A stretch of DNA of 64,000 bases. Source: Trachythela sp. YZ-2020 (Eukaryota; Cnidaria; Anthozoa; Malacalcyonacea; Clavulariidae). Below are positions 1 through 64,000 of this stretch, in pieces. Every line of letters begins with the position of its first letter. The first letter of the stretch is position 1. The position numbers and the translations under genes are program-made. The notes under the pieces are model-generated. The model saw only the letters and a list, made by a program, of their open reading frames with translations. It made no database searches and was not told where the DNA came from. Where the stretch lies: the NCBI GenBank assembly GCA_016169945.1, contig JADLSH010000279.1, positions 1,178,001 to 1,242,000 of the forward strand, in the 5' to 3' direction.

Positions 1-3000
1 CCATCAACACACGTCGCACCATTCTTACAAGGCGTGGCAGCACAATCATCTATATCTAAGATAAAAAGCAAAGATGAGAAGTGATTTATAACTATGAATA
101 GCAGCTGGATAACTTAAGTGACTGATTTTCAAGATGTGTGAAATTGCGAACTCGTTCCGCTTAATAAAAAATGGTTTATCATTTTTTTACAATACAGTTG
201 AACTAGCTGAAAAAAGGGATAAAAACATTTCAAGGTTTCAAGCACAGGCCCTCCATCCTGAAGGAGGCTGGTAGCATGGAACAGAAAACACATGCGCTTT
301 TTCCTGTCTCATACAAACATGCCATGCTAAATCTAGTAAATGTGATAAAAAAACAGGTGCCAACATCAAAATAGTTTATTGTATTAATATTGTTCTGTTC
401 CAGTACTGGACAAAGCATTAAATACATGAATTAAATACAGTTTAAACACATGAATTAAATACAGTTTAAATACATGATGCTTTTTATTGGCTTAAGGATA
501 TTACATCATCGAAATGGCGTTGTCTGTGCGTCTGACCCACTGATAGATTATAGCTCTCAACCAATGAAAGGCAGGATGAACGCTAATTTGTCGCTCATGA
601 GTTGTCGCCAAAATGAATCCTGATAATCGAAGAGTGTTCGCTCCAAACTTGAAGTGCTTGACCTAGTAACTTTTCACGTAGTTCCGACACAAACCATGGC
701 CGCAGCTTTATATTGTAGAATACCACCTACATTTAATAGTCTCTCATGTTTTAGATATAGCAAACTTAAAGATGTAGTCCATACTTACTATGTTCACAGT
801 CAGTTCCATTGTATCCGCTGGGGCAAATACATTTATAGTTGTTAAGTTCGTCGATACAGGTAGCCCCATTCATACACGGCCGTGAGAAACATTCATTCTT
901 ATCTGATAAAGTTTATCAAATAAAAATAGTTATCTTTAATGTCAACACAGTTTTTTAATTTACATTCTCTTCCTGGGGCTGTTTTTACACAGAAAATTGA
1001 GTTAGCTAAACAGGACCATGCAAACACGGTGTGGGTTTTGAAGCCCCAAGAATTTCCATGACTTTTACTAAAAGTTACTACATAGTTAATAATTACTTTG
1101 ATTTTGGGATTCAAGATCGTGGAAGTGTACAGTAAGTTTGCATTGCTTGCATGGAATAAACAAGCTACAGGTTTGCGGATGTTTTTGTCTGATGCAGTAC
1201 ATATTTTTAAACTTTGCAGGTTTTTGTCAGGGCTGTTGATTGGGTGGGGATTGGGGAAGCTGATAGTCATCTAATCAGATGGACTAGAAGTGAAGATTTG
1301 TTAGGGGGTTCAATTAATATTCCTCAGTGAGAACAAACCTTGTTCTACTCCATATATATACTGATAGTCAGGTATCCCCACACATGGTCCAAGTGACTTC
1401 TTGTCACAAGAAACACGAGAGTCTGGCTTTGGGCCATGACATTTCCCTTTTGGTGCCATCTCGGTATGGAAATTTGGTCGTCCTTCCACCCAGCATTCTG
1501 CATAGTTTAGCACACCAAAGTATTTGTAACCACCAGCAGCTGACTCTTCAGCACACCTGATGAAAAAGTATGCATGACTTGTTAAAATTTCAATGCATGG
1601 GAATGCATACTAGTAATCAACTGATACCCCCATATAAATACATTAACGTAATAATTATTGCATGATGCCATCCCAGTCGTTATTTAGTTACCAATGACAA
1701 ATTATGCATGGTTGACACAAAGACAAACCAACATGGTGCCTGTGCAATGACTTATTGTGGTAACAGAAACATGCATAGTCAAACTCAACTAAAACTAAAC
1801 TTCTAGCAAGGACCATTTCTTATTGTGCCAGTGTTGCTACAGGAGGAAACCTAAACTAAATTAACTCTATTTATACTGGACAGCTCTCTCAGTTCTGAAA
1901 TGTTCTCCCTAGATGTCCAGTAAAAGCCAAGCATATCTCACACGCAACCAAGGTGAAATTATAATCAGACAACTACACATCTTGCAGAAAAGTGCATTGG
2001 TCAAGGTGAGAGATGCATGCACTAACCACTGTTCCACCATATAATTTACAGTGGCGACGGAACCACATGTGAAAATAAGAAAATTCTCAGAATTCATCAT
2101 ACTGAACTGAACAAACCTGCATACTAAATCATTAATGAAATCATTCCATCCTTCATTCCATTTAATAACTGACGTATTATCAAACAACATTGTGTTGAAT
2201 GTATCAATATCAGCAAAACAACCTCTCTTGAAATACTTCGTGTAACATCCTCTAACTGGAGAAAGATAAAGAAAAATATTCAAAACTGAAAATAGATAGT
2301 CATTATTGACCAAATTTCTGTGGTACTTGGTTATGGTTGGTATATACCTGCTTTGCAGTTTTTGCCATGATAAGGTTGCAAACAACCACAAGTATATGAA
2401 TTTCCTTCAGCAATACAAGCACCTCCATTTTCGCACGGCTCAGGATTACAGACATCAACTACAAAACAATGAAAGTTGGATCAATTAATGTACTCGACCC
2501 TCAAGGCCTCTAGCCTGCTCGCAGACGTTGTCAAAAACAAACGTCTGCTGAACCGAGCGCCAGAACGAGTTATGCTATTTTTCCCTCAACCAATCAGAAT
2601 TTACCTTTCAAATTCTGGAAAGTGACGTTTTGCAGTATATTCAGCATAATTAGCATAATTTTAAATTCAATATGGAGTTCAACGAAGCTGTGAGCAAATT
2701 GTTATAATTTATGCATTTTCACAAGAATCACGCTTTTATATCAGAGATTCTGATTGGACGCTCAAAATAGACGTTGTGAAATAGCAGAAATCGTTCGGTT
2801 CAGTCACAGGTTCAGCAGACTGCAGATGTTTGTTTTTCGTCGCTTGGCGTGAGAAAAACAGCGTCTGCGAGCAGGCTACACCAGGGTGCATTCGGTGTAG
2901 TCTAATCGGAAGATCTTCGGCGTAGAGTTACAGTAAGCCTTGGCGTACTGGCGCACAATCATCTTTCCTGGCGTAGTGGCGTACGCTGTTTTTAACTTGG

Positions 3001-6000
3001 CGGCGCATAAATACCAATAAAATAATAAATATGTCAAAGGCGATTCAAACGGCATAACACGGTAACAGGTTTACGGCCCAAAATAATGTCACTAAACGGC
3101 GAATGACTTTAAACTTCTCAAAAATGGGCCTAAAACGTGTGGAATTTTTGCAGAACTGACTCATACAGTCATACGCCCTGGCGTGGGTGAGAGTCGGAAG
3201 AATGGGCCAGGGTGGGATGTTGGCGTAGCGTTGCGACTGCTTTGGCGTATCTTCGGCGTAGCATTTACACCGAATGCACCCTGGAGGCTACAAGGCCTCC
3301 CGCCTCAATAAATTACCATTTTATTGAACTGTCTGTTCTTTAAGGGAATCGACTTTATCAATTTTGGTACGTTTTAGAGACTAAAAAACCTCAAAATATA
3401 ACGATTTTTAGACCGCATACGAAATGCCTAAAAAATTATTCAATTCTTTGTTATAATTTACACCCTTAAAATACACGAATAAATCAACATTTAAACCTAT
3501 ATAAACCACACTAACTTATGTTTCTTACTTTTTAACATTACCTAAATATTATTTTACCTTATAACCTTCCGAATGCCGACTTTAGCTGCAAATTTTCGCT
3601 TATCTATTAACAAAATCCTACTTGTTTTATCGGCCATATTGGAAAAAAACCCATCAAAAGCACTGCGGAATTTTTATTGGTCATCATGTATCCAATCAAG
3701 AACCAGCATTTACAACAATTATTAAATGGCAGAAAAAGTGCCTTTTATGGGACGCGGGTGGCGGAAAACGGACATCAGGCACAAAAACGCGTGCGGTTGT
3801 TTTACAGATTATTTTGAAATATATAATACCAATATCAATTTTAGCTGCAAATTTCCAATCATTTCAAAATTTACAATAATACAACATGTCCTTTACCTAT
3901 GCCTTCACAGACATCTCTGCCAATTATATACACCAAGTTGGGCAACATCTCAAAATTAAAAATACCATCTTCTTTCGGTGCGCTTGCAACAGTCTCCAAC
4001 TGTTCGTTATCCAAATTATCACCAACTCCCACCATTATAATATGGACACCTTTTTCTGCTAAATCTTTTGAAGGTTGCTCAACGTCATCCTTTGCTCCAC
4101 CGTCTGTTAGTACGACCAAAATTCGGGATGTACTTGGGGCCGAAAAGTTAAATGATTCGCTTTGGACAAATTTTAAAGCTTTGCCTAGATCCGACCCGGC
4201 TGCTGGGAATTTAACAGCATCGAGAGCTTTAAAAATGTCCTGTTTTCGATGGTGTTTGTCAAGTCCGAAAATGACTAATGGCTCAGTGCTAAAGACAATC
4301 ACACTAGCACGGACTCTGCCTCCGCCTATCCGAAAAGCATCTATGATTTGTTTGGTGAAATTGAGTTCTCGTTGAAAATTTCCTTTGCCGTACTTTTCTA
4401 TACTTCTCGAGCCATCCAGAAGGAAAACTAAGTCAAGGTTGTCTGGGCATGACGAAGCACCTATGTGGAGAATGAAAATGTGTATTTGTGTGGACATCGT
4501 GCTCTGGCAGTTATTGTAGATATTTAACGATTCTCTAAATTGAATTCTATTTATTCTGAATAGCTCTATCAGTTCATCTAAACTGTTCTCCCTCCCTAGC
4601 CAGTACCTTAGATGGTAGGTCTAGTTTTAAAGCAGGAGGACACTGTAGTACCCAGAGAAAGCTTGTGGTGTTTGTTAGAGTCAAACTTGATTTACTCTTC
4701 TCACATGGCAAAATTATAGTCACAGATCTGTATATTGCAGGAATTGAATTCCCGACAGGTGAAACCAACACCATTAATGGTACTATATGTTGATACTATG
4801 CATGGTAGTTTATAAGGCTGGTTGAGGCTATATTCTTTTTTTGTGATCAGACGGTGGCGTCCGCAGAATCCAGACTTGACTCAAAGACTTTACCATGCCG
4901 AAAAGTTGTATCCTTGAAAGAGGTTTACATTGTTACACGCTCTCGAATATATAAAGACTAGTCTATGAACAGACTGGCCTAACTAGGGGAGCCAGCCCTC
5001 CTCGGTGTGTTTAAATGAGAAATTCTAGCCATACTAGGCTAGAGTCAGATAGACAGATAGTCAATAGCGAGATCTTGCCTGGGAGGGCTGGCAATTCTTT
5101 CATATATATATAGACAAAACTCGAAAGCAATTTTAATTGGAGGGTCACCCCTTAATGTAGGGACACAAAGGGATACGGTTTCCAAACCCACACACCCTGT
5201 GTCCATGTCGCTCTGATCTAACGGAATGTCTCCGCGTCTGTATCGAGGCGTTGCTATGGGTTGCAAAAACGTTTTCGCCATTAAAACATTCCTTTAAATC
5301 CAGTCATGAAAAGAAATGTAAAAATACAGTTTTAATAGTCGTCATTTATCTGAACAGGTCGTTAGGCATGGAAAAATGACACCAAAATAACCCCCAAAAT
5401 AGCTTTTCTTAACAAAAGCCTATAAGAAATTCTCAACCCGTGAATGCGGAATGCTCATTAACGATTCATTATAAAGTGCTAATATTGCACTCAGTATTAA
5501 GTTCTTAACAAATATTTGAACAAATAACATCATTTAACCTTCAACTTAATGAGCTTTAGGCGAGCAAGAGGTTGCGAAAACGAAGCTTCGATTTTACAAG
5601 CTAAATACAAAATAGAAAATCGATGCACGAATCTTATTGTTTTAAAAAACCCTTTGATATTTGAGCATTTCTCTTTTGAGTAAGCGGTGAAATTTTTTTG
5701 TTGTCTTAGGACTTAAACTAATGTCCGAAAAACTGGATGGATTAACGATTTACCATAATACTATATGCATTTATTTCGGTAATTTTGCAATGAAAAACAA
5801 AAGCTTGTTTTCAGTGGTAGTTTCTATCTTTCTCATATAGCAACATTATTCGGTTGAAAACGTAGACTTATTTAAAAGTACGCTCATTAATCGCTTGAAT
5901 GAGGAATTTATATAACAGTGTACTTTGACATATGCATGAATTATGCATAATTATCGCTTGTTGTAATTGAGATTCTGGAAGATATACTTTGACTAGATGA

Positions 6001-7276
6001 ATGTAGCTTTACCACCTAAAATCTTGTTAAGAGTGCTTATTTAAACTGTTTTTATAGAAATTAAAATCTCAACTTTTTATTTGTATAACAACATTCATAT
6101 ATGTTGCAACATCATTACTATGTCTCTAATTGATTTATAGCTTTCATTATTAACTCAATTTTGGCGCGCATTGAGATTAAAGCCGGGAAATATCAGACAT
6201 TAAATTTCTATCAAGGATAGAAGAGAATAGAATGTATATTTCGTTTCACAAGCATGTATAACATTTTGTTTGGCGTTTGCGATTTTGTGAAAATGACCCG
6301 TTATAGTTAAAAAGACCCGCCGAAAGTCATTCCAATGCTGCTCCAAATAGTTTTGAAGTCAAGGTTTAATACCTTCATAAAGAATCGCAAAATTTCTGTT
6401 TTAAAAAGATTCCGGGTTAGTTTGACAAATGGAAAGTAAAATATAGACTAAAAATTCTCGATGGCATGTAAGTATATTCAGAAAATCAGTTTGGTGATGA
6501 AGTAACGCAAAAATAGAAATTGGTGTAATTGACAGAAATGATTTTCCAACTCGAAATTCTAGTACCATTTCAACTCATGTTAGTTAATTTAGGTCTCTTC
6601 TGTCTCCCCTCCCCGTTCACTTTGCTGCTTATCGAGTACCAGCTCCTGCTATGAGCTTACTCGTGCATATGACAATGACTCGCACCTGCTTAATATAACT
6701 GCAGCAACCCGGACCAAACCGAACGATACGCCCTTTGAACCTACTGTTCATGAAAGGATTTCGCGTTTTCCACATGGCGCACATTCGCATATCACCATGT
6801 TACTAATACATGTGGAAAATTGCAGCACATACACTTTACGCTATGGAAATTTTCTTTAATCTAAGTATGCATCGATTACATTGTGTGAGTGTAAATCCCT
6901 TTCAAAGACATTTTCTCCCAATATCTCTCAAAGTTAGGTGCATGCATAGAATATTTTTCGAGTGTCTCAATCGGGCACCCTAATGGCTCAGTAGTCAGAG
7001 CTGGGTCTTAGGCTCGATTCCTGGTTGGGACATTCACTAATAGGTTTTTCAGCAAGTGTTCCGACAGCATTTGGACACTACAAATTACTATTCCTACACA
7101 GCTGAGAACAACATGCAATTGTATCTTTGAATAAAAGTCGAAAACACCACTTTGATCACACCTATCATGGCATATACCACCCTACAGCCAACGTTACAAA
7201 ATGTACAATAAATCTTACCAGTTGTAACCATTGTCCATGATAAGGTTCCGAAAAGCGCGAGGAATAACAGCCTCAT
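1..7276 (-). CDS. Secreted vWA-EGF-cysteine-rich multidomain protein, 5' part; continues beyond the left edge
   Basis: Seven exons read on the minus strand: 7276-7219, 4460-3897, 2458-2348, 2255-2117, 1556-1339, 902-789 and 55 to beyond 1. All have GT/AG borders and compatible phases. Exon 1 starts [20 protein letters not shown], a signal peptide. Exon 2 is a complete vWA domain with DGSRS (MIDAS) and LTDGG, and cysteines just outside each end (SSCPD, DVCEG). Exon 3 is a six-cysteine EGF. Exons 4 and 5 form a cysteine-rich module split by a phase-2 intron inside VC|RC, with [15 protein letters not shown] as its signature. Exon 6 is a calcium-binding-type EGF (DKNEC start), and exon 7 opens another EGF (DIDDC). 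Apart from that internal phase-2 intron every junction is phase 1, which suits exon shuffling. Visible coding length is 1259 nt. It is probably an extracellular matrix or adhesion protein (inference). The vWA lacks the usual MIDAS threonine. Confidence 0.85.
1780..1930. mobile_element. Palindromic MITE family P, fragment
   Basis: Carries the family core 'actggacagctctctcag' and the spaced motif 'gttgctacaggaggaaacc'. Related copies lie at about 4540-4800, 8225-8450, 12535-12590, 16785-16925, 18225-18420, 32890-33095, 41550-41765 and 53395-53615. Full copies start with GATAGCTCTATCAGTTCT followed by AACTGTTCTC and end with the reverse complement of the same words, so each can fold on itself. 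Three of the copies sit in intron 2 of the three tandem paralogues. Confidence 0.6.
2511..2878. mobile_element. MITE with 17-bp terminal inverted repeats
   Basis: The left end TAGCCTGCTCGCAGACG at 2511-2527 is repeated inverted at 2862-2878. No coding capacity. It lies in intron 2 of the left vWA gene, close to the EGF exon at 2348-2458. Confidence 0.7.
2881..3284. mobile_element. MITE with CCAGGGTGCATTCGGTGTA ends
   Basis: The terminal word CCAGGGTGCATTCGGTGTA at 2881 is repeated inverted at 3266-3284. Subterminal 'cttcggcgtag' words also face each other. It abuts the preceding MITE, and a second 'aggctaca' follows it, suggesting insertion next to that element. Confidence 0.7.
4461..7218 (-). 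other. Intron 1 of the left vWA gene, repeat-bearing
   Basis: A 2.76-kb intron between the signal-peptide exon and the vWA exon. It holds a degenerate palindromic MITE at about 4540-4800 and a short tRNA-like SINE head near 6970-7035, with an A-box-like TGGCTCAGTAGTC and a B-box-like GGCTCGATTCC. Between 5290 and 6960 the sequence is plain AT-rich and I see no gene. Confidence 0.5.
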
Positions 7277-8224
7277 TTTGTCCCAAATTTACTTCTCCAA
7301 TTCTTCAGTAGTCTTACAAAAAGGAAACCTCAAAATTTGTATCCAATTATTTTTTCACCTTGTGCGCTCCTACCCCGACGCACGTTAATAGAGCGACTGA
7401 TGGTCGTCAAACACAGACAGGGCGCGTTAATGAACTCTTTATTTCGTATTCATGAGAAGTGTTTTTCGGTGTGCACAAAAGCAAACAGGCAGCCATTGTA
7501 ATGATAATCTTAGTGATAGAAAAACGCAAAGCCCACGCCTTAGAAATGTTACAAGCAAGTTCCAGCACATTACAATGCCCAACTTCCAAACAGAGTTGCT
7601 ATTTACGAAGGAGCTAGTACAAAACATGCAATAGTCACATTTCATGAACATTTTCAAAACTAAGGATCGGGTAAAATTATTTGAACACGCGAACAAGCCA
7701 GCAGGGATTAACTAAAAACTACATAAAGTTGATTTAGTAATTTGCATAAACTAAATTATCTAAAACGGTCATAGCCCATATATCAATTGAATGAGTTTGA
7801 CTAGCGAGTTGATAACGATAAACTATTTCGGTCATAACACACACTCTTATAAACATTAGAAATATGAGGTTGGATAATCTTATCGGCTGCAGAATTAAAT
7901 GTCAGAATGCCGTAGTTTGCGATAGACACAGAATATGTCACATTTGCAAGTGTGTTATCCATTCCTAACAGAGTTAATGACCCGTTTTACTAAGCCATGA
8001 ATTGAGTCATTACAATTTAAGTGCGATGTATGATATCAGCCCTGCAATGGGAAAATGTCTGGTCCAAACTGGAATATCGTCCCTCTGTGGGGTGTTGGTT
8101 GACCCAGTAGTTAATGCACGTGTCTTTCACGTGTTTGATTTGGGTTTGACATTGCAATATGCATGCAGTTATGCATGTGGGAAGAGTTCTTCTGGCCACT
8201 GCAACACCAAACACCACAAGTTTT

Positions 8225-8450
8225 CACCGGGCGCTCCGGTTTCCTCCTGTAGTAACACTAGATCAATAAAGGGTGCCCCTTACTGGACCTCTAGGAGGGA
8301 GAACAGTGTATTACTATACCTAAAGTTAGTTTTGGATAGGTTTTCTCCTGTAGTAACACTGGACCAATAAGGGATGGGCATTATTAGACACCTAGAGAGA
8401 ACAGTCTATAACTGATAGAGTTATCTAGTTAAATAAAGTTAGTTTAGTTT
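8225..8450. mobile_element. Palindromic MITE family P
   Basis: Contains 'tactggacctctaggagg', 'gagaacagt' and 'aactgatagagttatc', plus two 'cctgtagtaacact' words, in the mirrored order typical of this dispersed family. It lies in the intergenic space between the left vWA gene and the transporter. Confidence 0.55.
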
Positions 8451-8501
8451 AGGGTTAAGAACGTATAAAAAATGTCAGTTGCACAATAAGGCAATACGCA
8501 T

Positions 8502-8649
8502 ACAGGGCGGTTGTATAAAAAAGAGTTAAAAGTTAAACTATAGTTATGCAAAAAAACCAAACCAATCATAATCATTTTTTTTTTACTATTATTTAACTAC
8601 AAAACGGGTAGTTAAAATGTAGTTAAGACTTTTATACAACCGGCCCCTG
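8502..8649. mobile_element. Short MITE
   Basis: The ends CAGGGCGGTTGTATAAAA and TTTTATACAACCGGCCCCTG are imperfect inverted repeats around an AT-rich middle. No coding capacity. Confidence 0.6.
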
Positions 8650-9224
8650 ACCTCTAATTAAGACGATCCTGAAAATTTCGGGTCCCTGAAATGGTATTTT
8701 CTGCATTCACACCCTTAATCTCTGACATTAGTCACGCTGCTTAGCTTAGCATATGTAAGTGCATATTTGTTTTAAATTGGGTTCAAAGTACGTCAATGGG
8801 GCGCAAATGAATCATTAGAATTGGTCATTAAACGGAAAACGACTTTGGTAGACGAAGTGAAATCTTCAAACAAACAAATAGTAATTATCGCCCACAAAAA
8901 TTTGTCCTACGCTTGGGACAGAATGTGCGTAAATGTGTAGGTTGAGTATTGCAATTCGTCCGGTGAATAAGCGCTGTTTGTTTAGAATCTTCTCACTTTA
9001 AACAATAAAGTTGAAATTTGTTACGTTGCTATGACAGGAAGATTTGCATCGTTCTGAAGCTCTAAGTTACGCGGCTGCGTGACGCGCACGTTTACCAATG
9101 ACCTCTACATACAACTGGCCGGGGGACACACACAACTGTCATGCGTGGTGGAAATTTTGGTTGACTGCAATTTTTGGATTTATACTATATAGCTCACATA
9201 CCTAGTTACCACAGTTCTGATAAT

Positions 9225-9490
9225 GTAAAGCCCTCATGACGATGAGAGTTGGCAAGAGAGAGTTTGCAAACTCTTTGCATGAGAGTTTTCTCAACACTCA
9301 TGCCCCAGTCAAACGAGAAAAAGAGTTGCATGACAGTTATGTACTGTAGTCAAACAAGCAAAAACTCTCATCAACTCTCATGAAAATGTGAACATGCTCA
9401 AAGACAAAGTTGACGAGAGTGCATGAAAGTGCATGAAAGTTCATGAGATTTGGCGGTCAAACGCGAGCGAGAGTTGCAACACTCATAATC
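9225..9490. repeat. Dispersed repeat rich in GAGAGTT words
   Basis: Repeated 'catgagagtt' and 'ggtcaaacg' words on both strands. A related copy is at about 44150-44430 in intron 4 of paralogue 2. Confidence 0.5.
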
Positions 9491-10964
9491 TCCCTTATTA
9501 CGTGATGGGACCTGCTCACGAAAAGGGTAAAATATCTTATTCATTTCAATTGCTTGATTGATGTTAACTTAACCCAAACCACCAGATATATTCCCAACCA
9601 TTTTGGAACCTGACTTAAAACATATTAAAACCATGTGAAGATGTAAGATTAACTAAATGCATTCCCTTATCGCCTGCTTAGTTCGGCTCATAAAAAGCAT
9701 ATCCCACATTCAGTTGAACCGCAATGTTTACCTAACCGAAGAAATACACTTAATGAACATTGACATATATGTCACTATAGCTTAAGATTTTTCCACGCTT
9801 GCAAACAACTTTTTGAGACAGTCAGCAGGTTACATACCTTCATTTACATCCTGAGTGCATTTACCACGCAAGCAAAAACATGGCGTCAATAGTCGGGCCA
9901 ATATCTACTAAAGCTTCGTTCAAAACGAGGGGTAAATCACCGATTTAAATCGCGTACACCTTCAGAAAAATCACCAAAAAAATCACAAAAATTTTAAAAA
10001 TCACAAAAAAAAAATCACGAAAACAAAATCACAAAAAATAGACAAATCACAAAAATTATTAATACATAACTTATTGTCTGCTGAAAATTTAGTGACTACA
10101 CTCTACAGGGGCAATTCTAGAATTATGAGTGGAAAATTGGCTGCGTGCATGAATGTCATTGGAATTAGTCGAATTCAGTGCTAGTGGCACTACTTTCAAT
10201 GGTGATGATAATAATGTAGCTAACAACATTTAATGTAACAACATTTAGGTAACCATGCCAACATACGTCAGCACATCGCATGACCGAGGGGGTATGAGCA
10301 TGAGAGTGGTCGAGCGTGCGGCATCAGTTATCGTTGCGTGCTAAGCAAACGTGTTAGGAGCAAAATTGTGTGCCGTAATTTGCCTCGCAATTTGCCATGT
10401 TTTTTAATAGTTTTACCGTACCGTCTGCTAAGGCGTGCGGGCATTATGACCGGTCTGTCGTCGACTCGCGTTGTATTACCAGTTATGTAGTGGAGCGTTT
10501 GATATATAGATGTGTTTAATATGTAACTGATTTGTTTCCGGCTGTTTCTTGGAGGGGTGATGTTTGTCATCACCCTTGGTGGTCAGCTCAAGATACCACT
10601 TGCATGGATCTTAACCTGAATCCAAGTAACAATAGTCGTCCCAGGCCACCCCCCGGTCATCAGGGCTAACACCTCACCATCCAAACGGGTAAGTATGGTG
10701 AACGAAGGATGTTAATAATCATAGTCATGATCAGACACTTTTTCGCTCCCTACTCTGGTTCAAGTAAACGAATGCAATCCCCGGTAAAAATACATTCATG
10801 ACCAAACGTTTCGATACTCCGGCCTAGTGTCTTTATCAGGGATAATCTAAAGTCGCAATGTAGCTTCTTACTTACTCGAAGGATGACGTCATCGGTAAAC
10901 AAGGTGGAGTTACTACAATTGGTCGTGAATTCGATCGGTGATTGCGTTAGTTTACTTAATTATC

Positions 10965-11237
10965 ATATCATACCATACCATACCTTAAACCATGCCATAC
11001 GTTATACCATACCTTATACCATACCATACCTCATACCATACCATACCTTATACCATACCTTATACGATACCTTATACCATACCTTATACCATACCTTATA
11101 CCATACCATACCATACCATACCATACCACACCACACCACACCACACTACACCACACCACACCACACCACACCACACCATACCATACCATACCATACCATA
11201 CCATACCATACCATACCATACCATACCATACCATACA
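10965..11237. repeat. Pentanucleotide satellite (ATACC)n
   Basis: About 270 bp of ATACC units, with variant TTATACC stretches at the left and an ACACC-rich core around 11125-11175. It lies just downstream of the transporter stop codon. Open frames here are periodic and not coding. Confidence 0.95.
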
Positions 11238-11352
11238 CCAGAGTAGCGAGCGAAAACATGTCTGATGTTGAACCTGCTATACATATGAACTACAATTTTG
11301 TTCTAGACATCCAATAGTGCTATATTTCCACCTCACATATTGTCACATTCAC

Positions 11353-14300
11353 TCACATAGCAGTCTCTTTGCCACCTTCAGCCAGCAACTCGGAACTTTT
11401 ATCACCCTCATTATCCATCATCATATCTTTACCATCCCTGAGATCCTCGACATCCCCCTCCTTACCATAGTAAGGAAGAAAAGGGATATAACGAACGAAT
11501 GGGAACTTTTGTAAACGGGACGTCAGGAAGGGGATATCATAGGTACGGATTGAGGCAATTTGAATCTTGGCTTCATCGGTTTGACGTTCGTGTGTTTTTC
11601 GCCATTTTAGAATACCTCGTTCTTCTTCAGTTCCCGGTAGGGTGACATCAAGGAAAAATCCGACCATACCTCCAACCCACATGCTGGTTGTCAGCAGGAC
11701 AAATATGACTTGGTCAAGTACTTCGGAACCTAGAATGGTGGCATAATAAAATTTGTTTTGTTACTCTTGTTCCCTTCTGTACTGTAGTAACGCCAACCAA
11801 TTGCGGATGGCTCTTACTGCACTTCTACTGAGAACAACTTAAAACCGATCTGATAGACTATCTATTCAGATCTTGCGAGAATATTACGTCATGCTAAATA
11901 ACTCGCCATATTTGGTGGCAAAAATCATCACGAGCACTCCAGACAGCAGCGATAATGTCTGATTGAATTCGCCAGAAAGCGGTCTTTCTAAATTCTCACA
12001 CAAAGGCAACAACCGCAAGCATTGCTTTGATGGCTAATTGACGGCGTTTGACGCAAACTTTTTCTTAATAAGCCAGTTCAGAGTTTCGGGATAAAATTGC
12101 AGTTGAATCATAACATGTAGCTAAGACTGGAAGAATTATAATATGCATATCAAAGTATTCAACTGTTCAATCATTCATTTGTGTTTCACATATAGCCACA
12201 ATAGAACTGTCATTAAATAATTTTTGTACTAGCATATTTTGTCTTCTGTGTAAAGCAAAATAAAGAAAGGTGCGTTTAAGGGAATATATTTTCTAATTAA
12301 AGCGAGTCAACCGTGCGGAAACTAATTGTTCTTCGAGCAACTTTTGCATATTCAAATGTCAATTGAACAGTTGAATACTTCGATATGCATATTTTAATTC
12401 TTCCAGTCTCAGCTACATGTTATGATTCAACTGCAATTTCATCCCGACGCAGAACGCGTCATTTGGATGCGCAGTCGTAAAGCCGAACTGGCTTATTAGT
12501 TTTGAATATTTACCACCCAAAATGGCAAATGGGAAAACAGTTTAAAACTGACAGATCTATCCAGTATAAATAAAGTTAGTTTAATTGTTGTAATAATCCG
12601 CCAACTACAAGTAACGAAGCATCGATTTCTGCTGATAGTTTGTTTATTTTCCTGATAGTGTTGTCGTATTTAGTCACACAGACAGATCAAGTTCGTTTGA
12701 GTAAACGAATTGCGCACATAAGGCCATGTTACACAAGGAAATTTTTGCTGAGACTTGCAACGCAATTTCGGACACAGAGCGATGTTAGGTAAAGAGTATT
12801 GATCCGCAGAAAAATTTTGAGCATGAATCTCGTTTTACTTTGCCGGTACTTTTCTTGCTCAACATGCCCGTAAGGCAACAAAGAAACGAATGAGAATGAT
12901 AATATTGGTGAAGTGAAACGCGGGCCATGTTCACTGTTTTTCTGTGCGTACATTTCTACATAACATGGCTGTGTGCAGAAATTGCGTTGCAAGTTGCAGC
13001 AAAAATTGCCCCGTGCAACATGGCCTATATATAGTTCGGATGGTCTGTCTGTTTGAAACGTTTATACACAGACAAACGAACTATCGGACAGTCTATCTTT
13101 CCTTTGCCCAAGTTCGTCAACATGGACCATCCGTTTCTAGTATGAGCCGGGCCATTAACAAAAGCGTGCATACCTGTATCGACGACGTCACCATTCACTT
13201 TAACCCACTTGGGGATAACCAAACCAATGAAGATACTGAAACCAATTATAAACAGATTCCGTGCGGAGTTCAGGTCAACAAACTGAAGGTTGGACATTCC
13301 GACAGCAGTCACCATACCAAACATCACAATGAAAACACCACCAATGATTGGTTCAGGGATGGTGGCAAATAAAGCACCAAACTTTCCCAGAACTGCCAGA
13401 ACTACCATGAATAGACCACCGAATTGTATCACGCGACGGCTGCCTACCTGAAATTTTTAATGTGAAGGAAATATCATCGTTAATGGGTCACAAGGTTTGG
13501 AAACTGATTAGAAATACACCATAACTTGTTATCTATGTTAGCCCACAATCCTGGTCAAAAACCTTGCCTCACCAAGAAGCATAAATGCCAAATTTGGTTT
13601 TGCAGACTTAAATTTGTATAACTCCTTCCTGCTCCCCACTTCAATGTTGACTTTTGTCGCACTACTTTCCCTAATGTGTGGCCAACAGTGTATGGGGGGG
13701 GGGGGTCGGGGGTTAACCTATTCAACTGTGAAGTTATCCGTGAATATGCATATACATTGCTAGCTAAATGGGAATAATAATCCTTAAAATTGGAACGAGT
13801 GCCAAGCATTTTTGACCAGGACTGTAGGTTTAGAAAAAATATGATTCTTCGCCGTCACGTACGTATTGTATTTTTCGACACATCAATCAATAGCAATTTT
13901 TGAATTATTATTCAAGTTACAAATGGATAACTGATTCAAAACATTACTATTGGTTGGGTGGGCAAAAATACAATGCAATATACAGCGTTGGCTGGTCCAA
14001 ACACTCGTAAGTTACCCACGGTGACCGTTTTGCATTATAAGGTTCTTCCAACAAAGTAAGGACGAAAAAGTGTAGTGAAAATACCTACCTTAGTGATACC
14101 AATCGCTCCAATATTCTCACTATACGATGTCGTCCCAGTGCCAGTACCCAACGAACCGGCTAACACGCAACACAGTCCTTCTATTAAAATTCCTCGGTTT
14201 ACTGCATGTTGTGGTACCGGGGGCGCGCCTGCAAGACGCGCGCATGCGTAGTAATCACCAATAGATTCTATGATACCAGCCATGACGCCCGCGATCATGC

Positions 14301-17300
14301 CAATAACCGCGGCAGCGGATACTGTTGGTGTTCCCCACTGACCTAAATAGGAAAAAAGCCTAGTTTTAGTAATTTATTTAATGGGGCAAGCACCTTCAAT
14401 TGTTCACTTGTAAAAGAAGCGCCCTTTTAAATCATAGACCATCAACAATCCAAATCTACAAACCTGGATAAGGGACTCTAAACCACGGGGCCTCGTACAA
14501 CAATGACGCCATTGTGTCTGTCCTTGCCGGATGACCTTCCTCAAAAGACCCGGCTGCGGTGAGAATGATGCAAATAAGCCATGCCAACACAACAGCAAAT
14601 AGAACCTGAAAAATTTTAAATGACCAAGACTTCAAAACATTTGTGGGATAAACAAACTTAACAAAAAATGCTAATTTTTCTTATTTACCCAACCATTTTC
14701 GGGGTTCAAAATATTTTTACCCAAACCTTACTGAATTCAAGATTTCGAAAATGCTCTTCATAATGTTTTTTCAAGTATTAACTATTATGATGACTTATAA
14801 CCTTACATCAAAACCCTGAATTTTGCAAGTATAAAGTACTTATGAAGTACCATACCAAATGCATTTCAAATGAAATTCTTTGAACATCAAGCTCGATTAA
14901 GAATACTTTCAAATGACTAATACATACCGACGTAGCTATTTCTAAATCAGAAAACCCAAACTTCCATGAGTCAGCACTTATTATATATTAAATATTCAAG
15001 ATATTTTTAGAGTTATAAAATTAGTTTTGTTCTTGAGTTTAAAACCACTATTAACGTTTTGTAAGCTTTTCCCAACTGATACTTTTCTGAAAAGTATTCT
15101 GAGGTGTTTGATATTAATGACCTGGGGTCATTTCCTTTATATACAAACTACTTGGTACTCCTTGAAAGGCACTAACTTTTTTACCCATCCTTTCAGAGTA
15201 ACCCCAATTTTCTTTTTACCCACCCTTTGAGGGGTGAAAAGATTAGTTACCCCATCCCATTTCTGTTCGGTGCCCATCCTAGGCATAAAACACGAACTTA
15301 GAACTCTTAGACTACATTTAGTGAACGATTTCACTCTCACTAAAGATCAAGAGTTATTATACACGATTTTTTTTTTTGCAATTTGTAACGGAATTTCGGA
15401 CACATGTTAGTAAAAAGGTATATTTATAAAGAGAGAGAAAGAAGAATTTCGTTTTACTTTCGTTTTATTTTCTTGCTTAAATTGCTTTAGAAGGCAACAG
15501 AGAAAAGAATAGAATGAGAATATGAATATGAATTGAATGAAAACGCCACGTTCACTTCTGTTCTTCTATCTTCTATGCTCATAACATGGCTCTGTGTGCA
15601 GATGCAATTGCAAAAAAAAAATTGCCCCAGTAACATGACCTAAAGTCCTCTATAGAATCAACCGTATAAAGTGGACGAGGCTCGTGCTATTGGATCATGG
15701 TCTTCTTACGGAAACAATTTCACTTTTGGGAGACAAAAATCGGCTATTCTTACCGGGAAAAGTTCAAACAAAGCAATGCGTGTTCTGTGAACGCCTTTCA
15801 CTTTGCTATAAGCTGGAAGTGGTATCTTTACGCGTTTCAAATATTGAGAGAAAATAATCACAAGAGCAATTGTCCTACAACGGGAGAGAGTGTTCATTAA
15901 AGGTTTGACTGTATGTGGGAAGAAAATGACCATGATACTCATGAAATCAATTTATTTTTTTGCCATTGATATTGCTTCCAAAAAAGTTTAAATAGAAACA
16001 TTGCAAAATTCATTACATACAAAACTGCAATTCCCCAGTGTTTTGCTATGAAAGAAAACAAAGGAAATACACTTATTAGTCAAAGAGTGAACTATAAGGT
16101 AACTTCTTTTGGGCAGATATACAGGGTGTCCCCAAAAAAGTCCCCCTTTATAGAAATCACTCTTGTGCGTCTAACAGATCACAAATAGAAAAATATGTTA
16201 GAATGTATAGCAAAATAGTTCTGAATCATAGAGCTATATTGACAATGTACAGTAGAACTTGAAGAAATTTGTAGAAAATAGAATTTTAAATAGCATTAAT
16301 TTATTTCAATAGTAATAAATACTAAATTTTTAATTGGATATAATTGTGTTTGGTTTTTGTGTGTGTACTGTACAGGGTGTCCCCAAAAAAGTCCCCCTTT
16401 AGAAATCACTCTTGCGCGTTATTATACCTTTGGGAATTTAATTGAATTGTACATGAACGGCGGAAGTATTTACAACTTCCCTTCGTCCAAATAATTTAAC
16501 GCGACGTATAAGTTGTTACGACAAATACTCGTTGCTCTGTAGTCAGTTGAACCATTCTTACTCGAACTGACGATAAGACGAATTTGTAATTTGACATTTT
16601 TGTGTTGCTGTTCGTTTTAGAAGCTATTTTAAATTTCCAGAGGTATAACAACGCGCGTTTAACAACAAAAGAGTGATTTCTATAGCGGGACTTTTTTGGG
16701 GACACCCTGTAGACAAATAATTCATGGAAACCAAGCATGCACTCGCATTGTGCATGCTTACACAAATATATTTTTACTAGATAAATCTGACAGGATAACT
16801 TAATCCGTTCTAAAAAATTTTCCCTAAAGATCCAGTGAGGACGGTCTAGTTGGTGATCAGTATTGATACAGGAGGGAACCGGGGTACTTAAAGAGAAAAC
16901 CTTCAGTGCTTGGTAGAGTCAAACTGGAAGCATGCCAGCATATATACTTTTTTTGCAAGTAGGCAAAATAATTTGCAGTTAGTTCGGGGCCGCGTAGCTT
17001 GCGCTCGAATTGCGAGCGAGCTATGGCGAGGGAATGGGGAGTGGGGGAACATTTTTGAGAAACTACGCCTCAGAAAATCAATTTTGGCAATAGGAAACAT
17101 AACTCAGAAGAATATCACGCAAATCTGACCATCGCGAGGGTAAAAATTGCAAAACGGTACCGGAAAATCAGACCGCAATATTCTCTACTATACCAGCATG
17201 CGCGAGAGTGCGAAACTTCTAACCCAGATTTGGCATTGCAGTTAGCTGTAATGTACGAATATACGAAATACTTGACAAACTTACAAGCATGATCAGCGCC

Positions 17301-20300
17301 GACATCAAACAGAGAAAGTCCAATCAATGAAATAGCAGGAGTAATAGTAAGAGGTCCTATATATTTCATAAGAAATCCCATAGTGCCTGTCGCACCAATA
17401 ATTACTTGTAATAATGACGCTACAATAATTGCTCCTTGGATCTAAAAGGTAACGGTAAAGAATTATATTAATATCGATATTTTCAAACCTAGTTTCCAAT
17501 TGCTTGTGACGGTCGCAAAGATGTGAAGTTAGCCGATGTACTACAGAGTGTCGACATATCTTTGCAATTAGCTAAGACTGAATTGCATCAGAGCATACAA
17601 AATAGAAAGTGTAGGTGTATAAAAATCCGGATTACATTCAATTTTAAAGCTTAACCATTTGGCTTTCTAACGGTGTGTTACTTTCTAAATTTGAACGATT
17701 GGTTCGCGAATGATAGTATTTTAAGTGACTGAGGTTGGAGAATAAAAAACTTGAGATGCAATAATATATCCATACTTAAAGAAGTCTTATTTTGTTGGAC
17801 AATATAATAATCCATGTCTTACTAAAGTAAATGACAATCGATTGATCGATCAATCAATATCAATCAATCAATCAACCAGTCGATCGATCATTCAGTCAAT
17901 CAATAAATCGATCGATCAATCAATTATTAAGATTGAATACCTCTCGCATTCTTATTTTCCAAGCATCTGGGTCTTCCTCGTGTTTTCCGGGGACTGGTGA
18001 CGATTTATTGTTGCCTGGAATATCAGAAAAATCCCACAGTTAAACTCTTAAGTTGTCACTACGAGGGTACTTAATCCTATCAATTTTTCAGTGAATAGCC
18101 TACCTTTCAAAAATGAAGGTAAATTAAAGGTTTTCTTGTTCCTACAAACATTCTTCCAGCATGATAAATTACCCTGCTGAACTAAAATAAGACAGTGAAA
18201 ATCATCTTGAGTTATTTTAATGCCAACTAAAAGTAAACTAAACTATCCTTTTTATACTGGATAGCTCTTTCAGTTCTAAACTGTTCTCCCTAGAGCGGTA
18301 GATGTCCAGTAAGGTTTATCCGTATTGGCCAGCGTTACTACACAGACGAAAACCGGAGTATCGGAAGAAAACCTGAGGTGTTTGGTAGAATTAAACTTTA
18401 AATTAAAAGGCATTACAGACAAACGTAAAAACCTCACATCTTGTCAACAAGATGTGTTCGCAACATGCTTGTAGCAAGTTTGTCAACAAGTTGCAACAAT
18501 GTTGTCATTTCATCAAGGTTGTCACTCGCAGGACGATAACAAGTTGTTGGAACAACTTGTAACAAGTCTGTTGAGTCAACAACCTTGTAGCAAGTTGTCA
18601 ACAAGCCGACGACAACTTGTCAACAAGCTGGGAACAAGCAGTGCGAACACATACTTATGGCAAGTTGTTGAAACAGCATTGGTACAAGTCTGCTGTAGGT
18701 TTGTTACAACTTGTGCGTTTTTACGTGTGTAACCACAGACAGTGATACCATGGCTTGAGATAAATAATTAAAGAGCTCACCTGCTTTTGGTAATTTCGGA
18801 GGCTCGGGACATTTCCACTTTGGCAGTGTTAAAATGGCGATAGTTGGCGCTAGAAAACTGAATGTTCCTCCTTGAATGATCGGCAGACTACATACGAAAA
18901 TTTTAAAATTAAAATAACAAAAGGATGGATTTTCAAAAGATGTATAATTAAACAGTCATTTTAAAAGTTTCGATGGAGAAATTAGCTAAAGCTATAACTG
19001 TTTATACTCAACACCCATTGCACAATTTAATTGGATAACTTACATGCCTTTTAAGTAGTTTCAGTTTATAAAAGCAATGAAAAAAAAACAAGATAATTAA
19101 AGGCCATGTTACACGAGGCAATTTTTGCTGCAACTTGCAACGCAATTTCGGACACAGAGCGATGTTAGGTAAAAAGTATATTCGCAGAGAAATTGTGAGC
19201 ATGAATCTCGTTTTACTTTGCCGATATTTTTCTTGCTATACATGCCCAGAACGCAATAAAGAAATGAATGAGAATGATAAGTAAAATCGTTGCATGGATT
19301 TAAATGCAAGCCATACTTTTTAAGTTTGTTTGCCGATGAAGAAACGTATCAAAACTATCGAAAAATTAAGAATTTTGAAATGCAGTCATGAAATGAAGTG
19401 CCATTATACTTATTAGTTTTGAGTGCGTGTTGCGTAATATACAAAAAAATCACCTCTTAATTGATAATCGATCAATTGATCAACACATTAATCAGTCATT
19501 GCTAAATCAGTGAATGAATGAATAAGTTGAATTATTCGTAAACCTACCGAACACCAACTGTACTTTGAAGCAATGTGGCGATACCAGATGCAAAAAATAT
19601 TGTACAGATCAGTTGACTTTTCGCAATCCCATTATTACCGATACACACGAATTTAGCGATCAATAATGGCAATGCCACTGTGCTACCAAACATTGTGAGA
19701 TAATGCTAAATATAATAGAAGAAGGTTGGTTGGAAAGAGGTGATTTGTAATGTCATAGGCGGCGGAACCGGGGGGAGGGGGCTATGAAATGATCTTTGCT
19801 GCCTGAAATGCAAATTAAACAAAATGACCTAGTTTCTTCACGTCAAATCTTTCCCAGAACGCAGGAAATCACATTTAATTTCAGAAACCGGCCAGATTTA
19901 AAATCTTCCGCCGCCTATGATTTGTATGGTTATATTTTCCTAATGGTTGTTTTAAGCACGGTTGTTTTTGTGGGACCGGTTGTTCCAAATCCAAAGTAGC
20001 ATTGTGGAAACAAGTTTCAACGCTTACGTCCACATGCCGCAAGATATATACATTGCTGTAAAAAGTTTGCTATAAACCTAAGCATAAGGTAGTCAGCTGG
20101 GCAGGTTTCTACAACCGCAAAGTTTCCACCCTTTAGTGAAGATGAATATTAAGGATTTCCCCAGGGATTTCTTCTTGCGCAAAGTGTCAACACTGGAAAT
20201 ATTTTTCAACATTCTTACTATGGAAAGAGTATGGATCCTAATAGTGGGAAATTGCCATTTCTCACTATAGATATAGTATGGAATACTCGGGTGGGGCAAA

Positions 20301-21223
20301 AAAAAGTACGACTGTTTGATTTAGTATAACCTAAAAACTAAAGCAGCTATTACAATTAAACAAGATTCTTTGCATTCAGCGATGTCTAACTTAAATTTTG
20401 ATATACGCCATGTGCATTTGCATGCAATATTGACTGAGATAGCTGCGTTTAAATGTGACTAAACACTTTTGGAACTGTCGAGAATTCGCTAAAAACGGCC
20501 TATTAAACTAATTTGATAAGCGTTACCATTTTATCGTAAGTATTATTTAAATGAAGTGAAGTTGAAGTTAGAAATGTTTCTTGAATAGATATGCTCTTTT
20601 ATTCTAACATTTGGCCTTCTAACTTCAACTTCACTTCATTAAAACGAATACTTGCGTAAAATGCTAATGGTTATCAAATTATTTAATAGGCCATTTTTAG
20701 CTAATTCTCGACACTTCAAAAATGTTTACTCAAGTTTAAACGCAGCTATCTCGGTCAATATTGCATGAAAATGCACATGGCACATATCAAAATTTAAGTT
20801 AGACATCGCTGAAGGTAAAGAATCTTGTTTATGTGTAATAGCTCTTTTAGTTTTTAAGTTGTACTAAATCAAACAGTCGTACCCCCACCCGGTATATGTG
20901 ATGGATTTAGTGATGCTAATATGATTTCCATAATCAGTACGGATTTCAGTAATTTCACTATTTCTAGATGCGTGCTCGCGTCTCTATAAGAGGGTATGTC
21001 TGTCTGTCCGTCGGTCGGTCCCCACTTTACCCTAATATAGGAAGGAAAATTTGGGTTATTCATGCTTGTGGGACCAAATTTGTATAACTGAGCATGCGGT
21101 TGTACTGTACGTAACATGGGTGTTTACCTGAAATCCAAGAAAGAGAGACATATGCCATGGTGGGTTGTCATCTATTGCGTACGTGAGTTGAACGAAGCTT
21201 GAAGGTTTATCATTCAAAAATGC
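11353..21223 (-). CDS. SLC23: SLC23-family (SVCT/xNAT) sodium-ascorbate or nucleobase transporter
   Basis: Ten exons on the minus strand: 21223-21128, 19705-19548, 18887-18781, 18014-17941, 17441-17285, 15908-15754, 14605-14464, 14342-14089, 13447-13174 and 11729-11353. Together they encode about 597 aa without the first methionine. Family landmarks in order: [20 protein letters not shown] (first helix with the QH pair), [49 protein letters not shown], the xNAT signature [50 protein letters not shown] and the cytoplasmic tail [20 protein letters not shown]. Phases agree at every junction. The family moves ascorbate or nucleobases across the plasma membrane with sodium or protons; animal SVCT-like members carry ascorbate, so that substrate is inferred. 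The 5' border of exon 15908-15754 is uncertain. Confidence 0.93.
11730..13173. other. Last intron of the transporter, with a MITE
   Basis: Holds inverted copies of 'gaacagttgaatacttcgatatgcat'-type sequence (about 12100-12175 and 12350-12425), a family P fragment at 12535-12590 and the 12721-13026 MITE. No gene seen. Confidence 0.4.
12721..13026. mobile_element. MITE with AGGCCATGTT ends
   Basis: Ends AGGCCATGTTACAC and GTGCAACATGGCCT are inverted, as are internal 'tgcaacgcaatttcg' words. It is flanked by ATA on both sides (12718-12720 and 13027-13029). A diverged copy is at about 15375-15646 and a left half at 19103-19312, both also in introns of the transporter. Confidence 0.75.
15375..15646. 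mobile_element. Diverged copy of the AGGCCATGTT MITE
   Basis: Shares 'ggaatttcggacacat', 'ttcgttttactt' and 'attgcccc' words with the 12721-13026 element. The ends are degraded. Confidence 0.55.
16122..16711. mobile_element. Tc1/mariner remnant with solo terminal repeat
   Basis: CAGGGTGTCCCCAAAAAAGT occurs at about 16124 and 16374 on the plus strand and inverted at 16681-16710. The pair 16374-16710 is flanked by TA on both sides, the target duplication expected of this superfamily. Between them the minus strand encodes [19 protein letters not shown] and then stops, the usual first residues of a mariner-type transposase (helix-turn-helix start). The rest of the transposase is deleted. The left copy at 16122 is a solo terminal repeat. 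Confidence 0.75.
17837..17922. repeat. Tetranucleotide ATCA/ATCG array
   Basis: Degenerate runs of ATCA and ATCG inside a transporter intron, right beside the 17941-18014 exon. A smaller relative is near 19465-19530. Confidence 0.8.
18425..18740. mobile_element. MITE built of TTGTCAACAAG palindromes
   Basis: The ends 'acgtaaaaacctcac' and 'gcgtttttacgtgtg' are roughly inverted. The interior is a chain of short palindromes (CTTGTCAACAAG, AACTTGTCAACAAG, CAAGTTGTTGGAACAACTTG). The longest frame across it is low-complexity and not coding. Confidence 0.65.
19103..19312. mobile_element. Left half of the AGGCCATGTT MITE
   Basis: Starts AAGGCCATGTTACACGAGG and matches the left 200 bases of the 12721-13026 element; the right inverted end is missing. 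Confidence 0.65.
19753..19921. mobile_element. MITE with TCATAGGCGGCGGAA ends
   Basis: TCATAGGCGGCGGAA at the left and TTCCGCCGCCTATGA at the right are exact inverted repeats. Related ends occur near 29790-29810 and 39015-39040 ('ggttccgcc..cctat'). Confidence 0.65.
20288..20892. mobile_element. Foldback MITE about 600 bp
   Basis: Two arms of about 280 bp are inverted copies. The outer words are GTACGACTGTTTGATTTAGT (20306-20325) and its complement (20863-20882); the inner words 'gaagtgaagttgaagtt' and 'aacttcaacttcacttc' lie near the centre. A fragment of the same family ('attctcgacacttc') is at about 38440-38480. Confidence 0.8.
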
Positions 21224-21484
21224 CTAAAAACAAAAAAACATGTTAGACGGGTGACATAGTACTTAGTGTATGCACTTTTCACCTTTCCAGAAAGGTTCCT
21301 TCAATATGAAGTTGTCTCACATAATGTGACTCACATTGTATAATTTCGTCGCGAAGAATGAGAACCTGGTGAATTTGCGTACGTTTCCATGCATACTCGT
21401 GTGGTTTCGTGTGAACGCAGTCTTAGCGGGGATGGTGCGGGAAATCAGTTTCTGATAACTTTCGTCTACTAAGATGAAAAGGCC

Positions 21485-21938
21485 TACCGTAATTTCTGTA
21501 TTAAGCCTCCGGGGGGCTTATTTTTTCCAAACATCATTGAGGGGGGCCTTAATAGAGAGGGGGGGCTTATTCTAAATATATACAACTGTTTGCGTGTTCT
21601 AAATATATACAACTGTTTGCGTGTTCGATTCTTTTTTACCTACCATAAATGCAGACATAGAATTTTAGAATTTTAATCAAGGTGCAGTAAAATAGTAAAT
21701 ATACATTTAGGTTAAGTTAACATAACAGTTTTTTCTTGCGTTTTTTATGTGTTGGTATATAACGTTTTATTATCGTTATAAAATACGTGTTTATTATTCG
21801 AGAATGTCCAGAATGTCGTCATCCTCATCCATCATAAGGGGGGCTTATTTTTCTCCTGCTTCCAAAAGGGGGGGGGGGACTTATTAGGGAGGGGGGCGGC
21901 TTAAAAGAGAAGGGGGGATTAATACAGAAATTACGGTA
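21485..21938. mobile_element. MITE with TACCGTAATTTCTGTATTAA ends
   Basis: Exact 20-bp inverted ends at 21485-21504 and 21919-21938. The interior is G-rich with several 'ggggggcttatt' words. Confidence 0.85.
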
Positions 21939-22040
21939 TACATGATGTGTGGTTGGTTCCTAGCCAAATATTTGCATTCTAAAATCTTTATAGATGTTAT
22001 TTAACATAAATATCTAATTGAAAGTGGAAGTAATGTGAAC

Positions 22041-22139
22041 ATTATACAACTCTTCCTTTGACGACTCTGATCGCGCTAAAGAATCGGCAACCCCGGTGAG
22101 CAAAGGCTTCGATTTACCGCCCGCAGCACTCCCGCTCAT
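22041..22139 (-). CDS. Candidate first coding exon of the SLC23 transporter
   Basis: An ATG at 22139 opens 33 codons starting MSGSAAGGKSKPLL and ending SESSKEELYN, a hydrophilic tail of the kind that precedes the first helix in this family. The frame would join the 21223 exon in phase 0, giving about 630 aa, but the donor would be AAT|GTTCAC, which is weak. A second ATG in a good context (AAGATGG) lies about 70 bases further 5' in another frame. This is a guess based on position and composition. Confidence 0.3.
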
Positions 22140-22300
22140 TTCTCAGCCCGATTTTAGGTAGAGGGAGCAACTGTTTACTGGCCTCGCCACTGGCCATCTT
22201 GTATTAAGCCCGTTTTCAAGTCCTCGTATGGAGCAACTCATAGCTGCGAACGCTTATATATTTTATGAAAACTCATTGTATGATTGAAACCTTGGCTTTA

Positions 22301-22471
22301 AGGTACGTTCACATACAGCGATTGGTCGGGCCGATTTTAGGTTTTGCTGAATGTTAATGACGAATATTTTCAGTTGATGATGTCACCCGATGACGTTTGC
22401 CACGTATTTTTCAAATATCATTAACGTGCATCTGAAATCGGCCCGACAAATCGCTGTGTGTGAACGTACCT
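22301..22471. mobile_element. PIF/Harbinger-like MITE, 171 bp
   Basis: Inverted ends AGGTACGTTCACA.. and ..TGTGAACGTACCT, flanked by TTA at 22298-22300 and 22472-22474. The TWA target duplication is the hallmark of PIF/Harbinger elements. Confidence 0.8.
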
Positions 22472-22918
22472 TTAGCTAGAGCGTTATCTTGCCATTGGTG
22501 ACGTAATTATTTAAGTACATTCTCTTCTATATTTATTTTATAACCATATGATTTCCTAAACATCTCTTCAATAACAAGATAATAGAATCGTGCTTGCTTG
22601 AACTAAATCCACTTGAATCTGTCAACACATCACCTTCCAAGCGCGCTTGCTAGTGTGACCGCGCAAAATGCAAAACTCAAGCATGCTTGAAATTTGATAC
22701 GATTTGCTTGAAATTTCAAAGGCACCGAACCACAGTCCAAGCACACTACAAGGTATGTTTGAATCGTGCTAGAATGTGCATTTCAAGTGGATTAGATATT
22801 TTAAATGTAGAGATAGAAGTGGCAGTTTCGAAATATTTTATTTATCAATATTAACGCGCCAACACTGCAAATCGAGTAGGAAATTTTATGAGAAAAAATG
22901 TCGCAGACGCCAAGTAGT

Positions 22919-23131
22919 TCAGATGGATTCGATGATACGAAAATGCTGCTTCCAGTAGCCAGATTGACGATCGTCTCCATATATAACCTCGAACAACCCC
23001 AGTCGTGGTCTTGGAATCTCCCAATACTGGCGTTGATTCATTTGACCAACCATTCTAGCAATAGCCATTATGGCTAATGTTGTGGTTCGGACGTATTGAA
23101 AATACATCATGTTTTGGTCAATTCTTTGCAA
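22919..23131 (-). pseudogene. HARBI1-like (PIF/Harbinger) transposase fragment
   Basis: Seventy codons that include RMVGQMNQRQYWEIPRPR and GYWKQHFRI. The YW.QHFR.. phrase resembles the N-terminal region of Harbinger nuclease proteins, ahead of the catalytic domain. No DDE domain follows and the frame stops at once after ESI, so it is a non-functional remnant or an exon of a domesticated gene. Recognised from motif style only. Confidence 0.45.
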
Positions 23132-23475
23132 TGTAAGAAATAACCTTCTCCTTCTTCTTCTTACAAGCGATCTGCGTCTGGCAGAAACACGCGTTCATTG
23201 ATATATTATTGGTAATAAAGCAATAGCAAAGAAGCGTTCTCCATCTTGCGCGCCAAATATTTAACTCTATACGAAATCCCCCCAAAATATTTTTAATGGA
23301 CTTTTAGATTATTAGACAAGTTATCTGTCAACAGCAGCGAACAAGCAAGCAGTACTTTTCTAGTGTGACCGCGACGTGGTTGGCTTACATTCTAGCACGA
23401 GCTTGGTATGGTGTTCATGCAAGCACGCTAATCCGGTGGTAATCTCCAAGCACAAGCGCTAGTGTGACCGCGAAC

Positions 23476-23548
23476 ATAAGACGCTAAAGCCATTAAGCCA
23501 ACTAGCCAAGGACCTTGGCTAGTTGGCTTAATGGCTTTAGCGTCTTAT
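23476..23548. repeat. Perfect 36-bp inverted repeat with a 1-base spacer
   Basis: Arms 23476-23511 and 23513-23548 are exact reverse complements around a single A at 23512. The left arm starts ATAAGACGCTAAAGCC. It could extrude as a cruciform or fold as an RNA hairpin. It may be the junction of two head-to-head element ends. Confidence 0.95.
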
Positions 23549-23921
23549 CTTGTTATTGAAGAGATGCCCAAGGTTATATATTGCAAATAGACTCTCCTCG
23601 TGTAAATGTATCGTAAAATGATATATTTATGATATATAGTATGTTGTGATAAAACGCGCAGGTTCAACCTTTGAAACCTATTCCAACTCGTTTTGAGCAA
23701 AGTATGAACAAGGCCAGACAACAGAACGAGTGCACACGAGACGAGGTCGCGGTTTTTTAACCCTTGATCAGGTTTTCGCTTCGCTGATTGGCTGACAAAT
23801 TCAATCAACAAAACTAGGCCAAAGGCAAAGCCAGGCTAAGGCTTGTAGCTACCTCCTCCTCAGGCCCTTTTTCCCGCGGGCGGGTGATATTTTGCATCAG
23901 GGGAAAGAGTGACGAAGGCAG

Positions 23922-24439
23922 TGTGACCAGATTTGGTAATTTTAATTACTTTTGGTAACTTTTGGCAATTTTTGGGACTTTTTTAGTAATTAAATATTTT
24001 TAGTAATTTTTTGGTAATTTTTTGGTAAATTTAGTAATCTGTTGGTAATTAGATAATTTAGGTGAATTTCTCAAATTTTACGAATTGTTTTATGAATTGT
24101 TTTATGAATTTGTCACATTTTGTTGCAACCGATGTTTTTGCAACAAGCATCACACATGCGAAACGTGAAATTTGGCAAACAGAAATTTTCAAATGTTCCG
24201 CAACCTCCGCCGCCCCTGGTCCAAAACCTGAAATCGTGCCAATCTTGGGTTAATAAATTATAGGAGCTACATGAATAATGATATTTATACTCATTATACT
24301 CGCTAAGCATTATGGTAGTTAATGCAAAACTGATTTATGAGCTGTTTTGGGAAGTGTGCAACTTTTAGTAATTTTTTTCTGGATTTAGTAATTTTTCGCA
24401 GGCATTTTTAGTAATTGGTCCTGAAAAAATCTGGTCACA
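23922..24439. mobile_element. MITE with TGTGACCAGAT ends
   Basis: Left TGTGACCAGATTTGGTAAT and right ATCTGGTCACA are inverted. The interior is a run of 'tagtaatttttggtaat' words. Confidence 0.65.
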
Positions 24440-26388
24440 TATTTTGTAATGGTCGAAAATCAGGCATAAATGTCGACAATCGGGAATCCAAAAAAATCTG
24501 CCTGAAATATTGCCCATCACAGCGTAAAACGATATATTTTCGTGTTTTCCATCTTAGATGGATATATTTTAAAAGTTATTGCTGAAATATGATCCATATT
24601 AATCGAAATATGAAACGTTGAATCAAAGTGTTTTTGTCCTCAGTCTCGATGGGCGACAACACCGAAAAATGCACTCAAAATGCGAAGGGTTCAATTGACT
24701 TCAGTGCTAGTGATGTCGACATCATTAATGTGTCATTCAGTATGTAGTATGAGTATGTATTTGACTACGAATATGTATAACTTGAAAGGAAAATTATATG
24801 CAAAATAATAACAAATATGTATAACAAATCTAAAAGTATATATGCTCATTTATTTTTGCCATCAGTAGCGTGACAGTTAGGGCAAAGTACTTTCCCACCT
24901 TCCTTAACCTTTTGTAAGAGCCTACGTTCATAAGAATCATTAACAAACTCTTTCTCCGGACGATTATAGTCAAATAAATGGTGAATAGCTTCTGCCATCT
25001 TGAGAACATTAGTCAGCAGGCGCTTCTCTTCGCTTTACCCGCATTTTTTATGCCGCCCGTGCGTCCCTTCCCTAATTTTCCAAGCCCGCTCCAACAGTGT
25101 AAACATGGCCATTGTCAGCCCCGAGTTCAAGTGTAGTTAATTTCGTGTGCACTCGAGCAACAAGAAATATTTTAACTCCCGCCTGTCACCACCTGACCTA
25201 TACGTCAAAGTCCAGTTCATCATAGGTCGATAATCAGTCGGGGTCAAGTTTTTGCATTAATAATAGTATCTCCATATGTCAATTGATGTGTCATTACATA
25301 AAGTGTAAAAGTGGATTATAGCATAGTCAAACAGAGGAAGATATATCGGTATATCCGACGTGAAATGCGGTAAAACCGTACCTTTGATATTCATAAAATC
25401 GTATGCCCGTCTGTTGTACAAACACACAGCCTGCCGATTCTTAGGTTAATTTATTTTTCTGCGATATAAGGCTAGTCACTGCAGGTGTTATGCGTGTGAA
25501 TAGATGGATAATTGACCACTATGCGTCATGTTGGACACAGGGCAGCAACTAGTGTCAAAAGATTTAAAACATATCAAAATTTATACGCAGATTAGCTGCT
25601 CGATTTTCAGTTTTGAATGGATTTTTGAATAGATTTTTGGTTCATTTAAAGAAAGCATCAGTTTAAGTGCGTTTTGATTAATTGTTCACACAAGGGTTCT
25701 AAAAATTTGCGTATAACGCAAACGAAAATTAGCATTGCGTGCGTCGCTTGCGTATTAAAATATGTCATTCCCTTATTTAGATAGCCGATGATAACAATAC
25801 TAATTACGAAAAAAACATATTTGCGTTTATATGATGTATATTTCGTATGCACGGATGGCAATTTAAAATTATTATCTGTATATAAATATTAATTAAATCA
25901 CAAACCTTTAGGGGTTAGGTCTCAAATCGGACGAAAGTCCTGTTCCTTTCTCCTGTCAAGTGTCACCCCTATTACTTTAGACATTCAGAAATGTTTCATT
26001 GTAAATGTAAATTTTGTAATGTTTTCGATTCGTATAGCGCGCCTCTCGGTCAGTATATAATTTGAACTGGCTTACGGACCGAAAACGTTGCCAAATAAAC
26101 GTGTGTTTTCAACCTGGCATACCTTCGTTTCGTTGCTGTTGGGTGACGTGTCCTCGGCTTCGTTCAAACATTCCTTTTCCTCACCAAACCGACCATTTTC
26201 TAAAGAAGACATTTCGATACAAGCCCTGTGCTAAGGTGAAGTAGTACTCGTAGCTAATATATGCAGGAGAACGGATCAAAAATCTTGGAACATCACTGAC
26301 TCAACGGGTAGCAGGTAATAAAAAAGAAAGGCTAGGGTTACATTTTCGCACTAATTGATACCAGACGAAATACTAAAACACTCTGCGT
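24440..26388. other. Gene-poor, AT-rich stretch
   Basis: No recognisable gene apart from a 50-codon orphan frame at 24846-24998. The part 26040-26388 may belong to the 5' side of the LINE that follows, but I could not identify endonuclease motifs in it. Confidence 0.4.
24846..24998 (-). CDS. Small orphan ORF with a CPNCH zinc-ligand-like motif
   Basis: Fifty codons from the ATG at 24998, beginning MAEAIHHLFDYNRPEKEF and ending KVLCPNCHATDGKNK before TGA. The frame stays open upstream for about 12 more codons (EEKRLLTNVLK), so this may be a 3' terminal exon rather than a complete gene. LCPNCH is seen in HNH nucleases and in zinc ribbons. Composition looks coding (mixed charge, no low complexity), but family and function are unknown. 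Confidence 0.3.
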   Translation of the reverse strand: MAEAIHHLFDYNRPEKEFVNDSYERRLLQKVKEGGKVLCPNCHATDGKNK

Positions 26389-27456
26389 GTGGTCACCAAT
26401 TCTGTTAATTGCGCAGCTCCACCGGATACCCGAGGGCACAGGCGTAGGAACCTGTGTCATCATAACTGGTTAAACTGGTTGGATGGTAACGCTGACCACG
26501 TAAGGGTGATATCATTTGATCTAAGAGCCTTTGATTCAGTTTCTCATATGCATAGCATTATTTGTAAGAAATTGAAAGAAACCAACATTAATCCATACAT
26601 AATTAATTGGATTGCAAATTTCTTGACGGACAGGAGACAAAGAGTTATAGCTAACGGAATAGAAACGGGTTATATGGACATTAATAAAGGACTACCACAA
26701 GGCACAGTCCTTGGGCCATTCTTATTCTCTTTGATGATAAACGATTTAACAGTCAAAGATCCTGATAACAATCTGCCAGTCAAGTTTGCAGATGATATGA
26801 CTATTAGTGCTCCGGTCAAAGATAACTATGATTCTTTACCAGCTGAAATGAACAATATCGAAAAATGGTCGGAAGCAAACAGAATGACATTAAACTTGTC
26901 TAAAACATGGGAAATGATTGTAAGTGGCAAATCAACAAAACCTATACCAGAACCAATTGCTGGTATTAAGCGCGCTGAGACATGGTTGAAACTATTGGGA
27001 ATTTCACTTCAGGATGATCCGTCTTACTGGGATCTTCATGTTGATAATTTGTTATCTAGAGCCAGTAGCCGTATGTACATCTTGAGAGTGTGTAGATCCT
27101 ATGGTTATTCTAAGAAACAACTGACAATTCTGTTTGACACACTTATTATGTCTCTATTTCTTTATGGAATTGAAGTATGGGGTTCAGCACTTGAAAATAA
27201 ATATCTGGATCGAATTGATAAATTCCTTAGGCGAGCGCACCGATATGGAAACACAACAAAGAGCGTCCGGATAATTGATGTGATTAAAGAAAGAGATATG
27301 AGTTTATTTAACAAGATAACCAGTAGCCTAGATCACCCTTTATATGAATTGCTTCCTCCTAAAAGACAAAGACCATTAGGAGAACGGGAACACGATTTCA
27401 CTTTACCAAAGATTAAAACAGAAAGATTTAAACGGTCGTCAGTGTTATAAATAGGT
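26389..27456 (+). pseudogene. LINE (jockey/CR1-like) reverse transcriptase, truncated
   Basis: One frame of about 353 codons covers the reverse transcriptase from palm motif A onward: ISFDLRAFDSVSH, KGLPQGTVLGPFLFSLMIND, the active-site box VKFADDM (FADD), MTLNLSKTWEM and KLLGISLQDDP, then the C-terminal WDLHVDNLL..ASSRMYILR and ALENKYLDRIDKF region. The upstream finger region and any endonuclease ORF are missing. Near 27445 the frame shifts: the family end (..FINRCL) is found in another frame as SVINRCF. It is a dead 5'-truncated copy. The 3' tail runs to about 27690. Confidence 0.85.
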
Positions 27457-27808
27457 GTTTTTTAACCATTTTAATTAAGCCCAGAGTAGATACAGTCAAT
27501 TTAGACAATATGCCTACAATTTAGAAGTTAAAATTTACATATTATGTTGTTTGTAAATAGGTGTCTTTTTTAACAATTTTAGATAATTTTAGAGTAATAC
27601 AATCAATTTTGGAACCAAATTTTGTAACATTGTACATATTTTTATATAATTGTTTACTCTTTCTAAAGCCGCACGTCTGTTGTGGCTATGAAAAAAGGTG
27701 CAGAGAAATTTGAACCAGCTTCTACTTTTCACAATGATACGCGGCAAGTTGCAGCGTCTAATAACACTCCCACTTCAACTTGCCCCGAAACGGTTTTGAG
27801 AAAAGGCA

Positions 27809-27970
27809 GGCTTAAGGCTATTTTCCACTCATCGCAAAACCAACTCGCAAGCCCGCTGCGAGTGCTTGCATCTAATTAACAATTAACTAGTATCGAGCAT
27901 TTTGATTGGATAAAAGTACTCGCAGCGAGCTTGCAAGTTGGTTTTTGCGATGAGTGTAAAAGAGCCTTAG
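27809..27970. mobile_element. MITE with AAGGCTATTTTCCACTCATC ends
   Basis: The left end and the right end (..GATGAGTGTAAAAGAGCCTT) are inverted, with inner inverted words 'ccaactcgcaagc' and 'gcttgcaagttgg'. It sits just downstream of the LINE tail. Confidence 0.75.
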
Positions 27971-29225
27971 GGTCGGGTTTCAGATATCTTTAAATTCAAT
28001 TTTGAAAACTTAAAACTATACAATATTTAATCGAATTGTGTTGCCATGGGTTTGATTGAAAGCATTAAACAATCCTCATTATATAACACTGGTAATTGAA
28101 AACTGTTCATTTTCCCATCAATCATATATTGTACAAATATATACAATGCAATATCTCGTCGTTATTCGAATTCTTTGTCAAAAACGATTATTAACAAATA
28201 TGAGAATTATTCAGTAAATTGGTTTTATTAATCGAATGTCACATAGGTTTTGCCAAATATATAATAATATATGCATAAAACTTATTACCTGAGCTAAATT
28301 TAGGGCTATTATATTACATACAAAAGAACAAAATAGGTTACTTGCTACTTTGTTACAAAAAGTCCTAATTAAGCTGAGCTTCACTTGACATAACCGAGTT
28401 TTTAAAACACATCAAACCATTATTCAACCAAAATGTACAAAAAGCTTTGCTTCATAGCATTTTAATATATACAGGCTTACAGCTGTCGTGTTTTTTTTGT
28501 GGAAAACTAATTATAAACCAAAATTAACAGCGTAAATATGACAGGTTAGTAAAATTATCTTTCATAACAATGGGTAAATATTACTAAAGCAATATTCGCT
28601 GCCACTTTGTGCTGCTTAAAAAGAATTCCAGAGTGAAAAACGAATTAGTTTTGGTCACGTCTTCGTTAAAGACATTGACTTGCTGCCTCCAAAGACAAGA
28701 CAGTTTGAAAGGTCAGTAGAGTTAAACATTTTAACCCTTTAAATGTAAATCAAATGTTTTTCTTTAACTATAAGCTAGTTAAACTGTCTTAAGACCTAGT
28801 AAAATCATAACCTGCATGAATATATAGCCATGGTACGTATATAGCCACCTCTTTTCTTATATCTCTTTTGCTTAGCAAGTGATAGATCAGATATTCACTA
28901 AGAATAAATATTTTTTGCTAAAAACTAGTAATATTAAAGCTGTTTTATTTTATCATATATTCATAGAAATTAAAACCCAAGTTGACAATTTGGACCACTT
29001 GAAATTTATCCATGCATCAATCATCATATAGCGTTTTTTTAGTGTATACTCGAAAGACGTATCAACTCATAAGATTGATATAAGAATTGATGCAAGGAAT
29101 TGAATGAACAATGTAACAATCAATGAATGAGTTAAACTGGATTTAGAATACAATTAAAGACATGCGTTGAATAGAACGAACATCATTATTTAAGATCATA
29201 ATTCTTAAATATGGATTATTATAGC
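27971..29225. other. AT-rich stretch, nothing recognised
   Basis: No gene, no clear repeat structure and no long frame. The duplicated-unit homology begins at about 29225. Confidence 0.5.
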
Positions 29226-29518
29226 CTATGGCTATGCAGCTTTAACATTTGATGTGAATTGCATGTGCCATTCATGTCTGACTATTCACCTCACGCCTAG
29301 CTTAGTAGCATGTGTGAAGAGTGCTTCCGTTTTCACTCTATCAAAGAGTTGAAAAAAAAGCTGCGGGACCTGCGGGTATCACTCGTGAGGAAGTTCACTG
29401 GCATTGAGGAAGGTTGAAAGTGAAACACTGAATTAACATTGCTAACCAAAAAGCAAAAATAATTATGAAAAACATGCAAACTGTCAGGTTTATCAGAGGC
29501 GCAGAAAGATTGCTTTGA

Positions 29519-29605
29519 AACCTCGTACCCAGAGCTTTTTGCTTCCGCGGTTGGATGGTCAGCGAAAATAGCCAACCGCGGAAGCAAAAAGCCCCGGGTA
29601 CGAGG
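29519..29605. mobile_element. Hairpin MITE, about 87 bp
   Basis: CCTCGTACCCAGAGCTTTTT..CGCGGTTGG faces CCAACCGCGG..CGGGTACGAGG with a loop of about 20 bases. Very compact and GC-rich compared with its surroundings. Confidence 0.75.
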
Positions 29606-30179
29606 TTGATTGGTTTGGTGCGGGGCAAGACAACTCCAGGAGGGCCAGGGCCGGAGAATTGTGAAATCTAGAGTTTCTGAAATGACATTTCCTGCGTTCT
29701 GGGGAAGATTTGATATGCCGAAACCAGGTCATTTTGTTCATTTTGCATTTCGGGCCGCAAAAATGGAGGGGGGGGGTTACTTTTGGCGGTTCCGCCGCCT
29801 ATATGAGGTTTATAAAATTAACATAGCTACCCGAAAAGGATTAACTAGAATTTTCTGTATATACCAGGAATACGTGCATGTTAATTTAATAATAGCTCCC
29901 ACATTTGTCCGGTACAATTAAGAAAAGAAAAGGATTAAGTCCGTAAAGCCGACATATGTAAATAAAATAAGTAAAATATTTTGCTTAAAAACGCCCGCAC
30001 TTTGTGTACACAATTTGATTAGTTATTTCATTAAATCTAAATTAATTTGAAAAGTCATATATTAGAAAGATTATGAAAAACGGTAGTAACACGTATTAAC
30101 AAACGGAAATCATATTATATGAAAATGAAATTGTTTTGAACAAATCAAATTAGATCAATTGAAATTAATATAAATATAT

Positions 30180-30395
30180 ATTGGCGTAGTCGTCAGAGCA
30201 AGCGCCTTTCACCTCTGAGATCGTGGGTTCGATTCTCGCTGGGGACTCATGACACTTATGTGAAAAGAGTCCGTCAACGCTCTACCGAAAGTCGTGGGTT
30301 TTCTCCGGGTACTCCGGTTTCCTCCCACAGGGAATGTTGACAGGGTGGGCTGGAATAATCCCAAACTAACCCTTCTATCGTAGCTATGTCAGAAG
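30180..30395 (+). mobile_element. tRNA-derived SINE family A, 5' part
   Basis: GGCGTAGTCGTCAGAGCAAG gives an A box and GGGTTCGATTCTC a B box, followed by a body with 'ctccggtttcctcccacag' and 'aatgttgacagggtggg'. The intact copies at 40211-40586 and 51531-51905 add a 3' half ending in (ACTT)n. Not a tRNA gene: the cloverleaf cannot be closed. Confidence 0.8.
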
Positions 30396-30726
30396 TAAAG
30401 CTCGCGACCTTGTCTAGCCTGCATGACGGACGGTCTACCGTCTACGCGCTTGGGGAACCTGCATACCACCCATTCGCCTCCCGCGCAATGAGCTTTCAAT
30501 GAAATTTTGTCGTTTTCGAACTGTTTTCCATCGCACACGTATATATAAACGTTAATATTAACTCAATTACAAAACGCAAAGATCGAAAAATAGAAAGCAT
30601 GCGTGCCAAAACACCCGATGGAGTTCACTGTGCCTGCATGGGGTAGGGTGTTGGGTTTAAGAGTGCAAAATTGGCACACAATGTTATGCACTTGAGCGTC
30701 AAAGGTGAGTTTCAGGTATATCATCA

Positions 30727-30727
30727 T

Positions 30728-30762
<35 letters not shown>

Positions 30763-31045
30763 GGGGGTGTGCTAATCATCATTACCAGCAGCTGAGAGCT
30801 GAACGGAACCACGAAGGACGCAGCTCAACTTGATCAAGTCAAAGGCTTATTAAAGGCGCCTCTGGCTGCCACGTATGACTCATGTCTGATCAGGGAGCAC
30901 AGCTACGACGGAAGGGTTAGTTCGGGTCTTATCCAATCCCACCCTGTCAACATTCCCTGTGGGAGGAAACCGGAGTACCCGGAGAAAACCCATGACTTTC
31001 GGCAGAGCGTTGACTGACTCTTTTCACATAAGTGTCATGAGGCGC
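30727..31045 (-). mobile_element. tRNA-derived SINE family A, inverted, with (AAGT)n tail
   Basis: Reads on the minus strand from about 31045 ('gtcatgacacttatgtg'-type body) to an (ACTT)n tail seen as the 'agtaagtaagtaagtaagt' run at 30727-30763. Together with the plus copy at 30180 it makes an inverted SINE pair upstream of paralogue 1. Confidence 0.8.
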
Positions 31046-31079
31046 TTAAAGGTTATCATAAAGTGTGTATTATAAGGTA

Positions 31080-31248
31080 TGTATTATAAGGTTATCATTT
31101 ACCTTTAAACTTAATCACAGTCCTGCATGAACAACCCCACAATGATCTGCGTTTCTCCAATTAACCAAACCATTCTTTACCTGTTGAGTAAAAATTTTAG
31201 ATTAGAAAAATATATTGTCTGTTAATTTTCTAGCAAAAAGTCCTAAAC
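31080..31248 (+). promoter_or_regulatory. Conserved upstream block, paralogue 1
   Basis: The bases before the ATG are similar in all three paralogues (39800-40008 and 51095-51310), including 'ttatcattt/gtttaccttta', a CCAAT-like 'ccaattaacc' or 'caaccaatgaacc', 'cattctttacct' and 'gtctgttaatt..tagcaaaaa.tcctaaac' just before the start codon. It is probably 5'UTR plus core promoter; no clear TATA box was identified. Confidence 0.5.
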
Positions 31249-34200
31249 ATGACACGAAGTTTGGTATCTTTGGCCTGTGTTCTGCTGTACGTCACCAGCA
31301 CACTGGCTGGACCACGTAAGTAACATAAAAATGTATTTCATGAAAAAAAGGTTATATTTTACTAACAGACACAATTAACTTGAAACTTGAAGACTGTTCA
31401 GTCCAACTGTCCGAGATATTGTTACCTCTGCTAGGGCCTAGGAGGTTATATTTTCAACTGAGTTTGTGTACGTGTGTTTGTCTTTGAGCACGATAACTCA
31501 ACATTTTAACACGAAAATTTGTGGCGCTATTAAATGGCCATTAGCCGAGGCCAAATCGATTAAATTTTGGTTCAATTTGAATGAAAATTGGATGAGAAAA
31601 TTTCTCTTGCTTTCCCCGGCTGAACATAACTGAATGCGTAATTAGTGTAGGTATAATTTATGCATGAATAGTTGACTCAATTTGTGGCGTAACGAATTTA
31701 GAAACATTTTTGCTTCGTCAGTGCAGTTAGTGCAGTTAGTGTTTCGCAAACATGTTTTTATTAGTTTTTAATCTTTCAGCTTATACGTGTCTGAACATGC
31801 TACCGCCAGTATTTGTTGTAAAATCTTGAGTGCTTGGTTCTAGTGTAAGTTGCGATAAACGATAAGCTGCGAGATTACAGGATCAAACTTCTTGAAAAAT
31901 ATAACAAGAACTTCGACGTTTTGAGCGAAGACCCTTCGTCTATAAATTAGTACCTTCCGGGGACCTTCGCTCGGAACGTCCTAAAACACACAGTATTTGT
32001 GTGTAACCGACCAATTTACACAGAAGAGATTTACTATACAGGCAAATTTTTCCGACAAATACTTCCTGATTTGTCCATGCCCTTTGAGAAACATGGCTAA
32101 AAACAATGGCAATCAGGGTTTCCTAGTTTGCTCCGTCTCTGGGTCTAAACTGATTGTAAACTCCTGTATATCTTGATACGATTAGAAAAAATAGTTGCTT
32201 TCACCACCAATATAATATGGTACGTGGTATGGTGTATGGTATGGTATATGGTATGGTATATGGCATGGTATATGGTTTGATATATGGTATATGGTATTGT
32301 ATATGGTATGGTATATGGTATGGTATATGGTATGGTACAGTATATGGTATGGTATATGGTATGGTACAGTACATGGTATGGTATATGGTATGGTACAGTA
32401 CATGGTATGGTATATGGTATGGTACAGTATATGGTATGGTACGGTACGGTATGGTATGGTATGGTATGGTATGGTATGGTATGGTTTGGTATAGTGATGA
32501 AATTAAAGTTTTAAACTAAAATTGAAATTCTATTTTTAACAGTACAAAAGTGTACAAAAGTGGTGGACATTGCCATGGTGATGGACGAGTCAGGCAGTAT
32601 AGGTCGCACTGACTTCGAAAAGATCAAGAAATTTGTCGGCGATGTAATATCTCGCTTCAGTGTGGCACCATTTGGCGCTCATTTTGCTGCAGTGAAATAC
32701 AGCAGCCTACCTCGTGAAGTGTTTTCTCTCACCAAGTATACTGACGCTGCACAGCTACATACCGCTGTCCAAAATATGAACTACCTTGGCGGAAGTACGT
32801 ATACTGGAAAGGCATTGGAATTGGTTAATGAAAAGGTAATTATTGCTTGCTTATAAAATTGTGCCCATCATCCATACTTTATATGTGTTTAAACTAAAAC
32901 TGAATTAAACTAACTTTATTTTTACTGGATGGGGGGATAGCTCTATCAGTTCTACTCTGTTCTCTCCAAAGGTCAAATAAAGGCCTTCTGTAGCAACACT
33001 GGATTAATATAAGGGGTGGGCGGGTGTCTCTTACTGAACCTCTAGGGAGAACAGTTTAGAACTGATAGTGAGCTATCAGTTAGTTTAGTTTTTTTATATA
33101 TATAAACGTTTCTATCCAGTTTACAAGACTCTCTTTTAAATTCTCATTTCCTATATAGAACTTTATATATTAATAGCCTTTTGAATTCATTTTAAAATTT
33201 TTCTTTTCAATTTCTCATAAGATATTTGGACAAGACGAAGACCGAAAAGACGTGCCCAATGTGTTGGTTTTGTTTTCTGACGGTCAGTCACATGACCACA
33301 GCACAGCAGTACGCGTAGCGCGGGAAATGAAGGCGAAAGGTGACGTCATTCTTTGTGTTGGCATTGGCAACGGGCTAACCGTTGATCGACTGATGGAAAA
33401 GCTCAAAGAAATTGCGAGCAAACCCGAGTATGCTTTCAAGTCGTCTATGAACGCACTGAACACCATTGAGGACTCACTGGTTAAGGATATGTGCGAAGCA
33501 ATTAGTAAGTATACCGAGACTGAGATATGGTCTGGTTATGCCGGGACAGGTGAGAGGCGGGGTGACTTTGCTGAATTATAAACCGTGAGTCGTTACTAGT
33601 TTATTTCAACACAGGAACATTGCACTACTCGCCTGGACATCCATAATAATGTAGTTAAAGCCTGTTCACACGATCCGATTTATCGTACCCGATTCTCCTC
33701 CTGACGCATGTGATTTCACACAATACAGCAACAACTACACTTTTCGCCAGGTATGAGCCAATAGCCTTACTCTTGTCAGCGAATCCAGTAAATCACATAC
33801 GTCAAGAGGAGAATCGGATCCGACCAATCGGAGCGTGTGAACAGGCTTGTAAGCTTTATTAACAACATTCCAGTTCCTTCAATCGCCGTTTGACTTTTCC
33901 GGCTTATACCTAGTGATATATTTCAATACATCAAAATCATCCCGCCTTCCGATCCCGTCACGAGACCTGTGTTACATGGTTAAGGGGTTAAGACATAATT
34001 TGGTTTTAATCTTTTCCTCAAGGTGCATGCGTGAGCCAGCCCTGCAAGAATGGCGGAGAATGTGTGGATGATGGTAATGGTGGATATCAATGTAAATGCT
34101 CACCAAACTGGGAGGGAAAGAATTGTGAATTGCCCAAATGTAAGTTTGATTAAAGTCAAAGCACGATATCGTGGTGTCCGCTAAAGGATATGCAGACATG

Positions 34201-35657
34201 CTATAATCATTATAACAAGTATCCATAACAAATTTCAAGTCGATACAATGATTCCGTTGAGAGTTAAGAAGGTTTGAATAATTCGTATTGCTGACGTCAG
34301 CATTACTTTCAAATGCCGTTAAAAACTGCGTTTTTCCAAACCTAACGCGAAAAGCTTAGGTTAGAATATAGACATGTATAATAAAACATGCCTTTCCTTG
34401 AGCATTTATTTTTTGGCCGCCATGTTGGATGGCAGACTGATGGCATTAAGCTCGTTGATACGATACGATTTCTCGGATCCTGGCCAAAACATTTTAACGT
34501 ACTCATTACGTACCTTATTAAAGAATCAGATTTAAATTTCTATTTATTGAATGCCATCAAAGAGTAAAGTTAGTCGAACTGGCCGTGCCAGATTCGTCCT
34601 GTAAAATAAACAACAAGGATAAAGTTAAATCCAGGCTCGAATCCTTATCTTTTCAGGGTGCCCAGCTGCCTCGTTCTCAAAATGGGGTTGCTATCAAACA
34701 CCTCGACCAAGACCGTCCACAACGAAACTCTTGTTCAACCGTCGTAACGCCATTGATTGGTTTGATGGATGGGATAAATATCTTGAAAAAATTGTTTGCG
34801 AGTAAGTAAAATGTCCTTTTTTATATTTCTCACATTTTCCATCTCAGCTCAGCTCAGCTCAGCTCAGCTCAGCTCAGCTCAGCTCAGCTCAGCTCAGCTC
34901 AGCTCAGCTCAGCTCAGCTCAGCTCAGCTCAGCTCAGCTCAGCTCAGCTCAGCTCAGCTCAGCTCAATTTATCACTCTCACGTGGTAGTTTGAAATGGTC
35001 TGTCCGGGGGAAACCGGAACCATTTGCTCAACCATACACGGTGGCAAGCGCGCCGCCACCTGAGTTTACTCGGCTATACAGCAGGTGGACGTATTTACTC
35101 AGGTTTGGTAACGTCCTGCTGCTTGAACTCAAGTAAGTTGAGATTGTTCTCCGTGCGAGGGTTTCCGTGGGTTACTCCGTACCTGGTTTCCTCCTCCTAA
35201 CGGCAAAACCATAACTCAAACCAACCCTGTCAATTGGGTTGCAAATCCTGTTAAGGCTTTCCGTCCACTTCAGAGTGGTAAACACAATAAACTAAGCTAA
35301 TCAATTATATTTTGATTCAATTTGGATGAAAAGTGGATGAGAAATTTGTGCATGAATCCTCGACTTCATTTGCCGGCGGAGGTATGCAGTTTCCGAATTC
35401 CACATCATCTACAATTTTAATTTTGAATACCATTTCACAGTTGTGGAAAGGCGGCGAAGGATGGAGGCTACAAATACTTCTGTATCGAGTTTTATGGCGA
35501 ATGTTGGGGCTACAAGGAGTTTGGTGTGAACAACCCTCACGCAGGAGCCAAGGCGTGTTGGGGAAAACGTCCTAACTACGACACATGCATTCATAACCAG
35601 AAAAAGCCAATATGCGTTGGGACAGCCGAACATGGATATGTCTACCAACTTAATTAA
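31249..35657 (+). CDS. Tandem paralogue 1: secreted vWA-EGF-cysteine-rich protein (373 aa)
   Basis: Six coding exons: 31249-31315, 32543-32835, 33222-33504, 34023-34139, 34657-34801 and 35441-35657, all GT/AG, with phases 1, 0, 1, 1, 2. Residues 1-20 are a signal peptide ([20 protein letters not shown]). The vWA spans about 27-214, encoded by two exons, with a full MIDAS: DESGS, the threonine in GGSTYTG, and FSDG. A six-cysteine EGF follows (about 215-253, one exon). The C-terminal cysteine-rich module (about 254-373) carries [17 protein letters not shown] and [13 protein letters not shown] 3'UTR exon follows. It is probably an extracellular or secreted adhesion protein; the ligand is unknown. 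It is the most diverged of the three copies (W instead of L before CPAAS; GVNN, TAEHG). Confidence 0.93.
32214..32497. repeat. Pentanucleotide satellite (GGTAT)n in intron 1 of paralogue 1
   Basis: Runs of TATGG with interspersed 'tatat' and 'acagta' variants. It is the complement of the (ATACC)n array at 10965-11237. It ends about 45 bases before the vWA exon and is absent from paralogues 2 and 3. Confidence 0.95.
32890..33095. mobile_element. Palindromic MITE family P in intron 2 of paralogue 1
   Basis: 'actaactttatttttactgg', 'gatagctctatcagttct' and 'tgttctctcc' are mirrored by 'gagaacagtttagaactgatag'. Counterparts sit at the same intron position in the other two paralogues, so the insertion predates the duplications. 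Confidence 0.7.
33659..33848. mobile_element. MITE with AAGCCTGTTCACACG ends
   Basis: AAGCCTGTTCACACGATCCG at the left and CGTGTGAACAGGCTT at the right, with inner inverted 'gattctcctc' and 'gaggagaatc'. It lies in intron 3 of paralogue 1 only. The ends resemble those of the 35785-35988 Harbinger-like MITE. Confidence 0.8.
34843..34966. repeat. Pentanucleotide array (CTCAG)n
   Basis: About 25 perfect CTCAG units, starting 41 bases after the 5' splice site of intron 5 in paralogue 1. The same intron carries a (TTTAG)n array in paralogues 2 and 3. The frame through it is repetitive and not coding. Confidence 0.97.
35030..35290 (+). mobile_element. SINE-like element family B
   Basis: Shares 'cggctatacagcag', 'agttgagattgttct', 'caattgggttgcaaa' and 'gttaaggctttccgtcca' with a minus-strand copy at 62445-62752. 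It lies in intron 5 of paralogue 1. Confidence 0.65.
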
Positions 35658-35784
35658 TCATGTAAGTATAACTTTTGAAGATTTGGCGGTTGACTTTTGT
35701 GTAAAACTACCTGAAAAATACAATAAGAACTTCGACGTTTCGAGCGAAGGTCCTTCGTCTGGAAGTTAGTTGAAGGCCGTTTTA

Positions 35785-35988
35785 AGGCCAGTTCACACGG
35801 GCGATTTTTGCTGCGATTTCTAGTGCGATTTTCCTCTTTTCATGGATGTGAACGAGTGGATTAGTTATGAATATTCTGAGTATATGCACCATCATCTGAA
35901 CATTCTAACTCATCCACTCGTTCGCATCCATCAGAAGAAGAAAATCGCACCTAAAATCGCAGCAAAAATCGCCCGTGTGAACTGGCCT
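35785..35988. mobile_element. PIF/Harbinger-like MITE, 204 bp
   Basis: Ends AGGCCAGTTCACACGGGCG and CGCCCGTGTGAACTGGCCT, with inner inverted 'tttttgctgcgatttc'-type words. Flanked by TTA on both sides (35782-35784, 35989-35991). It lies in the 3'UTR intron of paralogue 1. Confidence 0.85.
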
Positions 35989-36253
35989 TTACATTGGCGA
36001 TATTTGTTGAGAATAATTTGCCTCCCTCCTTATGTATGTTTTAAGTGTATTCACTCACAAAGGTAATTACTTAGTTTCCATTGACGTCACGTACAAAATT
36101 CTAAAATATTTTATTAGCTGTGGAATACTCGACTTTTCACACAATTCAAAGACTTTTCAAAGACCTACATTCAAATTTGAAGACTTTCGAGGCAAAGACC
36201 GCTACGAACCCTGTCTATATATATAAACTGAACAACTTTTCTTACCTTTTCAG

Positions 36254-36375
36254 GCGTAAATTTTGCACAAGATTTTGAAGCACTCGCTAAAGTAAAGAAA
36301 TTTAAAAGATAAAATTGCACTTAAGAATCACATTAATGTATGCATGTTCGTGAATAAATACAAATTATGAAAAAA
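36254..36375 (+). terminator. 3'UTR exon and polyadenylation signal, paralogue 1
   Basis: The last exon begins after the 'ctttttcag'-type acceptor at 36253 with GCGTAAATTTTGCACAAG, and has AATAAA at 36353-36358. Equivalent exons start at 46618 (AATAAA 46717-46722) and 58444 (AATAAA 58543-58548). The upstream donor is TCAT|GTAAGT, four bases after the stop codon. The stop is therefore close enough to the junction that nonsense-mediated decay is not expected. Confidence 0.85.
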
Positions 36376-38650
36376 CCTCTTGTGTGAGCTTTTGTATAAC
36401 GCTTAGCTAAACAATAGTGCCATCCAGAAACGATTCAGTGATTGGAATGTTCCATTGTCTTTTTATTGTTTTGAAAATCCCCATGCCATCCAGTCCCAAT
36501 GGAGTAGGGGGAATAGAGGAGAATAGGGATGTTTTTTTCCCTCCATGTTTTTTTCAAACTGCCCTTTTCTCCAGGTAAAACAATGGGAAAAGTGCCTATT
36601 TTTAATAGAAGAGCCGAGGAGGTGCCCTTAAGATGAAGCGCACCTCCAACTTCAAGTTTATTTTATTTTATTTTACAAGTTTTGCCATTGAGAAATAAAG
36701 ATATACATATATAACTTTTAAAAAATGCACTTAAACAGGATGGCTGGAATTACCACACAGAGAAGAAGTTCTCCAATAACGGGGTTCCAAAACAGTTGAA
36801 ATAATTGTACAATAAACATTGAGAAGTGAGACAAACATTAGGACAAACTAGTCAACAAACTGACAAACAAACAGACGACAAATGAAACAATGGAAATTAG
36901 CGGGGAGTTAACAAACAAGTAAACAAACAGACAAAGAATAACACTGGACAAACAACGTTAACGATGCACTATCGTAAAGTTAGCAACATGGTTTCGTTGA
37001 CAAGCTAGTTAACGAACGAGTTGTGTGACATTTCACACATACAGACTTAAATGTCCTCGGATCTTCAGGATTGTAGATCACATTAGTATATTCAATGTAG
37101 AGTTTCATTAATAAAACTAATTATTAATTATTATTAATTTTCATTAATTAGAGTTTCATTTGTATTTTCAAGTTGCATTCCCCAACGACCCCCGGCCGCC
37201 ACGCCCCTGACTTCATTTACATATTATTAAAACATAGCTTACATTTTTGCTGCTTGAACAACTTTGATTTGTTTACTTGGGTCAGTGACTCAGTGTTCGT
37301 GTGAACAGCACCGCAGAAGAGAGAGAAGAGGCAAGTACAAAGCTGCGACTGTGTGATTGGTATTTTTACTTTTGGTGAGTAGTAATTAATTATCTATTTT
37401 TCAGTCGTATGACTTTCCTTCCGGCAATGTGGGATCAAATAAAACAACCCAATATTTTAAATTCTATTCTGCCAATTCCATAGCAATCAATTTGACTGAT
37501 TTAAAACGCAATAATGATTGAAAAGATAGAAAATTAAAGCAGACATCTACGAACTTATTTCCTTTGAAGATTTTCGGTATGGGTTTCACTTAGATTGTTA
37601 GAAATGTTAGCATTCAGGCACCATTCAGTGTCCAGACTCCGTGCCCAAGTAGTGCGCGCTTGAGAGACTAAACTTTTTTCTACCTTCAGTGTTTCGAAAT
37701 ACACTCCAATATTTATTGTCTTAAAGATCTTATTATTGATCTTATTGATTGATTCACGTTTAATCGTTAAAAGATTTGTCCTGAAAACAATCTTGCAAGC
37801 TTGCCTGGCGGCGCTGGGGGACCCAGGGATGTCGAACAACGGTGGGATTAATATGTGGGAGGGAAAGCAAAGAGCGGTGGAATCTTGAAAGGTCACGTTC
37901 TCCCCTCACATTAGCAGTAAAAGACAAATCGATAAACTTTTTATTCAATTTGGATGAAAACTTGATGAGAAATTTGCAAAGGTTTGTGTGGCTTTCCCGG
38001 CTGAAGAGAAGTGAATGGGTAATTAGTGTATCTATAACTTTGCATGAATATTTGACTAAATTTGCTGCCGGATAAATGCAGTGTCTGAGTGTCTTCAAAT
38101 GGCTTAGCGGAGTCCTCTGAGTTGAGAATTTAAGAATATATTGTGGAAATTTATCGGACAGACTCTCACTGTATACACCGCCATAAATGGACTCTCGTGT
38201 ATACTCAATAGTTTTCTTATTGTGTTGTTTTCATTAGGGGAGGGTTGTCAATTGGGAACTATTTGTTCCCGTTATACCGTCTCCTGTCACACATAGTTTT
38301 GTATTTGTAAATATGTCATTGCCCTTTGTTGTATATGTGACAAATTAATTAAATCATAGTTAATGGTGAACAAATTAAAATTAAACGAATTCGTTCACCA
38401 TGGCCCGAATGAACGAAAAAAATTGTTTAATACGCCCATTTTAGGTAATTCTCGACACTTCCAAAAATGTCCACTGCACAAAATTGCGTTTACAAGGCGA
38501 CTGCATAAATTTCATTTACATTTTAAAAGTCCTTTTAATTATAATAGTTATTTTAACTTCAGCGTCTTTTAATCCTCTTATTTGCATCATAAATGATCAT
38601 ATTATTATCGAATACCTAAGCAACTATGTATGATAACAGCTAGAGAAAAA
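36376..38650. repeat. 3' flank of unit 1, shared with unit 2
   Basis: 36420-36660 matches about 46810-47045, 37190-37460 matches 47050-47340, and 37700-38130 matches 48195-48590. No gene is visible; frames here differ between the copies. The block is duplicated spacer. Confidence 0.75.
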
Positions 38651-40008
38651 GTACATTTCTTCTGCGGCTATGCAGTTAAAATGTGCCATTCATATCTCAT
38701 TATTCACCTCACGCCTAGCTTAGTAGTAGCATGCGTGAAGAGTGCATGCTTCGCGTCTCGCTCCACCAAAGAGTTGCAAAAAATCACCCGTGAGGAAGGT
38801 TTACTGGCATTGAGGAAGGTTGAAAGTGAAACACTGAATAGAACATTGCAAAGGAAATATAGAGTTTCTGAAATGGCATTTCCTGCGTTCTGGGGAAGAT
38901 CTGACATACAGAAACTATAGGTCATTTCGCATTTCAGACACCTTCGTACTAAGTTATCCCACTCTCATCTTCTTATGGGGAGGGGGGCTTAGCCCCCTCA
39001 CTTTTAGCCCCCCACCCACACGGTTCCGCCTCCTATAAGGCTTATAAAATTAACATATAGCTACCCGAAAAATATTAACTAGAATGTATATCAGGAATGC
39101 ATGCACGTTAATTTAGCTCGCACACTTGTCCGGTACAATTAAGAAAAGCCAGTTTTAAACAAAAGGATTAAGTCCATAAAGCCGTCAATATACAAATAAA
39201 ATAAGTAAAATATTTAATTTGTTTGAAAACGCCCGCACTTTGTGTACACAATTTGATTAGTTATTTCATAAACCCTAAAGACTACTATTTATGGTATAAT
39301 GGCAGCAACACTTATTAACAAACGGAAATCATATTACATGAAAAGAAATTGCATGAGTAAACCTTAGACTCGATCAGGTTTAGCTGTGTCCTTCGTAATT
39401 CAGCTCAGCTTTCAGCTGCAAGTAAGGATGATTAGCATACCCCACTTATTCACTTACTATGTTATAAGTAAACTAGCCTGGATGACGGACAGTCTACCCA
39501 ATAGGGGAACGTAGGCCTTGTCCAGACATACTACCCATTTGCTTTTCCCGCTACTTTGTAATTTCGTCGTTTTCGAATTGTTTGTCATCGCACACGTATA
39601 TATAAACGTTAAAATTAGATAAATTGTAAAACACAAGGACCGCGAGAAAACATGCCAAAATACCCAATGGGGTTGCCTGCAAGAGTGCGAAATTGGCCCA
39701 TAATGTTATATACTTGAGCGTCAAGGGTGAGAGGCAGACTCGGGTATATTATCATGTGATCAAAATAGGGCATTTTGATTGGCTTATATAATTAACCTTA
39801 TATATTATATAAGGTTATCGTTTACCTTTAATAGTTAATTACATTCCTGCATGGACAACAGCGCATCCTGCGTTCAACCAATGAACCAAAGCATTCTTTA
39901 CCTATATTGAGAGAAACATTTGATTAAAGAACATATTACCATAGTCCATACGCTTTCACATTCGAATTGAAATAAGGTCTGTTAATTGTTTAGCAAAAAA
40001 TCCTAAAC
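38650..40008 (+). repeat. 5' flank of duplicated unit 2
   Basis: Homologous to 29225-31248 upstream of paralogue 1 (shared 'cctcacgcctagcttagtag') and, from about 39105 on, to 50650-51310 upstream of paralogue 3. No gene in the interval. Confidence 0.75.
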
Positions 40009-43000
40009 ATGAAACGAAGTTTGGTATCTTTGGCCTGTGTTCTTCTGTACGTCACCAGCACACTGGCAAGTAAGTAATTACATAAAAATGTATTTTATAA
40101 AGGTTATATTTTACTAGTAGACACAATTAACTTGAAGACTGTTTCGTTTAACTGTCCGAAAGCCAGGAGGTTATTATGTTTACACCTGGGTTTGTTTGTG
40201 TGCATGTGTGAGGGGCTTCGATGGCGCAGTCGTCAGAGCAAGCGCCTTTCACCTCTGAGATCGTGGTTTTGATTCTCTCTGAGGACTCATGACACTTATG
40301 TGAAAAGAGTCAGTCAACGCTCTACCGAAAGTCGTGGGTTTTCTCCGGGCACTACGGTTTCCTCCCACAGGGAATGTTGACAGGGTGGGTTTGGATCAGC
40401 CCCAAACTTACCCTTCCATCGTAGCTGTGCTCCCTGATCAGACATGAGTCATACGGTGGCAGCCAGTGGCGCCTTTAATAAGACTTCGACTCGATCAAGT
40501 TGAGCTGCGTCCTTCGTAATTCAGCTCAGCTCTCAGCTGCAAGTGATGATTAGCATACCCCCACTTACTTACTGCACTTACTTACATGTGTGTGTGTGTA
40601 TGTGTTTGTCTGTTTGTTTGACTGAGAGCGCGTTAACTAAAAAATATCAAATATTTCAATACGAAAATTTGTGGAACTAATGCCAAGGACAAATCGATTA
40701 AACTTTAGTTTTGTCTTACTTTCCCAGGCTGAACAGAACTGAATGCATAATTAGGGCATGTATAATTTATGCATGAATACTTGACTTATTCGCTGGTATG
40801 CAGCGGTTAGAATTAATAATGCCTTTGCACACAAAGAGACCAAACATCTTACAACTTGATGTTGACTCGCATGTCTCCTTGTTAGAAACATTTTTGCTTC
40901 GCCATAGCAATGAGGGTTTCGCAAACATGGTTTATTTAGCTTTTAAGCATTCAGCTTATACGTATCTAAACATGCCACAGACAGTGTTTGTTGTACTGAA
41001 CTGACCGATTTACCACAAAAGAAATTTATCCTACAGGCAAATTTTTCTGACAAATGTTTCATGGTTTGTCCACGTCCTTTAAAAAACAAGCTAAAAACCT
41101 ATGTTTCCACAACAATATTACTTGTTTGGCCCTGGGCCTAAAATTTTGGACTCTCGTTTATCTTCATACCATTAGAAATAATAACAGTGATGAAAGTTTT
41201 AGACAAAAATTAACATTCTCTTTTTAACAGTACAAAAGTGTACAAAGGTGGTGGACATTGCCATGGTAGTGGACGAGTCAGGCAGTATAGGTCCCGCTGA
41301 CTTCCAAAAGATCAAGACATTTGTCGGCGATGTAATATCTCGCTTCAGTGTGGCTCCATTTGGCGCTCATTTTGCAGCAGTGAAATACAGCACCGGACCT
41401 CGTACAGTGTTTTCTCTCACCAAGTATACCAACGCTGCACAGCTAGATACCGCTGTCCAAAATATGACCTACCTTGGCGGTGGCACGTATACTGGAAAGG
41501 CATTCGAATGGGTTCAGAGAAATGTAATTAGATCCCATACTTGAGTATTTAATATTTATATTGGATAGCTCTATAAGTTCTGAACTGCTCTCTCCAGAGT
41601 AAAGATTTTCCCTTAACGGCGATGTAACTACAGAAAGAAACATAACCGAGTAATCCGGTTTCCTCCTGTAGTAACACTGTGTCAATAAGATTTGGCCGGA
41701 CTCCCAAGTTTTGGCCCTTACTGTAATTTTAGGTAGAACAGTTTAGAATTGATAGAGCCATTACCCTAACCCGGGTTAGGGTTAGTCAAATCCAACTATA
41801 AGCTGATATTTATAGCCTTTTTGATTCTATCTTTTAAATCTCTTTAATTTCTCATAAGATATTTGGGCAAGCGGAAGACAGAAACGACGTGCCCAATGTG
41901 GTGGTTTTGTTTACTGACGGTGAGTCAAATGACCAAAGCAAAGCCGTACGCGTAGCGCGGGAAATGATAGCGAAAGATGTCGCCATTCTTTGTGTTGCCA
42001 TTGGCAAGGGGCGAATCAAGAAAACACTGGTGGATCAGCTTAAAGCAATTGCCAGCAAACCGGAGTACGTTTTCCAGTCGAACGTGAACGCACTGAATAC
42101 TATCGAGGACTCACTGGTTAAAGATACGTGCGAAGCAATTAGTAAGTATATATACTGTATACCGAGACTGAGTGTAAACAGGTTTCTTCGCTTGTATACG
42201 TTCGTAAAATGCAGTCGCTTTACTGTCTGAAATTTTTAAGCGTCTATTGAAACACAACTATAGCTACAACATTTTAATGCTAGTTTGAGTTTCTTTTAAC
42301 GCTATATATTTGTTTACATTTTCAATATAAAAAGCCGTGCGTGTGCGATTTTCACCCGGTTTGCCGGGATGGAGCGATTACATGGCGATTTTCATCCCGG
42401 CAAACCGGTTTATAGCCCGCTTGCAACAAGCGAGATCTCGCCAGAGCGGGCTAGCCCGGCTTCCATGTAATCGCAATGCAAAATTTAAATAAGATTATTA
42501 TAGTAAGCGGGCTAGCCCGGTATAGCGAGCTAGCCCGGTAAAGAGGGCTAACCCAGTCCACGTAATCGGCCCCTTAGTATGAAAAGTAAAAATTTTAAAG
42601 TCCTAACATTTATTTATTTTTGAGTATTTTATACGACGTTTTGCGAAGTTCAGGATTTGTAAAATCGTAACCAAAAATGCAGGAAATGCCATTTCAGGCG
42701 GACTTAGGGAGCGGTCATTAAGTATGTGTCATGGGGGCCCCGAGGCTCTTTGAGGGGGTTATGAAGCAAAATCTTTCTTCTTTGCAGGAGTTTAAGCCCG
42801 AATTTATAAAAAAAGCAAAGGGGATTAAAACTAAAATTCATATAAGAGTCTATAAGGGGCATGGATGCATCTTTCATAGTACTTCACTCTCTCTTGACTT
42901 GGCAGTTCCTATTTTTATAATATTATTAAAAATAGATTTAATTCTCAAGTGAATACAATTTCAAATTTCTGTGTAAGAATTTTATACCTTTTAGTATAAA

Positions 43001-45613
43001 TACTATAACTACAGCCATGATCATGCAGTATTAACCCATTAGCTTGCAATGCGCCCAGATGCGCCCTACTTTAGTATTTTACTCTGTCTAACGACAGACG
43101 ATTTTACTCGTCAGTGGTAGGGTACTGCCAGTTAGCGAGTTAAATAAACCATTTGAACCAATTCGAAATATATGACAGTTTTCTTTATTATTTAATACTA
43201 AATTTACTAATAATTTTAAAAAATAGGCATAGAAGAAGGTAGAGCGCAGTGTGGAACTATATAATGGTTACACCAGTACAATATCTATCTATTGGGTATT
43301 TACACCCTCTTGATATTAAAAATTCAGGGAGGGCTATGAAATTATTTTTTATATAATTGAGGGGGTGCAAAATAATTTCTCGTATGTATGGGAGGGGCAC
43401 AAACCATTTTTATAAAATTTTATAAAATAGCCTCCGGGTCCCCATGACACATACTTAATGACCGCTCCCTTAATATTTCAAATTTTTCCGGGGGAGCATG
43501 CCCAAGCACCCCCCCCCCCAGATGTTCTCGCACATTCGGTATTCGTTTGTCCACCCAGGGCACTGTAAAACACAAATACAATTGTTCACCCTCCCTTTTT
43601 TCACGCTGTCGACGCCACTGATATTACCTAGTGATTTATTTCAAGTACAGGGTTACGGGGTCAAAAGACATAAATTTTGTTTGAATCTTTTCCTCAAGGT
43701 GCCTGTGTGAGCCAGCCCTGCAAGAATGGAGGACAATGTGTCGATACTGTTGATAATGGTAATGGCGGATATCAATGTAAATGTCCACCAAGCTGGGAGG
43801 GAAAGAATTGTGAATTGCCCAAATGTAAGTTTGATTAAAGTCAAAGCACCATATTGTGCTGTCCGCTAACGGAAAATACAGACATACTATGCATGTTATT
43901 TGGGGGTTTTGTATTAGTGTCCACGCCCGCTTATGGGAGGTGTAATCCGTTTAAGAGAAGTTGTCTAATGTAATATGTAACATAGTTTTGACAGGAGTAG
44001 TTTTAGGTTTCATATTTGTTTTAGGTCGACAAGAAGCCTATAAACCAGGCTATTGAACCCTAATTTTTGTTGGGGTGTTGATGCCTTGACTTCACAGTGG
44101 CTAAATTAGTATGCAGGCATGTGCTATTCACCTCTGCGATTGGGGTCCGACTAAAGTCTTGGTCAAACGAGGAGAGTTGTTGAGAGTTAGCAAGCGAGAG
44201 TTTGCATGAGAGTGTCATTAACTCTCATGCCCCGGTCAAACGAAAACAAGAGTTGCATGAGAGTTGACTGGATATTACCACGCGTACCGGTCAAGCGATG
44301 AAGAACTTTCATCAACTCTCATCAAAACTTGAACGAGCTCAAAGTTGATGAGAGTGCACGAGAATCGACAAGAGTTGGCGGTCAAACGCGAGCGAGAATG
44401 GCAACTCTCACGGACTCTCATCAATTCTTATCCTCCTTTGTTAATGTATTGAGTTGTGTGAACATTTGTCCATATAGTAACCCAACGTAGCCAAAACATT
44501 TTAAAACTCATTACCTCGAAGAATCAGACTTAAATTCCTGTAATATGGAATGCCGTCAAAGAGTAAACTTGTCTTAGTCAAACTGGCCGTGACATATTCG
44601 TCCTGTAAAATAAACAACGAAGGGTGAAAAGTTCGAAAACAATTCTTAAAACCACACAACTACTAATTCCTTATCTTTTCAGTGTGCCCAGCTGCGTCGT
44701 TCTCAAAACGGGGTTGCTACGACACACCTCAACCTAAACCGGCCACATCGAAACTCTTGTTCGACAGTCGTAACAACGTTGATTGGGGTGCTGGATGGAA
44801 TAAATATCTTGAAAAGATCGTTTGCGAGTAAGTAAAATGTCCTTTTGTATTTCTCACATTGTTCCTCAAAGACAATTCCAAGTTTTCATTAAGACTTTAA
44901 GAGTTTAACTTGGGGTTTAGTTTGGGGTTAAATTTTAGTTTAGTTTAGTTTAGTTTGGTTTAGTTTAGTTTGTGTTTACTTTTTGAATTTTTTGAAGAAA
45001 AAAAAGTAGCCTTAGAAAGTCAATTTTGGTTATAAGAAATATAACTAAAGGCTTGAGATTTAAAAATGAAATTTTGAGTTTAAATTGTTTACATTTGAAA
45101 TCGGGTAATCAGTACAAGCATTGCTGCAATTGGCATTATAAAATAGACACCTGTTAAATATGGTCTGGGAGAAAATCACGCAAATTTGACTACCATGCGT
45201 AGAAATTGTAAAAAGATACTAGGATAATTTTCTACTATGGCAACAGGCGCGCAAGAATTTCTGACCCAAGTTTACAGTTATCTCAAGTCACTTTGCAGGT
45301 AACCAGGTTACCGCGGATCTCCACATCTGACGGTCATGGTAGTACCTATCATTTACATTAAATTTTAAATATCATTTTACTTCTTCTTCGTGACAGTTGT
45401 GGAAAGGCGGCGAAGGATGGAGGCTATAAATATTTCTGTATCGAGTTTTATGCCGAATGTTGGGGCTACAAGGAGTTTGATGTGAACAAGCCTCACGCAG
45501 GAGCCAAGGACTGTTGGGGAAAACGTCCTAACTACGACACATGCAATAATAATGAGAAAAATCCAGTCTGCGTTGGGACAGGCGATCATGGATACATCTA
45601 TGAACTTAATTAA
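40009..45613 (+). CDS. Tandem paralogue 2: secreted vWA-EGF-cysteine-rich protein (374 aa)
   Basis: Six coding exons: 40009-40069, 41231-41523, 41859-42141, 43699-43824, 44683-44827 and 45397-45613, with the same borders and phases as paralogue 1. Signal peptide [20 protein letters not shown]. The vWA has DESGS, GGGTYTG and FTDG, a complete MIDAS. The EGF exon is 9 bases longer than in the other copies (an extra TVDN-type insertion between its third and fourth cysteines). The cysteine-rich module holds nine cysteines, including [11 protein letters not shown] and [12 protein letters not shown]. Exon 1 lacks the GP residues found before the first junction in paralogues 1 and 3. Last-exon protein differs from paralogue 3 at 7 of 72 positions and from paralogue 1 at 13. 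The 3'UTR exon is at 46618 onward. Function inferred as extracellular; ligand unknown. Confidence 0.94.
40211..40586 (+). mobile_element. tRNA-derived SINE family A in intron 1 of paralogue 2
   Basis: Full-length: tRNA-like head (ATGGCGCAGTCGTCAGAGC A box, TTTTGATTCTC degenerate B box), body, then 'cttaataagacttcgactcg' and an (ACTT)-type tail. The same insertion is present at 51531-51905 in paralogue 3 and absent from paralogue 1. Confidence 0.85.
41550..41765. mobile_element. Palindromic MITE family P in intron 2 of paralogue 2
   Basis: 'ggatagctctataagttctg' and 'cctcctgtagtaacactg' are followed by 'gtagaacagtttagaattga', the mirrored ends of the family. Orthologous in position to the copies in paralogues 1 and 3. 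Confidence 0.7.
42330..42560. mobile_element. GC-rich inverted repeat element
   Basis: Words such as 'cccggtttgccgggatg' and 'catcccggcaaaccgg' face each other, followed by several 'gcgggctagcccgg' palindromes. Probably a MITE; exact ends not fixed. It lies in intron 3 of paralogue 2 only. Confidence 0.5.
42707..43469. mobile_element. Harbinger-like MITE, 763 bp
   Basis: GGGAGCGGTCATTAAGTATG at the left is inverted at the right end and the match runs about 30 bases. Flanked by TTA on both sides (42704-42706, 43470-43472). The interior has an AT-rich unique part and no intact ORF. It lies in intron 3 of paralogue 2. Confidence 0.8.
44150..44430. repeat. GAGAGTT-rich dispersed repeat
   Basis: Same family as 9225-9490 ('gagagttagcaagcgagag', 'cggtcaaacgcgagcgaga'). 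It lies in intron 4 of paralogue 2. Confidence 0.5.
44930..44972. repeat. Short (GTTTA)n array, paralogue 2 intron 5
   Basis: About eight GTTTA/GTTTG units. The corresponding array in paralogue 3 (55488-55615) is about three times longer. Confidence 0.85.
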
Positions 45614-46563
45614 TCATGTAAGTTTAATAAGCTAGCTCGGAGTTTCTACTGCGCATCCAAATGACGCGTTCTGCGTCGGGATAAAGTTGCAGTTGAATCA
45701 TAACATGTAGCTGAGACTGGAAGAATTAAAATACGCATATCAAATAAGCATTGTTGAGATTTGCCCCCCACCTTATATGCATAATATGCTGAAGTGTATT
45801 TACTCACAAAGGTATTGGATCAATATGTGTGTTTCACTATAAGTAACGGACAATGCAGCACACGGTAATCATGCAGCTCTTAGTAAATCGCTAGTTGTAA
45901 TTCTTTTGATTATAATTTTATGTAGCATTCTTATATTTGGAGTCCAATACATAAAATTAAAATATTTAGTTTTGCTCCAGACCTATATATGTGTCAACAA
46001 ACACTTCTGAATTTGATCACCATTATTTTGCTGTCCTATAACGATTATTGAAACCCACCAAGTCACTGCAGCGACTGCTATTTCCACGACATGCCGCACA
46101 GTGGCATAACTCCTATGAGCTCTGCCCGGTAAGAGCCGGGGGCACCCAGGCGATCGGGCTTCCAGGGGGCATCCTGAACTGAGTTGTCCGGGAGCCAAAC
46201 AAATCGTAAATTTTGTTATGTTAAAATGACGTTTTCTGACCATCAGAAGGGCCAGAAAATTTCCCCCCAAAGGGCCAGGAAATGGAATTTCAGAGACTCT
46301 AGATTTTAAAATTTTCCTCCGGACCCCCCGAGCTTGTGCCTTCGGCATTCGTACTAGAGGGGCCTTTAAAAATTTTGAACTGGGGGCACCCTGATATAAC
46401 GTTACGCCACTGCTGCCGCAGTTCGCATGTGAAAAGATTGGTTTTAGCTGAACCAACGGATGTATTGACCTTCAAGGGAGCAAGCTATTAATGCCAAATG
46501 TTTCCATAACATGTATTTACCATCAAATGCCAGGTCAAGTGCTGATAACTACCTATAATGTAT

Positions 46564-46592
46564 GCACGTATATATATATATATATATATAAC
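46564..46592. repeat. (TA)n run in the 3'UTR intron of paralogue 2
   Basis: Uninterrupted TATATA tract between 'cctataatgtatgcacg' and 'acctgatcacttttcttacc'. In paralogue 3 the same two flanks are separated by about 1.28 kb of hammerhead-bearing sequence, so this is the empty site. Confidence 0.95.
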
Positions 46593-46739
46593 CTGATCAC
46601 TTTTCTTACCTTTTTAGGCGTAAATTTTGCACAAGACTTTTAAGCACTCACTAAAGTAGAGAAATCGTAAAGATGAAATTACACTTAATGATCACATAGA
46701 TGTATGCACGCTTAGGAATAAATACAAATCATGAAAAAA

Positions 46740-47497
46740 TCTCTCGTGTGTATGTTCAAAGTTAATATCTTGGAAAGTTGTTAGAATGGGCCTTTACATA
46801 ACGCTTAGCCATCCAGTCACGATCCAGTGATTGGAATGTTCCATTGTCTTTTTATTGTTTTGAAAATCCCCATGCCATCCAGTCCCAATGGAGTATGGGA
46901 TAGAGAGGATAGGGGCACGCGCTCCCGCCATGTTTTCTTCAAACTGCCCTTTTCTCCAGGTAAAACAATGGGAAAAGTGCCTATTTTTAATAGAAGAGCC
47001 GAGGAGGTGCCCTTAAGATGAAGCGCACCTCCAACTTCAAGTCGCATTCCCCCACGACCCCCGGCCGCCACGCCCCTGACTTCATTTACATATTATTAAA
47101 ACATAGCTTACATTTTTGCTGCTTGAACAACTTTGATTTGTTTACTTGGGTCAGTGACTCAGTGTTCGTGTGAACAGCACCGCAGAAGAGAGAGAAGACA
47201 AGTACAAAGCTGCGACTGTGTGATTGGTATTTTTACTTTTGGTGAGTAGTACATATATTTCAGTCGTATATGGCTTTCCTTCCGGCAATGTGGGATCAAA
47301 TAAAACAACCCAATATTTTTTAAATCTATCCTGCCAATTCCATAGCAATCAATTGGACTTATTTAAAACGCAATAATGATCGAAATTTTGTATGGGTTTC
47401 ACTTAGATTTTTAGAAATTTCACCATTCAGGCACCATTCAGTGTTCAGACTGCGTGCTACCTTCAGTGTTCGAAATAGACTCGAATATTTATTGATT
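46740..47497. repeat. 3' flank of unit 2, homologous to unit 1
   Basis: Matches 36420-36660 and 37190-37700 downstream of paralogue 1. No gene seen. Confidence 0.7.
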
Positions 47498-48191
47498 TTA
47501 AGGTTACATCACATGATGTACGTGCGTTATGGTAGATTGGACATTGCGCAACGAATTTTAGTTGTAGTTTTACCAAAATGTCAGTGAAAAATGCCAGAAA
47601 AATGCTGATTTCGAAACACGTCGTTTGATGGGTGTTCAGGTAAAACCTTTCTAGTTTTGTCTGATTGAATAAAATATATATTTACTCCATAAAAACAAAA
47701 AAATAAGTGAACAGTTTACCCCAAATTTTGTCTAGATGAATCCGTTCATATTAAGTATAGTAAAAAAGTCGGGGGCGGAAACTTTCTCTTCTTTAATGGT
47801 TCATTTTTTATAGTGATCTTAATTGATCTTGTCATGATAGTTAACGAAGCCGTAGAACAACACGGCATATCAAAATAACCCGCATTAAAGAAGAAAAAAT
47901 TTCCGCACACGTTATTTTTACTTTACTTATGAAGATTCAAATTGAAATATCTAGACAAACTTTGAGGTAAACTGTACACTTGTTTCTTTGTTTTTATGGA
48001 GTACCTATGTTTTCGTTTGGCCAGACAAAAATTGAAAGGTTTTACCTAACCACCCGTCAAACGAAGTTTCTCGAAATCAGCATATTTCTGGCTATTTTCA
48101 CTGACAATTTGGTAATACTACACCTAAAACTCTTGGCGCAATGTCCAATCTACCATAACGCACGTATATCATGTGATGTATATAACCTTAA
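47498..48191. mobile_element. Foldback MITE about 690 bp
   Basis: The outer 'aggttacatcacatgatgta' and the facing 'tacatcacatgatatacgtg'-type end, plus 'ttatggtagattggacatt', are inverted across arms of about 300 bp. Flanked by TTA/TAA. Unit 1 lacks it: the flanks join at about 37715 ('tatttattgtcttaaag'). Confidence 0.8.
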
Positions 48192-48678
48192 AGACTAAAT
48201 TCACGTTTAATCGTTAAAAGATTTATCCTGAAAACAATCTTGCAAGCTTGCCTGGCGGCGCTCGGGGACCCAGGGATGTCGAACGGAGGTGTGATTAATA
48301 TGTGGGAAGGAAAGCAAAGAGCGGTGGAATCTTGAAAGGTCACGCTCTCCCCTCACATTAGCAGCAAAAGACAAATCGATAAAGTTTTTATTCAATTTGG
48401 ATGAAAACTTAATGAGAAATTTGCAAAGGTTTGTGTGGCTTTCCCGGCTGAAGAGAACTGAATGGGTAATTAGTGTATCTATAATTTTTGCATGAATATT
48501 TGACTAAATTTGATGGCAGATATATGCAGTGTCTGAGTGTCTTCAAATTACGTAGCGGAGTCCTCTGAGTTGAGAATTTAAGAATATATGATGTAAATAA
48601 CATAATAATTATAGTGGAAATTTTTCGGACAGACTCCCACTGTAGCTATACACCGCCATAACTGGACTCACATGTAAC

Positions 48679-50084
48679 GATCTAGTCTAAAACTACACCC
48701 GAATGACAGACGAGTAACAGACGTGTACAGACGACTACAGACAAGTAACAGACGAGTAACAGACGACTACAGATAAGTACAGACGAGTAACAGATGAGTA
48801 ACAGACGAGTAACAGACGAGTAACAGACGAGTAACAGACGAGTAACAGACGAGTAACAGACGAGTAACAGACGAGTAACAGACGAGTAACAGACGAGTAA
48901 CAGACGAGTAACAGACGAGTAACAGACGAGTAACAGACGAGTAACAGACGAGTAACAGACGAGTAACAGACGCGTAACAGACGACTACAGACGCGTAACA
49001 GACGCGTAACAGACGAGTAACAAACGACTACAGACGAGTAACAGACGACTACAGACGCGTTTCAGACGACTACAGACGCGTAACAGACGACTACAGACGC
49101 GTAACAGACGACTACAGACGAGTAACAGACGACTACAGACGCGTAACAGACGACTACAGACGCGTAACAGACGACTACAGACGACTACAGACGCGTAACA
49201 GACGACTACAGACGACTACAGACGCGTAACAGACGATTACAGACGAGTAACAGACGACTACAGACGCGTAACAGACGACTACAGACGCGTAACAGACGAC
49301 TACAGACGACTACAGACGCGTAACAGACGACTACAGACGACTACAGACGCGTAACAGACGACTACAGACGAGTAACAGACGACTACATACGCATAACAGA
49401 CGACTACAGACGAGTAACAGACGACTACAGACGCGTAACAGACGACTACAGACGCGTAACAGACGAGTAACGAGCGTGGGTGTGACGAGCGTGGGTGTTG
49501 CTTAGTCAATAATAAATCTACAAAAATTAATAATTCTAATTAATTATGTAATTATGCATAATACTTAACTAATAAATATTAATTTGAATATTATTATTTG
49601 CGCGGCGACTGTTCATATTTCCATCGCCGTATGAACTTGTATGTACCTGGATGTCACTCGTATTTAGAAAATTACTCGTCTGTAGTCGTCTGTTACTCGT
49701 CTGTTACTCGTCTGTTACTCGTCTGTAGTCGTCTGTTACTCGTCTGTAGTCGTCTGTTACTCGTCTGTTACTCGTCTGTACTTGTCTGTTACTCGTCTGT
49801 AGTCGTCTGTTACTCGTCTGTAGTCGTCTGTTACTCGTCTGTTACTCATCTGTAGTCGTCTGTTACTCGTCTGTTACTCGTCTGTACTTGTCTGTTAATC
49901 GTCTGTAGTCGTCTGTTACTCATCTGTAGTCGTCTGTTACTCGTCTGTTACTCGTCTGTTACTCATCTGTAGTCGTCTGTTACTCGTCTGTTACTCGTCT
50001 GTTACTCGTCTGTTACTCGTCTGTAGTCGTCTGTTACTCGTCTGTAGTCGTCTGTTACTCGGGTGTAGTTTTAGACTAGATCGA
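48679..50084. mobile_element. Foldback element with arms of 10/11-bp subrepeats
   Basis: Begins CGATCTAGTCTAAAACTACA and ends with its exact complement at about 50064-50083. The left arm (about 48705-49470) is a tandem mix of GACGAGTAACA, GACGCGTAACA (11 bp) and GACGACTACA (10 bp). The right arm (about 49670-50060) is the same array inverted but about half as long. A centre of about 200 bp is AT-rich with no ORF. The layout is that of foldback transposons, whose long inverted arms are made of short tandem repeats. It sits between paralogues 2 and 3. Confidence 0.85.
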
Positions 50085-50134
50085 CCAAAAATTATATCAT
50101 CACAAATTGCATCGTTCTCTAAAAATTGAAGTGA

Positions 50135-50320
50135 TGTAAGCCTAATTTACACGAGCAATTTTTATTTGGCAATTTTTACTTTGACAAATTTTATTTGCCC
50201 AAGTACAATTAATACATATGTTCGGTTAATAAATCCAGATAAATCTAAATACATTACAAAGATAATATTGTCACATGTATGTCGATCTGGATTTATTAAC
50301 CGAACATATAAACCTATACG
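50135..50320. mobile_element. Inverted-repeat element, incomplete
   Basis: 'acatatgttcggttaataaa' is inverted at 50291-50310. Left side words ('ctaatttacacgagcaattt') resemble the Harbinger-like MITE ends elsewhere in the window. The full right end was not found. Confidence 0.4.
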
Positions 50321-51094
50321 GCCAGATTAGCATTGTATACTTGGCGTTTATCTGTCTAGGTATAGTACTGCTGTTAATTCTTAAATGCAAACGAACTTGT
50401 TCCCTATGCCGGCGCCTGTATAGAAATTGATTTCCTGCCGCAAAGCGAAGGTGTTAGAAAGTGCTTTAAAGTAAAAATAAACTTATATATAACGTATAGA
50501 ATATAACGCATTCTGTATCAAAAATAATAAATAATAGAAATCAATATATTAGAGAGAGATACATTTTGGTGTAATATAGAAATATTCCGAGATTCCAAAT
50601 TCCAGATTTTACAATTTACCACTAGAATCTTCTCTGTACACCATGCAGGAGTGCATGCACGTTAATTTAGCTCGCACAGTTGTCCAGAACAATTAATTAA
50701 GAAAAGCCAGTTTTAAACAAAAGGTTTAATTAAGTCCATAAACCGTCAATATACAAATAAAGTTTGTTTAGTTATTTCATAAACCCTAAATTAATGAAGT
50801 TCAAATCTCATTTATTAGGAAAACTATGCTTTATGGTATAACGTAGAACGGTAGCAACCCCTTGTCCTGGCATATCCGCTATTCGCTTTTCGCGCTACTC
50901 TGTAATTTCGTCGTTTTCGAACTGTTTGTCCATCGCTAGAAAGCATGCCAGAATACCCAACGGGGTTGCCTGCATGGGGTGGGGTGGGGTGTTGGCTTCG
51001 AGAGTGCGCTTGAGCGTGAAGGGTGAGAGGCAGATTCGGGTGTATCATCACGTGACCAAAATAGGGCATTTTGATTGGCTTATTTTCTCATAAA
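50320..51094. other. Spacer before paralogue 3
   Basis: 50320-50640 shows nothing recognisable; 50650-51094 is the upstream flank shared with paralogue 2. Confidence 0.5.
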
Positions 51095-51310
51095 TATTAG
51101 TATATATTATAAGGTTATCGTTTACCTTTAATAGTTAATTACATTCCTCCACGAGCAACACCACATTCTGCGTTCAACCAATGAACCAAAGCATTCTTTA
51201 CCTATATTGAGAGAAAGATTTATGAATAAAGAACATAGTACCATACTCCATACACTTTCACATTCGAATTCAAATAAGGTCTGTTAATTTTTTAGCAAAA
51301 AATCCTAAAC

Positions 51311-54300
51311 ATGAAACGAAGTTTGGTATCTTTGGCATGTGTTCTTCTGTACATCGCCAGCACACTGGCTGGGCCAAGTAAGTAACATAAAAATGTATTT
51401 CATGAAGGTTATATTTTACTAATAGACACAATTAACTTGAAGACTGTTTCTTTTAAATGTCCAAAACAGCGTTACCTCCGCCAGGAGGTTATCAGGTTTG
51501 CACCTGCGTTTGTTTGTGTGCATGTGTGATGGGACGATGCGGTGGCATAGTCGTCAGAGCAAGCGCCTTTCACCTCTGAGATCGTGGTTTCGATTCTCGC
51601 TGGGGACTCATGACAATTATGTGAAAAGAGTCCGTCAACGCTCTACCGAAAGTCGTGGGTTTTCTCCGGGCACTACGGTTTCCTCCCACAGGGAATGTTG
51701 ACAGGGTGGGTTTGGATAAGCCCTAAACTAACCCTTCCATCGTAGCTGTGCTGCCTGATCAGACACGAGTCATACGGTGGCAGCCAGAGGCGCCTTTAAT
51801 AAGGTTTCGACTCGATCAAGTCGAGCTGCGTCCTTCGTAATTCAGCTCAGCTCTCAGCTGCATGTGATGATTAGCCCACTCCCACTTACTTACTGCACTT
51901 ACCTACATGTGTGTGTATGTGTGTGTGTTTGTCTGTTTGTTTGTCTGAGAGCGCGTTAACTAAAAAATATCAAACATTTTAATACGAAAATTTGTGGAAC
52001 TAATGCCACGGACAAATCGATTAAACTTTAGGGCTGAACAGAACTGAATGCATAATTAGTACATATATAATTTATGCATGAATACTTGACTTATTCGCTG
52101 GTATGCAGTGGTTAGAATTAATAATGCCTTTGCAAACAAAGAGACTAAACATCTTAGAATTTGATGTTGACTCGCATGTCTCCTGTTAGAAACATTTTTG
52201 CTTCGCCATAGCAATTAGTATTTCGCAAACATGGTTTAATTAGTTTTTAAGCATTCAGCTTATATACGCATCTAAACATGCTACAGTCAGTGTTTGTTGT
52301 AACCAGTGACCGATTTACTACAAAATAAATTTATCCTATGCAGGCAAATTTTTATGACAAATGTTTCATGGTTTGTCCCCGCCCTTTGAGAAACATGTTT
52401 CAACAATATTACTTGTTTGGCCCTGGGCCTAAAATTTTGAAATCTCGTCAGTGATGAAAGTTTTAGACGAAAAATTCAAATTATCTTTTTAACAGTACAA
52501 AAGTGTACAAAAGTGGTGGACATAGCCATGGTAGTGGACGAGTCAGGCAGTATAGGTCCCACTGACTTCCGAAAGATCAAGACATTTGTCGGTGATATAA
52601 TAACTCGCTTCAGTGTTGCTCCATTTGGCGCTCATTTTGCTGCAGTAAAATACAGCACCGGACCTCGTGAAGTTTTTTCTCTCACCAAGTATACTGTCGC
52701 TGCACAGCTAGATGCCGCTGTCAAAAATATGATCTACCTTGGCGGTTGGACGTACACTGGAGACGCATTGGACTTTGTTCAAAAAAACGTAATTAGATCC
52801 CATACTTGGGTATTTAATGCACCAATCAATTCGAAGGTGTAACCGCCCCCTCCCCCGGGCATGGATGGGGCATTAGCCGTTGCTCGTGTCTCCAAGAGAC
52901 GGGCATTTGTTCTTAGTAAAATTCATTACGGTGAGGCATTTCATACCTCTTGTAGTTGGGTAGGGATTTGACCAGTCTCCCTGTCCACCAATGTAAACTA
53001 TTTTGTTGACCTATAAGAAGTTTCTGACTCCATAATTTGCGTTACCAGCATAGCAGCAGACTGTCTACACTCGCTTGAGTTGCTTCCTGCCTTCAAAAAA
53101 CCGCACATTTAAGTGTATGTACAACAAAAATCACGCTCTTTTGACTTTAGAAAATTGTGAAAGAGACAAAAGCATGCCAATTTAAAAGCAAGAACGTGGA
53201 ATTTGGCTTTCAATTTCAAGCTTGACATTAAACTGTCAGTGGGGCATCTGACCTCTAGTTGGACTTGGAACGTTCAAATAACCATGTTTTCTGACAGGGA
53301 GTGGGGAATTTGATCATTGAAAAAACCTGCAAGTCAAATGCCCGGGTATATGCCCATACTCGGAGGGGGGATGTTACACTTTCATTTTGATCCGTGCATA
53401 ATATTTACATTGGATAGCTCTATCAGTTCTGAACTGCTCTCTCTACAGTAAAGATTTTCCCTTAATGACCATGTAACTACAGAAAGAAACATAACCGAGT
53501 AATCCGGTTTCCTCCTGTAGTAACACTGCTGTGTCAATAAGATTTGGCCGGACTCCCAAGGTTTGACCCTTACTGGACTTTCAGGTAGAACAGTTTAGAA
53601 TTGATAGAGCCATTACTCTAACCCGGGTTAGGATTAGTCAAACTCAACTATAAGCTGATATTTATAGCCTTTTTTTATTTTATTCCTTAATTTTTCTTTT
53701 TAATTTCTCATAAGATATTTGGGCAAGCGGAAGACAGAAAAGACGTGCCCAATGTGTTGGTTTTGTTTACTGACGGTGCGGCAAATGACCAAAGCAAAGC
53801 AGCACGCGTAGCGCGGGAAATGCAAGCGAAAGGTGTCGCCATTCTTTGTGTTGCCATTGGCAAGGGACTAACCGTTCAACAACTGGTGGAACAGCTTAAA
53901 GATATTGCCAGCAAACCCGAGTACGTTTTCAAGTCGAACGTGAACGCACTGAATACTATCGAGAACTCATTGGTTAAAGATATGTGCGAAGCAATTAGTA
54001 AGTATACTGAGACTGAGATATGGTCCGATTATGCCAGATTAACGGGTGAGAGGCCGGAGCAGTCCCCCCCCCCTACCTTCCGTCCCTGTACATCAAAATC
54101 ATCCCGCCTTCCGATCCCGTCACGAGACCTGTGTACAGGGTTACGGGGTAAAAATACATCAATTTCGTTTTAATATTTTCCTCAAGGTGCATGCGTGAGT
54201 CAGCCCTGCAAGAATGGCGGAGAATGTGTGGATGATGGCAATGGCGGATATCAATGTAAATGTCCACCAAGCTGGGAGGGAAAGAATTGTGAATTGCCCA

Positions 54301-55585
54301 AATGTAAGTTTGATTAAAGTCAAAGCGCCATATCGTGGTGTCTGCTAACGGGATATACAGACATACTATAATAAGAGAAGTTGTCTAATGTAGTATGTAA
54401 AAGAGTTTGGGCGGGGATAGTTTTAGGTTTCATACTGTATTTGTTTTAGGGTGACAAGAAGAGCTTAGCCTAAACAGCTGATTGAACCCTGATTTTTGTT
54501 GCGGTGTGAAGGCCTTGATGTCACAGTCAGGGGCGCAACAGATACCCCCCCCCCAAGGTTTAACAATCGCAAGTCATGTTGAGTAAGAAAAAAAACCTTA
54601 AAGATCAGTTTGGGTAATTCGAAAAATTTGCTAATCTAATATACTACATTTTCTGACCATCAGAATTCTGTAACACCCTGCCCCAAAGTGCATGAAATGG
54701 CATTTCAGAGACGCTATATTTCAAAATTTTATGGGGTATCCGTGCATATCCTATATCCGTGCATTCTCGCTAGTGGCAAGGGGCCTTTACGGTGAAACGT
54801 TATGTCATGACCACGCCCGTTCGTCGGGCAAACGTCAAAAATGTCACCTCAGGCGACTGGGGTCCGGTCAGTAACCCAACGTAGCCAAAACATTTAAAAA
54901 CTCATTACTTTATTAAGGAATCAGACTTAAATTCCTGTATATTGAATGCCGTCAAAGAGTAAAGTTAGCCGGTCAAACTGGCCGTGACAGATTCGTCCTG
55001 TAAAATAAACAACAAATGTGAAAAGTTCGAAAACAATTCATTGAAAACCATACAACTATTAATTCCTTATCTTTTTAGTGTGCCCAGCTGCCTCGTTCTC
55101 AAAATGGGGTTGCTACAAAACACCTCGACCTAAACCGGCCACATCGAAACTCTTGTTCAACCGTCGTAACAACATTGATTGGGGTACTGGATGGGATAAG
55201 TATCTCGAAAATATCGTTTGCGAGTAAGTAAAGCCTAGTTTTCATATGTCGCCGATGGTCGGCGATACTTTCGCAATGCTATTGTCTTAGTTCATTGAGG
55301 AGTAAAATCCTTTGTCTACCTGAAATCATTTTCTCTTCAATGATCACTATATAACAATGGTCCATGAGTGCATCGCCGACCATCGGCGACATATGAAAAC
55401 CAGGCTTAAAATGTCCTTTTGTATTTCTCACTTTGTTCCTCAAAGACAATTCCAAGTTTCTATTAAGAGTACAACTTGGGGTTTAGTTCAGTTTAGTTTA
55501 GTTTAGTTTAGTTTAGTTTAGTTTAGTTTAGTCTAGTTTAGTCCAGTTTAGTTTATAGTTTACAGTTTAGTTTAGTTTAGTTTAG

Positions 55586-55617
<32 letters not shown>

Positions 55618-56428
55618 TGTTTATTTTTTAATTTTTTGTAAAAAATAGGCCTCAGAGAAAGTCAATTTTGTTTATGAGAAACATCACTCAAGACCTGAAA
55701 TTTAAAAAAAATGAAATTTTGAGTTGAATTGTTTACATTGTTTACAATATAGTCTGGGAGAAAATCACGCAAATTTGACTACCATGTGTAGAAATTGTAA
55801 AAATATACTATTGGATAATTTTCTACTTTCTGACCCAAGTTTACAGTTAACTCAAGTGACCTTGCAGGTAACCAGGTTACCGTGGATCTCAACGTCTGAC
55901 GTCTACTAACCCCAAATATGATTTTTGGTATGTGCAAAATTTGGGTCATTCTAATGAGAAATGTAATGTATCTTTGTAGTAAAAATCTGTAGTCATTAGG
56001 TGAATAGTAAATTAGTTTTCCTTTGTTTTTTTTATGCTAAAATCCATCTAATGACATCATATCCGGCAACTTTGACAGTGAAAAAGTTGACGAAGATGAG
56101 GTTTTTTACTATAAAGATATATTACATTTCTTCTTATAGAATGACCCAAATATTGCATATACCAAAAATCATATTTTGGGTTAATCGCACTTTAATTGTT
56201 CTTCGTGACAGTTGTGGAAAGGCGGCGAAGGATGGAGGCTACAAATACTTCTGTATCGAGTATTATGGCGAATGTTGGGGCTACAAGGATTTTGATGTGA
56301 ACAAGCCTCACGCAGGAGCCAAGGACTGTTGGGGAAAACGTCCTAACTACGAGACATGCAATCACAATGAGAAAAATCCAATCTGCGTTGGGACAGGCAA
56401 TCATGGATACATCTACGAACTTAATTAA
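51311..56428 (+). CDS. Tandem paralogue 3: secreted vWA-EGF-cysteine-rich protein (373 aa)
   Basis: Six coding exons: 51311-51377, 52496-52788, 53715-53997, 54187-54303, 55079-55223 and 56212-56428, same borders and phases as the other two. Signal peptide [20 protein letters not shown]. vWA with DESGS, GGWTYTG and FTDG. A six-cysteine EGF, then the cysteine-rich module ([23 protein letters not shown]). The total is 1122 coding bases including the stop. Introns carry several insertions missing from paralogue 2: about 575 bp in intron 2, a 175-bp MITE eight bases after the donor of intron 5, and a MITE ending 28 bases before exon 6. All splice sites remain intact, so the gene looks functional. 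The 3'UTR intron holds the hammerhead cluster. Confidence 0.94.
51531..51905 (+). mobile_element. tRNA-derived SINE family A in intron 1 of paralogue 3
   Basis: Head GGGACGATGCGGTGGCATAG with A box, B box GTTTCGATTCTC, body, 3' half and an (ACTT)-type tail. Flanked by 'catgtgtg' on both sides, a plausible target duplication. Shared with paralogue 2. Confidence 0.85.
52820..53397. mobile_element. MITE-like insertion in intron 2 of paralogue 3
   Basis: The ends GCACCAATCA..GGTGTAAC and GTTACACTTTC..TGATCCGTGC are imperfect inverted repeats. Inner inverted words are 'cccgggcatggatg' and 'tatacccgggca'. Paralogue 2 lacks it: its intron reads 'gtatttaatatttatattgg' across the site. Confidence 0.7.
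53395..53615. mobile_element. Palindromic MITE family P in intron 2 of paralogue 3
   Basis: Almost the same as the 41550-41765 copy ('ggatagctctatcagttctg', 'gtagaacagtttagaattga'). Confidence 0.7.
55232..55406. mobile_element. Harbinger-like MITE, 175 bp, next to a 5' splice site
   Basis: Ends AGCCTAGTTTTCATATGTCG and CGACATATGAAAACCAGGCT; inner inverted 'ccgatggtcggcga' and 'tcgccgaccatcgg'. Flanked by TAA at 55229-55231 and 55407-55409. Paralogue 2 reads GCGAGTAAGTAAAATGTCC through the site, with one TAA, giving an exact empty site. Confidence 0.93.
55485..55615. repeat. Pentanucleotide array (GTTTA)n in intron 5 of paralogue 3
   Basis: Two blocks of TTTAG units separated by a degenerate stretch near 55545-55570. 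The expanded counterpart of 44930-44972. Confidence 0.95.
55907..56183. mobile_element. MITE ending just before exon 6 of paralogue 3
   Basis: TAACCCCAAATATGATTTTT at the left is inverted as AAAAATCATATTTTGGGTTA at the right, and 'ttgggtcattcta' words are mirrored. Absent from paralogue 2. It ends 28 bases before the acceptor of exon 6. Confidence 0.85.
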
Positions 56429-57291
56429 TCATGTAAGTTTAATAAGCTAGCTCGGAGTTTCTACTGCGCATCCAAATGACGCGTTCTGCGTCGAGATAAA
56501 ATTACAGTTGAATCATAACATGTAGCTGAGACTGGAAGAATTAAAATACGCATATCAAATCATAGCATTGTCGAGATTTGCCCCCCACCTTATATATATG
56601 CAATGCTGAAGTGTATTTACTTACAAAGGTATTGGATCAATATGTGTGTTTCACTATAAGTAACGGACAATGCAGCACACGGTAATCATGCAGCTCTTAG
56701 TATAAAATCGGTAGTTGTCATATATATAAGTGATAAAATAGTAGTAATTCTTTTGATTATTTATGTAGCATTCTTATATTTGGAGGCCAATAAATAAAAT
56801 TAAAATATTTAGTTTTGCCCCAGACCTATATATGTGTCAACACTTCTGAATTTGATCACCATTATTTTGCTGTCCTATAACGATTATTGAAACCCACCAA
56901 GTCACGGCAGCGACTGCTGTTTCCACTTCGACATGCCGCAGTTCGCATGTGAAAAGATTGGTTTTAGCTGAACCAACGGGTGGTCAACTTCAAATGTATT
57001 GACCTTCAAAGGGAGCGAGCAATTAATGTTTCCATAACTGCATAACATGTATTTACCATCAAATGCTAGGTCAAGTGCTGATAACTACCTATAATGTATG
57101 TACGTATATATATATATATATGAAAAGATTGGTGCCAAAGCTCACTTCCCTTGTGGTCGTTTGAGCACTCCGGCCCCAAGACACTTCACGCATGTCTGGA
57201 TGCGCATGTGTCTGAGTATTGTACCACATGCGCTTGGTGAGGACAAGAGTATGGTGTATATAATGGGCTTACAGTCACCGCATCTAGACCG

Positions 57292-57335
57292 TTGCACTGA
57301 CGAGCCGTTGAACGGCGAAACATGCATGTCTGCAG
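57292..57335 (+). ncRNA. Type I hammerhead ribozyme, family A (plus copy)
   Basis: Stem I 57292-57296 (TTGCA) pairs with 57331-57335 (TGCAG) with one G-U wobble. Core CTGACGA 57297-57303. Stem II GCCGTTGAACGGC 57304-57316 closes with G-C and five pairs. GAAA 57317-57320. Stem III CATGCATG 57321-57328 is self-complementary. Cleavage triplet GTC ends at 57330. All invariant positions of the hammerhead core are present. Confidence 0.92.
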
Positions 57336-57339
57336 ATTT

Positions 57340-57343
<4 letters not shown>

Positions 57344-57402
<59 letters not shown>
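57344..57402. repeat. (TA)n microsatellite
   Basis: About 29 TA units directly after the 57292 hammerhead element (TGCAGATTTGAC then TA). The open frames running into it on both strands are artefacts. Confidence 0.97.
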
Positions 57403-57405
<3 letters not shown>

Positions 57406-57500
57406 TATAGACGATATAGTAAAAACCGTTTGCAGAGTGCTCAATGGAGAACCAGAGCATAATATAGTTAAAATTCAGAGATTCAACAGTTTTGAATAGA

Positions 57501-57561
57501 CATTTTATTACTAGTTAGTTTCGTGCTACACACGTATGTGTGGTACTCTTCAGACAAAATG
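57501..57561 (-). ncRNA. Type I hammerhead ribozyme, family B (minus copy)
   Basis: On the minus strand: stem I CATTTTGT pairs with ATAAAATG (eight pairs, one G-U). Core CTGAAGA. A long stem II starts GTACCACAC and ends GTGTAGCAC, with two internal mismatches. Then GAAA, stem III CTAACTAG (three pairs, two-base loop), and cleavage after GTA. It lies head to head with the 57578 copy. Confidence 0.88.
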
Positions 57562-57577
57562 ATCTAAGATATTAGAT

Positions 57578-57647
57578 CATTTTGTCTGAAGAGTACCACA
57601 CTGTCCACACATACGTGTGTAGCACGAAACTAACTAGTAATAAAATG
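57578..57647 (+). ncRNA. Type I hammerhead ribozyme, family B (plus copy)
   Basis: Stem I 57578-57585 with 57640-57647; core CTGAAGA 57586-57592; stem II region 57593-57625, 9 bases longer than in the inverted copy because of a local CCACAC-type duplication; GAAA 57626-57629; stem III CTAACTAG 57630-57637; cleavage triplet GTA ending at 57639. The core is intact. Confidence 0.88.
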
Positions 57648-57712
57648 TCTATTCAAAACTGTTGAATCTCTGAATTTTAACTATATATATATATATATAT
57701 ATAGAGTCAAAT

Positions 57713-57756
57713 CTGCAGACATGCATGTTTCGCCGTTCAACGGCTCGTCAGTGCAG
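57713..57756 (-). ncRNA. Type I hammerhead ribozyme, family A (minus copy)
   Basis: On the minus strand: stem I CTGCA/TGCAG (five Watson-Crick pairs), core CTGACGA, stem II GCCGTTGAACGGC, GAAA, stem III CATGCATG, cleavage after GTC at plus-strand position 57718. It belongs to the right outer arm, the inverted copy of the 57292 ribozyme. Confidence 0.93.
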
Positions 57757-58060
57757 CTTGTAACGCAGTCTAGATGCGAGTGACTTCGTATTTATACATG
57801 CACCATACTCTTGCCCTCACCAAGCGCATGTGGTACAATACTCAGACACATGCGCATCCAGACATGCGTGAAGTGTCTTGGGGCCAGAGTGCTCAAACGA
57901 CCACAAAATAGGGAAGTGAGCTTTTGCATTCTAGCTTAATTGTTTGCTTTGTTGCGTATAATACGAAAAGTGCTCAATACATTGGAGCAGAGCAAATTTA
58001 AAATATTTAATAAATCAAAATTATACAATCATTAGTTGTATAAATGTTTTCAAAATCCTG

Positions 58061-58111
58061 TGTTAACCTGATGATTGCCTTGACCAGGCATGAAACTTTA
58101 AGTAGTTAACA
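58061..58111 (+). ncRNA. Type I hammerhead ribozyme, family C
   Basis: Stem I TGTTAAC 58061-58067 pairs exactly with GTTAACA 58105-58111. Core CTGATGA 58068-58074. Stem II TTGCC..GGCAT 58075-58091 has four pairs above a U-U mismatch at its base. GAAA 58092-58095. Stem III CTTTAAG 58096-58102 has three pairs and a one-base loop. Cleavage triplet GTA ends at 58104. The U-U closing mismatch is unusual and may lower activity. Confidence 0.85.
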
Positions 58112-58209
58112 AATGTTTGTATAATTTTGATTTATTAAATATTTATATATATATATATATAGTCAAATCTGCAGACATATATATTTATTATAATCTTAAA
58201 ACAGTTTTT

Positions 58210-58253
58210 GTTGCTACTTTAAGTTTCATGCAGTTATGCAATCATCAGGCAAC
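58210..58253 (-). ncRNA. Type I hammerhead ribozyme, family D
   Basis: On the minus strand: stem I GTTGC/GCAAC, core CTGATGA, stem II TTGCATAACTGCAT, GAAA, stem III CTTAAAG, cleavage after GTA. Compared with the 58061 ribozyme, stems I, II and III differ in sequence but keep pairing. A partial plus-strand copy at 58286-58334 keeps the GAAA, stem III and 3' side of stem I but has lost CTGATGA. Confidence 0.87.
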
Positions 58254-58559
58254 TGTTCTTAAAACCAAAGTTGTTCTTTCAACTGCATGAAACTTAAAGT
58301 AGCAACAAAAACTGTTTTAAGATTATAATAAATATTGCTCTACAAATGATTTTGTGTTGAGCACTCTTATCTACTACAATCACAACACAGATATTGTATA
58401 TATATATATATATATAACCTGATCACTTTTCTTACCTTTTTAGGCGTAAATTTTGCACAAGACTTTTAAGCACTCACTAAAGTAGAGAAATCGTAAAGAT
58501 GAAATTACACTTAATGATCACATAGATGTATGCACGCTTAGAAATAAATACAAATCATG

Positions 58560-58800
58560 AAAAAAATCTCTCGTGTGTTTGTTCAAAGTTTTAATCTTTT
58601 TCTCAAGGTAAAAATATAAGGTGGATAACATAATATTTATAGTGGATATTTTTCGGACAGACTCCCACTGTAGCTGTACACCACTGTAGCTATACATCGC
58701 CATAACTGGACTCTCGTGTACACTCAACGGTTTTCTTTTCTAGTGACCAAAAATGATATCATCACAAATTTCATCGTTCTTTAAAAATTGAAGTGATGTA
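58560..58800. repeat. 3' flank of unit 3
   Basis: Matches 48600-48680 and 50088-50137 downstream of paralogue 2 ('ggacagactcccactgtagct', 'gaccaaaaat.atatcatcac'). In unit 2 these two blocks are separated by the foldback element, in unit 3 they are contiguous. Confidence 0.8.
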
Positions 58801-59369
58801 GTTAAGAAACCTCTTTATAATTATAGTGGCTTAGTTTAAAGGACAATTAGTTACACGGTTTGTTACACTCTTAAATAAGCACACAGTTAGGCCGCATATA
58901 ATTGAGGTCAATATTCACAAGTACGTTCAAATTGCCTCGTGATTCATGTGATTAAGTCTGTCAATAAAGTCTTTATCTGGATTATATTTGTACGTGCGTG
59001 AAATTTCAGATAGACATTATTATGCAAGACATTTGCCAAAGTTCAAATATCAATATGTGCAAGATTGTATAGTAAACTCTGATTCAGAGTTTAAAACTCA
59101 TATATACTTTCTATATTCATTAATTAAAGTATTATACTTAAAATTTCTTATATTGATAAATTTGCATGCGTCGTCTCTGATACAAGTTAGGCGAACCAAA
59201 GTAAAAGTATGAAAAACAAGCTTGACAGCAAGAGCAATTAAAAAATTATGCACAAAGGAACAGTTCAATTTTTTTTTTTGCACTTTAGTTTAGTTTAAAC
59301 AAATTAGTGTCATTGCATATACTTGACATTGCTGTGTATATAATGAAAGTTAACGCAGTAATAACTTGT

Positions 59370-59530
59370 TGCACAAATGGATGTAATCACAATATATTGC
59401 ACAGTCACTGCTATTGAAACCCAACTTTGGATCTTATCAGTTCGTGACACAGGACTCATATCGCCGAATATCTCCGCGGGATACCAGACAGAGTGGCGGA
59501 CCTCTTATGAAACTGATGCCAAGATGATAA
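59370..59530. repeat. Dispersed repeat E
   Basis: 'aatggatgtaatcacaatat' and 'ctccgcgggataccagacag' and 'cggacctcttatgaaactg' recur at 63205-63350. The frame across it is not conserved between the two copies, so I do not call a gene. Confidence 0.7.
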
Positions 59531-60583
59531 AAACATTCTTGGAAACAAAAAATATTTTGCTAGGAGCCTCTTCAATACTTCATGCAGCAGCCCTATGCAT
59601 GTATGCACATTGCACAATTAATATATCCCGGTGAAGCTAAATCGTGGTAAAAGCATCGCCAGCTGCAAGTGAACATTTGTGCATGTACTGATTATAATAG
59701 TAGGGGATATATCGGCTTGGAATTTCTATACTCTGAGATTTAATTGCGCCAGTTTAAAATTAGATAGCATTAAATTATTGTCACCTGACTACCGAATTCA
59801 TTTTCCTAATTTAGAAAGCCCGTACCATACGTAGTGCAATAATTGAGTAACAATTCCCTTTATTCCTTATTCTATGACAATTCCAACAAAAACAACATTT
59901 CTAATCTACTAGGGAGATGCCAGGCATCGTGGGGCGAGCCTAAGCAAGAACAATAATAAGATGCGAGCAAATTAAAACATGTGTCAGTTTGTTACTTTAC
60001 TATATGAATCAGTGCTCGTTTTCGCACGAATTGTGTATAATATCTGTTTTAACGAATAACGGCTTTATATAATATGAACATGCATTTTCAGAAATTTCCA
60101 GAAAGCGCTATACAATTGCAGCAAGGAATATTGATGCTATAGTTTGATGAAAAATCGGATACGCTCACGCTGCTAGAAGTGTGTCGGAAGTCAGAACTGT
60201 AAATGAAATAAAAATGACAATAGCAAGAGAAACATATGCATGGTGTTTGTCACGCGATCTAAAAATACCAGATGCAAACAAAAGAAATGCTTAGTAACGA
60301 TCTTAAACTAAAGTTAGAAATAGAAACTAAAAGCTTGAATTAACAATCACAATAAAAGGGGAACAGGAAAATCTATCTCGTCAAATAGTCAATCATTTAA
60401 AACTTGGAAGAATCATATACATGTATTCGTTAAAATTCGCTAACTGCAGAACTTGCAGATCAGATGTGTCAAACATGCTTCCGCTTGAATATTACTAGAA
60501 TAATCCGGACATAGTACAATTTCATAAACACTCTTGTTTGTCAAACTCTATATTATGAATATTACAATTTAAAGGTAATAATA

Positions 60584-60772
60584 TTGTTTAACAAATCACA
60601 CAAACGAAGGTTATATAAAACCTACTATGGTTCGACAGCAAGGGTAGTCATTGGTGATGTGCATGGAAATGATCATATTGTTTCCATATTTGATCCGATT
60701 TTGACAGAAATCACCGAAGACATCTATGGAGGCACATTACAGGAAAAACTGTTGTCCTGCCCAAGAATTTAA
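60584..60772 (+). CDS. Unclassified short ORF or exon
   Basis: Sixty-two codons with a coding-like middle (ARVVIGDVHGNDHIVSIFD) and end (EITEDIYGGTLQEKLLSCPRI) before TAA. The open stretch starts near GTAATAATATTG, so it could be a terminal exon whose acceptor I cannot place. Family not recognised. It could equally be a chance frame; nothing around it helps. Confidence 0.2.
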   Translation: MFNKSHKRRLYKTYYGSTARVVIGDVHGNDHIVSIFDPILTEITEDIYGGTLQEKLLSCPRI

Positions 60773-61661
60773 GTTTTAATTGCAACTGATTCACTCAATT
60801 ATATATTTCATCATTGCAATGTAGGGCCTTCGCTCGAAACGTCCAAGTTCTCATTGTATTTTTCAGGTAGTTTTACACAACAGTCAACCGCCGTATTTGC
60901 TATACTCTACCCACCCTGGCACCGCACGTTTGAGATATTTTCACAAAAGGCTACTTATAGTTTTACTATTGTATTTCTATTGATAAATTTATACATATAT
61001 CATATACTTCATATGTACTGACTCATTGACATTGTATTTGATATTTTGTTAAAACATGTTATTGAAATCACAATCTTTTCATGTCTTTCATGATACTTCA
61101 TAAATAATAATAAATCCATTTATATAGCGCTGTTACACTAGTTGTTGTTCACAGCGCTTTACAATACTACTATTAAGTTAAAAAAAATAATAGTATAAAA
61201 AAAAATAAAAATGTATTGACTCATTGTATTTGATATTTTGTTAAAACATGTTATTGAAATCACAATCTTTTCATCTCTTTCATGATAATAATAGCAATGG
61301 AAATAGCAAAGCATCGTGATAATAATAGCAATGCCAATGTGGCAATAGCAATGCCAATGTGGCAATGGAAATAGCAAAGCATCGCCCGGGAAATGTGATA
61401 ACTATTAAAAAATAATTGCGTTACCATAAAAGTTGATTGTCAGTTTTGCGTATATATTTCTATATGGTTTTTGTCACGCGATCTAAAAATAGCAGATGTA
61501 AACAAAACATTTCAAACCATATTAAAAGCTTTAGAGAAGAATCACAGAATATTCAACCGGAATCAAGTCGTTAGATATAGAAACTAAAAGGAGGAATAAA
61601 GTCGAACAACGAAATCTATTCCGTCAGTGGCTTTGCATGAAAGTTCGAAGAATCATAATTT

Positions 61662-61903
61662 GTGAGGAGGCACAGGAAAAGGGACCTATGAAGAATTTAA
61701 TCAATTCTGAGAAATCACGTGTTTCTCAGAATCAATAAGGATGGGGGCGGGGCTATATTTTCTAAATTTCATTACGATTAAATTGTGTTTATACAATGAA
61801 ATTTTCATGGAAAATTCCTATAGAAGACAAAACCACCAAAATCTTAGGTTTGCCCTCTGGCCTCTGGATCCTATAGGTCCCTTTTCCTATGCCTCCTCAT
61901 ATT
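61662..61903. mobile_element. MITE with GAGGAGGCACAGGAAAAGGG ends
   Basis: GAGGAGGCACAGGAAAAGGG at about 61662 faces 'cccttttcctatgcctcctc' at 61879-61898. Interior inverted 'tcacgtgtttctcagaa'. No ORF. Confidence 0.65.
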
Positions 61904-62444
61904 TAATCAGTCATTAATAAACTGTGGTATGTGTGTCAAACATGCTTCCGCTACACTATTGCGGTCATATAGACATAGTATTGTTGTAAAATCTCTGGTT
62001 TGTCAAAATCTTTAATATATGAATCGAATGTTACAAAGTCAAAGCTAATATCTCTACAACGGAACACTTAAATCAAGTAGACTGGTCCGGCGCAATTTTG
62101 AAAACGGGTGTAAATATTTGAGAGGTTTATAAATTTAAGTACGGTTGTTGACATGTGCACATTACAAATATTCAATCAAAAGAAACATCTTTAGTCCTAT
62201 TTCTTTTGTTATATTATTCATCAGCATGTCCATTTGCTATTTGTCCGATCAGTTTGCTCTTTCTGTTTTTCTTTTACATAAATGTAACTATAAATTTACG
62301 ATCGCATACAAGAATATAGTTCACTGCGTGTAAAATTGTCAATCTCCCAAGGAAACGAGGCGAAAACGGCCGGTGGGATTTATTCACTATTGAGAGAAGT
62401 TTCGGGACGTTTGCTAATTGAAAATTATATATTAAGTTTAATAT

Positions 62445-62752
62445 GTTTACCACTCTGAGGTGGACGGAAAGCCTTAACAGGTTTTGCAACCCAATTGACA
62501 AAGGTTCCGAGGGTTAGTTAGTGGTTAGTGGTTAGCCTAAGGGTTAGTTTTTAGCGAGGGAGGAAAACCGGAGTACCCGGAGAAAAACCCTCGAAGCACA
62601 GGAGAGAACCAACCAATCTCAACTTACATGAGTTTATCAAGGACAGAGAGGTTACCCAACCTGAGCAAATCCCTGCCCTCGATCTGCTGTATAGCCAGCT
62701 TAACTCAGAGGTAAGAGACAGCGCGCTAACCGCATCTGCCACCCGTGCCTCC
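62445..62752 (-). mobile_element. SINE-like element family B, minus strand
   Basis: Reads on the minus strand from 'ggaggcacgggtggcag' through 'ggctatacagcag', 'agttgagattggttgg' and 'ctccggttttcctccc' to 'gttaaggctttccgtcca'. It shares its body with 35030-35290. Confidence 0.65.
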
Positions 62753-63350
62753 ATATATATTGTATTATAAGATGATGCGAAAAGCCGGTGGGGTTTAATC
62801 ACTGCAGTGAAAGTTCCGTGTACGTACGGACAACGTATGCACCACTGTTACGGGTGTCTGTGGAAATACAAGTTTGTGACATTGACCAAAACTACGATTT
62901 GAGATCTGTGGACAAATATAATAAGTATGCGTGTAAAACGGATCGATTTAAAAACTCCTTTAGCTTTTTACCCCAAATGATTTAAAAACAAAATAAGTTT
63001 AGCCTATGATAATTTGTACATAATATATAGCAACACAATTTAAAAGCCTAGTACATTTTTATCGTGTAATCACCTTATACTATCTATATATTGTTAGAAC
63101 CTTTGTAATTTAACCTTTTCGGTTACAAAAAAGTGTTCAAGTTATTAAATTCAACTGATTAAAAAGATGGAAAGAGCTTAAAACCCCCCCAAAAAACAAC
63201 TTATTGCACAAATGGATGTAATCACAATATATTGCACTGTCACTGGCTCACTGCTACTGAAACTTATTCGTGACACCGGACTCATATCGCCGAAACGTCT
63301 CCGCGGGATACCAGACAGAGTGGCGGACCTCTTATGAAACTGATGCCAAG

Positions 63351-64000
63351 ATAGATAGATAGATAGAAAATTTTATTTTGACACGCTAACTACGTCAATT
63401 AAAAATATTGATTCCACGAAGGGCGTGTTTTCTAAAGTTATTAAAGAAATAATGTAACTGTTCCAATTGACAAAATTGACAAAATTGACAATATAGACAA
63501 CTAACAAAACATATAGTTAACTATTTACAATAAAGGATTTATATATATAAATATATTATTTAGCAACATTAGCTGAGCAATTTTTCTTTCACATAGAGAC
63601 TGGGACCCAATTCCTCTTATTTCTTTATGGACTGAGTTCCATATTTTTGCCTCATCAAACATGAAACTCTTTTTCATGCTATTTGTGCGAGGCTGTGGCA
63701 AAACGAGTGTTGTTTCATTGTCACGGAGACAGTAATGTGTATGCTCATTCTTGTAGCTAAAAAGGTCTGTTAGGCTTTTTGGCCCAGACTTATTTAAAAT
63801 TTTGAACATTAATTTTGCCTTGGCTTTAGTTCTCTGTACTTTTAGTGTCTCCCAACCTAACGAATTTAATGCAATTTGAGCATTAACTTCATTTCCCATG
63901 TCCATAATAATTCGAGCGCATCTATTTTGGAGCTTTTGTAATCGTTGTGATTGAGTCAGTTCACCAAAAATGTCCCACACTTCACAACAATAAGTAAAGT
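63351..64000 (-). pseudogene. 3' end of a CR1/jockey-like LINE, cut by the right window edge
   Basis: On the minus strand the frame 64000-63525 encodes YCCEVWDIFGELTQSQRLQK, the C-terminal region after the reverse transcriptase, with QNRCARIIMDMG and AKIWNSVHKEIR motifs seen in many LINE ORFs. A 3'UTR of about 165 bp follows and ends in (TCTA)n, seen as GATAGATAGATAG at 63351-63367. It has landed next to repeat E. The reverse transcriptase core would lie beyond the window. Confidence 0.8.

Follow-up and report, generated by a model that had tools for sequence, protein, structure and literature searches.

The Host Locus and the Insertion

The 64-kb stretch of Trachythela sp. DNA analysed here (the window) carries a tandem gene family with VWA-domain exons on both strands, and its three plus-strand copies are each followed by a similar cysteine-bearing C-terminal exon (Table 1); the one such exon tested gave no Pfam match. 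Further features are a xanthine/uracil permease-family transporter, a LINE-like reverse transcriptase frame, and a long minisatellite. In the last of the three plus-strand copies, which like the two similar tandem copies encodes VWA domains, the host frame ends upstream of the region of interest, with a putative splice donor just after the stop codon and a putative acceptor followed by AATAAA downstream of it. Similar donor and acceptor letters recur in both upstream paralogues, and a location within an intron of the 3' untranslated region, as claimed in the initial annotation, is therefore plausible as far as these signals go.

The paralogous copy ending at 45613 is followed by the same downstream DNA without the insert. 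The left flank (56923-57121) aligns to 46407-46585 and the right flank (58397-58598) to 46571-46771, and since both flanks meet there in an unbroken (TA)11, representing the empty site, positions 57122-58396 (1275 bp) were recognized as an insertion in (TA)n. At its 5' junction, the insert carries a short filler whose host look-alike lies 171 bp away, which would be consistent with templated repair or a template switch. The insert had been described as free of protein-coding elements, and no protein family was detected in the three stop-to-stop frames of at least 75 aa overlapping it.

Table 1. Features of the window and composition of the insert (positions refer to the window; a slash marks the 3' end of a copy).
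Feature	Positions	Strand	Remarks
VWA-domain exons	3874-4620	-	tandem gene family
Xanthine/uracil permease-family transporter	13028-14373	-	two exons, PF00860
Reverse transcriptase frame	26377-27450	+	357 aa, RVT_1 E 7e-16; LINE-like by eye
VWA-domain exons	32515-33581, 41203-42230, 52441-54170	+	tandem gene family
Cysteine-bearing C-terminal exons	35427-35657, 45362-45613, 56192-56428	+	one after each plus-strand VWA copy
(TA)11 of paralogous locus	46569-46590		empty site
Minisatellite	48680-50130		open in several frames on both strands
Stop of host frame	56426-56428	+
Putative splice donor	56433	+	GTAAGT
Left remnant of target (TA)n	57105-57121		aligned to (TA)11 of paralogue
5'-junction filler, 16 nt	57118-57133	+	direct repeat D5, 94% identity to host 56947-56962
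HH1 copy (putative retrozyme), 5'-truncated	57133-57342	+	monomer 79-282 plus TGCAGATTTGAC; blastn to 282-bp monomer
Hairpin module 2 of HH1	57140-57169	+	motif search
Hammerhead candidate 1 (HH1)	57292-57335	+	scan and model R1; predicted cleavage after 57330
(TA)30	57343-57402		between tails of HH1 (+) and HH3 (-); sequence read
HH3 arm (putative pLTR) with tail	57403-57561	-	3' end at site 2 (GTC/TATATA)
Hairpin module 1 of HH3	57435-57458	-	motif search
Hammerhead candidate 2 (HH3)	57501-57561	-	scan, missed by R1; predicted cleavage at 57509
HH3 arm (putative pLTR) without tail	57578-57681	+	3' end at site 1 (AAC/TATATA)
Hammerhead candidate 3 (HH3)	57578-57647	+	scan, missed by R1; predicted cleavage after 57639
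(TA)11	57682-57703		between tails of HH3 (+) and HH1 (-); sequence read
HH1 copy (putative retrozyme), 5'-truncated	57704-57938	-	monomer 69-282, 5' end fused to HH2 arm
Hammerhead candidate 4 (HH1)	57713-57756	-	scan and R1; predicted cleavage at 57718
HH2 arm with tail	57941-58040	-	ends near own cleavage site; outer boundaries by eye
HH2 hairpin module	57993 down to 57969	-	motif search
HH2 arm without tail	58061-58143	+	ends at site 1 in (TA)9 (58144-58161)
Hammerhead candidate 5 (HH2)	58061-58111	+	scan and R1; predicted cleavage after 58104
HH1 3'-end fragment joined to HH4	58162-58178	-	chimera, read as template jump
HH4 arm	58181-58253	-	ends at or near site 1; unclassified in pair count because of fusion
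Hammerhead candidate 6 (HH4)	58210-58253	-	scan and R1; predicted cleavage at 58215
HH4 arm with tail	58281-58396	+	hairpin module 58337-58365
Right remnant of target (TA)n	58397-58416		aligned to paralogue
Putative splice acceptor	end at 58443	+	TTTTTAG
AATAAA	58543	+

Six Hammerhead Ribozyme Candidates

To locate hammerhead (HHR) cores, both strands of the window were scanned for the structural pattern CTGANGA, stem II, GAAA, closed stem III, GTH, and stem I. All six sites recovered, three per strand, fell inside 57121-58397, whereas the same scan returned no site in 60 first-order Markov resamples of the window and a single one in 2000 resamples of the insert. A stricter first scan recovered four of the six, with one chance match in 40 one-strand resamples. 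The six cores with three per strand, their division into four sequence families (HH1, HH2, HH3, and HH4), and the (TA)n tracts separating them, all proposed in the initial annotation, were thus confirmed. Each of the six combines the core CUGANGA, GAAA, and GUH with three helices and is open at stem I, corresponding to type I. Between 11 hammerhead families the pair types differ and pairing is mostly kept, a pairing which the scan itself demands.

The covariance-model check suggested in the initial annotation gave a divided result. At the gathering score, Rfam returned no match in the window, and at a relaxed threshold the only hammerhead match was RF00008 at 57279-57326 (20.2 bits against a cut-off of 48.5; E 0.56). 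Rfam likewise returned no hammerhead match over nine loci with 57 scanner-positive hammerheads, many in tandem arrays; it therefore appears insensitive to these motifs and was set aside as a judge of them. In contrast, a covariance model (R1), for which six hammerheads from other loci were used, gave its four highest-ranking window matches at four of the six motifs (E 2e-13, 3e-10, 0.015, and 0.018), and missed the HH3 pair (E 1.7 and 3.1). R1 is only partly independent, because two of its members (L055 and L056) are closely related to HH2 and HH4.

Two further lines of evidence were discarded. Folding energies of the isolated motifs were unremarkable and uninformative (z between -1.5 and +0.9), the plus-strand HH1 motif preferring another fold, and microRNA matches obtained from Rfam at the relaxed threshold lay below the curated cut-offs, on long inverted repeats or TA runs. 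Taken together, the six motifs are regarded as hammerhead ribozyme candidates with predicted self-cleavage.

On the plus-strand HH4 arm, only the 3' half of a hammerhead was found (half motif E 0.062, model R1). Half hammerheads also occur on the arms of at least four HH2 palindromes elsewhere in the genome (L060 at 281-423, L062, L063, and L065), the palindrome centre lying inside the hammerhead.

HH1 as a Retrozyme Family

A search of the 578-Mb genome with HH1 gave 51 scored matches, some of which represent the TA tract only. In 7 out of 20 fetched 10-kb regions (L022-L028), five to eight HH1 units, each about 280 bp long, stood in arrays, full units being 93-100% identical to the 282-bp reference unit and ending at the predicted cleavage sites. 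A 282-bp tandem unit, a type I hammerhead, and the lack of a known frame (the frame search covering the window copies) are the features by which retrozymes are recognized, and the available text on metazoan non-LTR retrozymes gives units of about 170-400 nt (PMC7229834, Cervera and de la Pena 2020). HH1 agrees with that description, also in forming tandems of up to eight units, and thus most probably represents a metazoan non-LTR retrozyme. Its G+C content of 47.5% compares with values below 50% in the text and below 45% in a figure legend of the same paper. Unlike the retrozymes described in its available part, both window copies are truncated on the 5' side and stand in inverted orientation.

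In each of the L022-L028 arrays, a unit was found whose stem I surroundings differ (TTACG or GTTAG in front of TTGCA); its place varied between the arrays, and the observation is partly owing to query bias. Such variants do not favour an origin of whole arrays from single circles. Two tRNA-like Rfam matches were observed near the retrozyme array of L023 (3468-3525, minus strand, and 3711-3791, plus strand).

HH3 as Part of Penelope-Like Elements, and HH2 and HH4 with a Similar Layout

A genome-wide search for the families next to Penelope-type reverse transcriptases, likewise suggested in the initial annotation, was successful for HH3, copies of which flank frames of Penelope-like elements (PLEs) in the same genome. 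HH3 has 85 scored genome matches, both palindrome arms being counted. At L043, a PLE body with a broken frame is bracketed by two HH3 hammerheads; L048, taken from a stretch in which PLE copies follow each other at intervals of about 2.57 kb, shows the order frame end, hammerhead, hairpin 1, hairpin 2, and next frame start. With hammerhead-bearing repeats thus in tandem around the PLE frame at both loci, HH3 is, judging from this layout, the pseudo-LTR (pLTR) of a PLE.

The PLE protein has 681 homologues and at least 133 matches in the genome (131 scored out of 5558 candidates). Its frame with reverse transcriptase and GIY-YIG nuclease was recognized by homology in genome copies, not in the window insert. 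The GIY-YIG fold was detected by structure comparison in the C-terminal part of a PLE homologue, in a second look after a first Foldseek pass had given no match under E 0.001, and the reverse transcriptase assignment derives from motif and weak palm matches only. Pfam searches gave nothing under E 0.001 for the PLE frames (unrelated weak rows at a relaxed threshold) and no match for six PLE homologues, and a sequence search against PDB returned one unrelated weak row.

HH2 and HH4, with 96 scored genome matches together, share the layout of HH3. HH2 palindromes lie 3' of PLE frames at L060 and L061 as nested insertions, and hammerheads related to HH2 and HH4 adjoin PLE pieces at L055 and L056. 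HH2, HH4, and HH5 carry a U-U mismatch at the base of stem II. The same mismatch is described for the axolotl HHR_Amex2 in the available text of PMC7229834, a likeness by description; that motif belongs to a different family, for which a stem III of two pairs is reported.

No PLE relatives were confirmed in viral contigs. Prokaryote assemblies gave no PLE match with a single protein query and two with an alignment query. L058, a contig of a Solemya symbiont assembly, carries a hammerhead, two hairpins, and a PLE frame, and is presumably host DNA; L059, from a metagenome bin, has neither hammerhead nor hairpin and presumably represents animal DNA.

A Hairpin Motif Shared by Retrozymes and PLEs

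The motif GCTC-N-GAGCACT was found in all four families of the window, at four places that all lie inside the insert, against two occurrences in total over 20 resampled windows. Genome-wide, the pattern GCTCN8-20GAGCACTCT gave 4156 and 4061 matches (8217 in sum), compared with 22 and 33 for the reversed-pattern control. From the fetched loci and the strings of the genome pattern search, 63 distinct loops were obtained, 14 of them being more than five edits apart. In these, the bases adjoining GCTC are able to pair with those lying two letters ahead of GAGC at 71% of the tested positions, compared with 27-41% in other registers; with four positions per loop, 70% were paired against a shuffle mean of 55%, a value reached by 3 of 2000 shuffles. 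Three or four inner pairs were present in nine of the 14 loops, whereas two of four are found in each of the two retrozyme loops, two of three in the hairpin-2 loop of the PLE, and none or one in two other loops. Because of these counts, a bulged RNA hairpin is supported for the group as a whole, support for the retrozyme being weak.

In non-redundant loci, 55 twin copies of the motif were counted, 47 of them in retrozyme units (63-76 bp apart, mostly 69-70) and seven upstream of PLE frames (59-66 bp apart), with one elsewhere; hairpin 2 was read for HH3 and PLE loci only. PLE loci of other families (57 and 53% identity) also possess two hairpins upstream of the frame. A hammerhead accompanies the twin hairpins at L049, and none was found in the 701 bases read at L054; in the upstream parts of two more PLEs (L052 and L053), no twin was seen.

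The modules could alternatively be promoter or RNA-stability elements, their sharing then reflecting transcription rather than copying. They do adjoin TATA-like runs upstream of frames, and a putative TATA box with initiator was reported in a PLE pLTR (PMC3846280, available part). However, the TATA preceding the module is where the 3' ends of insertions fall, and pairing in the inner helix exceeds that of shuffles, which fits RNA recognition better. The promoter reading is accordingly judged unlikely, and recognition of the RNA hairpin is preferred.

3' Ends, Orientation, and the One-Tail Rule

A census of the loci fetched by HH1, HH3, or PLE matches comprised 139 non-redundant hammerheads (HH1 80, HH3 25, HH5 21, HH2 3, HH6 3, HH4 2, and other 5). 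Two kinds of 3' end were seen in HH1 and HH3 copies: some stop at the TATA immediately preceding hairpin 1, and the others continue through the hairpin. Among copies that continue, 5 out of 13 for HH3 and 6 out of 8 for HH5 stop at a fixed position; for HH3, this position is the TATA in front of hairpin 2 (L043 and L048). A rule by which copies end at hammerhead cleavage sites was dropped, only the left HH2 arm fitting it by eye.

Among neighbouring hammerheads less than 450 bp apart, 62 were direct. Inverted neighbours of the same family comprised seven head-to-head and two tail-to-tail, and those of different families 12 tail-to-tail and one head-to-head, counts that agree with 3' ends abutting (TA)n.

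A search for head-to-head pairs with body anchors yielded 23, including some duplicate loci such as L033 and L035; both arms could be classified in 17, and six pairs, among them the HH4 pair of the window, with its short arm fused to an HH1 end, were left unclassified. In 15 of the 17 (8 HH5, 4 HH3, and 3 HH2, including the window HH3 and HH2 pairs), one arm ends at site 1 and the other carries a tail; in the remaining two, both HH1, both arms end at site 1. Within this sample, the one-tail rule thus holds for 15 of 15 classified PLE-type pairs. The tail arm reaches (TA)n 64-77 bp further on in 12 of the 15 and does not within 170 bp in three. The rule was then stated as a prediction for ten further HH2 palindromes; of these, four were read, and all four fitted.

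Self-priming, in which a strand would form a fold-back near the hammerhead and serve as its own template, has been suggested for Adineta vaga PLEs (PMC3846280, available part), and it would account for the palindromic head-to-head junctions and for the centres of several HH2 pairs falling in hammerhead stem II. Folding back should, however, repeat the same 3' end on both arms, yet the arm starts differ, also in the four later palindromes, and the 5' stops of the arms differ in three of these (L062, L064, and L065). We consider self-priming improbable, at a level comparable to the promoter reading. Because starts and stops both differ, two separately primed copies joined at their 5' ends are favoured.

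Proposed Mechanism of Insertion

Our results point with high confidence to PLE machinery, primed by (TA) on both DNA strands, as the source of the copies, and to the movement of retrozymes by it through the shared motif. Penelope-like machinery would have stacked insertions in a pre-existing (TA)n of the likely host intron. A PLE protein combining reverse transcriptase and GIY-YIG endonuclease, encoded at another place in the genome, would bind the template RNA at the hairpin GCUC...GAGCACU and cut AT-rich DNA; with a (TA)n DNA end as the primer, copying would begin internally in the RNA, at the UAUA immediately 5' of a hairpin. With both DNA strands primed, two copies would grow toward each other and be joined at their 5' (hammerhead) ends, giving a head-to-head pair whose arms start at different places, one ahead of hairpin 1 and one at a second, more distant site. 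HH1 retrozymes, possessing the same twin motif but no frame, would be copied in trans. The filler, the HH1-HH2 and HH1-HH4 fusions, and an HH5-PLE chimera suggest end joining and template jumps. The latter (L042, 1290-2240) consists of the 3' end of a PLE body joined to an HH5 tail (AAGCGAAAATCTATATA).

The Anolis PLE protein, studied in purified form, is able to cut and extend both strands and begins copying within the RNA (PMC11167929). In that system, the start site is the same on both strands, the tail is the stretch between the two start sites of the element, and insertion proceeds without need for hammerhead cleavage (PMC11167929).

In a wider and more tentative reading, to which we give somewhat less than even credence, the PLEs of this clade and the retrozymes are tied together by the twin RNA hairpin, to which a pair of PLE proteins would bind, and retrozymes would be reduced, frame-less PLEs consisting of a hammerhead and twin hairpins. 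Each hairpin would set one internal start site, and each start would prime one strand of a cut (TA)n target, making the one-tail head-to-head pair the standard product.

Long, near-perfect inverted arms are difficult to assemble, and the inverted copies might have arisen by misassembly of repeats; the same arrangement, however, is present in numerous contigs and families, the junctions differing among them, and PLE palindromes were reported in a rotifer (PMC3846280, available part), making an artefact very improbable. Hardest of all to credit is a single selected device that would be composed of all six hammerheads and act on the transcript of the host intron. Both strands do carry complete cores, and the intron signals are plausible; however, every family recurs elsewhere with tens of matches that are arranged differently, the paralogue lacks the insert, and the filler and chimeras look like by-products.

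Relation to Known Elements and Significance

The interval had been presented as one insertion and its inverted arrangement as distinct from known Penelope and retrozyme hammerheads; neither view could be maintained. It is composed of nested insertions in one (TA)n tract, six motifs being crowded into a 1.3-kb piece most likely because several PLEs and small gene-less relatives landed, often in mirror-image pairs, in the same TA stretch, and the pairing of inverted pLTRs head to head, one arm optionally carrying a tail, is a described PLE trait (PMC3846280, available part). The finding is real, and for the most part it is known biology in a dense example.

As far as the available texts go, the PLEs studied here share with Poseidon PAc (PMC11167929) and Adineta vaga Penelope (PMC3846280) the GIY-YIG frame, tandem and head-to-head pLTRs, a tail on one arm, internal starts (two in PAc), and an AT-rich target. 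PAc also has a hammerhead (PMC11167929); it lies across the frame start, whereas the hammerhead here lies upstream of the frame. In contrast to both elements, the target (TA)n matches the start site, which is closely followed on its 3' side by a conserved hairpin motif. Stem III, with 3-4 pairs, is fuller than in the minimal PLE hammerheads of PMC7761336 (available part).

Two parts of the finding are apparently undescribed, namely the twin hairpin motif common to both kinds of element and the rule of one start per arm. No published title or abstract opening among the matches listed concerned a hairpin common to PLEs and retrozymes, and the available part of PMC7229834 makes no mention of the twin hairpin of HH1, which is also present upstream of PLE frames.

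PLEs have been named as likely movers of retrozymes because the two have type I hammerheads and a tandem arrangement in common and are found together (PMC7229834 and PMC7761336, available parts). To the question of which machinery moves animal retrozymes, the shared motif and its matching place, spacing, and insertion ends add sequence evidence. The one-start-per-arm account offers a simple explanation of head-to-head palindromes and their optional tail, and a motif with thousands of pattern matches in one genome provides a handle for finding helper-parasite pairs in other animals.
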